Assembly: GCA_016647705.1 (NCBI GenBank)
Contig: CM028335.1
Location: forward strand, 35,230,212 to 35,294,211
DNA length: 64,000 nt
Direction: 5' to 3'
Source: Eucommia ulmoides
Lineage: Eukaryota > Streptophyta > Magnoliopsida > Garryales > Eucommiaceae
The notes under the pieces were generated by a model. That model was not told the DNA's origin. It did no database searches and saw only the letters and a program-made list of their open reading frames with translations. This document shows positions 1 to 64,000 of the stretch, in pieces (the stretch's first letter is position 1; each line of letters opens with the position of its first letter). The translations under genes and the position numbers were made by a program.

Positions 1-330
1 CAATTTTAATCAATTATAAATATTTATTTTTCAATTACAGATAGGAGTAAATAATTCAACTAATTAGGATCCTATTAAAAACACACATATTTATAAAAAT
101 CATTTAAAAATCTTTTTGTGTCGTGTGTGATCCTAATTGAGATATTAAGAGTTGAAATTTAAACTTGAGTTGTTTTCCCTAGGTTCTTTAAATTCTTCAA
201 CCTCTTAATTCCTTCAACATCTTTATCATCAAATCTTCATCATTCGGAACTAATAAACTGAAACACTTAAACAAACCGTTAGTTCTACCAAAAACATCAA
301 CGTTTAATTGTCCATCAAAATCTTAGGATC
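1..330 (-). mobile_element. Family-A LTR, end only (cut by window edge)
   Basis: Contains the 'gtgtgatcctaatt' and 'catcaacgtttaattgtccatcaaaa' blocks that end other family-A LTRs on the plus strand. The remainder lies outside the window. It is opposed in orientation to 781-2810. Confidence 0.75.
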
Positions 331-627
331 AACGATAAGATTGCATGATTTGAAGGACAACATTTTCTAAAGATAGAGTATGGAGGAATATGAAGAAGAT
401 GAGGGACAACGTTAACGACCTACTCTAGTGAAAATCACAATGAGTAGTTGAAGTGTCCGTAAAATTAGATATATTAGGGATAAAATTGCCGAAAATGTTT
501 GGACTAATTCAAATCCGATGTGCATAAATTAAATAAGTTTTAATTTACTTTATTTAGATTATAACAAATTAATATATTAAATTTATATGCATTCTTTTAA
601 TTATATTTCTTTTTTCTTTTTGCAGCA
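331..627. other. Gene-less stretch between opposed LTRs
   Basis: AT-rich, no long frame. Could be an intron and leader of the GRF fragment that follows; no other signal seen. Confidence 0.4.
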
Positions 628-786
628 ATGAGTTCAGCGGAAAACTATTGCCCTCCATGTTTGTGCAGAAATAGTACAATGATAATATTAATGGCACACA
701 CGAAGAAAAACTATGGTCGCGTATTTTTCCAGTGTCCAATTAATCGACAACGTCAAAATTGTTTTATATGGAGGGACAAATGTTGA
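628..786 (+). pseudogene. GRF-type zinc-finger exon fragment truncated by an LTR
   Basis: A 52-codon frame opens just after a pyrimidine tract and cag (a possible splice acceptor at 625). It shows the GRF zinc-finger pattern: CLC, then TKKNYGRVFFQC, then CFIW, about residues 11-49. The Cys and GRxF residues are present. The frame ends two codons into LTR A, which begins at 781, so the natural C-terminus is missing. GRF fingers occur in nucleic-acid-binding proteins and in plant repeats; origin is unclear. Confidence 0.6.
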
Positions 787-2810
787 ACCTAATATTTGAT
801 GAACAATTAGACATAGATATTTTATAGAACTAATGATTTTATTGGATGATTTCATATTAAAAGTTCCATATGTTTAAATGAGAAAAAAAAATGACTCAAA
901 GAAAATTAATCGTTGAAGAATTCATGGAGTGATCATTGAAGAATCAAATAAATTTAAGACGGGTGCAAGTTAAAGATAATGAAGGTTTCCAGAGCATTGA
1001 ATACAATGAAGACATTTATGTGAAAACAACTTATTACTTTTTGTGCTCTTAATGAAACCCGAATTAGGATCACGCACGACACTTTAAAATGAATAAACTT
1101 ATATGTGTTATAGTAAGAAGTGATAAGTTTAAGGTTCTAAAATAGTTTTTATAAAGTGTTAAATCATAATAATATTTTTGGTAAAGTGTTTAAGTGAAAA
1201 CAATGGTTTTAACACATAAAATAATGAGTTTTCTAGTTAATTCGGTCAACTGACGAAATGGGTATGTCGACTAATGAAAAAAGTGGTTTAAGGGAGTTAA
1301 AATGATGAATCTACTGACCAATTCGGTTAACCGACAAGTTAGGTCAGTCGAATAATGAATTCAATAGCCAAAACAAAGAAACAAGAAAAAACACACTGGG
1401 TGAATCGATCAACCGATGGGGAGGTTGGTCAACCGACTGCAATCAATTCAAAGGTTAAAAAATTGATTGTTGTAGGGGTGGTCGACCAACAAAGGGTCGG
1501 TCAATCGACTGGGTCAGACGATCAAATGTTGATTGTTTCTATTTTTTTTTATCCAAATCACATTGTTTTGAACAATCTTCAAAGAGGTTTTTAAGGGATT
1601 TTGGTATTTTACTATTATATATATCATATATTACTAATATTCTATCTATTTGGTCCATATATTAAATTATACTTTGAATTGAATTGGTAAAACTACTGCT
1701 TATCTTTAAGTGTTTTGAATCTAAAATGCTTTGGGGACCAAATTGAGCTTTTGTAAAAGTATTTTTAAATAAAACATACATATTTTGATACTATATGATA
1801 TATGGGGTATTAAAGAGACATTTTAGGTCTTGTAATTTGAAAATTATCCATTGGAGGTCTAGTTATAAGTCTATATATAGATACCTGCATTTTTCAAATA
1901 AAGTAATCAAGAACAATCGGCCTTTATTATTATAAGAGAGTGATTTATGCTGAGAAATTTATAAGAGAGTATAATTGAAAGAATACTTGATCAAAGCATT
2001 AAAAAAATTTCATCACTGGTGTTTTCTATGAGCTATCGTAATCGTTTTTAAGAAATCCTCATGAGATTTTTCCAAGTTAATTAAAGTTCTTTCTTAGATT
2101 AATTGTTTGATTACTCAGATTAAGTATTTTAGAAAAATCGTTTTCAAATCTAATATCTTAAAAAATCTTTTAAAACAATTTTCATTTGTGAAATCTGATT
2201 ATTTATTATTTGTGCTTTAAATTAATTAAAATCATACTTGTGCCTTACATAGATTCTATCACAAAGTTTTTGGGACATTAATTGAGCATAATTTTTTTGA
2301 GGTGGTAGAAGCTCCTGTGGGAAGAAACTTATGAATTTTTTGTATTTGCGAGTTTGAGCAAATTAAACATATTTGGGGTGGTGTCTAATCAAAGTAGTTA
2401 GGGTTTAATCTATAGTCTGAGAAAAATATTAGGGTTTGATCTTTAACCTGTGAAAAAAGATTAGGTTAATCTTTAGCCTTTTAACAGTTTGTTTCTTCCT
2501 GTAATAGGATTAGAGTTAGAAAAGGTTCTTCCTAAGTCTGTGAAAAACATAAGTGTAATAGTGTGAGAGTGTAAAGGATTGATTTTGAACATACGAAAAG
2601 AATTAAAATTGTAAGAGTTTGGTTCCTACCTGGAAAAGGATCAAGGGTTAGTGGATTGCGAAATCCTTGTGGAGCTCAGGCAACTGGACGTAGGTAAGAG
2701 TAGCTTGCCGAACCAAGATAAATTGTTGAGTGTTGCATTGTTATATTTCTATTGTTTGGGTGTGCACTTAGTTAAACATATTTCCGTTGCTTAACAAGAT
2801 AATAATCAAT
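781..2810 (+). mobile_element. Family-A LTR in opposite orientation (3'-truncated)
   Basis: Starts TGTTGAACCTAATATTTG at 781 and runs through the reverse complements of the family-A blocks to about 2810, where the terminal 40-50 bp are missing. TATA box TCTATATATAGATACC near 1870. Its start cuts directly into the GRF zinc-finger frame at 628-786. Confidence 0.85.
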
Positions 2811-3309
2811 TTGGGCTGGAGGAGACTCTAAACGGTTCTCACCCCCGAGATGAAGGTGGTCCGGGGTTCGACCGTCGATCTATGTCCATTAGATTGGATC
2901 ACACAGTCTCTAGATTCTTGGGCCTACTCCTCTTGCATTACAAGCTGGAGAGCCGGTCTCCCTAGGGCAGGGGTTACAGTGGGCGAGAGAGGAGGACCTG
3001 GATGTAGTTCTAGAACTCGTTAAGCTGGCGTTCTAAGTTGTCGATGTGTGAGGCCTCAATTGCTCCTGAGGTCTGTCCTTCGAAGGGCCTAGAGGGTAAA
3101 GTGGACGGTCCCGTTTGGCCCATGGATGGGGGATTGTCCTCAACAGGCAGAGCTTAGGCATTCGACCTTGGGACTCTTGACATGTCTTTGGAGGGTTGAT
3201 TATTCGGGTGACTATTCACGACGGGAGCTTGATCTGTTTGTCCGATGATCTGACCCGGCTTTGTGATCATCAAGTCTTAGCCGACCAAAGAGTGATGATC
3301 ATAGGAAGG
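2811..3309. repeat. Gypsy-like relic, left part
   Basis: Abruptly more GC-rich than its surroundings, no open frame of note. Interrupted by solo LTR B; it continues at 4857-5260 and probably again after the family-A LTR at 7205-7800. Retroelement origin is inferred from composition and context. Confidence 0.4.
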
Positions 3310-4856
3310 TGATAGGTGTAAAATACCTATCTAATTCTAAATCGAATTTGCCAGTTTTTGAGTAATTTATTGAAGTTTGAATACCGTTTTAGTTGTTTTT
3401 ATTAGTCAGGAGCAGGGACGTAAACAATTGGAAAACCGAGTAAAATGGTGCGAAAGGGGTAGCCAAAAAGATGAAGAAAAAAAAAGAGGTTTCAAATAAC
3501 AAAGCAAATCCACCTAGGCGAAGTTTCCACCGCCTAGGCGGAAATCCATCAGAAGGTTGCAAGGGCTGAAGTATTGAATCCGCCTAGGCGAAGTTTCCAC
3601 CACCTAGGCGGAAATCCACCAGAAATGGAAGTACTGAACTGCTGAATAGAGCTGCACTGCTGTAAATTCGCCTAGGCGAAGTAGCTACCGCCTAGGCGGA
3701 ATTCCGTCAGAAAGATAAGGAGCCAAGAAGTTAGTCCTCCGCCTAAGCGAAGATTCTACCGCTTAGGCGGAATTCTAACCGACTTAAGCACCGCCTAAGC
3801 GGAGTTTCCAACGCTTAGGCGAAAATCGCAGAACAGGTCAAAATATCTGTTTAGATATTTTTGAACCCCTAAGCCTATAAATACCCCTTGGCCACGTCTG
3901 AAACTTGTGGTTGAAGAACCCTAACCCTAGTAGAGATCTTTTAAGCTATATTTTGAAGATCAAGAAGGAGATTCATTATTCGGATAAAGAAGGATAACTT
4001 GTGGATCGATCATTAGCGACAGTGAGCCGTTTCACTTCCAGATTTGATCGTTTCTCTCTTATTTTATTCTTTGTAATCACTTTTTCATATCTAAGAATAT
4101 TGAATCCTTCTTATTTTGTATGGTATATGGCTAAGATCTTGTAGTAGTAGTTAAATGTTACTTAAGTGTAGTCGAAATCATGTAATCGTTTAGTTGAATG
4201 AATTAATGTTACTTTAACGTGTTGTTTATCTAAATCCGATTGTGTTTACCGTTATTCTTGATATTATGCTTGTATAGATAAAACGATAATACGGGGTTTG
4301 ACACTCGGGAGAGGTAACCCCGAATTAGGACTAGGGTAAATACAACGTGACTTTCTAACGACCCGGGAGGGCGTTAGAACGTATGCAACCCATGACGTTG
4401 GCTCAAAACTCACGCGACCTAGGGTCGTTAAGGCATTGAAGGGGACTTCTTCGTTGACACGCAGTCGTGTAATCCCCCGTCTTACACTCGGGAGAGGTAG
4501 CGGAGGAGTTATTGATACAGAGGTTGTCGGATTAGATGAAAACCGTTATAGCTAACTAAATGACGTCAATTATGCATTATATGAAAGAGATTAATACCTA
4601 AGTAATTAGTGTAATTAGAACTAACATAATAGTTGTCATTTATCTTAGTATAGTAAATAGAAAACAAACAAATTAAGATTAGTCAAGATAATACGAAACT
4701 ATGTAAATCACAATACTCAACCGAATTACACGAATTTCCCAGTGGAACGATATTCGATCCTAAAAGATCCATTATATTAAAATTAGACCTTGTACACTTG
4801 CGAGTAGTCCAATTACCGCGAGAAGGAAACAAGGTTGTGAATCCTCGCGCGTAACA
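3310..4856 (+). mobile_element. Solo LTR, family B (first copy)
   Basis: 1547 bp, TGATAGGTG...GCGTAACA, flanked by a perfect 5-bp duplication GAAGG (3305-3309, 4857-4861). Ten CGCCTAGGCG-like palindromes in five pairs lie at about 3505-3830, followed by TATA box CTATAAATA at 3875. Same start, palindrome array and TATA layout as 27646-29350. No coding content. It is inserted in a GC-richer Gypsy-like relic. Confidence 0.93.
3505..3830. repeat. Paired CGCCTAGGCG palindrome array upstream of an LTR TATA box
   Basis: Five pairs of the palindrome (some degenerate, e.g. CGCTTAGGCG, CGCCTAAGCG) are separated by about 10 bp and joined by a recurring 'aagtttccac' linker. Pairs are spaced about 45-100 bp apart. 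The array ends about 45 bp before the TATA box. Confidence 0.9.
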
Positions 4857-5260
4857 GAAGGCTTCTAGTTCTCTTCCCACAAACGGTGCCAAAATTGTTT
4901 GTGTTAAAAATTGGTTAACACCTCGAGTTGGTCCGGTCAAATGACGTGTAGACTTTTTTGCTGAGGTGGAGGTAACGTGCTCTAAATGTTGTTTTCGGGA
5001 ATTGGAAATATTTGGATGCTCTAAAGTCCTAAGTCACTTCTGTGCCATCTAAGCTAGAATTTCGAGCTTGTATATGTACAATGACCGTTCGGGGTTGTGC
5101 CCGGTGAAGTCCCTCTAATGCGAGAGTAAGAGCTCGAGGGAAAATGGCTTTTAAGATGCTTCAAATGGGTAGTTGAGCATTACCTTTGGCATTGAATGCC
5201 TGAGTAAGTATAGGCGAAGATATCATTTAGCAGCGCAAAATAAGAGGCCTAAGTTCGGTT
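4857..5260. repeat. Gypsy-like relic, middle part
   Basis: Resumes after the GAAGG duplication and contains 'acggtgccaaaattgtttgtg', reminiscent of a retroelement primer-site region. No coding domain. Confidence 0.4.
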
Positions 5261-7204
5261 TGTTGGCCCAAAAGCTATCCAAGAGGGGGGTGGATTGGGT
5301 AGTTATAAAAAATTTAAGAATTAAACACTTAAACACAAATAATTATTTTTTCTAAATTAATTATTATTTTTTTACGCAGCGGATATGTGTTTAATACTAA
5401 GTGCACACCCAAACACAATATGAATAATAAATCAATGCAGCACACAAGAATTTATCCTGGTTCGGTCAAGCCAATTTTGCCTACGTCTAGTCCCCCGAGC
5501 TTCACAAAAATTTGCAATCCATTAAACCCCTTGATTCTTTTACCAAGTCGGAGTCAAACCCTTACAACTCACTATTATTTTATAGGCACATAATCAACTT
5601 TTTCAATTTACCCTTTTCACAGGTCAGAGATGAACCCTATCTTTTTCCAAGTTAAAAATAAACCTAACACTCTCTCACTTATCATTTTCACAAGGAATGA
5701 TAAATCTTTACAAATTACTTAAAAAACCTAATTCTTTTCAAGTGAAAAGAATAACCTAACCTTTTTACCAAGACAAAAATCAAACTCTAATATTTTTTCA
5801 TAGGAAAAATATCGAAATCTAGTTACCCTGACTAAACACCGTCCCGAACATGTCTAATCCACTCAAACTCACAAATATATAAAAAAAAATAAGTTTCTTC
5901 CCACAAGGAGCTTTTACCACCTCAATACGAATATACTCAATTAATATCCTGAATAATTACTACGTGATAGATACAATGTGAGACAAATAAAATCTGAGTA
6001 AATAATAAAGTGGGTAACATAAATTTAGCACGTAATTAGATAATCAGGCAAAAATCGTTTAAAAAAATATTCTTAGGCTTTTAAGTTCAAAACAATTTTT
6101 CTAATAATTCTATATCAAGTAATCAAGATAAATAAAACTTTAAAGCAAATTAATAAAGTTTGGATAGATCTCACCGGGAAAAACACCAAAGACAATGATA
6201 ATATAACAAGTAGAACTCAAATTGGTGACGCCAAACAATAAACACTTTAGATCAAGAACTTATAAAGAATTTCTTGTAAAAATCTCAGCATAAATCTCAC
6301 ACTTATAAAAGCTCAAACTGATGTTCTTGATATGTTTAATTCAATTCCCACAGGTCTCTATTAATAGACCAATAACTAGCCCTCCAACGGTTAGTTTTTC
6401 AAGGATACGCCATAAAATGATACTCTAAAATCCCATAGATCATAACCTTTTATTTCAAGTATGTTTCACTTAAAATATTTTTTAAATTTCTCATTTAAGT
6501 CCATAAAACTATTCTCAATTTAAAACCATAAAATAGGAACTACTAAATCAATTAAATTAAGAGAATCTCAAAATATATGGACCATATCAATAGGGATTAC
6601 TAAATAGGTTGTTTAAACTTAAAATACATTCAAATCCCTCAAATCCTTTTTTTGGTATCATAAAATACAAATAGTTTTTTACCAAGACACCAAATTAGTT
6701 AAATTTGTAACTGTAGCAGTCAGTTGGCCGACTTGCCCCATTCGGTTAGTTATAACTTTTTATACTTTAAAACACACTATTTTTATCAGTCAACTTGACC
6801 GAAAACACAACTTTTGATACTTTAAAACACATTTTTCAATTAGGTTAATTATCAAAATCATTTCACAAAAGGAACACATACAATATCTCATTTTAGAATA
6901 TTAAACTTATCACTTCTTATCATGACACACATATAATTAACTCATTTTAAGTGTCGTATATGATCCTAATTCAGGTTGCATTAAGAGTATATAAATAAAA
7001 AGTAATTTTCACCTATTTTTCTTCGGCGACTTCAAAACTCTTCATATTTTCGTCATGTCCATCTTGCACCATTTACGTTTTCTTCATCAAATCTTATTCT
7101 TAATAAAATGCATGTAATTCTAAATCTGAAATACTCGATAAAACCATTAGTTCTACAAAAAACGTCAAGACTTAATTGTTCATCAAAACTTTGGATTCAA
7201 TACA
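5261..7204 (-). mobile_element. Solo LTR, family A
   Basis: About 1.94 kb with the ordered family-A blocks: TGTTGGCCCAAAAGCTATCC at the left, 'cacaaggagcttttaccacc' near 5910, 'cctccaacggttag' near 6380, and 'catcaaaactttggattcaa' at the right end. No matching target duplication recognised and no adjoining gag/pol. Confidence 0.83.
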
Positions 7205-7874
7205 ATTAATTACCGTAACTCAGTGTATGGCCAATATGTGGGAGCGTGAGGAGATTAAGCTTCTAGGCTTGACTTTTAAGCCCATCGAGGAGGGCTCGTG
7301 GCCGGCCTAATATTACTAAGGAGAACGGGTCTGGACCATGATGATGGCGATGCTGAGATGGATCGTTTTTGTCCCCAGAATGTGACCACTGGCTGCCATA
7401 GGCCTCCGTAGGTGTCTGAACTGAGTAGGGGATGACTGGTAGGGGAAGCTCGGGCTCCTAAGTCTGGTTCACATTATGAGGCTTCCGTAGAATCCAATCC
7501 GAGCAAGGGGTTCTCGGATAGCCCTGCTCGGTTGTTTGTTAGGCTTTCCCATTGGACAATACTGACAAAAGACGAAGCAGGAATGGAACTCGAGACCTGA
7601 AGGTAGAATGCCCAACTCGGGCAAGGATTAATGGTCCTTCTTGGATGAGAACCGACTTGGGGCAACTCAGAGAGCGCCGGTCGGACGAATCTCGCAGGTT
7701 TATATTTTTTGGCAAAAATTGATTAGAGGCAGCTTGGGAGGTCAGGTCAAACATTTTGTTAGACTTGGTTGAAATATCTATTCACGTGTAGGGTTACGAG
7801 TATGTCGAAGAGAACAACCAAATTCCTCACATTAATGTTCATTATTTGTTTACCAATTTTTTATTAAATTAAGT
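7205..7874. repeat. Gypsy-like relic, right part
   Basis: GC-richer block (7230-7760) of the same character as 2811-3309. Short frames on the minus strand (7474-7754) have no recognisable domain. Confidence 0.35.
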
Positions 7875-7882
7875 GTTAGGAC

Positions 7883-8362
7883 TAGGGGTGGTCATGAGCC
7901 GGGCCGGGCTTTAGCTAGGGTATTATAAAAAAAAATACTAGGCCCTAGCCTGGCCCGACCCTATGGTCGGACCCTACTTTCATGCCTAAGCCCAACCCTA
8001 AAAAAAAATCCAAGCTCGGCTCTACGATCGGCCTGACCCTATAATTTTTCTTTTAATTTAAAAAATAAATATTAAAACATAAACACTATAACATAAATAA
8101 TAAATGTTAAATACATAAACATAAACATAAAAATATTAGTATATTGGGTTTGTTTGATGTCTATATATATATATTTATGTATAATTACTAGTCCTCGGGC
8201 CTAGCCGGCCTTAAAAAATTGGCATTGCCCAAGTCCGGCCTTAAATTTGCTCAGGTCTAAAAATCAAAGCCCAAGCTTTGTCCATAAGCTTAAAAACTAA
8301 AGTTCAAACCCCCAAAAAATAGGGTCGGGTTGGACGGGCTCACGGGTCCATTACCACTCCTA
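7883..8362. mobile_element. hAT-like MITE
   Basis: 480 bp, ends TAGGGGTGGTCATG...ATTACCACTCCTA (about 13 of 15 inverted positions agree), flanked by 8-bp duplications GTTAGGAC (7875-7882) and GTTGGGAC (8363-8370), 7 of 8 identical. Internal 'gggccgggc'-type blocks and AT-rich core; no transposase. Confidence 0.8.
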
Positions 8363-8579
8363 GTTGGGACCAGGAGCACGCTATTTTAAAAGTAAACTAA
8401 AGTGAAATATGATATTTGGAGAGTCTATTGAGTTTTCAAAAAAAAAAAAAAAAATAGAAAAGGGAGAAAAATCTTAATTAGGGGAAGTTATATATTTACA
8501 AATTCAATTTAATGGTAATTTTTTTTTGATGAAATAAAATAATTTCCCGTCATTGAAAGCATAGAGTTATCAATAAAAT

Positions 8580-9525
8580 AACAGCTCGTTTCGTTGGATG
8601 AAATGAAATGGAAGAAGTAATGAAATGAGAGAAAGAATGCAATTGAATTGTCAATGGAATCACTATTTCATTCTTTTGTTTGATTGATATGGAATAAGGG
8701 AACGAATAATAAAATTCTCATTATGCACTTAAAATAAAAATTTATTATATTACTATTCAATTTCTTCCCTCATTTTATTATATTTCACTATTCCATTCAA
8801 TTTTCAGTTTCTATTCTCTAATTTCTATTTCTATTCTCAATTTTCACTTTCTGTTCGTTAATTTCTGTTTTTGTTCTTAATTTTCAATTTCTGTTTTCAA
8901 TTTTTAGTTTCTGTTTTCAATTTTATATTTTTGTTCTCAATTTTTTGTTCTCCAATTTTCTGTTATCTAATTTTTTGTTCTCTAATTTTCTGTTTCTGTT
9001 CTTAATTTTCAATTTATGTTCTTAATTTTTTTATTTCAGTTCTCTATTTTCTTTTCTCAATTTTTTTTTGTTTCTATTCACAATTTTCTATTTTCAATTT
9101 TTTGTTCTCTAATTTTTTGTTTTTGTTCTCAATTTTCTATTATCTAATTTTCTATTTTTGTTCTCAATTTTCTATTCTCTAATTTTCTGTTTATGTTCTC
9201 AATTTTCTATTTCTGTTCTTAATTTTCAATTTCTATTCTCAATATTCCATTCTCAATTTTCTGTTTATGTTATCAAATTTTAGTTTATGTTCTCCAATTT
9301 CTGAATTGGGCTGGATTATGCTATGATTGTTTTTGTGATTTTAGTTTTGATTCCATTGGGTTAAACTTGATTCTAGCCCATTTGAAATTGAATCTTATTC
9401 CCTTGGTTTTCATTCAAATGGAATCACAAAAGTGATTCCATTGGAGAACCAAACAATGGAATGAGAATCGAGGGCAGAATGACGATTTCATTCTGCCCCG
9501 ATTCTGTCCAACCAAACATACCGTA
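8580..9525. mobile_element. MITE-like repeat carrying a T-rich minisatellite
   Basis: Left end 'ctcgtttcgttggatgaaatg' and right end 'tccaaccaaacataccg' are roughly inverted, a layout common in plant MITEs. Near the right end are further inverted segments (ggaatcacaaaagtgattcc). Exact ends and target duplication are not resolved. Confidence 0.5.
8780..9305. repeat. Degenerate minisatellite, TTCTGTTCTCAATTTTC-like unit
   Basis: More than 20 imperfect units of about 17-24 bp built from 'ttctgttctcaattttc', interspersed with shorter variants. Strong strand asymmetry (T and C on the plus strand). Confidence 0.85.
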
Positions 9526-10148
9526 ATTGTATCAGCGGAATTTTGTTTTATGATCAATATTTGGTATTTGACAAATAACTGGTGAATAATGTGATTACTT
9601 AAATAATGGTCGGGAAATCAAGGGGTTAAATTATTTTTTTTACACCAAATGTCTGAAAATCTATGAATAAATAATTTTGTTGTTATAAATCCCTTTTTCT
9701 CCCAATTGTCATGTCGAATGCTCAATAGAATCTCATGTTTGATTTATTTTTGAAATTTTTTATTTTTTATTTATTTTTATTTTTTATTTTTCTATTTTTA
9801 TGCCCATGGCAAAGATGGATATGAGGAGGTGTACTATTGTTATCTTGTGAGCACTCTATTTTGTCTACATTTTACGATTGCTAAGAGGCATCTCTATTTT
9901 CAAAATGGTCCCCTTATATCTTTTTATTCGATGGGGATATCAGTTTCTTTCATTTTCTTATAAAACACAAACAAACAAAAAGTTATAACTTTCGATTGTT
10001 TAAATTTCAAAATGGTCCCCTCATATCTTCTTAGTTGGTGGGGATATTCATTGTCTTCAATTTCTTTCATTTCCTTAAAAAAAATGAAAAAACAAGAAGT
10101 TACTTTCGATTGTTTAAATATATAAACTGCTATACTCATGGCTATATA

Positions 10149-10436
10149 TAGGAATGTCAATGGTCTGGTTTCGATCCCGTTTCATACAAAATCAAAATTA
10201 AAATCATTAGACATATACAAAATCAAAACTAAAATCAAAACCTTTATTCTTTTTAAATCATTTTTAAAATTGAACCATTTAACTTTATACAAAACCAAAA
10301 CCAAAACTATGAAATTGCAGAACCATTTAAGATTTTTCAATTGTATAGAAAACCACACAAATGAGAGAACGGAGAGAAAGAATGGAAGTCCGAAGTTGGT
10401 TAAGCTACAATACACAAATGAGAAAACCTAACCCTA

Positions 10437-10471
<35 letters not shown>

Positions 10472-10689
10472 CATATATATTAGGGGTTAAACTGTAAATA
10501 AATATATAAAAAAAAGTAGGGGCATATTATCATAAAAATATATCTAAAATATCGATTACATGGTTCGGTTGTACGGTTGCTAATTTAAAAATTAAAACTG
10601 CAACCAAACTATTTAATCAGTTTAAAAATAGAACGTTCAGTTCGATTTTATTCAGTTATCAGTCGGTTCGATTTTAATTGTTATGCCTA
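10149..10689. mobile_element. hAT-like MITE with (AC)n
   Basis: 541 bp, TAGGAATGTCAATGG...TTGTTATGCCTA inverted ends, flanked by 8-bp duplications GCTATATA (10141-10148) and GCTATATC (10690-10697). Contains an (AC)n run at about 10437-10468. A related partial copy lies at about 16620-16946. The open frames here are translations of AT-rich repeat. Confidence 0.8.
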
Positions 10690-10695
10690 GCTATA

Positions 10696-11116
10696 TCATA
10701 TACTATATACTAAAAGTGGAAGACAAAACTAAAAATGAACCATAATTCAAAATAAGATATATTTCCAATCTCTTTATTCTTATAAAATCAATAGCCAAGA
10801 TCTTATTTCTTATTATTAATATTCTGACCCTACATCTTCTATTAACTAATCACCCCTTATTTTTTGAAAATATACATTTTCACCCTTTTATTTTAAAGAA
10901 AAAACAATTATAATCTTTAAAATTTCATATACTCCTCCTCTAATATATATAAATTTCAAGTGAACCCCTAAAACAATTTCATCATTTAAAAAATGTTAAA
11001 TATTTTCTGTTATATGTAGATCAAGAATCAAAATTATAATATCAAAGTATTCAAATTAAAAAAAAATATTAATATATTTTTTTCTATACCCGTATATTAT
11101 ACGGGTCTAAAATTAA
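10696..11116 (+). mobile_element. Short non-autonomous Helitron
   Basis: 421 bp. The 5' end TCATATACTATATACTAAAAG is Helitron-like, and a 3' hairpin ACCCGTAT/ATACGGGT lies at 11088-11106 close to the end. It is inserted between A and T as Helitrons do, and the unoccupied third repeat unit (ggctata|tatacaataaaa) marks both boundaries exactly. The terminal CTRR is degenerate. Confidence 0.75.
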
Positions 11117-11717
11117 TATACAATAAAAAAGGTCCTCTCATATCTTATTGGTTGGTGGGGATATGCCTTCAATTTCTTTTATTTCCTTTAAAAAAGAAAC
11201 AAAAAAAATGAAAAAACAAGAAGTTACTTTCGATTGTTTAAATATATAAAACTGCTATACATATGTAGATGTGGCTATATATACAATAAAAAAGAAAAAA
11301 TTAAAAATCATTTGGCCTTCCTTTTTTTGCAAGCAATTAAAAATATTCTATAAAATATAGCGTATTTTATAAATTTGAAGTAATAAATTCATGGTTTTTT
11401 AATTTTTTATTTTTTTTAAACTAACAAGTGAGAGGAGAGAAGGTTTGAAAAGAAAATGAAAAAAAAAAATCAATTATTTTTTAATGAAAATAAAAAATGG
11501 AAAAAAAAATTAAAATGGGAAGGATCCCAAAAGTCGAAGGAAAAATAAACCACGATGTTTTAATTTATGATGACACCTTAATTTAAAATTAGATATTATG
11601 CATAACTCTTCATAAGTGTAAAATTTGATAGTAACATATAAAAGTGAAAGACATTGTATTGGAATGAACGAGAGCTAAGTATTGTCCATCTCATCACTCT
11701 TATTCTTTTAATGAGAT

Positions 11718-12000
11718 AGATGGCCATGATCATTTCTAATTCCTCCATTAATGGTCACAATTTCTCCATAATCGGTTCACTTATTTCCCAATTGTTATCT
11801 TTGATGGCCCTTCACTTGCCCATCTCTTCGAGCTCTTCGAGCCCTTCACTTGCCCATCTCTTCAAACATATTCTTCTATTGAAACAGATGGCTAGGATTA
11901 ATGCTAATTCCTCCATTAATGATCACAATTTTTACATTAATGGTTCATTTATTTTCCAATTGCTATCTTTGATGACCTTTCACTTCCTCATGCAATTAAT
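11718..12000. repeat. Tandem duplication, about 170-bp period
   Basis: 'ctaattcctccattaatg.tcacaatt' and 'tatctttgatg.cc.ttcactt' occur in the same order at 11738-11815 and 11905-11985. A 103-codon open frame (11720-12031) spans both units and is itself internally repeated, without a known domain. A third fragment of the motif is near 13280. Confidence 0.6.
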
Positions 12001-12340
12001 ATTTCATATCAGTTGTAAACAATCTCTTTAAAATGAAACATACATTTGTCGCATTGATATACCGATCAAATTTGTAGTCAGTTACTCTTTGAAATTCCTT
12101 TTTGTTGTTTTTGAATGAGAGTTCTTTGTTTATCACTGATATACAATTGAGTCAGGTTAGATTTTCATCATAGTTGCTTACCTATTATAAGAGCTATCTT
12201 CTCTTATGAAATTTAGAGTTACCCGATAATTCATCTGCAGATCTTATCGGATAAATTCCTTGACGTTCCTAGCTTCTTCTGAGCTACTGAACTAGGCATA
12301 ATAATAATCGAAGCAAAATGATTTATTCTTGAATTTGATA

Positions 12341-12622
12341 TATTAATTTAGTCTTCGTGTTTCCAATCAACAAATGCTTCATAATGTTCCATGGAATACT
12401 TGAACGAAAAATATTAATTTGACTGTATCGTTCTCTTTTATTTATTTTTTCAATACTAGAATGTTGTGTTTCTAATTTTCCAATGCTTCAATCCATTAAT
12501 TTAGTCTATGTGTTTCTTATAGCCAATGCATCATATTTTGATGAAATACTTGAATAAAAAATATTAGTTTAAATAGACTGTATTCTATTTTTCTATGCTT
12601 GAATGGTGTTTTTCCAATTATT
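12341..12622. repeat. Tandem duplication, about 152-bp period
   Basis: 'attaatttagtct..gtgtttc' at 12342 and 12495 is followed in both by 'aatacttgaa.gaaaaatatta' and 'gactgta'. Two diverged copies, no coding content. Confidence 0.6.
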
Positions 12623-12624
12623 CT

Positions 12625-15380
12625 CATAGATATTATAGTTATGATTGTTTTGGCTCATAAATTGCTGCACGTCACCTTTCCATCAACCATTGTTGTCTGG
12701 CCATCCAAACCCAATACCGTAGTCGACACATAGTGCTCACCAAATATGCATCTAATATCTAATATTGATCAAAATAGAAATAAAAAAAACACAAATTTTG
12801 CAGAACTGAAATACACATATTGGATTTCTTTAGATTATAATACAAATTTAAAGAAAAATGTGCTTACGTGTTCAACATGTGTTAAATGCCTAAATACTTT
12901 GTTTTATTTGTGTGTTTTAATATATAACTCAATACTAGAGTGAAAGAAGTGTTTAGGAGAGCTTTTTGTCTAAATTAAGGAAAGCATTTTCGGATAGGTC
13001 AATATTTGTTCATTATAACATCCAGTATATTAGTTCAAACATTAATTAGTAAGAATGTACGATTTATTAATAACGATTTAATAATTAAATCAAAATGTAA
13101 AAAATGTTATCAACAATTATATCGAAATGTGAAAAAAGAAAAGTTATCGATACTCTGTACATAGCGCGGGCATAAAAACTAATGGGAAAAACTAAAATTG
13201 AAAGTTTAGCCCTTGGAACGAAAGAGAGCTCAACAAAGGCAATCTTTTTGCTCCTATTCATCGTGAGCAATCTGTCATTGCTAATTCCTCCATTAAGTTT
13301 ACAAAATCCATCCTTATCAATTTTTCTAGCTTTTAATATTTTATTTAAATAAATTTTAAATGACAAATAAATGAATAAACAAAGAATATTTCACTTGCTA
13401 GACTTTTTATTTTTAAAAAATATATTTTATTTTTCTATTTTTTTTATTCTTTATTTCTTATATGTTGATAGAAGTAACGAAAAAAATTATTTTTTTTCCT
13501 TTTTATAGAGATAATTTCATATAAAAATCGAGATGAAAAGGACGAACATAATAAAGAGTAAAAAAATAACAATTAGAAAATCCACAAACCCATTATTTTT
13601 GAATCTGAGTGAATCTTTAAATTCTCATATAAAAACTTCACCAAATAATTCAAAACAATTATAACTAAATGTAATAATTTATATAAAATTGGAACTAAAT
13701 TTCATAAATAAAAAATATTTAATTCTTAAAATAATTTTAAATTTCAAAAATTCAGTAGCAAGTTCTTTTTAAATACTAAAAAAACTGTAACAAATCATCA
13801 TTTGCTCCCAAAAGTAATAAAAAAATTAGAATTGAAAATATATCACATAAAAAAAAATTAACTACAAAAATCAAAGTTGTCCAAAATTGTAATTCTTTTA
13901 AGAGGGTTAAAAGAGTAATTCTTTTATTAGATGATTTTAATTAATTTTTTTTTTGACATGGATAACTAAGTAATTCTATATTTAACATAAAAAGAAAGAG
14001 GTGTCAAAGATGTTTTTTAAATGACGCATGATATCGTTGTAGATTTTTCAAGTGATAGATGATCACTGAAACTTACCCATATTTTGGTCGATGATTGTTT
14101 TTATTATAATTAATTATACGTCATATTATATTTTCCTCCTCTTTTCTCTCTTCAACCATGTAATAAAATTATTTCTCTCCATCTATTAATTACTTTTAAA
14201 TTTATTAAATTTTTTTTTGCTCAAAAGAGTATTCATATAATTTTAACCAAACAGTTGAAACTATTAAATAATATAAAAAAGGCCTATTAGATTATTTTAA
14301 AACTATTATTTAAAAAAAATGTCAAATTTTGAAAAGTCCCTTTAGGAGCTTATTATTTTTTTTGGAAATAAATATAAATGATGAATATTAATAGTTTTAA
14401 AGATTGAAATTAACAATTTTTTAGGTTATAGTTTTATTTTTATTTTTGAGTATCAAAAATTATTTTTATTATACTCACATAAAATATATAAATTATAAAA
14501 TCAAATAACATGTGTAATATTCAAATGACAAATATATTTTAATATAATTTTTCTAGACTCACATAATATTGCGGGTCTACAACTAGTAATAAAGTAAAAT
14601 AAAATAACGCGTTGCCTAATTTTTAGCAATTATATATATCATATAAATAATAAAAATATATATTATACTTTCCATCCTTGCTACCACACATATGGAGAAA
14701 TTTAATTAGGTGGTTTTCCTTTAAAGCGCTATTTTTAAACACCGTCATAATAATAAATTGAAATTAACAAATAATAAATCTACAAAAGATAATGATAAAT
14801 ATTTTTGATCATGTTCAATTTACAAAGTAGTATTTGTGACTCAAATCTAAATACATCACTATCCGTTTAGACAACTCAACGTGTTAGTCTTGTTAGTAAG
14901 AAAAGTTGTTCATTTTTCTTGTTTAACTAGAATTCAACTTTCATTGAGAGTACTCCAGCAATTAAATTTTGAATTTAATCATGAATACACCAGGTCGATA
15001 TAGGAGAATGTGTCTTTAAGATCGTTTAGGAATGTGTTTAGTTAAGATGCATATAAGCTAACTTGGACACACTTTCCGTTTAATTAGAAAGAAAACCCCT
15101 TTTGGACATATGTGCAGTTTTGGAAACATAACATTTGGATTTGACACAAAAATAAATTAAAGATAAACGTTCTAGATTACGCCCATCAGCATCCCCGCAA
15201 CTTCCTCTTTTCTCTTAGATGATACAAACCGATTTGATGATCTTTTAGATTTCGTTGATCTTTTGGAAGTTTTTTTTTTGTCTAACATGGCTCTAGGCAT
15301 ATTCATTTGTAGGAAACCCTTTTGAGGAAATGCAACCAATTAAAAATCTACAATATATCTTCTTGATTTTTTTAAAAAAG
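12625..15380. other. Long AT-rich stretch without a recognised gene
   Basis: Many poly-A/T tracts and only short frames (such as 12746-12943 and 13085-13366) without domains. Apart from the Helitron terminus near 14570 I see nothing to annotate. Confidence 0.5.
14554..14586 (+). repeat. Helitron 3' terminus
   Basis: Stem tagactcaca/tgcgggtcta (8 of 10 paired) followed by acaaCTAG and then T, the canonical Helitron 3' end. It resembles the 3' end at 11088-11116. The matching 5' end was not identified. Confidence 0.6.
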
Positions 15381-16590
15381 AAACTCCATACATTTATGTT
15401 GGCCATAATACTTAACAAACAACACAACGATTTATTCTGATTTCGTCAGCTACTCTTACTTACATCTAATCTCTTGAGCTCCACAGGATTTTCGTAATCT
15501 ACTAAAACCTGATTCTTTTGTCATATTGGAACCAAACTAATACAATATTGTTTCCAGATTTAAGACTAACCTAATTCTTTTCATAAACTTAGAATCAAAT
15601 CTTTACAATTCTTCCTTTTCACATGCTCAGAAATAACTCTATCTTTTTGTCAGGTTAAAAACTAACCTAATTCTATTACAAGAAAAATCAAACCTAATTA
15701 TTTTCACATGCCAAAGATCAAACCTAACTACCCTGAATAGACATAATCCCAAATATGTCTAATCCAAAAATAAAATAAAATAAAATAGTTTCTTCGCACA
15801 TGAGCTTTTACCACCTTAATACAAATTATGCTCAATTAACGTTCCGAAACTACATGATAGAAATATGTGAGGAAAAAAAATGATTTAACTCAATTAAACC
15901 ACGCAATATTATATAATCAAATTTCGTTGGTAAAAATCATTTCTTAAAATATGCAAGTTATTCAGATTAAAAAACGATGTTTTAATCACAAATATTCTAA
16001 GTTGAATAAGATGTACCAATTAGATCAAATAATAAAGGCACATAAATTAACTTGAAAAGATCTTATCGGGATTTCTTGAAAATGGATAAGATAGATTAGT
16101 GTAGCACAAAACTGGTGACAAAAACTTTTACGCACTTCGATTAAAAACACTTTCAGAATCATTATTTTAGAAATATTTCAAAAGAATCACACTCCCTTTT
16201 AAATAAAGACTGATTTAAATTCTTTGTTCTTGATTGCTTAATTGAAATTTGCATATCTTATTATATAGATTTCAAAAAGTGCCTGTAATGGCTATTTTTC
16301 AAAACATAAGATCATAAATGTCACTTTGAGACTTCATATATAATATACTCTTAAAATAGATATATTTCATTTAAAAATACTCTTTGAAAAGCTCAATTTG
16401 GTCTCCAATTTTTTTTTTTCGAATCAAAATCCTAAATATAAAAAGTAGTTTTAGCCATTGAACTAATAGAATCAATTAATAAAAGGACCAATTAATATGA
16501 TCTTCAAAATATGTGATGTAATTTGAAATATACTCAAATCCCTATAAAATCTGATTATCCAATGTTTAAAATCGTAGGATTTAGGTAGAA
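15380..16590 (-). repeat. Partial family-A LTR
   Basis: Ordered family-A blocks: 'tactcttacttacatctaatctc', 'cacatgagcttttaccacctt', 'aaactggtgacaaaaac' and 'gctcaatttggtctcc'. Both ends are missing. Confidence 0.7.
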
Positions 16591-16619
16591 GATCATGAAA
16601 ATCGAAATAAATAAAGTAA

Positions 16620-16946
16620 ACTGTAAATAAACACACACACACACACGTGTGTGTGTGTATGTGTGTATGTGTATATATTAGGGGTTAAACTATAAATATA
16701 TATAAAAAAAAATGAGGGTATATATATCACAAAAATATATCTTAAATCTCGGTTACACATTTTGGTTATGTAGTTCAGTTACACAGTTACTATCCCAGAA
16801 CCAAAATCAAAACTGAAACCGCTTAGGTTGCTAATTTCAAAATCACAATTGCAACTAAAACCATTTAATCGATTTAAAAACTAGACCATTTAGTTCAGAT
16901 TCATTTAGTTACCCATCAGTTTGGTTTTAATTTCATCCCTAGATGT
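16620..16946. repeat. Partial copy of the 10149-10689 hAT MITE with (AC)n(GT)n palindrome
   Basis: Shares 'tatattaggggttaaact.taaata' and the 'ggttttaatt..atccctag' right end with 10149-10689. The (AC)n run passes directly into (GT)n at 16630-16672, a perfect short hairpin. Confidence 0.65.
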
Positions 16947-16949
16947 AAT

Positions 16950-18743
16950 TGCCCTTACACAATCAAGTAGAACCGACATATGATAGAGTTATTTGCTGAC
17001 ATACAGTCTACCATTATAAACTTTTCATCCATAATAGCGTGTCTGTGCTTGATCACAACAATAATTTATAATATAGTCTAGTTGAATGGTTCGAGTTTTA
17101 CTATCTAAACCAACCAAGGGCATCATCATGGGATTAGATTCTCATGACTGATCTCTATCTTGTTGAGTACTTCAAGGTAGATTATCTTTACCGAGCTCCC
17201 GATATGGTCCAATACTCATCCAACGTTATAGTTGGTGATTTGTAACATGATGATGAGAGCACCGTCGCGGAGGTATGGAGCTCTCTATAGTTTTCTCAAT
17301 GAATGTGATGGCCTCATGGTTCGTTCCTAGGGACTTGGTCACTTGGAAGACATAGTCTTCTACTTTTATTTTTCCTTATTGGATGTTGGCTTTGTGCTCA
17401 GTCTCAGACACTCCTCTAGATGCAATTCCTCTATGGATTGATCCATCCTAAAACCTCAATTCTGTCTTGAACATCCATTTTTTAGTTATCATTTTCTTAG
17501 TTTGTTGTGAACCTTTTTAAATGGACCCTCTAAATGAGGTATTGGATCTCATTCTTGAGTTCATAACAGTTGTAGGTAGTATGATTGTGAGCTCATTAAA
17601 TATTACAAGAACTTGTCAGAATTCATGGCTTTCCCCTATTCCTCTAGGGTTGGGGCTGATGTACCAACTTATTTTCCCTTATTTGCATTAGCATCGTGCC
17701 TACTGGTGAATTTAAGGGGGTGAAGTTCGTGTAGCAGAAAGGGGATCTTGCCCTCTTAGGCATCTTGTCAAAATATTTATATTCGTTACCACTTCTCTTC
17801 TTCTTCGACCTAGTCTCCTCCCAACCACGCCTGTTGCAACTTGAATATTTGATCTTTTGTTTTCATTTTCTATCTTTCTCTTATTTAGTTTGAGTGCAAT
17901 AAACATCTTTTGTTAAGATAAATTCTAAAGACAAAAAAAAAAATCTAATACCAATGTCTTCGGTGGTGCTTGAGCCATCTTGTAGATTTTTCTTGGAATA
18001 TTTCTAAGAAAGCCTAGAGCCTCTTATATTTTCTTTGTCGAATGGCCACTAAGTGATATGGGTTTTCGGCCCACCACTTACTACTAAAAAAATCTATTGG
18101 CAAAGAAAGCACTTAAAGATTCCAATGAGCCAAAGACACTTGGTTTGAGGTTTTTATACCATTTTCTTTTTGTGCCATCCAAGGTAAAATGGAATGGTTG
18201 ACACTTGATCAAGTATAAAGTTTCTTGCAAGTAAAGTAGGCATGGTACAAGTTCAGGTGCTCGATCAGGTTGATGTTCCCTTGTTATGTCCTAATTCGGG
18301 ATGACATTTTGAAGTTTACAAGCATTCTCTCCTATAAGGACTGAGTAGTAAATAGCGGAGAATTTCTCTTCATTATATATTGGACGTTTGACTTTCTTTT
18401 TCTATTTTGACCGAGCTTCTTATTGATAGTGTTGACTTAGTCTCTCAGGTTACTATTTTCCTGCTGATCACAGTTGGATCGATTAGTTCTTGACCGTGTT
18501 CTTAGGGATGCTTCTATTAACTAGGGGATATCACGAGGAGACATTTTCGTTGTTCTACAGCTAGATCAAGTGTTTGCCAAATTGTTAATCAGAGCAAGTG
18601 CTCTATTTCTTTGGTATATTGACGAAGCAAGTTATGTTCTCGGATTGATCCAGGAGTATACATTAGGTGCATGTTCGAGTGGAAAGCTACTCTATGCAAT
18701 TCTTCTTTCTCTATATAGAGTCACTGCATCTATCATTGGAGTT
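16950..18743. repeat. Degenerate retroelement sequence left of solo LTR C
   Basis: Mixed-composition DNA without long frames. A '..taccaatgtcttcggtgg..' segment near 17950 looks primer-site-like. Probably part of the same old element as 21372-24250, split by solo LTR C; this is inference. Confidence 0.35.
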
Positions 18744-18748
18744 CTTTC

Positions 18749-21366
18749 TGTAAAGCCTAAATTGTAGAACGTACGTCATAAATAATTGCATTATAGAGCA
18801 TTAGAAAATTTTAGGGTAAAAATTTTATTGATTAAAATTCAATTTAAAAGTTGGGGGTCAAATTGGGAATTTAGAAACATAAAAATTTAAACTTGAGATT
18901 TGAATTGGCAATTAAAAATCAAAAAGTAAAAAATATTAAGGGCAAAATTATAAATTTTGAAACTTTTTAAAATTGAAATTTACTGAAATTAAGATCTTAA
19001 AGAAATTGGAGGGAGAAAAGTGCAATTTAATTTTTTTTTAAATATATATATATATAACCGCCGTGTGTGTGATGGACGATCAACCGACCAGAGGAGAGAG
19101 CGATCGAGGGGCAACGTGGCGTGCTTAGGATCAGATTAACCACTAAATTCATGCAATAAATACCCCCTCATGCAAAGAAGTGATCAAATTGGGGAAAAAA
19201 TTAGAGAAATTCTAGAGAGAGAGAGGATCGGATAAGGACGTCGGGGTTCCGTGATCGGCGTTACTCCGGTGAGCGAGCAGGGCGTGTGTCTCCTGGTTGC
19301 ATATGTGTGTTCCTGTGGCTGCTGCTGTGTGCCTCTACTTTCAAGCGATCGTGTGAGTTTTCCGGTGGTTCACTCGGCGGCGGTGGGGGTGGGATCGTCA
19401 ACGGTGTGATCGTTGCCGTCCGTCGTCGTCGTCTGGTGAGTATTTATGAGTATTTTCTCTACTTATTTTGGTGGGTGTATCCATGCATGAGGATTGCGAG
19501 TTGGTCAGTAAATATTCGGCGGTGTGGGCATCGGTGACGTACATTCGGCGATTGTCACGGTGGTGTCGGTGGTGGGATATTTTGGTACGTTGTATGTGTA
19601 TTTCAGTGTGCATGTGCAGGTGGAATCTGTGATCTTGTGTGTTTCTGTGTGTGGGTGGTCGGCCGTTGGTCGCCGGCCGGCCATGATAGTGTATGAGTGG
19701 GTGTGTTTTGTTCGTCAGGTGGGTAGGTGTGGGGGTCGTCAGTTGCACTGTTGGGTCACCGACGGAGTAAGTGTGTGTGTGTGAGGACCGTGTATGTGTG
19801 TTTTGTTCAGTTCGCCGGTGACGGCTGCAGACGGTGGAGGTGATCGGCGCTGTTGCGGTGTCAGTATTGACGTGAGTGTGTGTGTTTGTGTGTGTGTTCG
19901 TTCGTTCAACATTGTAACGTGTGTGCGTTTCTCTGTGTGTGCGAGTGGTCGGCTAACTGCAACGGACGGTGGGCGTGTGATCGGTAAGGGTAGACAGCAG
20001 CGAGGCATCAAACAAGAAAAACAGGAAACTGAAAAAAAAGAAAAAAAAAAAGAGAAACGAAAAAAATAATCTATTAATTAAATTATACAAACAACCCAAA
20101 TAAAAACCAAAAATCCATTTCGCGGCCGTGAACGATTCGGAATGGATATCGTTTTTTCGTTAAATTTATTTTAGTTTTTTAAAATTAAATTCTAGCATAA
20201 AAATTTTTGTAACCGGAATGGTAAATTTGGGATCGTTCATATTACAAGATTTTTATGAAATAATTAACGGAATGAAATTATCAGAACAATAACAATTTTC
20301 ATAAATAAAATATGAGGAAAGGAAGTAGGAGGAACTTAAGGCCTGTATTACATGATTAAGTGATTTTATATGAAATATTAATATAGGCTCTGTCATTATT
20401 AGGTTCACAAGCACCGGCATCCAGATAGAGTGCGGTTAGTGTCCGTTTTGCAAAACAGATACCGAGGTGAGTGTACTGTCTTCTTGCCAAATTATTTGTA
20501 TACCTATCTACGATAGAAAATGACTGTATTTAAATTAGATGCTTTTAAAAATTATGTGGTAAATTGACGATATTGATTAGACGATATTATTGAGTGATGT
20601 GATCCGCTTCGGCAGAGTGATATTTATCTGCATCGGTAGAGTGATGTTAGATGTTTATACTGCGCAGTGAGTATCCGCTTCGGCGGAGTGATGAGTGTTC
20701 GTAAGAAGGCATATCCTATGGATGGTATGGTACCGTTGCAACTCTCGATCGTGAGGTTAAAACGATCACTACGGTTAGCCAGTGTGTGTTATGGTGGAGT
20801 GGTGGTTTGGGATGTGATGTTTTTTTATACTGGGTGATTTATTATTTATTATGGTGATTGGTATGATATTTATACTGGACAGTTTAAAAATGGAACTTAT
20901 ATATATACTTTATTTTCACTGCATATATTGTGAAGACTTTTACAAGCTATGTGGTATCTATACTCTTATGCTTGATCTATATTTAAATGTTGTATTATCT
21001 AGAATGTATTATTATTTAAAAAAATATTTTTATTAAGAAGGCAGTACACTCGCAAGTGAAATAGCTAGGAGTCGGTCCCCTACTGGCATTGGGTAAAGTC
21101 CGTCGATGGTATAGTGAGGGAGTATTTCGGGAGGTGCGGCCTGAGGCGAACCTAGGAGAGGTTCATTGTTGTTTTTATCTTTCGTTGTTATTAAAATTCA
21201 GGGACGGGTGTGTCCCTAATTAGAGAAGATGTTTATGGCCTGATTTTGTGATTGTATAATTATGAATGCATACTGTCGCTTTCTAGTTTGGTTTGTCGCT
21301 CAGGTGATGTCGTGTCGATGTCACGCCGGCCCCATAGATGACGGGTGTCCGGGGTGGAGGGTGACA
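18749..21366 (+). mobile_element. Solo LTR, family C (Gypsy-type)
   Basis: 2618 bp, TGTAAAGCC...GGAGGGTGACA, flanked by a perfect 5-bp duplication CTTTC (18744-18748, 21367-21371). TATA-like ATAAATACCCC at about 19156 is followed by a GC-rich GT/GTGTG stretch (19270-20000) that creates several spurious open frames on both strands. No coding domain. The terminus resembles Tekay/Del-type LTR ends; the lineage is inference. Confidence 0.9.
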
Positions 21367-21371
21367 CTTTC

Positions 21372-24250
21372 TACTCTCTTTATAGTTCTTTTTCTTGACC
21401 TTGCTTTTGCCAAGTTTTATATTCTTCAACATCAATGTCTTGTGCCTCACTTTAAGGAGGCACAAAACATTGGGGAATCGACGATGGTGGTGGTGACTTG
21501 GTATGACCACCTATGATCTGTATATTTTTGGAGAGGTACTAAACTCCCTCATAAGATCCATAAACAATGAAGGAATCCCCAGATCCACTATATAAATCGG
21601 TTGCTTCTAATTCTCTTGTTTGTTGGTCCTGATTCTAGATCTCAACGTAACCATAAAATATCTCAAAGATTGCAAGAAACACGGTTAGTTATTTCGCATA
21701 GATGGCACCAATTTGATGAAGCCCAAAACTAGATTATTAGAGATGTCCTCGAGATTCAGATTGTGATCTCCTTTGGCTTAGGATTTATGCAAAACAATGC
21801 ATCGCTGGTGGGCCTTCCGTCATTGTACTTTGATTTGAGAATCTTTAGTGTTCTTAAAGAATTTTAGAAGAGTAATGGCTAGGAAAAAGTGTGCATACCT
21901 TATCTAGATCTCCACTATAGTATTTGTAGTAGATGGAAGACTAGTTTAGAAAGTCTTCCATAAATCGTGTCCAATCCCCATTAATTCCTTAGCTCTAGTG
22001 GGATCATGAGATTATTGGACCATTATAGTTTAATTCTTCATTAATAAGAGTGCACCGATTATAAGTTTTTTTAGTCAGCACCGGGTAAATAGCCTAGACA
22101 GGTATATTGACCAGAAGTTATGAACAAAATTTCAAATAATTTTCAAGTGTTGGAAGCATGTTGAACAAGGCACTGAACACAAGATACTATGCACATAGAA
22201 CAAGACAAGATTTTCAAAAACCAAATAGGCTCTGTTTGCGTTGAATTGAAGAAAAACAAAATTTTTACAAGTCGAAAGCTATAACTGAGCTACCAGCCGC
22301 CTACTCATACTAGCTCCCAGTCAACGATCGGGGGATCTCTTCTTCTCTAACTCGCCATCCTAATTATTGGTGATTTCAAACCGGCCACCATTATCCTAAT
22401 TTTCTTCATTGAACTCCATCTCAATTTGTTATGAGGGTCGTTAGACATGTCTCAGCAAGGGTTGACGGGAAAGGACAAAGGATGCCGTGAGGACTAAAAT
22501 ATTCCACCAAGGTTCCCATTATTGCAAAGGTCAATCCACATTGTTTATTCATTGTTTCTCCACCAAACAGGGACGACATAATTGCATTACTCCCAAATAC
22601 CTTGTACCTCGAAAGTCGAGAGTGAGGGACAACTAATAAGGGATAATTCTTTACGACTACATGTGCACACTAAAAGTTGTCAGCTAGTGTTATTGTACTA
22701 TGGACCATCCTAAGTATGCTAAGCATTCATCGATAATTATCTCTTTATTTACTAAGGACCATCTATAGGATGACCTATCAATGAGGAATGACCAAGCCAT
22801 ATGGGTCTTATAGAACAACGTTTTCTTATTCGAGAACTGACCAAGCCATAGGTGTCTTGTAGAACTACGTCTTTCTCTTCGAGGACCGACTAGTCACCTA
22901 CGAGCCCCGAGTAGATTCTCCATAACTCCTGAGTACCCCTGCATCTCCTTAGTAGGCCCATGATCCCCAAACCATGAAGAATACTTTTCCTCAACCTACC
23001 TGTACCACTCAGAAGCTACTATATGTTAGTAGGGCACTTGTCATCAAGCACATTTGACGCTCCAGTAAAGACTGACCACATGGTAGAAAGATCGTTCGAC
23101 TTTCGCCGACCAACAAACACTGCTTTTTTACGATCGTACAAGGTCATCTAAGCCAAACTCTTCTTACCGATCACCCGAAAACTCCTCTCGCCCTGGTCCG
23201 ATCAACGAACAACGACTACTAGGTAGGTTTTCTATGCCACTAGAAAAATCTCTATATTTTCCTAAGTTGGGTCCTTTCTCTTATTTCCTCTGGTAGGTCT
23301 ATGGGCTCCAGTAGATAGGTAAGAAGAACGATGACCTATACCCCCAATCACCTTGAATTTGGTGCTTAAGAGTGGGGACAACTGATGAAGGGTATTTCCA
23401 TCAGGCACCCTATGACGACTCATAATACAACACTTAGGTGGCAGCATGTTGTCTAAAGCGTCCACCTTTGATCGACCAGAGAAGCAAGACCGACCACAAT
23501 TGGTCAGGCACTGATCACCGACCACCACTCTGATCATCCAATGACAATTCCTATGTGGACCAAAGATCAACTCGCGAGCACCGAGAAGGCCTCATTTGAT
23601 CGCACATAGTTGATTGACCAGGTTATTAGACCAACCACATCGGCCATTCACCACCCACTAACCAAGGTTCGGACCTTCTCTGGGAGGCTTGACTAGGCTA
23701 GTCACGGACCAGCGGCTACTGAAAACACCATCCTGACCACTATGTAGTCTTATGCACCTCCGTGGGCTGGGTTGTCTTCTATTCATTTGGGCCAGTTCAT
23801 GGGCTACATCTAGTAGGTCAAAATGCAAGGTCTAGTGGCTTAAACTATGCCACGTACCCCCTCATTGGCCATGTGCCAGATTACACTAATTAACCGAACT
23901 TAGGGCCCTAATTTCATGGGGTTAATCTAACATTTTTCCTTTAATAACAGGACAAGAAGTACATCAGGTAGGCCAGAAGTTCTTGCTTAACTCCCTGAAC
24001 TCTTACTCTCATGTTGGAGGCACTTCGCAGGCATACCCTGATGGGTCTTTATGTAGGGATTTGATCAGACTCTGGATACATTGACTGAGAACCGTTCACA
24101 GGACAACGAACACCGTACACCAAGAAGACGCCAACTCTACAAAAATCCCCACGTAGACCCTAATCAAACCAACTACGGGTATTAGCCAGTTTTCGACATC
24201 AACAATATATAACTTTGGCGCCAAGAAAGGTGCCCATTGTTTTTCCTAAG
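21372..24250. repeat. Gypsy-like LTR and leader debris upstream of the OSC gene
   Basis: GC-richer segment (22300-24200) without coding domains, ending '..gacatcaaca' and then 'actttggcgccaagaaagg' near 24222-24240, a primer-site-like motif typical of Gypsy elements. Includes a tandem duplication at 22788-22889. Confidence 0.45.
22788..22889. repeat. Two-copy tandem repeat, about 50-bp unit
   Basis: 'gaccaagccata..gtctt.tagaac.acgt' followed by 'ttctcttcgag.ac' occurs twice in succession. Confidence 0.65.
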
Positions 24251-24514
24251 CAAAAACATCAATGGAAACGTTTAAAATAAGATATACGTCTATCTCTAGT
24301 TGTCACTAATGAAAATGACTTCAGAACAAATCAATAATTTCTCTCTCTTACATAAGGGAAGCTCGGCTTCTACTTCAAATCATGCAGCTCTCCAACTTTT
24401 TCTTTTGCTCAATCATTAATCAACAAGTTCCAAATTTGATCCTGGCCTTTATTTTGGTAAATTACATTTCGCGAACTCAATTATTGATCGTGTGCTACTC
24501 TTTGAGCAAGGAAA
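24205..24514 (+). promoter_or_regulatory. Upstream/5' leader region of the OSC gene
   Basis: Interval between Gypsy-like sequence (ending with a TTGGCGCCAAG primer-site-like motif near 24225) and the ATG at 24515. No convincing TATA box in the last 250 bp. Any promoter must lie in this short stretch or inside the transposon debris to its left. The assignment is by position only. Confidence 0.35.
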
Positions 24515-24715
24515 ATGTGGAAACTCGTTATCTCCAAAGGAGATGATGATCCATGGCTTAGAACCGTCAATAATCATATTGGTAGACAATTTTGGGAGTT
24601 TGATCCGAATCTTGGGACGTTGGAGGAGCGAAAACAAGTTGAAAGACTTCAAGAAGAATTTCACCGGAATCGTTTTCAAGTGAAACATAGTTCCGATCTC
24701 CTTATGAGAAATCAG
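24515..24715 (+). CDS. OSC exon 1 (codons 1-67)
   Basis: Starts at ATG in gaaaATGtgg and ends CAG|gtcaaa, phase 0. It encodes MWKL followed by the [17 protein letters not shown] block and ends [11 protein letters not shown], matching the usual first exon of sterol-type OSCs. An overlapping out-of-frame ORF from 24492 lacks similarity and is ignored. Confidence 0.93.
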
Positions 24716-27700
24716 GTCAAACATATATGACTAAATTTTATTTTATTTTGGGTTCTTTTGATTTTTTTTTTTTTGGGTTTTCTAATCTAAAAAAAGAATG
24801 GTTCGTAATTGTGTTGAGAGTGATTCTTGTTTCTTGTTATGATGTACAGTTTGCAAAGGAGAATCCAGGCGAGATGAATTTGGTGGGAAGTGAAGAAAGT
24901 ATGGTTAGTGAGGAAAGAGTGGCGAGCACATTGAGAAGGGCATTAAGATACTACTCTACTCTTCAAGCTGAGGATGGGCACTGGCCTGGTGATTACGGTG
25001 GTCCGTTGTTCCTTCTTCCAGGCCTTGTAATTAACACTCCGTCTCCTACCTGTTACTTTTTATTTATTTTTGAAAAATTGTATATTATATGCTGAGATCA
25101 TCTTTAATCTCATCAGGTGATTGGGTTATATGTGATGGGGGTGTTGCATGTTGTTTTGACGGAAGAACATCGGAGGGAGATGCGACGATATCTATATAAC
25201 CATCAGGTAATTATCATTTTTTATTTTTCTAATCCGCGCTTGATTCCATGGAAAACTAGAGCAATAATTTCACTTTTTTTTTTCTTTGTATCGTACGAAA
25301 TTTAATATTTTATAAAAAAAAATATTAACAAACGTGTCTGCCCTTTCTTCTTATGTTTTTTTTAAAAATATTTCACTTTTCCATCAATGTCAAAAAAAAA
25401 AAAAAAAAAAAGTGTGATGTCATTTTATTGACTATGTATAGCTAAAAAATTCAATTTAAAAACAAATAACTTTATTATTTAGATAGTGAAATAAAAAGAT
25501 TAATTTTAATATTTAATCGAGTATTCTAACAAAAATATTTTTTGAGAATATACAAACAAATTTAGATAGTGGAAGTACTAAATTATAAAGGAAAAAATAA
25601 AGATAGAAAGTTGTAGAGAGCGAAATATTTTAGATAGAGATAAACTTTTATTCAACCTATAATTATTTAAAAAGATAAAGAAAATAAAAACTAGTATTTA
25701 ATACATTCAACCTTAATTTTATGAAACTATAAATCTGAAATCACTTAGTAAAAATATTAGTCTCATAAAAGAATCAATATTTAATTGTCCATCAAAACAT
25801 TGAATTCAACAATATCTCCATTTTTATGATGAGAATTAACTTCAAATTTTTTTCACAAATATAATATAACCATACTCCCCCTAAATCCGATGACGAGTAT
25901 TTAAACTCATTTAAGCACTATTAGTGAAAACATTTTAGAAATTCAATTTCTCCAATATAATCTCCAAACGATTTCTCCCCATTTATAAATGCATTGCTTA
26001 GGTGAAAAAAATTCCCTAAACATCAACTTCTCCTCTTTTGTTTTCTCAAAAAGTGGGGGTCGAAGAATCAAAATATTACTCTAGGCATACATCGTTATGC
26101 CTAGTCATACCTAAATCTCGAATAATTTTCACGAATTGATCTTTGGCTAGAGGTTTAATAAAAATATCAGCAAGTTGATTGAAGGTATCAACATATTCAA
26201 TAGATACATCTATTTTCTGAATGTGATCATAAATAAAATGATGTCGAATCTTTATATGCTTAGTTTGTGAGTGTTATGTTGGATTTTTACTTAAGTAAAT
26301 AGCACTTTTATTATCACAATAGATAGAGACTTCCTTCATACATATCCTAAAATCATATAATTGTTACTTAACATATAGAATTTGAGCACAATAATTACCA
26401 GCTGCCATATAATCTGCCTCAGTTGTTAATAAGGCAATCGAATTTCATTTCTGGATTAACCATGATACCAAGGCATGTGCTAAAAAGTGACATGAACCGC
26501 TTGTACTTTTACGCTCAGCTTTGCATCCATCAAAATCAGCATCAAAGTAACTAATTAATTTAAAGTCACTCCTCCTAAGATACCATAATCCTAGATCACT
26601 TGTCCCTTTCCAATATCGAAAGATTCGCTTGACAGCTATTAGATGTGATTCTTTCAGACAAGACTGAAATCTTGTCCACAAGCATACACTAAACATTATG
26701 TCAGGTCTACTAGCAGTAAGATATAACAAACTACCAATCATACCTCGATATATTTTCTATTTGACATTTTTGCCCGTATTGTCTTGTTTCTATTTTTGTA
26801 GTTGTTGCCATGGGAGTTTTGTACTCTTTAGCACCATCCAAGCCATATTTTTTCAGTAACCCTTTGGTATACGTGGATTAATTAATAAAGATCCCATTAT
26901 TTAGTTTGCTTAATTTATAACCCGAGAAAGATGATTAATTCTCCCATCATGCATATTTGAAACTCAACCTATATAGTCTTAGCAATCTTTTGACAAAAAT
27001 CTCCATTAGTAGATCTGAATCTAACATCATTCAAATATATTTGTACTAATAGGATATGAGACTCATTTTCATTGATAAAAAATGTTATATCGCTAAGACC
27101 CCGTCGAAAATCATTTTTGATTAAATATCGGCTAAGTCTCTCACACCAAGCTCGGGGAACTTGTTTGAGTCCATACAAAGCCTTCCGAAGTTTAAACACA
27201 TGATCAGATAATTTATCATTCTCAAACTCCGATGGTTGTTTGACATAAACTTTCTCTAATAGAAAGCCATTCATGAATACACTTTTGACATCCATTTAAT
27301 ATAATTTAAAATCTCGAGGACATGCAAATGCCAATAACATTCTAATAGCTTATAATCTAGTCACAAGTGAATACGTCTCGCCCTAATCAATTTCCTCTTC
27401 TTAATTATAATCTTGTGCTACTAATCTTTCTTTACTTCTAATTACCATACTCATTTCATTCTTTTTATTATGATAAACCCATTTAGTATCAATAACAGGA
27501 TGAAAGTTAGGTATAGGAGCTAGTGACCAAACTTTATTGTGCTCAAATTGAACTAACTCCTCTTGCATTGCAGAGATCCAAGACCCATCAGTTAAAGCCT
27601 TATTAACATTCTTAGGCTCAATTTGAGATAAGAAAGTAAGATTAATGTACGCCGAAAGATTCTACTATCCTTCGCGTATATGAATACTCGCAAGTGTACG

Positions 27701-30700
27701 AGTTTAAAGTTTTAGTATAGTGTGATCGTTAAGATTGGATTATCGTATCCACAGGGATTGGTGTCGTTACTATTGAATACCGCGTTTGTTGTGACCTAAC
27801 TTTATTTAGACGAAAAACAAATGTATCTAATTAATTATTCTATTACTAATATAACCTAAATTAACTACATTAATATACTAATATGTTTTAGGGTGAAGAA
27901 TTGCCTAGGGATTAATGTGTTTACAAATACGTGTTCGATCTCGATTTACTCACGTTTATGGTGTTCGACCTATTTGACAATCTTGGTAAGTAAACTCCAC
28001 CGCCACCTCTCCTGAGTGTAAGACGGGGAAATACATGACTTTGAATCAACGAAGAAGTCCCCCTCAACGTCTTAAAGACCCTAGGTCATGTGAGTCTCGC
28101 CCAACGTCATTGATTGCACACAATCCAACTCCCTCCCGGGTTATTGGATCGTTGCGTTGTATTTACCCTATTGACAATCTCTGTTCTAAAACTCCCTTGC
28201 CATCTCTCCCGAATGTAAGACGAGGGATATAACGTAACTTCGAGTTAACGAAGAAGTCCCCCTCAATGTCTTAAAGACCCTAGATAGCGTGAGTCTTACC
28301 CTAATATCATCGATTGTTCATGATTCAAACCCCGATTCGGTTATAAAATCATGGCGTTTGTTTACCCAAATTCGAATCCAGGGTTAGTCAAAATCCCGTA
28401 TTCTCCATTTATCAATCCAAGCATAATAAACAAACAATACGATAAACACAATCAAACTACGAAGAACAATCACAAATGAAACACCGAAATCATCCAAACA
28501 ACGTATTTATAAATATAGTGTTAATCCCTACTACAATCCATATTTAACTCGTGGTCATAACCGTATAATAAATAAAATCAATCTAAACATGCTCACAACA
28601 TCCTAAGTTAAAGAAATAAGGAAAAACAATCGAATAACTTAGCCTTGTCCGAAGATAAACCGCTAAGAACGCTCAACGATCGATTCGCCGTCTTCTCCAC
28701 TTCGGGATGTGAGCTCCACATCTAAAACTCCTAAACCATAGCCTAAATATGGCCTAAGGTGCTCAAAAAACCAAGAGAGACCGAAGAAGGAGGAGGAGAT
28801 GGATATTTATAGGCAAAAGATCTCAAAATATCTAAATAAATATCAAGGTTGTGCAGAGGGTTTCCACCTTGGCGAAGGGATCCTCCGCCTAGGCAGAGGT
28901 AGGTCGGTTGGTGACCACCTAGGTGATGAAGACAGTGGTGGATGTGGAAGAACATTTTGCTGGATTTCCGCCTAGGCGGTAGATTTCTCCACCTAGGGGA
29001 TGGGCTGTTAATAGCCTACTTTGATTTCTCTGCTGGATTTCTGCCTAGGCGATGGATTTCTCTGCCTAGGCAGTGGTCTGTCAGTAACATATGCTCTTTT
29101 CTCAACTTCTTCACCGCCTAGGCGGTGGGCCTGTTTCACAAATTTGCCTCCATGCTTGTTTTTTCCATCGTTCTTCGATCGCTTTTGGTTCGATCTCATC
29201 GTTTTCGCTCCAGTTTCTTATTTTTTTACCCCACACACCTGATTTATACAAAAAGTAATAAAACTAATTAAAATGTAATAAAATACTATTTAAACGCTCG
29301 AAAATTAACTTAATTCGGTTTGAAAATACGTAAGTGGATCACACCTATCAATTAATTATATCCCTAAGAGAGGATCTTGTACTTGCACCATCTTTTCGAA
29401 ATTACCAATAATTTCTTTTACCAAATATCCCTGAATTGTCTTTATAGCTTGTGGTAAAGTCGTTTCTTCACATTTTGGTTCCCTATTCTTTGGATTTGAT
29501 GGTTCATTTCCTGCATCATGATCAAGTCCTTGATTGTTTTGCTTAGTCAATTTACTTGCATCATCATCATCCAAAACATTTCTCGAGGCAAGTGGATCGT
29601 ATTCCTCAATTATAACATGCATAGACTCTTCCATAACTAAATAACGTTTATTATAAATTCTATTTGCTTTACTATCCGAAATGTACCCGAGGAAAATATC
29701 ATAATCATATTTTTCATCAAACTTACCCAAATTATCCTTATCATTTAAAATAAAATATTTATACCAATTTTTTTTTTAAAATATGATATATTTGGAATTT
29801 ACCCATTCCAAATCTCATAAGGGGTTTTATTAAAACCTATTCAGATAGATACTCTATTAATAACATGGCAAACAGTACTTACTGCTTCAGCCTATAAATA
29901 TTTAGGAAGACGATTTTCATTCAGCATTGTTCTGGCCATTTCTTGAAGCGTTCTGTTCTTTCTCTCGCAACACCATTTTGTTGTGGTGTTCTTGGTGAAG
30001 AAAAGTTATGAGCATACTCATGCTCATCACAATAACTTTTGATTTCAACATTCTTAAATTCTTTGCCTCTTTCACTACGAATTTTAATAATGCACGAATG
30101 TTTCTTATTTTGCACACGTTTACAAAATTTAGAGAAAATAAAAGCAACTTCACTATTCTTAGCCAAGAAGAAAAAACCCATGTTAGTCTAGAATACTCAT
30201 CAACAATAACGAATGCATAAAATTTACCTCCTAAACTAGCAATGGAATTCGAACCAAATAAATCAAGATGAAACAATTCAAGACATTTCGATGTAGATGA
30301 ATGCAACTTCTTCTTAAATGATGACCTAAATTGCTTACCTAGTTAACATGCATTAGACACTTTATCCTTCACATACTTTAATCCAGGCAAACCATGTACA
30401 AGACTCTTCTTAGACAAATTCAAAATCAACTCCATACTAGCATAACCAAGACGTCTATGTCATAACCAACTATTCTCAAATAATGCATTTAAATAAGATA
30501 CATTTTGAGCTGAAAAATCATCAAATGAACATGTATAAACATTTTCAAAATATGATGCAATAAGTAATATGCTACTATCATGTCCATTCTTAATAATGCA
30601 CCTATTATAATCAAATACTACATTATAACCCTTATCACATAATTAACTAATACTAAGAAAATTATGTTTAAGACCGTTTACTAATAACACATCTTCAATA

Positions 30701-33700
30701 GTAGTGGACCCATTACCGATATTACCTATACCGATAATTTTACCCTTGTGTTGTCCCCAAAAGTCACATGACCTCAGTTTTTAGGTTTGAAAGATGTGAA
30801 TTTAGATTTGTCACTCGTCATGTGCCGAGAACAATCACTATCCAGGAACCATTTTTTCTTTCTTATTGATTCTTTCAGAATAACATCCAATGAACACCTC
30901 AAATAGTTCCTAAATGGTACCAAATCTAAGTGGGTCCGATCTTGTTAGTCGGGACAATTTTAGTTCTTTTAGGAACCCAAACTTGTCTACACTTAGATAT
31001 TTAAAAAAAAAAAATTATTTATGGTATGTCCCCACAATGTTACATTTAAAACATCTAATAAGATTTTTAGTTTCAGAAAAGAATTTGTGAAATCTCTTTA
31101 TTTATTATTTTTCTGAAAACTAATTCCAACTTTATAAAAATTCCTCTTGAACTCCCAAAAAACATTTTCAAATTATTTTCCCTACCCGTAAATTTGAGAA
31201 CAATAGAATGTAAATCCGAAATATTGGATTTTAATTTCTTGTTTTCAGATTCAAATTTATTCACTTGCTTGTTAAGTGTGTTAATTGTACTTTGTGGGAC
31301 ATTAATTTGTGAACACTAGTTTTTATAATCATGCGTTAGTTCTTGATAAACAAAAAATAACTCATCAAAATCTAAAAGACAACAATTAGAGCATTGTGTT
31401 ACCTCATCTCCGGTGGCCATCAAACCAGCATGGACGAATCATTACTGCTCGATTTTTCTGAGCTACTCGACTTCGAGTCATCCCAGGTGGCTTTTATAGA
31501 TTTCTTCTTACTCTTCTTCACCTTTTTCTATTCCTTATTTTTATTCTCTTTTTCCTTCTTTGGCTCGAGACAATTGGATTGAAAAATGACCGGTCTTGTG
31601 ACAATTGAAGCATTCAACATTATTCATGTTGAAGTTTTTCTTTCCACGGAATGTTTATCGGGTCATTTTCAAACAAGTTTAGTGAGAAGCGCCACATCTA
31701 TTTCTTGCTCCTTGTCAGGATTAATGTCATCACTATTGTTGTCTTCCTCATTCTTTTGAGCTTTCACTGCCAATAATTTCTTTTTGCTATTTCCTTATTT
31801 ATCCTTATATCCTCAAATAACTGTCTCATGGGTCATTAGGCTACCAATAAGTTCATCAATAGTATATACTATGAGATCCTTAGATTTCTCGATTGCAGTC
31901 ACCTTTAACTCCCAAACTTTAGTCAATGATCTTAGAATTTTGCATACTTTGTCCTCCATAGAATAAGGTTTTCCGAGTTGACTAAGGTTGTTGCAGATAT
32001 TATTGAATCTCGTGTACATATCTAGAATTGATTCTATAGCACCCATTCTGAATAGCTCAAATCGACAAACCAAGGCATTGATTTTGGACTGTTTCATCTG
32101 ATTTGTTCCTTCGTGTATGATTTGTAATGTTTCTCACATTTCTTTAACTGATCCACAACATGAAACCCTGCAATATTCATTTGCATCTAAAGAACAAAAC
32201 AAAATATTAATGACTCGAGAATTGATAGATAGTTTCTATTTATCCGAAAGAGTCAACTGTTCCTTCTTCTTAATCACTCAATTCTCCGTAGGAATGAATG
32301 GACCATCTTCAATGGCTAACCACACATCATAGTTGGTGACTTGAAGAAAAACAATCATTCTGTCCTTCCAGAATGAATAGTTATCACATGCGAACAAAAA
32401 TGGACGATGTATAGATTGCCCCTCACATAGAGAGTTTACATGGTGCGCCATGTGATCTTTTTAGCTAGGATGTTAAGCTAAATGAGCTAAACCAACTCTG
32501 GTACTAATTGCTTGCCCAAATATCTATCCAAGAGGGGGTGAATTGAATACTTACAAAAATTTAAACAATTAATTCAAACACAAATAACCAATCCTAAATC
32601 AATTATTATCTTGTTACGCAACAAAAATTTGTTTTATAAGTGCACATCTAAATAACAGAAAATCAAATAATATATCTGGTTCGGTAAGTTACTCTTACCT
32701 ATATCTAGTCTCTTGAGTTCCACAGAGATTCGCAATCCACTAAACCTTTGATTCATTTCACATATAGGAAGCAAACCCTTACAATCTTTTTACAGGCTGA
32801 AGGCTAACCTAATTCTTTTTCAAGGCTCAGAATCAAACCCTAACTATCCTAATTTTTTTCGCAGGCTTAGAATCAACCTTTACACACCTGATTCTTTTAC
32901 AGGCTCAAAATTAACCTATCATTCTATATCTTCTCCTTTTTGCAGGCTTAGGAAGAACCTTTACAATCACAATTTAATTATATTATAGCAAGAAATAAAA
33001 CCTAATATTTTCAAGGAAAAAAACTAATCAAATCTTTTTGCAGGACAAATATCAAACCCTAATATTTTTCGCAGGAAAAAGATCAAAACCATAGCTACCT
33101 TGATTAGACGCTGACCTAAATGTGTCTAATCCGCTCAAATTCGCAAGTACAAAAAAAAAATAGCTAGTTTTTCCCCACAAGGAGCTTCATCACCACAATA
33201 AAAATATACTCGATTAATGTCCTGAATAATAACTACGTGATAGATATAATGTGAGGCAAATAAATTTGATAAAAAAAAACAATGGATAACACACAAGTAG
33301 CATGTAATAAGAGTTTTCAATAAAAATTGTATAAAAGATTTTCAAGAATTAAGTTCAAAAATAATTTTTCTAAAACACTTTAACCAAGCAATAAAGAGAG
33401 CTTGGAATTATCTCACCAAGATTCATCGAAAGTAATAATGATTCGCAAAAAGGAACACAAACCGGTGACACAAACAACGTGCACTTCAAATCAAGAACTT
33501 TGAATATAATCTTACCTATAAATGTCACACCACACCCTGGGGCCACGAAGCCCAAGGCCGGGCGTGACATCGACTTTATATTACCTAACCATGCAACAAA
33601 TATACAAACATATACTTATGTAAAAAAAAAAAAAAAAACAATTCAAAAACATTTACCAATTTTAAAATTCAGACATACACATATCCATATATCCACAACC

Positions 33701-36700
33701 CAAACTACAAAAAGAAACCGAACCTTTCATAGTTCACACCAGTTCGGCAAAATCCTCCAAAAACGATATCACCCTCTGACTCTATCTAGTGTCAGTAGTG
33801 GATATGTCTTTAGCTGTGGTTCCCAAGACCAATTTTTTTTTTTTTTTTTTGGCACCAGTACATGTTTGTATATTTGTTGGATGGTTAGGTAATATCAAGT
33901 CGACGTTACGCCCGGCCTTGGGCATCGAGGCTCGGGGTGGGGTGTGACAATAAATATTAGCAATAATATATCTCTTAGAAAGCACAAATCTAATTGTTCT
34001 TGATGTATTAAAACTCAATCCTACATGTCTCTATTAGTAAAACTAAAACTAAACCTCCAATGGCTAGTTTTCAAATATTATGTCATTAAATGACACCCCA
34101 AAACCCCATATATCATATATGCTCAAGATAGATCTTTTTCATTTAAAAATATTCTTGAAAAATCTCATTTTGGTTCTTAAAATATTTTTAAATTGAAATC
34201 TATTAAAATAGAAAGAATTAAATCACTTTAAGTAAAAGAATATTAAAATAAATGGACCAAATAATTAGGGATCACATATCACATAGTAGTTAACGAAAAT
34301 AATTCAAATTCCCTTAAAAACATCATTTGGAATCATAAAAACCGGATATGATTGACCAACGCAGATCGATCAACATTTCTAACTAACCAGGAAGGTCAAC
34401 TGGCTTATTGTCGTTGGTTAACCGACTAGTCACAATGGTCAATTTGTTGGCTGTTGTGCTGGTTCGTTTAGTTGACCAAGTTTCTCAGTCAGTTGATTGA
34501 TTAGACCAGAAGGTCTATTCTCCATCCCATTTCAGCTATTGTTCGCATCGGTTGACCGACCCATTTTGTTGGTTGACCGAATGGACTAGTAGGTCACCTA
34601 TTTCATTTCCAAAACACACTATTTTGCTTAGGCGACCGACCCCTTTCGCCGGCGGATCAAATTGAACAAAAAACTTATCATTTTAAGCATTAAAATCAAT
34701 TTTTTAATTAGATCCCTAACCAAAACTCTTTCAAATATTTTAGTGCAACAAAAAACACATTTTAAAGTCCTAAATTAATCACAACATATATAAGATTAAT
34801 TCATTTTAAAATATCGTACATGATCCTAATTCGGGTTGCATAAGAATATATAAGTAAATTGTTGGTTTCACCTAGTTGTCTTCAATATTTTCAAAACTCT
34901 TCACGTCTTCATCATTTTCATTTTGTACCCGTTACATTTTCTTTGACGATTCTTCTTCAACGATTCCTTTTCTTAATTTTATAGAACTATAAATCTAAAA
35001 TCACATAGTAAAAACATTAGTCCCATAAAAACATCAACACATAATTTTTCATCAAAATATTAGATTCGACACTACTGTATTAGAATTACATACTTATGAA
35101 TTTCAGTACATTCTAAATTTCGAAAACTTTATAATTCATATGCCAAATATATTGTTAATACTTCAACTAAATTAGAATTGGTAGAAACACAGTCTAGTTG
35201 TTAACAAATAATCGAAGTTGAGTTTAGGGTGTTAAGCGTGTTGACTCTCCCTTCCCCCCTTTCTTTATTCTTAAAGACGGGCCGACAACAAAAAAAAAAT
35301 TAAAATAGAAAAATAAATAATTAGAAAAACAAAAGAGTTAACATGATTAGCACTCATTGAGCTCACAATCGAAGGCCAACTCCATTGGTCGTAATATATG
35401 AAATGTAGAGTTCTTAACCTTCTTAATTATTATTTTTCATCTATTTTTACTAAAAAATAAGTGGGTTTGGAAAATTTTCCAAACTCATATAAGCCGGGTT
35501 TGGTACTCCTAGCTTTAATATAGCTCAAAGTACCAACCCGACTTACCCATCGTTTATGTTTTTATTTTTTTTGTAAACCGAAGGTTGCACCTCCGGCTAT
35601 TATGTCCTGATAATTATTTATAAAATATTCAAGACTGACTTCATTCCCTTCCCATTTTTTTTCAATCGAAATCGAGCAAAATTGTTTCCTTTTTATACCC
35701 AAAATCTCGAAACTTAACCCTACTCTTTTTCTCCTCTTTTGTATATCTCTGAATCCAAAATTTCTACTCCCATCTTTACAAAATTCCCTTATATATATGT
35801 AAGGCAAAATTTGACAGATCAAACATATTTCAAAAATTTCAGAGAAAGTGCACAGGCACACGAGGAAATCGATTTATAACTAAGACTAACTAATGAAGAA
35901 ATATTGTTGAAGGCATTTAAGGTTCAGAACACAAGTTATCATTTGATTGATATTTTGGCTAGGATTTAGGAGTTGCTAGCACAATGGATCAAAAGGCAAA
36001 AGCTGGAGGTGTTAGAGTTGGATCTGGGTACGGAGAAACAGAGAGAGATGATTGTGTCAGCAGAAGTCCTTGGAAGGAGAGGTGGTAGTGGACCACGGAT
36101 ACTAGAGAGAAAAAGAGTCGAGAGAGAGAAAGTAGTAGTAAGTGTATATATTTGTGTTTTGATTTTACATTGTTGGTGGGAGATTCAATGTTGGTCCAAG
36201 ATTGTCCAATTCCGAAATTTGGCTTTCCCACCATTATTTTTGTACGAAGAATGCTGTACCTTCAACTTCATGGCCTCTATACCCGGAGGTAGAACCTCTG
36301 ACTTTACTAGCCATGAAGCCAGAGGTACAACCTCTGGCATACAAAAATTAATAAATGAAAAAACGATAGGTAAACCGGGTTCGGTGCTCTAGGCTATAAT
36401 ATAGCCAGGAGTACCAAAACCGACTTATATGAATTTGGGAATTTTCTAAACCCACTTAATTTTCAGTAAAAAAGATAAAAAAGAATAATTAATAGGTGAA
36501 GTTTTCATGAAATGTAGATAGAACTTATATTAAATTGTGCTTTCCTTTCCTAAAATATTTATACTTTTGCAGCTTTTGTTGCAACATAATGTACTTTTTT
36601 TAAATATATAAATTTTGTCTAACAAGTTTAGTTGACTAATTTTGGTAAAAATATCATCGAAAAATACAAAAATCTCACCCAAAAAAAGTGCTATCTTTTT

Positions 36701-39700
36701 AAGCTCATTCAATAGCATAGAATCAAAAAATAAAAGAAAACATAGTTTAAAGTTTATTAGTGCAAATAATTAATGCAGAGGTACAAGAAAATATCTAAAA
36801 AATATTACATATATTGACTTATAATAGGAATACCAAGAAACGAAGAAAAGTCTTCTACCCTAATATAGATAAATATAATAATAAATATAATACCCACCTT
36901 CAAACTCAAGATGGGACCGCAAGAATTGCCGAGCGTTTCCCAACCAAAAAGTAAAAACATAAAATAGAATGCGACTTGGTAGAAAAAATCAGCAACCTGC
37001 ATGGAAGATGAAAAGAAATACGAAACAACAGTGTTATGCTAAATGTGATGACGAGTGAGATGACAATAAATTTCGATGTGCTTACTTTGTTCATGAAAGA
37101 TTGACTTACGAGTAATCCAAATCTCTCGCTTACTATCACAATATGTAGGAATGAGATGAGAAAGAGAAATACCAATATCTGCAATTAACTAATGTAAGCA
37201 AACTATCTCGGTGGTGTTGGATGTCAACGCACAATACTCATATTCTATGGAAAATTTTGCAACAACATCCTATTTCTTTCTATTCCATGAAATAAGAGAA
37301 TCATCCAAAAAAAAAAATATTGACTGAGTTGCAATATGTGGGATCATTGGCAGATTAAACATAAAAGTATGCACACAACTAGGTTAATGGAAGTAAAAGG
37401 TGCTGAAAGAGGGTGCTCAAAAATACCAAAAGATACAAAGAACAACAAGTCAAGTCAATAAACTATAGTAGGAGAAGTGACAAATTCACTGATGATATAA
37501 ACAACGTGGACAATACCTGGGTGAGTAATAGTAAGATCTATACCAAATTACAAACAATACGAAATAAGATATGATCTGGCAAATGAGGAACCATCAGAAG
37601 GTGAATATAGAACATTTACCTCTAATGAATTATCAGTTGTCCTAGTATCAATGCGACAAGCACGCTCAAGAATGTTAGTTGCATCTTATTCTGGGGAAAA
37701 AGATAGCTTTTTGGAGAAAAATATACTTCAATACCCAAAAAGTAGTGTAAATCCCTTAAGTCATTCATTTCAAACTTAAAAGATAATTCTCACTTTAATA
37801 ATACAATCTCATCAGCATTATTACTAGTTATAATCATATCATCAACATATAAAGAAAAAAAAATATGACCTGTAGTGGTACACTTTATAAAAATAGTCGA
37901 ATCATAATTATTTAGGCAAAAACCAGAAGAAGTAATCAAAATAAAGAACTTCACAAACAAAACTCGAGGTGCATGTTTAATACCATATATAGCGTTGTTA
38001 TGCCTACAAACCTTTTCAAAATTATAAAAAATGGGGAGTCATGTAAAATTCTTATCGAAGAGCGCCATTCAAGAAGGAATTTTTAGCATCTATCTAAGAA
38101 ATGTACCACGGACGAACATATGTAGCAGAAATAAGAGTACAAACAGTTGTCTGTTTTGTAACCAGAAAAAAGGCCTCCTTGTAATACATACCAAAGTGCT
38201 GAGAAAATCGCTTTTGCAACCTTTCGAGCTTTGTATCGCTCAATTGACCCATTAGACTTGGTCTTAATATTGTAGACCTAACAAAAATCAATTATACTTT
38301 TACTAGGAAGTAAAAATATAAAATCTCAAGTACCCATCTTTATAAGGACAAAGGCTTGGAGAGAGTTCCTTAGCCATAGCTGGCTACCAAAAGGAATTAT
38401 TAGTTGCCTCTTTATAAGGGCAAAGACTTGGAGAGACAATAAATAAATGCTAAACATAAAGAAAAATAACAAGAGTAAACAAAATTGGACGTATGAATGG
38501 ACTTACAAATGCACTAAGGATACCCAAAAGGAGGATCCACAATCTTATAACATGCTTGGTTAGTCGTTAGAGGGAAAGGAACATTAAAAACATTAGTACC
38601 AAAATTAATATTACAAACCTTGTGAGAATAATATAGAGAAAGATTCGCAATAGAAACATGAAGAAGATAAGCGATAATAAGTTAGTATATGTAGTGTATG
38701 GGTTTAGATGAGATAAATTATTTGTTTCATCAGAGAAATGGTTAATATGAATGAGATCAGATTTAATCAAAGTTGTGTGCAGTAGAAAGAATAGAGAAAA
38801 AAAGGTATATGGTCAAGAAACATATCATGACGGACACATATAATTTTTGTGCAACTTGATGAAAACAGTGATATACCTTTTCTCCCTCACCATAACCTCG
38901 AACGACATAAATAGTAGAACGAGAAGATAACTTACGATGCTCTACAACCCGTCGAAGAACAAAATAAGTATAACCAAATACTCTAAATGAAGAATAATTA
39001 AAAGCATGCCCATATATCTTTTCAAATGAATATAGACCTAAAGAGTGAGAAGATGAATCTTATTAATTGACTTCACAACATTAAGGATTGCTTCTTTCCA
39101 AATTGCACTAGGAATATGAGTAGACAGTAAGAGAGAGCGAACAATTTCAACAATGTGTTTATGTTACCTTTGTGCAACACCATTTTCCTTGAGAGTGTTA
39201 ACAGACATGATTTTGTGAAGATTTTTATCTAAAATAATCAGTTTATAGAAATGATTAAAAGGGTACTCTTCACACAAATCACATTTAAAGCCCTCAAAAA
39301 GAAATTTTTTGACTCTTAATAAGAACTCTAAATTTTTGAAAATACCAAATAATTGTAATGGCGTTTCATAAGATATACTCAATAATAACTAGTGTAATCA
39401 TTATTGAAAGAAACATCATATAGAGACCTTTATTTTATAGTAATTGGGAAAAGTCCTCACACATCAGAATGAACCCGATCAAATAATACAAAAGAAGAAC
39501 AAACACTTTGATTAAAAGGTAAAACACATAATATTTCTTGTTTATAGCCACTACAATTAGAAATATCACACCCTGGCAATTTTTTTAATGTTCACATAGA
39601 CACTAAGTACTATAAATGAGACAAAGAAGTATGACCAATAAGAGAATTCCATAAATAAAAACTAGAGGAGTATGAAGTCAAATAAAAATATAACAAGTCA

Positions 39701-42700
39701 ACATCGAAAGATGAAATATCTAGTACAATTAGCTCGTCAAGAATATGTATTCTCCATACCTCCAGCCTATTTTAATAAGATTTTAAGATTGCCAATCCTA
39801 TATATAACAAGAAGTAGAAGAGAAAAACACTAAATAACCAGAATCACAAAATTGAACAACTGAAATCATATTCAATTCATGATTGAAAATTATGATAAAC
39901 GCTAGAAAAGGGATAATCGAGATGTGACAAAATCAATGCCTCCTAACAGCATTAGAGTACCATCAATAGCCATAAAAGATACAAATGTTGTAGAATTTAA
40001 GGAAGTAAAAGTTGACAAGTCAGGTGTGAAAGGACTGGATATTAGAAACAACAAATTTACACAATATATATATATATATATAAACAATCACAATTAATAT
40101 CAAATTCCTTAAAGTCGGATCTAACCGTATTAACATAAACAATAAATTAAACAATACTAAATCATATTTAATACATTGATTACCTCTTCCATACTTCAGC
40201 CTCAAAGCTAGTAGTTCTTGAGGCGTGATTTGAGCAGGCCCTCCTGAGAACGTCTAAATACAAAGAGTATAGGCACATGAGAATTTATTTTCTCAGAAGT
40301 GACACATAGAGGATCTCCGATTGAAAAGTATTATTAGGCTTTCTAAGATTGAATCTAATTCCAAGACTGTAGAATAAGTCTTGTTTGAATTAGGTGATAG
40401 TAATATTCAAATCAGAACGTAAAATCAGAAAAACGAAATCTCACAAACAAAATAAGATTATTCTCTAAGAAACAAGGGGTGGCCTAAAATTAATATGGCA
40501 GAAACTCTAATGGGGGACGCCAATCATTAGTCTTCCACCTTATAAAGGATGTCGAGAGTTAAAAACCCTGGACCCCCTATTTTTGTATTCGCACTTTGAT
40601 CTCCTGAACTTCTTAAGTTCAACATTACTACTCTTTCCCTTTTCAAGGACTGTTCTATCATCAATTCTCTATTGTGTGTGACCCAGTAAGTTCATTCCAA
40701 AAGTCGAATGGTGAAAATAATTAATTGATGAATTAATTAATCAATAAAAATTAGAATAATTTCAATTTTCTCTTCTAAAAGAAAGATTTTTTTCCCTTAA
40801 AATATTTTCTCCGATTGTAAGTCACGTCTACCCACATATCACAAGCATAACCAATTAGTAGGAATTTAACCAAGAAAACCTCCTTAGGTATGATAAATAT
40901 ATTATACATTCTCTCGATCTGTGTACTCGAAAGCACTAACATGTATGGTTAAGTCAAAAACCCTATTCCAATCATATATATTTTGTTTGTATTATAATTC
41001 CTTGTGATACCAATTGGAATATTATTCTAATCATCACATTTCTCTAGTTAAAGGATTTAGTGAATTATACTAAACCGAATCACATAGAACACATCTTTTT
41101 TGCTAAGAATGATAGATTCTACCTCGCATACTTGTATATTCATATGTATATCCTACTATACCTAATGAATACTTTTGAAGGCTTGTAGTTAGACAACAAC
41201 ACTTAGTATTATCAAAGAATAGTAATCCATATATGTAATATACAACAGCCCCAGTTAAAAGATCATAAATACAATTATACCTTAGACACCCTATTTGTGT
41301 TGAGCAAAACTACCATGTAGGATATCAAGGATGATCACTTTCGGGCCTATACTACATTAGCAAGTCCTCTTGTGGTTGTTCAAGTATCTCATATCGATGG
41401 TTTGAGACTCACCATTATCAAAGAGAAAACAACGAAAAAACTAGCCTAGATTATTGAAGACCACTTTCAAAAATTCAATACTGAGTAGTAACAATTTAGA
41501 ATAACAAGATACCAAATGTATTTAGTCTCCTCCTTTCAATAATAATAAATAGCCAGAGATTTAACTTAGTATCCATAGTCTACAACAATATTGATATTGT
41601 TGGTCCAAAGATCTGCCTAAGAGATGGGGTGAATTATGTAGTGATAAAAATTTAAACAATAAATTCAAAATCCAAAATATCAATTTTCCTAATTGATTAT
41701 TATCTTGTTAAGCAACATAATATATTTATCTAACTGCATACCCAAACAAACAAAAAAGTAACAATGCAACACACAAAGATTTATCCTGATTCGGCAAGTT
41801 ACTCTTACCAGAGTCTACTGCCCCGAGTTGCACAAGGATTTCGCAATCCACTAACCCTTTGTTTCTTTTCTTGGGTGGGAACCAAACTCTTACAATCCAT
41901 ATTCTTTTTGCAAGCTCAAAATCAACATTTACCAATTCTTTTCATAGGCTCAGAATCAACATATCAGTCTATAACACTATCACACTTATCTTTTTTGTAT
42001 GCTTAGGAAGAACCTTCTTACAATCTAATTTTAGAATAGGAAGAGTCAAAATCTAATATTTTAAATGGCTAAAGATCAACCTAATATGTTTCGCAGGTTA
42101 AAGATCAAATCTTAATCTTTTTCTCAATCTAAAGATTAAACTCCAATCTTTTTCACATACTAAAGATTAAAACCTAACTACCCTGATTAGACATCATCTC
42201 AAACGTGTCTAATTCACTTAAACTCGCATATACAAAAGATTTAACAGTTTCTTCCCACAAGGAACTTCTACCAACTCAATACAATTATGCTCAATTAATG
42301 TCCCGAAATACTACGTGATAGATTCAATGTGAGGTACAAATCTAATTTAAACAATTTAACGCACAAATAGAAGATAATCACATTTTTTAAATAAAAATCG
42401 TTTTTAAAAGATTTTAACGCCATTAGATTTAAAATGATTTTTCTCAAAACAATTAATCTAGGTAATTTAAGCTAATAATATAAGAAATCAAAATAATTAG
42501 TTTGGAAAGATCTCACCAGAATTCGTTGAGAACGATTACGATAATTCAGTAACGAATACAAACCGGTGACCAAAACTTTTAGCGCTTCGATCAAGAACTC
42601 TTTCGATAATATTAGTTATAAATTTCAGCATAGAAAAATATATTTTATCATAGCCAAAATTTGAATGTTCTTGATTAATGAATTTGAAAAACGCAAGTCT

Positions 42701-42945
42701 TTATTTATAAACCTTTAACTAAACCTCCAACGGCTAATTTTCAAATTTCAAGAATTAAAAAGACCCTTTGATACCCCATATATCATATAGTTTCAAAATA
42801 AGTATGTTTCATTTAAAAATACTTTTATAAAAGCTCAATTTGGTCCCCAAAACTTTTTCAATTCAAAATCCTTAAGGATAGGAAGTAGTTTCATCAATTT
42901 AATTAAGAGAATAATTAAATATGTGGACCAAATAAATAGAAAATA

Positions 42946-42992
<47 letters not shown>

Positions 42993-45900
42993 CAAAATAT
43001 TTAATTCCCTTTAAAAACTCATTTAAAATCATAAAAAATAAGAAGCTTTAACCCAAAAACCAAGTCAGTTAAATCTTTGAACTTATTTAAAATCGTAAAA
43101 AACAAGAAGATTTAACCCAAAAACCAAGTCAGTTAAATCTTTGACTATTGATCATCGATTGACCGGACACATCGCCGGTTGACCGATCTTGTGCAACGGT
43201 CAAAATTCTCACCATTGTACTGGAATGGTAGGTTGACCGACTTAACCGTAGGTTTTTCCACTTTTCCTTATTTTGGCTGCTGGATTCGTTAGTTGACCAA
43301 TCCTACCCGTCGGTTGACCAAATTGACCAGTAGGTTACCAATTTCACTTCTTTAAGCTATTGTTTTGGTTAGTTGACCGACACCTTTCGTTGGTTTACCC
43401 GAAAACACACAATTTTAATTGTTAAAACTATTTTTTCAATTACACCCTTAACAAAAAATATTTTTAAGCTTTTACACCTTACAAAAACCATTTATAATCT
43501 TTGAATTTATCACTTCTGATTAAAACACACATAAGATTTATTGATTTTAAAGTGTAGAGTGTGATCCTAATTCGGGTTACATTAAAAGCATAGTGGTAAT
43601 GAGTTGTTTTCACCTAAATTGTGTTTGATACTCTGAAAATTTTCATTACCTTCATCTTGCACCCATTATGAATTTCTTCAATGATTAATCTTTTCAACCA
43701 AATCTTTTTCTAATTTCAACATATGGAACTTAAATTTGAAACAACTCAATAAAAATATTAGTTCCACAAAACATTAACGTCTAATTATCCATCAAAACAT
43801 TAGGTTCAACATATACAATTAAATAATAATATCAAAATACCGTTTATTAATTACTTGAGGTTATTACTAGAAACAAGTCTGCTTAAGATTGCCTATAAGC
43901 TTATCCTAAACAAGGGGACATATGAAGAGAGGCTCCATAGTCTAGGAACCATATGGAAGAAGACGTAGTTGAATAAATAGGGGTAACAAACGTAATGAAG
44001 AAGTGGTGGACATAGCATTTGGTTGTGTGGAAAGGGTTATATTTTCAAGGGGGACGCAATTGCTACTACTATTGCTACTGCACCATTATGTTCAACTGAA
44101 CTTAGCGCATTAAGCATTCTAATGACCCTTGCTTATATAAACTACATTCATCAAAAGTAGCCTCGAATAAGGCTTGTTTGATATCTTGAAGTGTATCTTC
44201 TGAACAAATAGTTCACTAACCACCGAGTCAATAGACGGAAATGGGCTATGATGCAAAATTGTCCCATAAAGTCTCCCAAAATCATCATGTAATGTCATTA
44301 AAAATTGGATTAAACGTTGTTCTTCTCTATGAGAAATATACAAAGTACATGTTGGTGATAATTACTAAAATTTCAAAATAAATACGTAAATAATCAAGAA
44401 ATGAAACAAATAATAATTAAAAAAAATATTACCATGAACATCAACTATGCATGGATGGGTTGTAAAATCAGATTCAGGAAGTTTTGTGAAACATTATAAA
44501 GTGTATACCAAACCAAAATCGTTATGTGAATATTCACATAAATATACAGAACGTGAAGATTCATTAATCAAAACCATAAATTGTCTATGTGCGTGACGAT
44601 TCACGTAACAGAAACATAAGCAAAATCAGAGACAGGACATAAACATTTACGTAACGAAAACAATGAATTAAACTTTAAATAAAGACTTACCTGAATATTC
44701 AAACAATAAACAAAATCGAAGTAGATCAAGGCTAGAGTTTGACTCTATGCCCTTTAAGCAGATTCGTGCCCCACATTAGTGCTAATGGTTGAATGGACGT
44801 CTACCTTGTAGGGTATGACGATCTTCAAGTTTCTGGTAAAAACACTTCAAAATAAAAACTTCGACAAACAGAACTTGTTCTTGAACTCTCACAATATTCT
44901 ATATCTTTTTATGATTTGATGGTGATATGAATTGGTAATGTTTTAAATCAGACAAATTGAAATGAATGTGAAGTATCTTATTTATAGAAGACAAAAAAAA
45001 CCCATTGAATGGATGTAATTTTGGAAAGGTATTTGTTCCCGTGAACATTCACACGAACAGTCATCAATGAACCTTCATGTCTGTTCATTGGTTTTGTTTC
45101 AAAAGTAACTGTTAAGCAATTAATTAACTGCCACTTATTTAAAAACTATCCTGACAGGTTAAAATCCAACTCGACCTGGATTCGACCCAAACCAAACCTA
45201 GATCTGACCCAAACCCGATCCATATTTGGATTGGATTGACCCGACCCCAACTTGACCCGGACCCCAACCCAACCTGTTTCGAGTTAAATGTTTGTTGCCT
45301 AGCGACTTGCCTTTATTCCAACTTATAATTTGATATAAGCTTAAGTTATTTCTCCATAACCAATGTAAGATTTCTTATAATTTATAGCTTGATGAGATGC
45401 TCAAGTTCTTCCTTCACAATCGATGTGGGGTTACTTATCCATCCTAATCTTCAACCAATCTCAAATAGGTTACTTTGAGAATTAAAATCTCATTCAAACC
45501 TCAATCATTTTTGGTATATAAATATACTACGTCAATCACTAAACGGTGAAGAATGCAACAAAATACTAACCTGGTAAATTTAATTATTGGGTCTCAATCT
45601 AATTAATAAACTAAAGTAGCCAAAAATTCTAACATAACACACTCATAATTCTATGAATTCCATGTGGGCTCCATGATCCCAAAGATATGTCACAAAGGAG
45701 CAGAACTCGTGAGTAGTCATATCATTTTATTTCAGTTCTTGAACATCATATTCTAATTTGTAGTATTCTGCAATGTTGAACTGCATTTACAACCTTCATA
45801 GACCTTTTTGGAATATTCATATTTCGCCAATTGCATACCTATCAAATGATCAACAAAATCGTTGATCCAAATGATAATTTTTGAATTATTGGCCTCGGTA

Positions 45901-48900
45901 TTTAAGGAAACAGCATAAGTTTTAGGCCTTTGATCATTGGGTTTAACCAATGTACCACTAACATAAAACCATATCTTTTTGCCTTTAAGAATTTTTTCAT
46001 CACGTAACTCCGATACAATTTTTTTTCTCTTTCAATCTCACACTAATAGACTAAATCGAATTAGACATTTCAAAATTCATTACGAATACCAACAACAAAA
46101 AATCACAAGTCGAACAGGAAGGAGAAAGAAAATACTAGGAGACGATGTAATGTTTGCTGTAGAAAAGGCAATTCAAAATTTTACGGAAGCTAAATCAAAA
46201 TTGTACAGATGTTGTTATAGCCAAGCCAAATCAAATTAGAGTTGGATTCGTGGTCATTGTGGATGTGATCAAAGTTTCTTCTACGAAAATTGATTGTTGA
46301 TACCATGTTAAGATCGTTGAATAAGAAATAATTTAAGAAGAAAAGAGAAAGGCGGCTAGAGTTTATTGTTGTGAATAATGAATGGAGAATTAAAAAACAG
46401 CATAAGTTAAATAAGTTTACAATAGAAAGACTTAGCAATGAAGAAATATCTATTTTATCCTCAAATGAATATACAAGGCTAAAAAATTTTGGGCAGTATT
46501 TGGCCCGAAGCTACCAATTGTACTTCTTAGACAAACAATAAATTTTATGATGCAATGTGTTGTAATTGGTAGTTCGAGTTGAAAATACAACTGCTTCTCA
46601 ATTTCAAATGGTCAAACCGGGATTTTGTTGAATATGAAGACAAACACAAGACTTGTTAGCACTGTTATCCAGTTGTGATAGTTTTCTTGGTAATGAATGG
46701 CTGATCACAAACGAAGTGCAGAATTTTGATGGAGGGTGGGGATTACACATTGAAGGGCATAGCACCATGTTAAGTACAGCTCTCAATTATGTATCTCTGA
46801 GATTGCTTGGTGGAAAAATGAATGGTAGTGAAGGCACAATAAAGAAAGCAAGGAAATGGATTCTTGATCATGGTGGACTCACATACATTCCGTCCTGGGG
46901 AAAATTATGGCTCTCGGTAAGACTAGACTTGAACATTTTAAATAATAAACTCTCAACAAAACGTTTTCTTCATGATAAATACATTTGACTTAACTATTAT
47001 TGGATATTCAAAATTAATAATGAATAAAAACATTTATAATCTATTGTATAAATCATGACTTACTTCACATTTTAGATATTTTTGACCATTAGATCGTTGG
47101 AGATGTTTTTAACTATTTATTTATATTTTTTTGATAAACAAAATAACAAAGTCTCAACAAAACGTAGTTTTATGATTAATATGTTAGAAGATATTCAATA
47201 TTAATGTATTAAATTAAAATTTAAGTATTTAACAATTAAGTTTTTATCCCATGAAGAATTTTACACCATTAGATCAAATTTTAGATAGAACAATTGAGAT
47301 CAAACAATATTTTAACATTACAGTTAGTCGTTGGCCCATATATCTTCAATATCTTATTTAAGTTTCTGTCTCTCACACACACACACAACAAACTGTAAAC
47401 CGTGGTTTCCAAAGAGTTTCAGCTGCAAATTTTCTTGGAATGCACATATGACTGGTTTGTAATGGCATCCATGTGAAGTTTGTTGTGCTCTCGCATATGC
47501 TCATTTAATATTAAGATATGGTTTCAAAACAAAGGAATCGGTCATGTACTACGCTTCTAGTTGTTAAGCAACATTCCTAAAAGATAAGGAAATTTATCCA
47601 AAGTCCATTTATGTTCCTGACCTGGTTTTAAATATTCATTGCGGATCAACAAGTTATCAACCAAATATTGCAAGTCCACTTCCAGCAACCTGCTAACTTG
47701 TAACACCAAAGACTAAAGATGGCACCGATGTGGTATTAGCCAAAGAATCTCTGGTGTGTGAATAAATCCACACGTTCTGAGAAAAAAGTTAAATGTAGTA
47801 GTCGACTGTATCGTATGTATTACCCTTGCAATTACATATGTTTCCCTTTGTTGAACTTCGGGTTCGGGTTTTATGCTTTATGCTCGAAGTTGGCTAGTAA
47901 TCTTTTTCCACTTCTCCCATGTTGCTGTTTTATCGAGCTGAGTGGCTATAGTGGATCAGTCACATGAAAGTAGCCAATTTTTGTCTGGACTAGATCCTTT
48001 GCGGGTCTGGTCCTATTCAAATGGACACCCTGATTTGGTTGGGTATTTCATTCAAAGATGGCCCATTGGACTGATCCAATTTTCCGATTGTTAATCTTAT
48101 TCTTGGGCCTAGTTAGACGAGCCCCTTGACAACTTGACTATTTCCAAGAAGAAAGACGAGAAGTCATCAGACCTGAATTTTGAAGGAAGCAACAGTAAGT
48201 TTTTCTGATCCTTCTACTTGCATTCTCAATTTGTTTCATTTTTCCTCCTCCAATTCTTTCTTTCTAGGTAGCTTTAGTATTTTCTAAACTCACTAGCTGC
48301 AATGGATGTCCCTCCTGTAAGTAGTCTCAATAGTAGTATCGCTGAAATTAGTTCTTCGCTTGATTTAGTCTTTGAAAATCCTAGCCAAATTGAGAATCCC
48401 CCTCCCACTAATTTTTCGTATTTGTTAAGTTGGTTTCAAAGGTGGGGCCCGCGCCATTCTTTTCAAGCAAGTTGTGAAACTTGTGTAGAACTTTCAAGTT
48501 CCCACTTGTTGGTGGACAATCAAAGTTGGTTTTCTTCTATTTGCTCCAGCTGTATTCCGGCGCCACTTTTTTGGTTGATAACTTTGACAAAGAATGACAA
48601 AGTTCATTTTTGATTGTTCATCCATTCCAACACCATTCTCAACTCTATAAATATGAGGGAACCTTGTTCATTTTTCTTGTGTAGAGATCAAGAGAGTTGT
48701 GAGAGACAAAAGGAAAAGTACCCCTTTCTTAGAGAGATCCCATTTAAGAGTGTTATATCCAATTTTATATTTTATCCATGAGGATTATTGGGTCAAATTT
48801 TGGTTTTGAGTGTTGAGCTATAACCACTTGTATTCATTTTTTCTTATAGTGAGTATTCTTGATCCGTCTTCGCCCGTAGAGTAGGCGCCCTGCCGAATCA

Positions 48901-51900
48901 TGTTAAATTCTTGTCTCAATTTTGTGTGTTTTCCATACTAATCTTTATTTCTCGTAATCATATTTTAACTTCCTTTTAGATCCTGGGCAATACGAGTCAC
49001 TATTTACGTGAAAAATAACTAATAGGGGAATAGTGATTTCGTGCCTATTTCATAACAAACTGGTATCGGAGCTATTTTAGCTTTGTTACTTTTGGAGTTT
49101 CCAAAAAGTGACGGCCAAATATGAGATCAAAAAATTTGATGGCAAAATCAGCTTTAGTTTATGGCGTGTTAAAATGCATACTTTGCTAGTCCAACAAGGC
49201 TTGCAGAAGGCATTATGGAGCAGAGAAAAATTGTCCACTGATCAAGGCACAGATGCAGGTACCAGAGTAGAAACTTTTGTTGGATCTGAAACTGTTACCA
49301 AGGTTCCAGTTGCTACCATGTCTAATGTCGAATTTGCAGAAATTGACGAGAAAGGTCGTAGTGCAATTATTCTCAACTTGGCAGACAAAGTGTTGTGTGA
49401 ATTCGTGGAGGAAGACACCACGGAAAAATTGGGGTTAAAGCTTGAAAGACTCTATATGACAAAGTCTCTCACCAATAGGTTGTATTTACTCTATATGACA
49501 AAGTCTCTCACTAATAGGTTGTATTTGATAAAAAAAAAATCTCTATACACCTCAGATGAAGGAAGATACGCCTATTAAAGAACATATTGATGAGTTTAAT
49601 AAAGTAATCATGGATCTGCAAAATATTGATATTAAAATTAAAGATGAAGATCGAGCCTTTATTTATTATGTTCCTTACCCCCTTCATACGAGAATTTTGT
49701 TACAACTTTGCTCTATGGAAGAGACACTATTAGTATAGAAGATGTTAAATCATTGCTAAATTCTCAAGAGTTGAGAAAAAGAGTGTCTAGCAATAATTCA
49801 AATGAAATTGCTGAAGGACTTGTTGTGAGTGGGAGAAGTCAAAATAGGGGTTCTGGAAATAAAGATCAATCTAGGTCAAAGTCTAGATCAAACAAAAATA
49901 TTGAGTGTTACTACTGTCACAAAAAGGGGCACACTAGATGGAATTGTCAAAAACTTAAGAAAAATGATAAGAATGACAAATCAACTAGTAATTCTTCTGA
50001 TATTATTGGAGTCGTAGAAAATAAATTGGATGACGAAAATGTTCTTTCTGTCACTGATGGTGATTTGAGCTCAGAATATGAGTGGATTATTGATTCTGGT
50101 GCTTCCTACCATAGATGTCCTATTAAAGATTAGTTTTCAACATATGAATCAATTAATGGTGGTACAGTCTTAATGGGAAATAATATGGCATGTAAAACAG
50201 TTAGAATGGGAACCATCCAACTCAATATGTATGATGGTATTATATAAACGTTGACGAATATTCAATATGTTCCAAATGTCAAGAAGAATTTAGTTTCTCT
50301 AGGTACTCTCGATTCTAACGGTTGTAAGTTTTCCACTGATGGTGGAATTTTGAGAGTTTCAAAAGGTGATCTAATAGTGATGAAAGGTAGAAAGAAGAAT
50401 GGTCTTTATTTTTTGCAGGATGACACAGTTCTTAGCTCTACATCAGTATCTTAATCGGTTGACTCAGATTCAGATACTACTTGTTTGTGGCATATGCGTC
50501 TAGGGCATATGAGCGAGAGAGGTATGGAAATATTAAGCAAACGTGGTTTTGCTTTGTGGTCAGAAACTTGGTAAACTTGGATTTTGTGAAAATTGTATTT
50601 TTGGTAAACAAAAATGAGTCCAGTTTTCTACTGCAGTACATAGGACCAAAGGTACAGTAGATTACATCCATTCAGATCTTTGGGGTCCTTCACAAGTTCC
50701 CTCTCTTGGTGGTTCTCGGTATTTATTGACTTTTATTGATGATTTTTCAAGTAAATTCTGGATTTATACCTTCAAAAATAAAAGTGATGTGTTCACAAAA
50801 TTTAAATAGTGGAAGACAATGATTGAAAATTAGACCCGTAAGAAAGTAAAGCGTTTACGGACTGATAATGGTTTAGAATTCTGTTCAGATAAATTTACTG
50901 AGTTCTATAGGAACAAAGGCATCGTTAGACACCGTACGGTTAAGAGTGCTCCACAACAAAATGGAGTTGTAGAATGCATGAATAGAACTCTTTTGGAAAG
51001 AGCACGTTGTATGCCCTTTAATGTAGGTCTGTCTAAGAAATTTTGGGATGAAGTAGTCAACACCGCATGCTACTTGGTAAATAGGTCTCTGTCGACTGCT
51101 ATTGAATGTAAAACACCTGAAGAGGTTTGGTTTGGTTTTCCTGCTGATTATTCTTCTTTAGGAATTTTTGGATGTCCAGCTTATGCTCATGTCAACGAAG
51201 GAAAATTAGAGCCAAGAGCTAAGAAATGTATTTTCCTTGGGTATGAACAAGGAGTGAAAGGATACAGGTTGTGGTGTCCTAATCCTAAATCTCCTAAATT
51301 TATTACCAGTAGAGATGTAACTTTTGATGTATCTAGTATGCTTCATTCTAGAAAAGATAATGTTGACACAGGTGATTCTCAAAGTGACAAACAACAGGTG
51401 CAGTTAAAGTTTGAAACTTCAAAATCGATGCAAGAAGTTTATGTGGAACATCCCAATGATGAGGAGGTACAACAAGATGTTGTACAAGAACCGCAATAGT
51501 GCAGTATTGCTACAAGAAGACAACACCGATAGATTAAGCCACCTCAAAGGTATGCTTATGCAGATGTAATTACTTATACTTTGTCTATGACAGAAATTAT
51601 TGAAGACGAGAATGAACCTTCCACTTATCTTGATGCCATTATAAGCAAAGAATCTGCAAAATGGACTGTTGCTGTGACAGAAAAGACTAAGTCTCTTCAT
51701 AGGAATCAGACATGGGAGTTAGTCAAACCGCCTAAAGGCTAGAAGATTGTGGGTTACAAATGGGTTTTCAAAAGGAAAAGAAGGAATTCTAGGGGTCGAA
51801 GATGCAAGGTACAAAGCACGCTTGGTAGCTAAAGGCTACAGTCAGAGAGAAGGGATAGACTTCAACGAAGTTTTCTCACCAATGGTAAAACATAGTTCGC

Positions 51901-54900
51901 TTCGCGTGTTACTTGCTATGGTTGTTGTACTTGACTTAGAGCTTGAGCAGCTTGATGTCAAAAACAACTTTTCTTCACAGTGAACTTGAAGAACGTATCT
52001 ATATGCATCAGCCCAAGGGATTCATTGTTCAGGGAAAAGAAGGTCATGTTTTCTTATATGGTTTAAAGCAATCTCGAAGACAGTAGTATAAATGGTTTGA
52101 TTCTTTTATGATTAATCATGCGACTGTAGAAGTAATTATGATAGTTGTGTGTATTTCAGAAAGCTCCCCGATGATTCTTTTTGTATATTTGTTATTATAT
52201 GTTAATGACATGCTCATTGTTGCTAAAAGTATGTCAGAAATCAGGAAACTGAAATCTCAACTCAATGTCGAGTTTAAGATGAAAGATTTGGGTGTAGCTC
52301 GGAGGATTTTGGGAATGGAAATTTGCAGGGATCGTCAAACTAGCAAACTTTGTCTCAAAAAGTTTATATTAAGAAGGTAATTGAACGATTTGACATGCAA
52401 AATTCTAATTCCGTTTGTACACCACTTGCTTATCACTTTTGCTTATCTTCAAAGATGTCACCACAGACAAACGAAGAAAAGAAACACATGTCAGGTGTTC
52501 CATATGCTAGTGCCGTCAGCAGTCTTATATATGCTATGGTATGTACTCGCTTTGATATTTCACATGTTGTTAGTATTGTTAGTAGATATATGGAAAATCC
52601 AAGAAAAGGACATTGGTAGGCAGTGAAATGGATTCTTCGTTATCTAAAAGGTACTGTAGATGTTGGTTTGGTCTATGAGAAGAGTGGAGACACTTGTGGA
52701 AGTGTCGTTGGTTACGTGGATTCTGATTATGCAGGGGATTTGGACAGAAGAGGATCCTTGACAGGTTTTATATTTACTCTCTCAGGATGTCTAATTAGTT
52801 GGAAAGTAACTTTACAACTTACGGTTGCTCTTTCCACTACAGAGGCGGAATATATGGCAGTGACTGAGGCAGTGAAAGAAGCTATCTGGTTAAGAGGTTT
52901 GGTTTCAGATTTCGGCTTACAACAGAATTTAACTGTTGTTTATTTTGACAACCAGAGTGTGATACATTTGACTAAAAATCAGATGTATCATGAAAGAACT
53001 AAACATATTGATATCAAGTATCACTTCATTTGGAATATTATATCTGGAGGATTTATCAGCGTTCAGAAGATTGGTATAGCAGATAATCCAGCAGATCTAA
53101 TGATAAAGCCTGTTCCCACTCATATGTTCCAGCATTGCTTGAGCTTGGTTCGTGTTCAGAAGACGTAGCGAATCCTTTGGGGTTTCTTGGAGTAGATTGG
53201 ATCAAGATTTATGTGGTTTTCCATTTAATGAAAATTGTCTTGCAACTCTTTGTCCCCATATTTACTGGAGGGGAAAATTTGTTAAGTTGGTTTCAAAGGT
53301 GGGGCCCATGCCATTGTTTTCAAACAACTTGTGAAACTTGTGTAGAACTTTCAAGTTCCCACTTGTTGGTGGACAAATCAAAGTTGGTTTTCCTCTATTT
53401 GTTCCAGCTGGATTCCGGCGCCACTTTTTTGGTTGATAACTTTGACGAAGAATGACAAAGTTCATTCTTGATTGTTCATCCATTCCACCGCCATTCTCAA
53501 CTCTATAAATATGAGGGAACCTTGTTCATTTTTCTTGTGTAGAGATCAAGAGAGTTGTAAGAGACAAAAGGGAAAAATACCCATTTTTTTAGAAAGATCC
53601 CCTTTGAGAGTGTTATATCCAATTTTATATTTTATCCGTGAGGATTATTTGGTGTATTTGGGATTTGGGTTTTGAGTGTTGAGCTGTTACCACTTGTATT
53701 CATATTTTCTTATAGTGAATACTCTTGATCCGTCTTCGCCTGTGGAGTAGGCACCCTGCCGAACCACATTAAATTGTTGTCTCTATTTTGTGTGTTTGCC
53801 ATACTAATCTTTATTTCTCGTTATCGTATTTTAACTTCATTTTAGATCCTGGGCAGTATGAGTTACTATTTATGTAAAAAATAACTTACGGGAATAGTAA
53901 TTTCGTACCTATTTCATAACAGTATTGTTGGGAGGGAGACCATTGCCCATCCAAGAACAAAAACCCAGCCAAATTGGTAACAAAAACCAGCAAAATTAAG
54001 AAAAAAACTCAGCCAAATTGAGAAATCACAAGCTCTATTGCTCTCATCTCTCTTCGCTCCAGCCATCGGCATCTCTATTACCTCACCACTGTCATCATCA
54101 CTGCCTGTGATTTCTCGCCAACGCCAAACAAGAACGAAACGACGCAAGCCTGTGATTTCTCACAATCTAACAACCCTTTTTTTCCATCGCCAAACAAACA
54201 ACAACGTTCAACCAAACCCATCGCCACTGAATTTCGAAGAACAATGAACCCTAAAACGAAATAAAAAATAAATAAATCAGAAAACGATGAACACGAAATC
54301 AAAAATAGGAATCAGAAATAAAATCAAAATGAAAAACGAAATCAGATCGAAGAAGAAGAACGAAGAAAGATGACGGTGAAATACCCCACGAAATTGCGAC
54401 GATGGTGAAGCTGCGATGGCGACGATCGACGAATCAGACGGTGAAGACGAAAACGAATGAAAAAGACGGCGACGCTGTGACGATTTTCGAAGGAAGAAGT
54501 GACAAAGATGAAGGACGTTGCGATGATTTTCGAATGAAGAAGCGACGCAAACGAAGAAGAGGATGAACGGATTTGTTAAATGATGCCTGTTTCAAAAGGA
54601 TTTCCAAATCCTTCATGTGAGGCTTCAAGGGATTTTACAAATCTATTTCCTCAGCATCCAAACAAAGCATTTGGTAAAAAAGGATTTTGAAATCACTCCC
54701 CCAAATGAAATCCCTCCTAGAAATTCTTTATCCAAACACAACCTAACTCTATCACCATAATTCTCTGAGAATCTAAGTGCCTCTTCGCCCCCTAGGGAAG
54801 GTGAAATTTGTTTTTACCTGTGGATGCTTGAGTACAACCTCTGTCTTCGCTTCACTCGTTTTCTTTGTAATATCTTTAGGTTGTTCGAGATCAGCCTACC

Positions 54901-57900
54901 CAATTAGTCCCGAATAGCTTTCAACATATCATGGGCGCAGTAGCCATTTCTCGTATCAACAATATTGCCCTAACTCCTGTGTTTGCTCCATGAAATTCAA
55001 AAAGGATTAGCCATTGGGCTTTTAGGTCGGTCGTTGTTTTCTTTTTTATCGTGGTGGGTCTACGAAATCTCTAGGTTCGCTTACCAACTTACAGTGGAAT
55101 AAAACATATACCAATTATCCCCTTGTATCATTATCAGTATCAATATCAATATCATTATCAATATTTATTTTTCATGCATATTCCAACTAGTTAAGTTGTT
55201 CATTACTGACCTAGCATTAAGTTAACCTGAATGTGAACTATTATTTTTTTATTTACAAATTTAAAGTTATAGAGCTACCAAGATTGGAGTGAAAAGTTAT
55301 AGTTGGTGATGGTATGATTAGAAGATTGGAGTGAAAAGTTATAGTTGGTAATATTATGATTAGCATGGGTATAATTTTATTGAAGATTTTATTGTACTTA
55401 CGGATTTCAGAGTTGTACAAATTTAATATATTGGGGATTAGTACTCAAGGAGTTTTCGATGGCTTTTCCTTGCGCATCGGATTCTCGGGAGACCTAGACC
55501 CGGACAAACTTTTCATCAATTTTGTTACATTTAACGGTACTAACTTATGCATGTTAATCTAATGTGAAGGGTGTAAATTGTAAATTTCCAAATTACAAGA
55601 TGGTAAAGTAAAATAGACTTAAGTAGAAGGTAGAGTGAAACTAAGCTATTTTTTCTTTTTCCCTGTAGGTACTTGGCATATACGAGTGGAGTGGCAACAA
55701 CCCTCTGCCCCCAGAGATATGGCTTCTTCCTTACTTTATTCCAATACACCCAGGTATTTTTATTTTTTTTATTCTGATATATTTCATTCAACTACACCCC
55801 GTTTGGTAATAATTGTAACTAGAATTCTATCCGGGAAGTGTTTCTTGCATGGAATTGGACTCTTGGAGTTTGTTTTAGAAATGATTGCATGTTCAATTTC
55901 AAATTTTTATATTCGTTCATTTCGAATTCCAATTCCATGGAATTAATTTTGTATTCCCAAACACTACCTCAAATCAATTCACTTGAAATCATTTGATTTT
56001 GAAATTGAAAAAAGAAAAACTTAAAGACCCCTAACGCAAACAAGATCCTTAACCTTGAAATACAATCAAATGAATTTCCTTTTGGATAATGTATATATGC
56101 ATGGATTCCTATAGGAAAATACTACAATCTCAAACCAAGAATTTGACCAAAAAAATTACCATTTGACCCCAAAATCCCTTACCCTTTTTAGAAAAAGTGC
56201 TTATTTTTATGTGAAAATTCAAATTGTTACAAACACAAAATTGATCTCATTTCTTGTTCGTTTTAAATAATACATTTTCCTACGTTTTATGGGCGGTTAA
56301 GAATCTAATTTTTTAATAAATTTTTATTTAAAAATTGTATCAAAATTAATTTCTTTTAAAGACTCTAAAACATTATGTTTTAATACATACAGCAGTGTCA
56401 AAATTGACCAAAAATTAGATTCTTTATCCCTTAAAATATTAACCACAAATGCAGATTATTAAAAATGGATAAAAGATGAAATCAGTTTCATATTTTAAAA
56501 TTTTTATTAGGTCATGTAAAATAAACATTTTTTTTCAAAAGAAGGAAAGTAATTTGGGTATTAAATCTAATGTTTTCATTATTTTTCCCTAAATTATAAT
56601 ACTCTCTGAGTGGAATCCACGATTATATAGATCATCCACAATGAAATTTAGTAGAGTAGATAATTTGTGTTCCAATGTTAAGGATTTGATACGCGTCATC
56701 TTCTCAATTGTTTTGTCTATTTTGTTAGATTTAACAGAAAAACTAACGTTTGCACTTCTATCCAAAATCTAAGGAGATAAACTTCCTATTTTCAAAATAT
56801 AAGCGGGTATGGTATATTAAAATTAGGTTTAAGTAAAAGATAATAAACTACAATAACCTCAAAAATAAAAAAGAGAGAAAAAATAATTTTTCAAATCCAA
56901 CCATCAATAAATTTGTCGATTCTCATAAGTGAATGAAATAAGAAATTGAGAAATCTGAAGATTCATACCAAAAGCCATAATTATTAAAAATACGATAGTA
57001 AGTTGGATTATTTTCTAGTTTTATGAATACCAAATGATGGGGAAAACAAAGAACAAAATTACAACTGATAAGAATACTGAAATGGAATTTGATAATGGTA
57101 ATTACATGAAAATCCAACTACTGAAATGCAGGTCGTATGTGGTGTCACTGTCGGATGGTGTATTTGCCCATGTCATACTTGTATGGGAAGAGATTTGTAG
57201 GACCAATAAATGCAACAATTTTGTCACTAAGAACAGAGCTATATACACAACCCTATCATCGAGTTAATTGGGACTTGGCAAGAAATCAATGTGCGAAGGT
57301 AAAATCATTGTTCTTTTGGTGTGCAAAGTGCATTTTATCCAACCATTAATGATAGTTTTGTGTCATTGATTAGAATATATGTAAATGGAACGCACGTTCC
57401 TTTGCCACCAGTTATTATTATGCTACAATATTCATATGGATCCTGACACGTTTGGTATGTTCTCTATTTGTGTTAATGTGTTTCTTACAATATGTACATA
57501 CGGCTCAAGCTGATCAGGCCCATTACCTTACTTGCAACCCAAGTCTCGTAACCCTAGTCTCACGCCTACATATAGGCCCCAATTGTATGAAGAAGTTTAT
57601 GTGTCTCTTCTACTTTTCTATTCCATATATAAAAATCACTCTTTTCTATTATTTTCGCATGGTATCAAGAACTGAATAATCTAAGATTTTGTTTTTAATC
57701 CATTTTTTCTCATTATTTTAATATATATATTGAGGATCCGGAAACCGTAAATTCAGTTCACCCACCTCCAATGACTTGTCATTTTCAACAATCATATTTC
57801 AACCAACATAGCAAAACCACAATATTTTTTGCCTTCTTCCTTTTGTCATGTTAGTGCCACATCAAATTCTTCCATCTATGCCACCTACCACATCTTCCTT

Positions 57901-60900
57901 TTGTCATGTTAGTGCCACTCACAGTGTAGTCAACAACTTAGACCAGTTCACAACTTTCCTTGATCAGTTTGGTGTTTTTTTTCCCACCAGTTCTAAGAGT
58001 AGTTCTTAGCTAATTTCGATACTTGGATTCCATCGGCAACATTAGTTTTCCAAACTCGAATTGGAAAGCTTACTTTCTTTTACATTGTTGATTTTGTTCA
58101 CCATAATATTCTGGGGTCTTTGATTAATTCATTACTACTTAATACTAATTCTTGGATAATTTGAAACCTTCGATTACAATTGTGGCCTCAGTTTTTCCAG
58201 ATTCAAAATATATAAAATGTTTCTTTTTATATTGCTCACCGTTTACTTTTACGATATCCAAGTCTGGCCCTTTCTTGCCGCCAACAAGGGTTTGGATCTA
58301 ACCTCAAAGTGATTTAACTTTACTTTTATATACAAATCTTTCCCCTGATCCTTTTATCACTACAGATAATACTTATAAGCTTTTTTATTTTGCTTGTTGT
58401 AACTATATGATCTCTAATCCTAATATTTTATTTTAAAAAACATATATTTTGAATTCTCTTACCGTTTATACTGTTGACGCTTTCCATATGCTTGTCTGTC
58501 ATGCTGGTATAGTTTCCACTTCTTTTTTTATTTATTTATTTCCAACACGTAATTCATACCAAAATTTATTTTAAACTTTTTATATATCGAGAAAATTTGT
58601 GAATCGGGATTTCAAGTAATATTTTCTAATATTGATTGTCATGTGTCATCGAACACGAGAAACTCATGGGTTGGTAATAAAATATATATATTTATCTTAA
58701 TAGCATGCATCTTCAATATCAATTCACACCACCACAACTTCTTGTCCTTTTATCAACTCGTTCAATCTCATCATCATCTCCCGATTTGTTCTCTCTTATT
58801 CAATGGCAATGGCAATGCCAATTAGGTCACATATCAATCAGTCGTATCTGCTCTTTAGCCTCTAATAAAAATTAGGTTATATCTCTAATGAGCATCTGAT
58901 TATCTTCCATATTAGCATGCTAAACCACCAATCTTACCTTTTATCATTATTGGATCAACATCTATCGACCTCTTTGACATAGTCCTCTTTTATGTCTAGC
59001 GACCCTTACTTTTTGCCACCATGTGGGATCAAGATACTTTGTAATATTTTTAGGTGATTACTCTCATTACACCTGTTTATAACTTATGCACAACCATTTC
59101 GAATTACCTCAAATTTACTCAGATTTTGCTTCCATGATTCAAATACATTTTGTTCACGATAAAATATTAAAATTCTATAGAATACAAGGATCAGTCTTTG
59201 ATTTCTACCCTTTAAAAGCATGACATATTTCCGCATAGATCTTTCCCTGGCAATTATGCCCAAAATGGTGAAGCTCCACACACATAAACATATCCTACAT
59301 TCGATTTGTGCCCTATTAATTTCATATTCTTGTCTTGAGTGCTTCTTGGGAGAAGTTTCTCCCACGGTCTATCACTCATGAAAGTGTGCATGGAATCCCT
59401 CCTAATACATCCTATTAAAAGTATTTCGGTGTGTGAGTGTTTTGTATTTTTACAACCTAGTGAACAAACAAAGAAATAACATCATTCTCGATTGTGTTTC
59501 TTTATAGGATACAAAATGGATCACAAAATATATCAATATTGGGATCCCATTTCTAATCGTCTTTGCATTTCTCGCCATGTCATCTTTTATTAACACAATG
59601 CATTTTTCTCTATGAGTCTATGTCCAAGTTCCATTAGCCATCTACCACTAACCATCTATATTTCACTAATCCAACCATAAACTTATTTCTCGATCATCCG
59701 AGCACGATTGTCATTGAGCCTCAAATAAATCCTCCAGCTACCGCACTAATCCCTACTAATGTTCCTGGTTCATCTAAATATTTTGAGAACAATTACCTCA
59801 AATTTATCTCGTCTATATCAAATGTTACACAAACCTAGCCTATCCACCTTATTGAACCAAATAATACATGTAACTCTAGACGAGTAACATAACCTCCTTC
59901 CTATCTTCATGTTCAACTATTCTTTATTGGAATAAGCCTCAATATTATCATGAAGCTAGTTTCAACTCTCTTTGCTAACAATAAATCACATATGAATTAC
60001 AGGCTTTAAAAAAACCAACGTACATGGGACATAATGGAACTTTTGCCATGAAAGCTTTCTATGGGATATAAGTGGGTTTACAAAATCAAACCCACTTCGA
60101 TGGATCAATTGACAGCTACAAGATGAAAGGATTTACTAATTAGTACGGCAGTGATTATGATGAGAGTTTTGCCCCAATTACGACTTACCTCTATACGTAA
60201 TCTACTAGCAATTGTTGATACTTGCAAGTGGAATGTCTTCCAGATGGTATCACAAATGGCTTTATAAATGGATATTATCTTGAGAAAGTATATATGAAAT
60301 CTCCTCCCAGACAAAGTCTGTATCCACTACAATGCATTATGTGGCTCTCAGCAAGACCCTTGTGCCTAGTTTGCCAAATTCAACACCATGATACATTAGT
60401 TTAGCTTCACTTGCAACGACTATAACTCTGCTTTCTTTATTCGCTGGATTGAGATATACATTACCCTCCTACTAGTACATGTTGATGATATGATCATTAT
60501 TGGTGATGATCTTTAGGGCATATCAAATCTCAAGAAGCTTCTCAATATTCATTTTGAGATGAAATATCATGGCGCTCTCAATCAGAGTCCCATTCAGATT
60601 GCTCATAATGTAATCTTCTACGAAAGCATTAAGCATATTGATATTGACTGTCATTTTGTGTTTCATCACATTCTTCATAACATAATTCATCTTTAATCAA
60701 TCTCCTCCTCCACTCCGATGGCTAATAAATTTACCTAACCTCATCATCTGAGGCATTTTCATGATGTACTTTCTAAACTCAAGTTGGTATCTGCTTTACC
60801 ACCTTGTGCTTAAGGGGCAATGTTACGATTGTATATACAGATCAAGCCCATCAGACATATTATCTTACTTGGAAGTCTGCTAACTCTAGTGTTATGGCTA

Positions 60901-63064
60901 TATAAAGGTCTCATTGTATAAAGTTATATGTGTGTCTCTTACACTTTTGTATGTATGAATATCTCAATGTTATTGCAGGAAGATCTGTATTATCCACATC
61001 CGCTGGTACAAGACATCCTATGGGAATGTCTCGACAAGGTCGTGGACCCACTCCTTATGAGATGGCCCTTCTCAAAGCTGAGGAAAAAGGCATTACTTAC
61101 TGTAATGAAACAGATTCATTATGAGGACGAAAACACCAGATATATATGCATTGGGCCCGTGAATAAGGTAGTGAAATTTCATATATTACTCTTAAACCTT
61201 TTTTTTAATAGATGTGTGTTTTCTTTAGCCCGTATTGTCGACTCACATGTTAAATTGGATATCATTAATTATGAAATTTTCTTGTGTAAATATAAATGAA
61301 GAAGACTGGATTTTACTAAAATTAAGTGCAGTCACACTTTTTCCTTTAAAGATTCAATTGATGGATTCCTGTCAATTTGATGCGGATTAAGGGAAAAAGT
61401 GAACCTTAATCAAACTTAAGGGTGTAAAGTGGAATATAACTTTTATTTATTACAATACTTCTTCAGGTCCATTGATGCTGTTCATGTTAATCATTATTTG
61501 ACTTGTTTCAATTTCTTCTAATAAGATTTAGTAATACTAAATAAATATATCCTCATACAAAAACAGGTGTTGAACATGGTTTGTTGTTGGGTAGAAGATC
61601 CAAACTCGATGGCAATCAAAATGCATCTTTCAAGGATTAAAGACTATTTATGGGTGGCTGAAGATGGCATGAAAATGCAGGTCTTCTCATTACCTTTCTC
61701 ACCAATTTAATACATCCTTTATCTATGTTCATAAATCATCACACTTAAATCGAAAATGTTGCTATGGAAACCATGTGATGCGAATTTTCAAAATCTATTT
61801 ACAGGGTTACAATGGGTCTCAATTGTGGGATGTTGCTTTTGCTGTTCAAGCTATACTTGCAACAAACCTTACTAACGAATATGGATCAATGGTAAAAAAA
61901 GCTCATGAATTTATTAAAAATTCACAGGTAATGATTCTTGAACTTCAAAAGTAGTCATCCATCATGATAGGCCAGATTAATGCTTTAATTTTATGATTTG
62001 ATCTCTATTCAAAGGTTACAACAGATAGCTCTGGCGATGTTTGTTCTTGGTACCGCCACATTTCCAAAGGTGGATGGCCTTTTTCAACCCCAGATAATGG
62101 TTGGCCTGTATCCGATTGCACAGCAGAAGGTTTGAAGGTACCACTACACCATAATCTTAAGAATTCTTAGATAGAAGGAATTGTTCTTTTTGTCTTATTA
62201 TTATACACATGACAATTGATCTACATCTATTATTACTAGTAACAATATCACATTTCTTAGAGAATCATGACCTCTAGCTTATATGCAGGCAGCCACATTG
62301 ATATCACAAATGCCATTTGACGTTGTTGGAGAAGTAATTACACCAAATAAATTACATGATGCTGCTGATTTGATTTTATCCCTTCAGGTACCGTGTTCAG
62401 CAAGTTATCACGTTGGTATAGGAAATTGCTTAGGTGTTTTTTAGTGTTTTCGTTCTCAAATATCTATTTCTAAACCCATAATTCTTGAAACGTAAATAAG
62501 TATCAGCAATAATCATGTTCTATCCTCAGACATTTGTTCAAAAAAATTCAGAGAAGAACAAAAACAATTTTTTTGTGTCTCGGTAGTATTGTTTATGTTC
62601 CAAATTCTTGGGAATAGAAACACTATACGGACGGTGCCTTAGCTAAATAATGTTGACAGTTTGAGAATATCTTGTAATCAAATATGCATATTGAGAAATA
62701 CCACAATTGTTTAAGATTGCTTACATATGAAATTAGACCTCACATATCTAATGAATTTTTATTTTTTTTAAATATTTAGCATTGTATATCAATGGAAAAT
62801 ATCCCAGAAACCTTACTTTTATGAATCCTACAGAATGACAGTGGAGGTTTTGCATCATATGAGCTTACAAGATCTTATGCATGGTTGGAGGTGGAACATT
62901 TTTTTAGGCTCTCTCTTTTACTACCAAAAAAAAGAAAAAATACATAAAAGTAAATGTTAAAAGTATTTGATAATATTTGAATGATTGTTTTCATGCATCA
63001 TCTAATTTATATTGCAGGTTATCAATCCAGCTGAAACATTTGGGGATATAGTCATTGATTATCA
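24515..63064 (+). CDS. Oxidosqualene cyclase, lanosterol synthase-like (3' partial; 13 exons in window)
   Basis: Cyclises 2,3-oxidosqualene to a tetracyclic sterol precursor; family members act at the ER membrane. Joined exons: 24515-24715, 24850-25026, 25117-25206, 46722-46916, 55669-55753, 57132-57298, 60979-61167, 61567-61680, 61805-61927, 62015-62137, 62289-62387, 62834-62890, 63018-63064, giving 555 codons plus two bases, all in frame with GT-AG introns. The N-terminus MWKL and the [13 protein letters not shown] block are family hallmarks and fix the start. QW-type repeats occur in exons 2 and 4. MWCHCR (His255, = AtCAS1 His257) indicates a protosteryl (chair-boat-chair) cyclase rather than a beta-amyrin or lupeol synthase. 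Tyr408 (= Tyr410) is kept. The catalytic Asp481 lies in DCTAE; Asn475 and Val479 correspond to AtCAS1 His477 and Ile481, the combination known from plant lanosterol synthases. About 200 C-terminal residues are not in the window. Alternatives are a divergent cycloartenol synthase or a recently truncated copy; OSC identity is near certain, the product is inference. Confidence 0.93.
24850..25026 (+). CDS. OSC exon 2 (codons 68-126)
   Basis: Acceptor tgatgtacag, donor CTT|gtaatt. It encodes FAKENPG, a family-variable stretch, then [20 protein letters not shown], the first strong QW-type repeat, ending LLPGL as in cycloartenol synthase. Intron 1 (24716-24849) is 134 bp. Confidence 0.93.
25117..25206 (+). 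CDS. OSC exon 3 (codons 127-156)
   Basis: Acceptor ctcatcag, donor CAG|gtaatt. Encodes [20 protein letters not shown] followed by [10 protein letters not shown], the conserved exon ending in NHQ. Intron 2 is only 90 bp; the following intron 3 is about 21.5 kb. Confidence 0.93.
25207..25699. other. Left end of OSC intron 3
   Basis: AT-rich with a poly-A run at 25393-25411. No gene or recognised repeat. Confidence 0.5.
25700..25811 (-). repeat. Remnant of the 3' LTR of the intron-3 Copia
   Basis: The end of LTR A (ttaattgtccatcaaaacat..ttcaaca) occurs here next to a purine tract on the minus strand (aatggagata). The rest of the LTR is absent, so the element lost most of its 3' LTR. Confidence 0.72.
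26445..27295 (-). pseudogene. Copia reverse transcriptase and RNase H relic
   Basis: 27295-26969 minus encodes [20 protein letters not shown] and [15 protein letters not shown], the Copia RT core, with YLND where YVDD is expected. 26741-26445 encodes [20 protein letters not shown] and the RNase H segment with [17 protein letters not shown] frame break lies between them. Confidence 0.88.
27646..29350 (-). mobile_element. Solo LTR, family B (second copy), inside the intron-3 Copia
   Basis: 1705 bp, plus-strand ends TGTACGCC...CACCTATCA, flanked by a perfect 5-bp duplication ATTAA (27641-27645, 29351-29355). Minus-strand sense: starts TGATAGGTGTGATCC, carries several CGCCTAGGCG-type palindromes (29130-28860), then a TATA box CCTATAAATATCC at 28813-28801. 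It splits the integrase and RT parts of the host Copia, so it is younger. No internal retroelement region remains. Confidence 0.93.
29356..30306 (-). pseudogene. Copia integrase relic
   Basis: 30306-29917 minus encodes the core start ([32 protein letters not shown]); an overlapping frame carries [16 protein letters not shown], so a frameshift splits the core. 29730-29356 carries the C-terminal part ([20 protein letters not shown]). Confidence 0.87.
31600..32400 (-). pseudogene. Copia gag (UBN2-type) relic
   Basis: 32097-31813 minus encodes [20 protein letters not shown] followed by [12 protein letters not shown], the plant Copia gag signature. The N-terminal part ([20 protein letters not shown]) lies upstream at about 32400-32330 in a different open segment. 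Frame breaks separate the pieces. Confidence 0.85.
32509..35071 (-). repeat. Family-A LTR (5' LTR of the antisense Copia)
   Basis: Minus-strand sense TG...CA, about 2.1 kb once the inserted 417-bp foldback element (33533-33949) is subtracted. Shares ordered blocks with 781-2810, 5261-7204 and 41598-43811: a plus-strand 'tatccaagaggggg' end, a series of 'cttttcacaggctcagaa' units, a TTGACC-rich block and a 'catcaaaa..attag' end. Confidence 0.87.
33533..33949. mobile_element. Foldback element inserted in LTR A, perfect TSD
   Basis: 417 bp. TGTCACACC...GGTGTGACA ends with inverted arms of about 95 bp (33533-33628 and 33855-33949), flanked by a perfect 5-bp duplication ATAAA (33528-33532, 33950-33954). 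The arms carry GGCCGGGCGTGACATCGAC, nearly identical to the reverse complement of the end of solo LTR C (near 21320-21340). No coding content; open frames here are mirror translations of the arms. Confidence 0.9.
35410..36506. mobile_element. Long-TIR (MULE-like) element in OSC intron 3
   Basis: Terminal inverted repeats of roughly 190 bp (about 35410-35605 and 36318-36506) share 'aagtgggttt..aaaatt' and 'ggtactcctagct' blocks in opposite orientation. They are flanked by a direct repeat ATGAAATGTAGA (35398-35409, 36507-36518), compatible with the 9-11 bp duplications of Mutator-like elements. The interior holds an unrecognised frame at 35973-36392 (139 codons, + strand). No transposase is seen. 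Confidence 0.75.
36600..40250 (-). mobile_element. Second antisense Copia relic in OSC intron 3
   Basis: Minus-strand fragments: RT core with [10 protein letters not shown] at 37852-37822, and an integrase segment at 39382-39100 with [10 protein letters not shown] (normally QQNGVAERKH) followed by [17 protein letters not shown]. Heavily mutated, with no clear LTRs. A TATA-like 'cctttataaggtgg' on the minus strand near 40550 may belong to its 5' LTR. Confidence 0.75.
40251..41597. other. Intron 3 stretch, possible LTR of the adjacent Copia relic
   Basis: No coding frame. Position to the right of an antisense Copia relic and a minus-strand TATA-like motif near 40550 suggest a decayed 5' LTR, but I found no partner copy or duplication. 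Confidence 0.3.
41598..43811 (-). mobile_element. Solo LTR, family A, in OSC intron 3
   Basis: About 2.2 kb, TGTTGGTCCAAAG...GGTTCAACA. Minus-strand sense with a TATA box GGTTTATAAATAAAG near 42700. Contains a (TA)n run at 42950-42991, a 63-bp tandem duplication at about 43017-43143, and a TTGACC cluster at 43141-43378. No clear 5-bp target duplication (GATAT versus TATAC) and no adjoining internal region. Confidence 0.85.
43141..43378 (-). promoter_or_regulatory. Cluster of W-box-like TTGACC motifs in LTR A
   Basis: TTGACC at 43159, 43179, 43233, 43293, 43314, 43323 and 43373, plus TTGACT at 43141 and GGTCAA at 43198. TTGAC[CT] is the core of the WRKY-factor W-box. On the LTR sense strand this block is upstream of the TATA box. 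Function is inferred from motif density only. Confidence 0.5.
44000..46500 (-). mobile_element. Third antisense Copia relic (gag and primer-site region)
   Basis: 44343-44119 minus encodes [20 protein letters not shown], a Copia gag block. 45950-45753 minus encodes a gag N-terminal-like segment ([20 protein letters not shown]). At 46295-46310 the minus strand reads ATGGTATCAACAATC, a Met-tRNA-type primer site, so its 5' LTR would lie to the right, ending shortly before OSC exon 4. Confidence 0.7.
46722..46916 (+). CDS. OSC exon 4 (codons 157-221)
   Basis: Acceptor cgaagtgcag, donor TCG|gtaaga. Encodes [16 protein letters not shown], the segment that normally follows NHQ, through to SWGKLWLS. 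Continuity with exon 3 across the 21.5 kb intron is supported by phase and by exact family continuation. The usual EGPSTM is EGHSTM here. Confidence 0.93.
46917..48301. other. Left part of OSC intron 4
   Basis: No recognised gene. AT-rich to about 47700, then mixed sequence. Contains a short (AC)n run near 47375. Confidence 0.5.
48423..49057 (+). repeat. 5' LTR of the intron-4 Copia element
   Basis: 635 bp, TG...CA. TATA box CTCTATAAATATGAGG near 48644. Followed after three bases by the primer-binding site. Confidence 0.93.
49108..53168 (+). pseudogene. Copia gag-pol polyprotein, broken in several places
   Basis: The gag starts near 49108 with [20 protein letters not shown], typical of Tnt1-like elements. 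A zinc knuckle ([14 protein letters not shown]) is near 49907 and the protease motif IIDSGAS near 50088. Pre-integrase [11 protein letters not shown] lies near 50490, integrase core about 50650-51140 (RTDNG, QQNGVVE), and reverse transcriptase about 51600-52380 including a YVND variant of the usual YVDD. RNase H is 52623-53168 (STTEAEYMA). Frame breaks near 49550 and 49735 and stops at 50134 and around 50245, 50455 and 50800 show it cannot make one polyprotein. A 39-bp tandem duplication lies in gag. Confidence 0.93.
53280..53921 (+). repeat. 3' LTR of the intron-4 Copia element
   Basis: 642 bp, the same ends as the 5' LTR, TATA box CTCTATAAATATGAGG near 53501 and pointing toward OSC exons 5-13. 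Followed by target duplication GTATT. Confidence 0.93.
53927..54770. other. Intron 4 stretch right of the Copia element
   Basis: A-rich and purine-rich, with GA/CGA-rich blocks at 54300-54560 and 'tccaaacacaacc' near 54735, which resembles ends of plant MITEs. No boundaries resolved. Confidence 0.35.
55669..55753 (+). CDS. OSC exon 5 (codons 222-249 plus one base)
   Basis: Acceptor ccctgtag, donor CAG|gtattt with one base of a split Gly codon. Encodes [18 protein letters not shown] and then [10 protein letters not shown], a near-invariant OSC block. Intron 4 (46917-55668) is 8.75 kb. Confidence 0.93.
55795..55970. repeat. Possible MITE in OSC intron 5
   Basis: 'ccccgtttggtaataatt' at the left and 'tgtattcccaaacactacc' at the right are roughly inverted, with 'ggaattcc'-type internal symmetry. 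No clear duplication. It lies about 45 bp after exon 5. Confidence 0.35.
55971..57131. other. Remainder of OSC intron 5
   Basis: AT-rich, no gene or recognised repeat. Confidence 0.5.
57132..57298 (+). CDS. OSC exon 6 (codons 250-305)
   Basis: Acceptor gaaatgcag, donor AAG|gtaaaa. Completes Gly250 and encodes [20 protein letters not shown], then the [12 protein letters not shown] region, ending ARNQCAK. His255 within CHCR is the residue that separates sterol-type from triterpene-type plant OSCs (Tyr in the latter). Confidence 0.94.
57440..60960 (+). mobile_element. Decayed sense-strand Copia element in OSC intron 6
   Basis: A 5' LTR-like segment ends near 57660 and is followed by TGGTATCAAGAACTG, a Met-tRNA-type primer site. 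RT fragments lie at about 60060-60520 ([30 protein letters not shown], then [14 protein letters not shown]). A 3' LTR-like segment at about 60820-60960 shares 'atatta.cttactt' and 'gtgtctctt.acttt' with the 5' one. Heavily mutated. Confidence 0.75.
60979..61167 (+). CDS. OSC exon 7 (codons 306-368)
   Basis: Acceptor ttattgcag, donor AAG|gtagtg. Encodes [20 protein letters not shown], continuing to [17 protein letters not shown], both diagnostic of OSCs. The acceptor lies within tens of bases of the end of a decayed Copia LTR in intron 6. Confidence 0.93.
61168..61566. other. OSC intron 7
   Basis: 399 bp, AT-rich, no feature seen. Confidence 0.6.
61567..61680 (+). CDS. OSC exon 8 (codons 369-406)
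   Basis: Acceptor aaaaacag, donor CAG|gtcttc. Encodes [14 protein letters not shown] and ends [11 protein letters not shown], as in sterol cyclases. Confidence 0.93.
61805..61927 (+). CDS. OSC exon 9 (codons 407-447)
   Basis: Acceptor atttacag, donor CAG|gtaatg. Encodes [20 protein letters not shown]. Tyr408 corresponds to AtCAS1 Tyr410, an active-site residue whose mutation changes product in CAS1; it is unchanged here. Confidence 0.93.
62015..62137 (+). CDS. OSC exon 10 (codons 448-488), catalytic DCTAE
   Basis: Acceptor attcaaag, donor AAG|gtacca. Encodes [13 protein letters not shown] and then [18 protein letters not shown]. Asp481 is the proton donor of the DCTAE motif. Asn475 and Val479 sit six and two residues before it, at the positions of AtCAS1 His477 and Ile481. 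Confidence 0.94.
62289..62387 (+). CDS. OSC exon 11 (codons 489-521)
   Basis: Acceptor tatatgcag, donor CAG|gtaccg. Encodes [17 protein letters not shown] and ends ADLILSLQ, matching the AALLLSK..ISLQ region of the family. Confidence 0.91.
62388..62833. other. OSC intron 11
   Basis: 446 bp, no feature seen. It ends with a standard pyrimidine-poor acceptor atcctacag. Confidence 0.6.
62834..62890 (+). CDS. OSC exon 12 (codons 522-540)
   Basis: Acceptor atcctacag, donor GAG|gtggaa. Encodes [19 protein letters not shown], the 19-codon exon with the conserved YELTRSY core. Confidence 0.92.
63018..63064 (+). CDS. OSC exon 13 (codons 541-555 plus two bases), last exon in window
   Basis: Acceptor atattgcag, donor TATCA|gtaaga. 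Encodes [15 protein letters not shown] plus the first two bases (CA) of a split codon where most relatives have Pro. No YVECTSA-type continuation is found between here and 64000. Confidence 0.9.
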
Positions 63065-63569
63065 GTAAGACTATATGGTCACTCATAGTAGTCATCTTGA
63101 AATTATCATTGAAATATTTCTCCATCATTACTTCTTTCAGTACCATAGATCATCATGATTTTCTAGTCGCTACAGATTTCTTGCGAACCTTGCGTGGAAC
63201 AACTGAACTAACTCTCAAATGGAAATGCTCCTTATATTTTTGTCAAGTAAACGGTTAATAGATTCTTCCTAAGTTTATTATTTATTAATTCTTTTATTCA
63301 AGCTTCCAACAAACCATTCTAACCGTGAAAATTCATTTTCACAATTAAAAGTATTAGGAGTATCGAATAATAATAAAAATTTCAATATATATATAGTGGA
63401 ATATTCAAACTATTGTATTTGGGAAGCAAGGTAGCAGATATCGAACAATATGGCATCGTTATAACAATCCACGAATACTAATAGAAGAATTCTACGAAGT
63501 ATTTCAACTCAAAAAACTTACCTAAAATCTATACTTCATCATAATATTAGATGTATATGTAACTTCTAT
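63065..63569. other. Start of OSC intron 13
   Basis: Begins gtaaga. No exon encoding the expected YVECTSA block was found. A 67-codon frame at 63055-63258 has no OSC similarity. Confidence 0.5.
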
Positions 63570-64000
63570 TGTTGGTCCAAGTCTAGCCAGGGGTGAATTG
63601 GGTAGCGCAAAAAACATAGATTTTTTTGGCTTCTTTTTAACTCATTCAAAATTTCTAACTTAAAACAATTTATACCAACTTTAATGAGTGTGATAAGATT
63701 GCAGTGAAATAAAAAATCAAATAGTTAATCACAAGCACACAAACAAAAAGATAGGCATAGAGATATTGACACAGTTATTTATAGTAGTTCGGCCAAGGTA
63801 CCTCATTCCCTACGTCTGCTCAACCAAGGTCCTTCAAGGATTTTAAATCCACTATTCTCTGATCTTCTTCCCCAGTGAAGATCAAACTGATTATCTATCA
63901 ATTCAAGTTTTCTCTTGCAATTGGAGTTTCTATCAAGCACCTATAGTCCAATACACCCTATATTGACTTACTACGTGGTTGTAGAAGTGTCTACAATAAA
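63570..64000 (-). mobile_element. Family-A-related LTR entering at window edge
   Basis: Starts TGTTGGTCCAAGTCTAGCCA followed by 'ggggtgaattgggtag', the terminus shared by family-A LTRs, and continues with 'cctcattccctacgtctgctc'. It diverges from the other copies, so a related subfamily. It continues past 64000. Confidence 0.7.

Follow-up and report, generated by a model that had tools for sequence, protein, structure and literature searches.

The locus described here raises the question of whether an oxidosqualene cyclase (OSC) gene of Eucommia ulmoides encodes a lanosterol synthase (LAS) or a cycloartenol synthase (CAS). In the window (the whole stretch of 64,000 nucleotides that was analysed), the front three quarters of a plant OSC gene extends from 24515 to 63064 on the plus strand and comprises 13 exons:

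24515..24715, plus strand, exon 1, holding the protein start
24850..25026, plus strand, exon 2, with a QW motif
25117..25206, plus strand, exon 3, placed by homology and splice signals
46722..46916, plus strand, exon 4, placed by homology and splice signals
55669..55753, plus strand, exon 5, placed by homology and splice signals
57132..57298, plus strand, exon 6, carrying His255
60979..61167, plus strand, exon 7, placed by homology and splice signals
61567..61680, plus strand, exon 8, placed by homology and splice signals
61805..61927, plus strand, exon 9, with Tyr408 in GYNGSQ
62015..62137, plus strand, exon 10, with Asn475, Val479 and the catalytic Asp481, preceded by an AG acceptor and followed by a GT donor
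62289..62387, plus strand, exon 11, placed by homology and splice signals
62834..62890, plus strand, exon 12, with Tyr530, aligned with Tyr532 of AtLAS1
63018..63064, plus strand, exon 13, the last exon in the window

The joined exons form 555 codons without a stop, with GT-AG introns and consistent phases. Exon ends were hand-picked from homology and splice signals and, thus, the GT-AG boundaries are partly a matter of construction; the shared phase and open frame across 13 exons are not products of that choice. Exon 13 stops mid-codon at GATTATCA, directly followed by gtaaga, indicating that the gene should extend past 64000. No further OSC match was detected in the window 3' of 63110, and exon 14 was not found in the 936 bases between exon 13 and the window end. 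The model represents the 5' part only, with the C-terminal quarter, including the Cys562 position, lying beyond the window, where a complete 3' end would be expected.

The translation matched the NCBIfam profile TIGR01787 (E-value 6.9e-148) and the Pfam pair SQHop_cyclase_N and SQHop_cyclase_C (PF13249/PF13243; 4.2e-38 and 3.6e-16, respectively), all above their cut-offs, and PDB structures were matched too, 8j5z at 9.5e-217 and the human lanosterol synthase at 3.1e-131. Judged by these matches, which are not due to chance, the predicted protein is a member of the oxidosqualene/squalene cyclase family.

The preliminary description had placed Asn475 and Val479 six and two residues ahead of Asp481, with His255 (in CHCR, from 254) and Tyr408 (in YNGSQ, from 408) retained, and the 13-exon model, which keeps the same numbering, bears this out. 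Asn475, Val479, Asp481, His255, and Tyr408 align with His477, Ile481, Asp483, His257, and Tyr410 of a provisional AtCAS1 sequence; F470 and Y530 are also present. Criteria that separate CAS from LAS are given in PMC4208727, PMC6423090, and PMC4919349. According to the first of these, CAS1 requires His477 and Ile481, and plant LAS1 requires Val481. The window OSC carries neither CAS residue and has the LAS combination of Val481 with Asn at 477 (the latter element derives from a provisional AtLAS1 sequence and the preliminary description), while the protosteryl-type residues His257, Tyr410, and Tyr532 are present as His255, Tyr408, and Tyr530. Counting against the LAS reading, the residues given as typical of LAS at 477 are C, Q, or H, not N (PMC5101207).

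The plant rule can be checked independently on bacterial cyclases, for which real sequences were used. Among 80 bacterial OSCs, the pairs at 477/481 were H/I in 33, N/V in 27, Q/V in 17, and H/V in 3, such that none of the 44 enzymes with Asn or Gln at 477 had Ile481. In tested bacteria, V453 (human numbering) accompanied lanosterol and I453 cycloartenol (PMC4919349). The Asn/Val pair recurs in methanotrophs, with 26 of the 27 loci assigned to Methylococcales. These Methylococcales enzymes form a separate clade, indicating that their Asn/Val pair arose apart from that of the window.

Placement among plant cyclases relied on provisional AtCAS1, AtLAS1, PNX, and CPQ sequences, 8j5z being the sole plant reference taken from a database, and cucurbitadienol synthase was represented by a single reference (the provisional CPQ). 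With the two switch columns removed, site patterns against these provisional references favored a grouping of the window with AtLAS1 (27:5:2, 20:7:2, and 19:5:6), and at 11 further sites the window shares the state of AtLAS1 against CAS1, PNX, and CPQ, which agree with each other. Support for the window with AtLAS1, again with the provisional references, was 73/87, 88/87, and 99/98 in trees of 7, 6, and 5 rows. The preliminary description would have been contradicted by placement inside the CAS or cucurbitadienol clade. Both groupings were rejected with the provisional references: the window with CAS1 and PNX at p-AU 0.029, 0.025, and 0.013, and the window with CPQ, the cucurbitadienol synthase reference, at 0.003, 0.001, and 0.005. 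CAS1, PNX, and CPQ clustered without the window in all five trees, with support of just 55/29 in the 7-row tree. When bacterial rows were added, AtLAS1 fell outside a set in which the remaining plants join the window (75/74 with 21 rows; SH-aLRT 90 with 87 rows); the window and AtLAS1 are united in the three trees of 5 to 7 rows and in neither of the two bacterially rooted trees. Identity of the window to the provisional references was 70.0% for AtCAS1 (554 positions), 69.1% for PNX, and 68.4% for AtLAS1 (551 positions). The slightly lower value for AtLAS1 may reflect the 35 sites that are private to it among the plant rows.

Arabidopsis LAS1 (At3g45130, group F; provisional sequence) agrees with the window at H257, Y410, F472, N477, V481, D483, and Y532 but has DNPWPV where the window has DNGWPV; the window introns reach 21.5 kb, a figure for the window alone. 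Arabidopsis CAS1 (At2g07050; provisional sequence) shares CHCR, Tyr410, and DCTAE with the window and differs in His477/Ile481, as does the CPQ-type cucurbitadienol synthase (group B; provisional sequence), which is 65.0% identical and has His257 and Tyr410 in common with the window but His/Ile at the switch sites. The lanosterol-type cyclases of Methylococcales share the Asn/Val pair, whereas the two N/V rows compared are only 45.4% and 43.1% identical to the window. The earlier assignment to LAS rather than CAS is, in sum, upheld by the residue pair, the published criteria, and the remainder of the sequence, with the reservations that the references are provisional, that AtLAS1 is not joined to the window in the bacterially rooted trees, and that a position of the window sister to CAS1, PNX, and CPQ was not rejected. 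The locus most likely covers, from the 5' end, three quarters of an ordinary eudicot LAS gene (plant OSC group F), a new member of this already known kind.

By analogy with the known family, Asp481 of DCTAE would protonate 2,3-oxidosqualene in its chair-boat-chair form, and the protosteryl cation would then form and rearrange. With Val479 replacing Ile and Asn475 replacing His, the pocket around His255 and Tyr408 would take a different shape, such that the last proton would be lost from the C8/C9 side, giving lanosterol, and not from C19, giving cycloartenol. An active enzyme with lanosterol as its product is predicted.

The OSC introns reach 21.5, 8.75, and 3.7 kb, and transposons in introns most likely account for the long distance over which the gene is drawn out:

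25207..46721, plus strand, intron 3, 21515 bases
29359-29775, minus strand, retrotransposon trace in intron 3 (Pfam SH3_retrovirus 8.2e-07, 29.3 bits against a cut-off of 27)
48423..53921, plus strand, Copia-type LTR retrotransposon in intron 4, with LTR starts at 48423 and 53280 and GTATT at both flanks

The coding region of the Copia element is broken into separate open frames, which match SH3_retrovirus (6.4e-24) and, under its cut-off, a copia-type gag (4.8e-05). Its LTRs are 90.7% identical over 647 bases by self-comparison (K2P 0.089), a divergence that would represent some 3-6 million years at assumed rates.

These long introns, together with the Copia-type insertion and the missing exon 14 in the 936 bases noted above, could be read as signs of a LAS-clade gene in decay or by now a pseudogene, with 3' exons possibly lost or a transcript left unspliced; LAS is, moreover, dispensable where tested, in Arabidopsis (PMC6423090) and N. 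benthamiana (PMC4208727). This reading is unlikely given that phases are consistent, that not one stop occurs in 555 codons despite the age of the insertion, and that all catalytic and pocket residues checked are retained. A paralogue derived from CAS (similar to parkeol or cucurbitadienol synthases, or a side branch that left the CAS lineage early) that gained Asn/Val independently, as methanotrophs did, would accord with the marginally highest identity to CAS1, with a position sister to CAS1, PNX, and CPQ that was not rejected (p-AU 0.075 and 0.080), and with a Val481 that can also yield parkeol, Ile481Val alone giving a mixture of cycloartenol, lanosterol, and parkeol (PMC8617677). It is nevertheless quite improbable in view of the rejected groupings (0.013-0.029 and 0.001-0.005), the His/Ile of the provisional CPQ, and the 11 sites shared with AtLAS1.

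A dammarenyl-type triterpene synthase (of the amyrin, lupeol, or tirucalladienol kind) is scarcely credible: TIRS and LUP5, which are tirucalladienol synthases of Arabidopsis, do carry Val481, but enzymes of the dammarane type are non-polar at 257 and 532 (both from PMC6423090), whereas the window retains His255, Tyr408, and Tyr530. In 8j5z, which is 54.8% identical to the window, Tyr stands in place of His255 and Phe in place of Tyr408. It is very unlikely that a LAS-clade cyclase makes something other than plain lanosterol here (e.g., parkeol or another protosteryl-derived alcohol) for an undescribed specialised pathway, with Asn/Val as a two-residue exit from cycloartenol that evolved repeatedly, in eudicots and methanotrophs.

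Returning to the eudicot LAS assignment, lanosterol is a sterol precursor that is seemingly of marginal use in plants. The preliminary description suggested a tie to secondary metabolism or to a minor sterol route, which would agree with published accounts of the LAS family. Silencing of LAS in N. benthamiana was without visible effect (PMC4208727), and the LAS group is reportedly enriched in predicted gene clusters, none of them characterised (PMC12858397). The Eucommia locus adds one more LAS-type gene to a eudicot group of unsettled role.

Exon 10 (62015..62137), which carries the Asn/Val switch pair, belongs to a plant oxidosqualene cyclase (OSC) gene that extends on the + strand from 24515 to beyond 63064. 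The product falls beyond doubt within the OSC family in searches of Pfam, NCBIfam and PDB. Thirteen joined exons give 555 stop-free codons in consistent phases, and in this model His255, Tyr408, Asn475, Val479 and Asp481 fall exactly where the preliminary description had numbered them. All 12 inner introns read GT...AG and a GT donor closes exon 13, a regularity that is partly by construction since the exon boundaries were placed by hand using homology and splice signals. As exon 13 stops within a codon and homology comparison found no next exon in the remaining 936 bases of the window, the C-terminal quarter of the protein would lie beyond the window.

The pair had been taken to indicate a lanosterol synthase (LAS) rather than a cycloartenol synthase (CAS). 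Reportedly, the two mutations with which a 2005 study turned CAS into an accurate lanosterol synthase were H477N and I481V (AtCAS1 numbering; Asn475 and Val479 here). Among published criteria, the consulted portion of PMC4208727 requires His477 and Ile481 in all CAS1 and Val481 in all LAS1; that of PMC6423090 gives the same rule for site 481, reports Val481 also in two tirucalladienol synthases, and describes both CAS and LAS as typically having His257 and Tyr532. In the relevant section of PMC5101207, Tyr/His/Ile is invariable in CAS, and LAS typically has T or Y at the first of these sites, C, Q or H at the second and V at the third; Asn is therefore absent from the list in that section. LAS constitutes group F, restricted to eudicots according to the part of PMC12858397 consulted.

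The placement of the gene among plant OSCs was compared using provisional, hand-entered sequences of AtCAS1, AtLAS1 and the plant references PNX and CPQ (the latter of the cucurbitadienol synthase type), together with segments of the plant OSC 8j5z and human lanosterol synthase (LSS) from PDB searches. Residue positions were checked for two of these provisional sequences: AtCAS1 (759 residues) has H257, Y410, H477, I481 and D483 all in place, and AtLAS1 (756 residues) fits the H257, F472, V481, D483, Y532 and C562 given in the consulted part of PMC6423090. With columns 475 and 479 dropped, quartet site patterns still favored the grouping of the window OSC with AtLAS1 over the two other arrangements, by 27 versus 5 and 2 (with CAS1 and PNX), 20 versus 7 and 2 (with CAS1 and CPQ) and 19 versus 5 and 6 (with PNX and CPQ), all with the provisional references. 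The claim of LAS rather than CAS is supported, with reservations. Support for the corresponding branch was 73/87, 88/87 and 99/98 in trees of 7, 6 and 5 rows.

Eudicot LAS (group F) is, on these sequence comparisons, very probably the best explanation of the gene. A paralogue derived from CAS is an improbable rival. Among the results that count against the LAS reading, the window OSC is 70.0% identical to AtCAS1, 69.1% to PNX and 68.4% to AtLAS1 (provisional references), and its placement as sister to CAS1, PNX and CPQ together was not rejected in the 7-row (p-AU 0.075) or 6-row (p-AU 0.080) comparison. AU tests with the provisional references did reject two placements that would have spoken against LAS, and CAS and cucurbitadienol synthase were set aside as readings: the window OSC forced with CAS1 and PNX (p-AU 0.029, 0.025 and 0.013), and forced with CPQ as the single cucurbitadienol synthase reference (p-AU 0.003, 0.001 and 0.005). 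It should be noted that AU tests were done after the first tree was known, and those of the CPQ and sister placements were added later still. CPQ, CAS1 and PNX form a group without the window OSC in all five trees (support 92/81 with 21 rows; 55/29, 89/87 and 99/98 in the plant trees; SH-aLRT 80 with 87 rows). Also against LAS, both trees with bacterial sequences separate AtLAS1 from a set made up of the window OSC and the other plants: the 21-row tree, with 14 of the 80, at 75/74, and the 87-row tree, with all 80, at SH-aLRT 90. Because a warning was issued by the program about long branches coming together near the root of these trees, the plant comparison is given more weight, with that caveat.

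The bacterial sample comprised 80 loci of 118 relatives from one scan of genome contigs. Because the search patterns accept only Y or T at the position of Tyr410, conservation there is uninformative. Sites 477/481 read H/I in 33 loci, N/V in 27, Q/V in 17 and H/V in 3, and Ile481 occurs with Asn or Gln at 477 in 0 of 44. This linkage is a count and not phylogenetic proof, because an independent-pairs test of the two sites had only 4 usable pairs, of which 3 pointed the same way, none pointed the opposite way and 1 showed no difference (p 0.25). Of the N/V loci, 26 of 27 were assigned to Methylococcales and one (L071) at the level of Gammaproteobacteria. The methanotroph OSCs form a separate clade in the 87-row tree, and the Asn/Val pair therefore arose apart in eudicots and methanotrophs. 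In the consulted part of PMC4919349, the rule that V gives lanosterol and I cycloartenol is fully obeyed by the bacteria tested, and sterols are tabulated for four Methylococcales. Within one Methylococcales clade (e.g., loci L025, L074, L068 and L058), Asn and Gln alternate at 477 while Val481 is constant. Three Crocinitomicaceae OSCs (L064, L073 and L078) have an unusual His/Val, and L076 (titled Glaciecola), which groups with them, has His/Ile.

With regard to role, plant sterols owe little to LAS where tested, and Arabidopsis LAS mutants grow normally, according to the portions consulted of PMC4208727 and PMC6423090, respectively; in that of PMC12858397, group F is enriched in predicted gene clusters, with no characterised case. 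Six-frame scanning of the window gave no match to the P450 haem motif F..G.R.C.G, the UGT motif W.PQ..[VI]L.H or the BAHD motif DFGWG, which is weak evidence as introns can split such motifs; the QW motif matched 6 times, twice in cyclase exons. A local triterpene gene cluster is thus not indicated by these three tailoring-enzyme motifs but may still be present. tRNA and Rfam scans of the window were empty, and a viral-contig scan matched two stretches, neither a relative.

As judged from its sequence, the locus is most likely a LAS-type gene of the ordinary kind, whose introns are swollen by transposons and whose 3' end would lie beyond the window. The features concerned are:

Intron 3, + strand, 21515 bases (gene model)
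Intron 4, + strand, 8752 bases (gene model)
Intron 5, + strand, 1378 bases (gene model)
Intron 6, + strand, 3680 bases (gene model)
48423-53921, Copia-type LTR element in OSC intron 4, with paired LTRs and GTATT flanking both sides

The LTRs of the intron 4 element are 90.7% identical over 647 bases by self-comparison, and its coding region is broken into separate open frames. Over 636 aligned positions the pair shows 34 transitions and 19 transversions (K2P 0.089), from which insertion is estimated at 6.4 or 3.4 million years ago under assumed rates of 7e-9 or 1.3e-8 changes per site and year, respectively. Among 8 open frames submitted to Pfam, SH3_retrovirus matched at cut-off in two, one from intron 3 and one a piece of this element. 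The element also gave a copia-type gag match below cut-off, and 4 of the 8 had no match. Fragments in intron 6 (57300-60978) resemble, by eye, old Copia reverse transcriptase; the sole piece of these submitted (60127-60264) had no Pfam match. Downstream of exon 13, 63571-64000, which contains a TGTTGGTCCAAG start, resembles, by eye only, a further transposon in the next intron. Elsewhere in the window, TTTCTGTTCTCAATTT-like units form a degenerate tandem array at 8797-9300, and a dispersed repeat is present in two inverted copies (780-2814 and 41688-43812; ~79-81% identity, in pieces), with more partial copies near 5.4-6.1, 15.4-16.5 and 32.5-34.3 kb.
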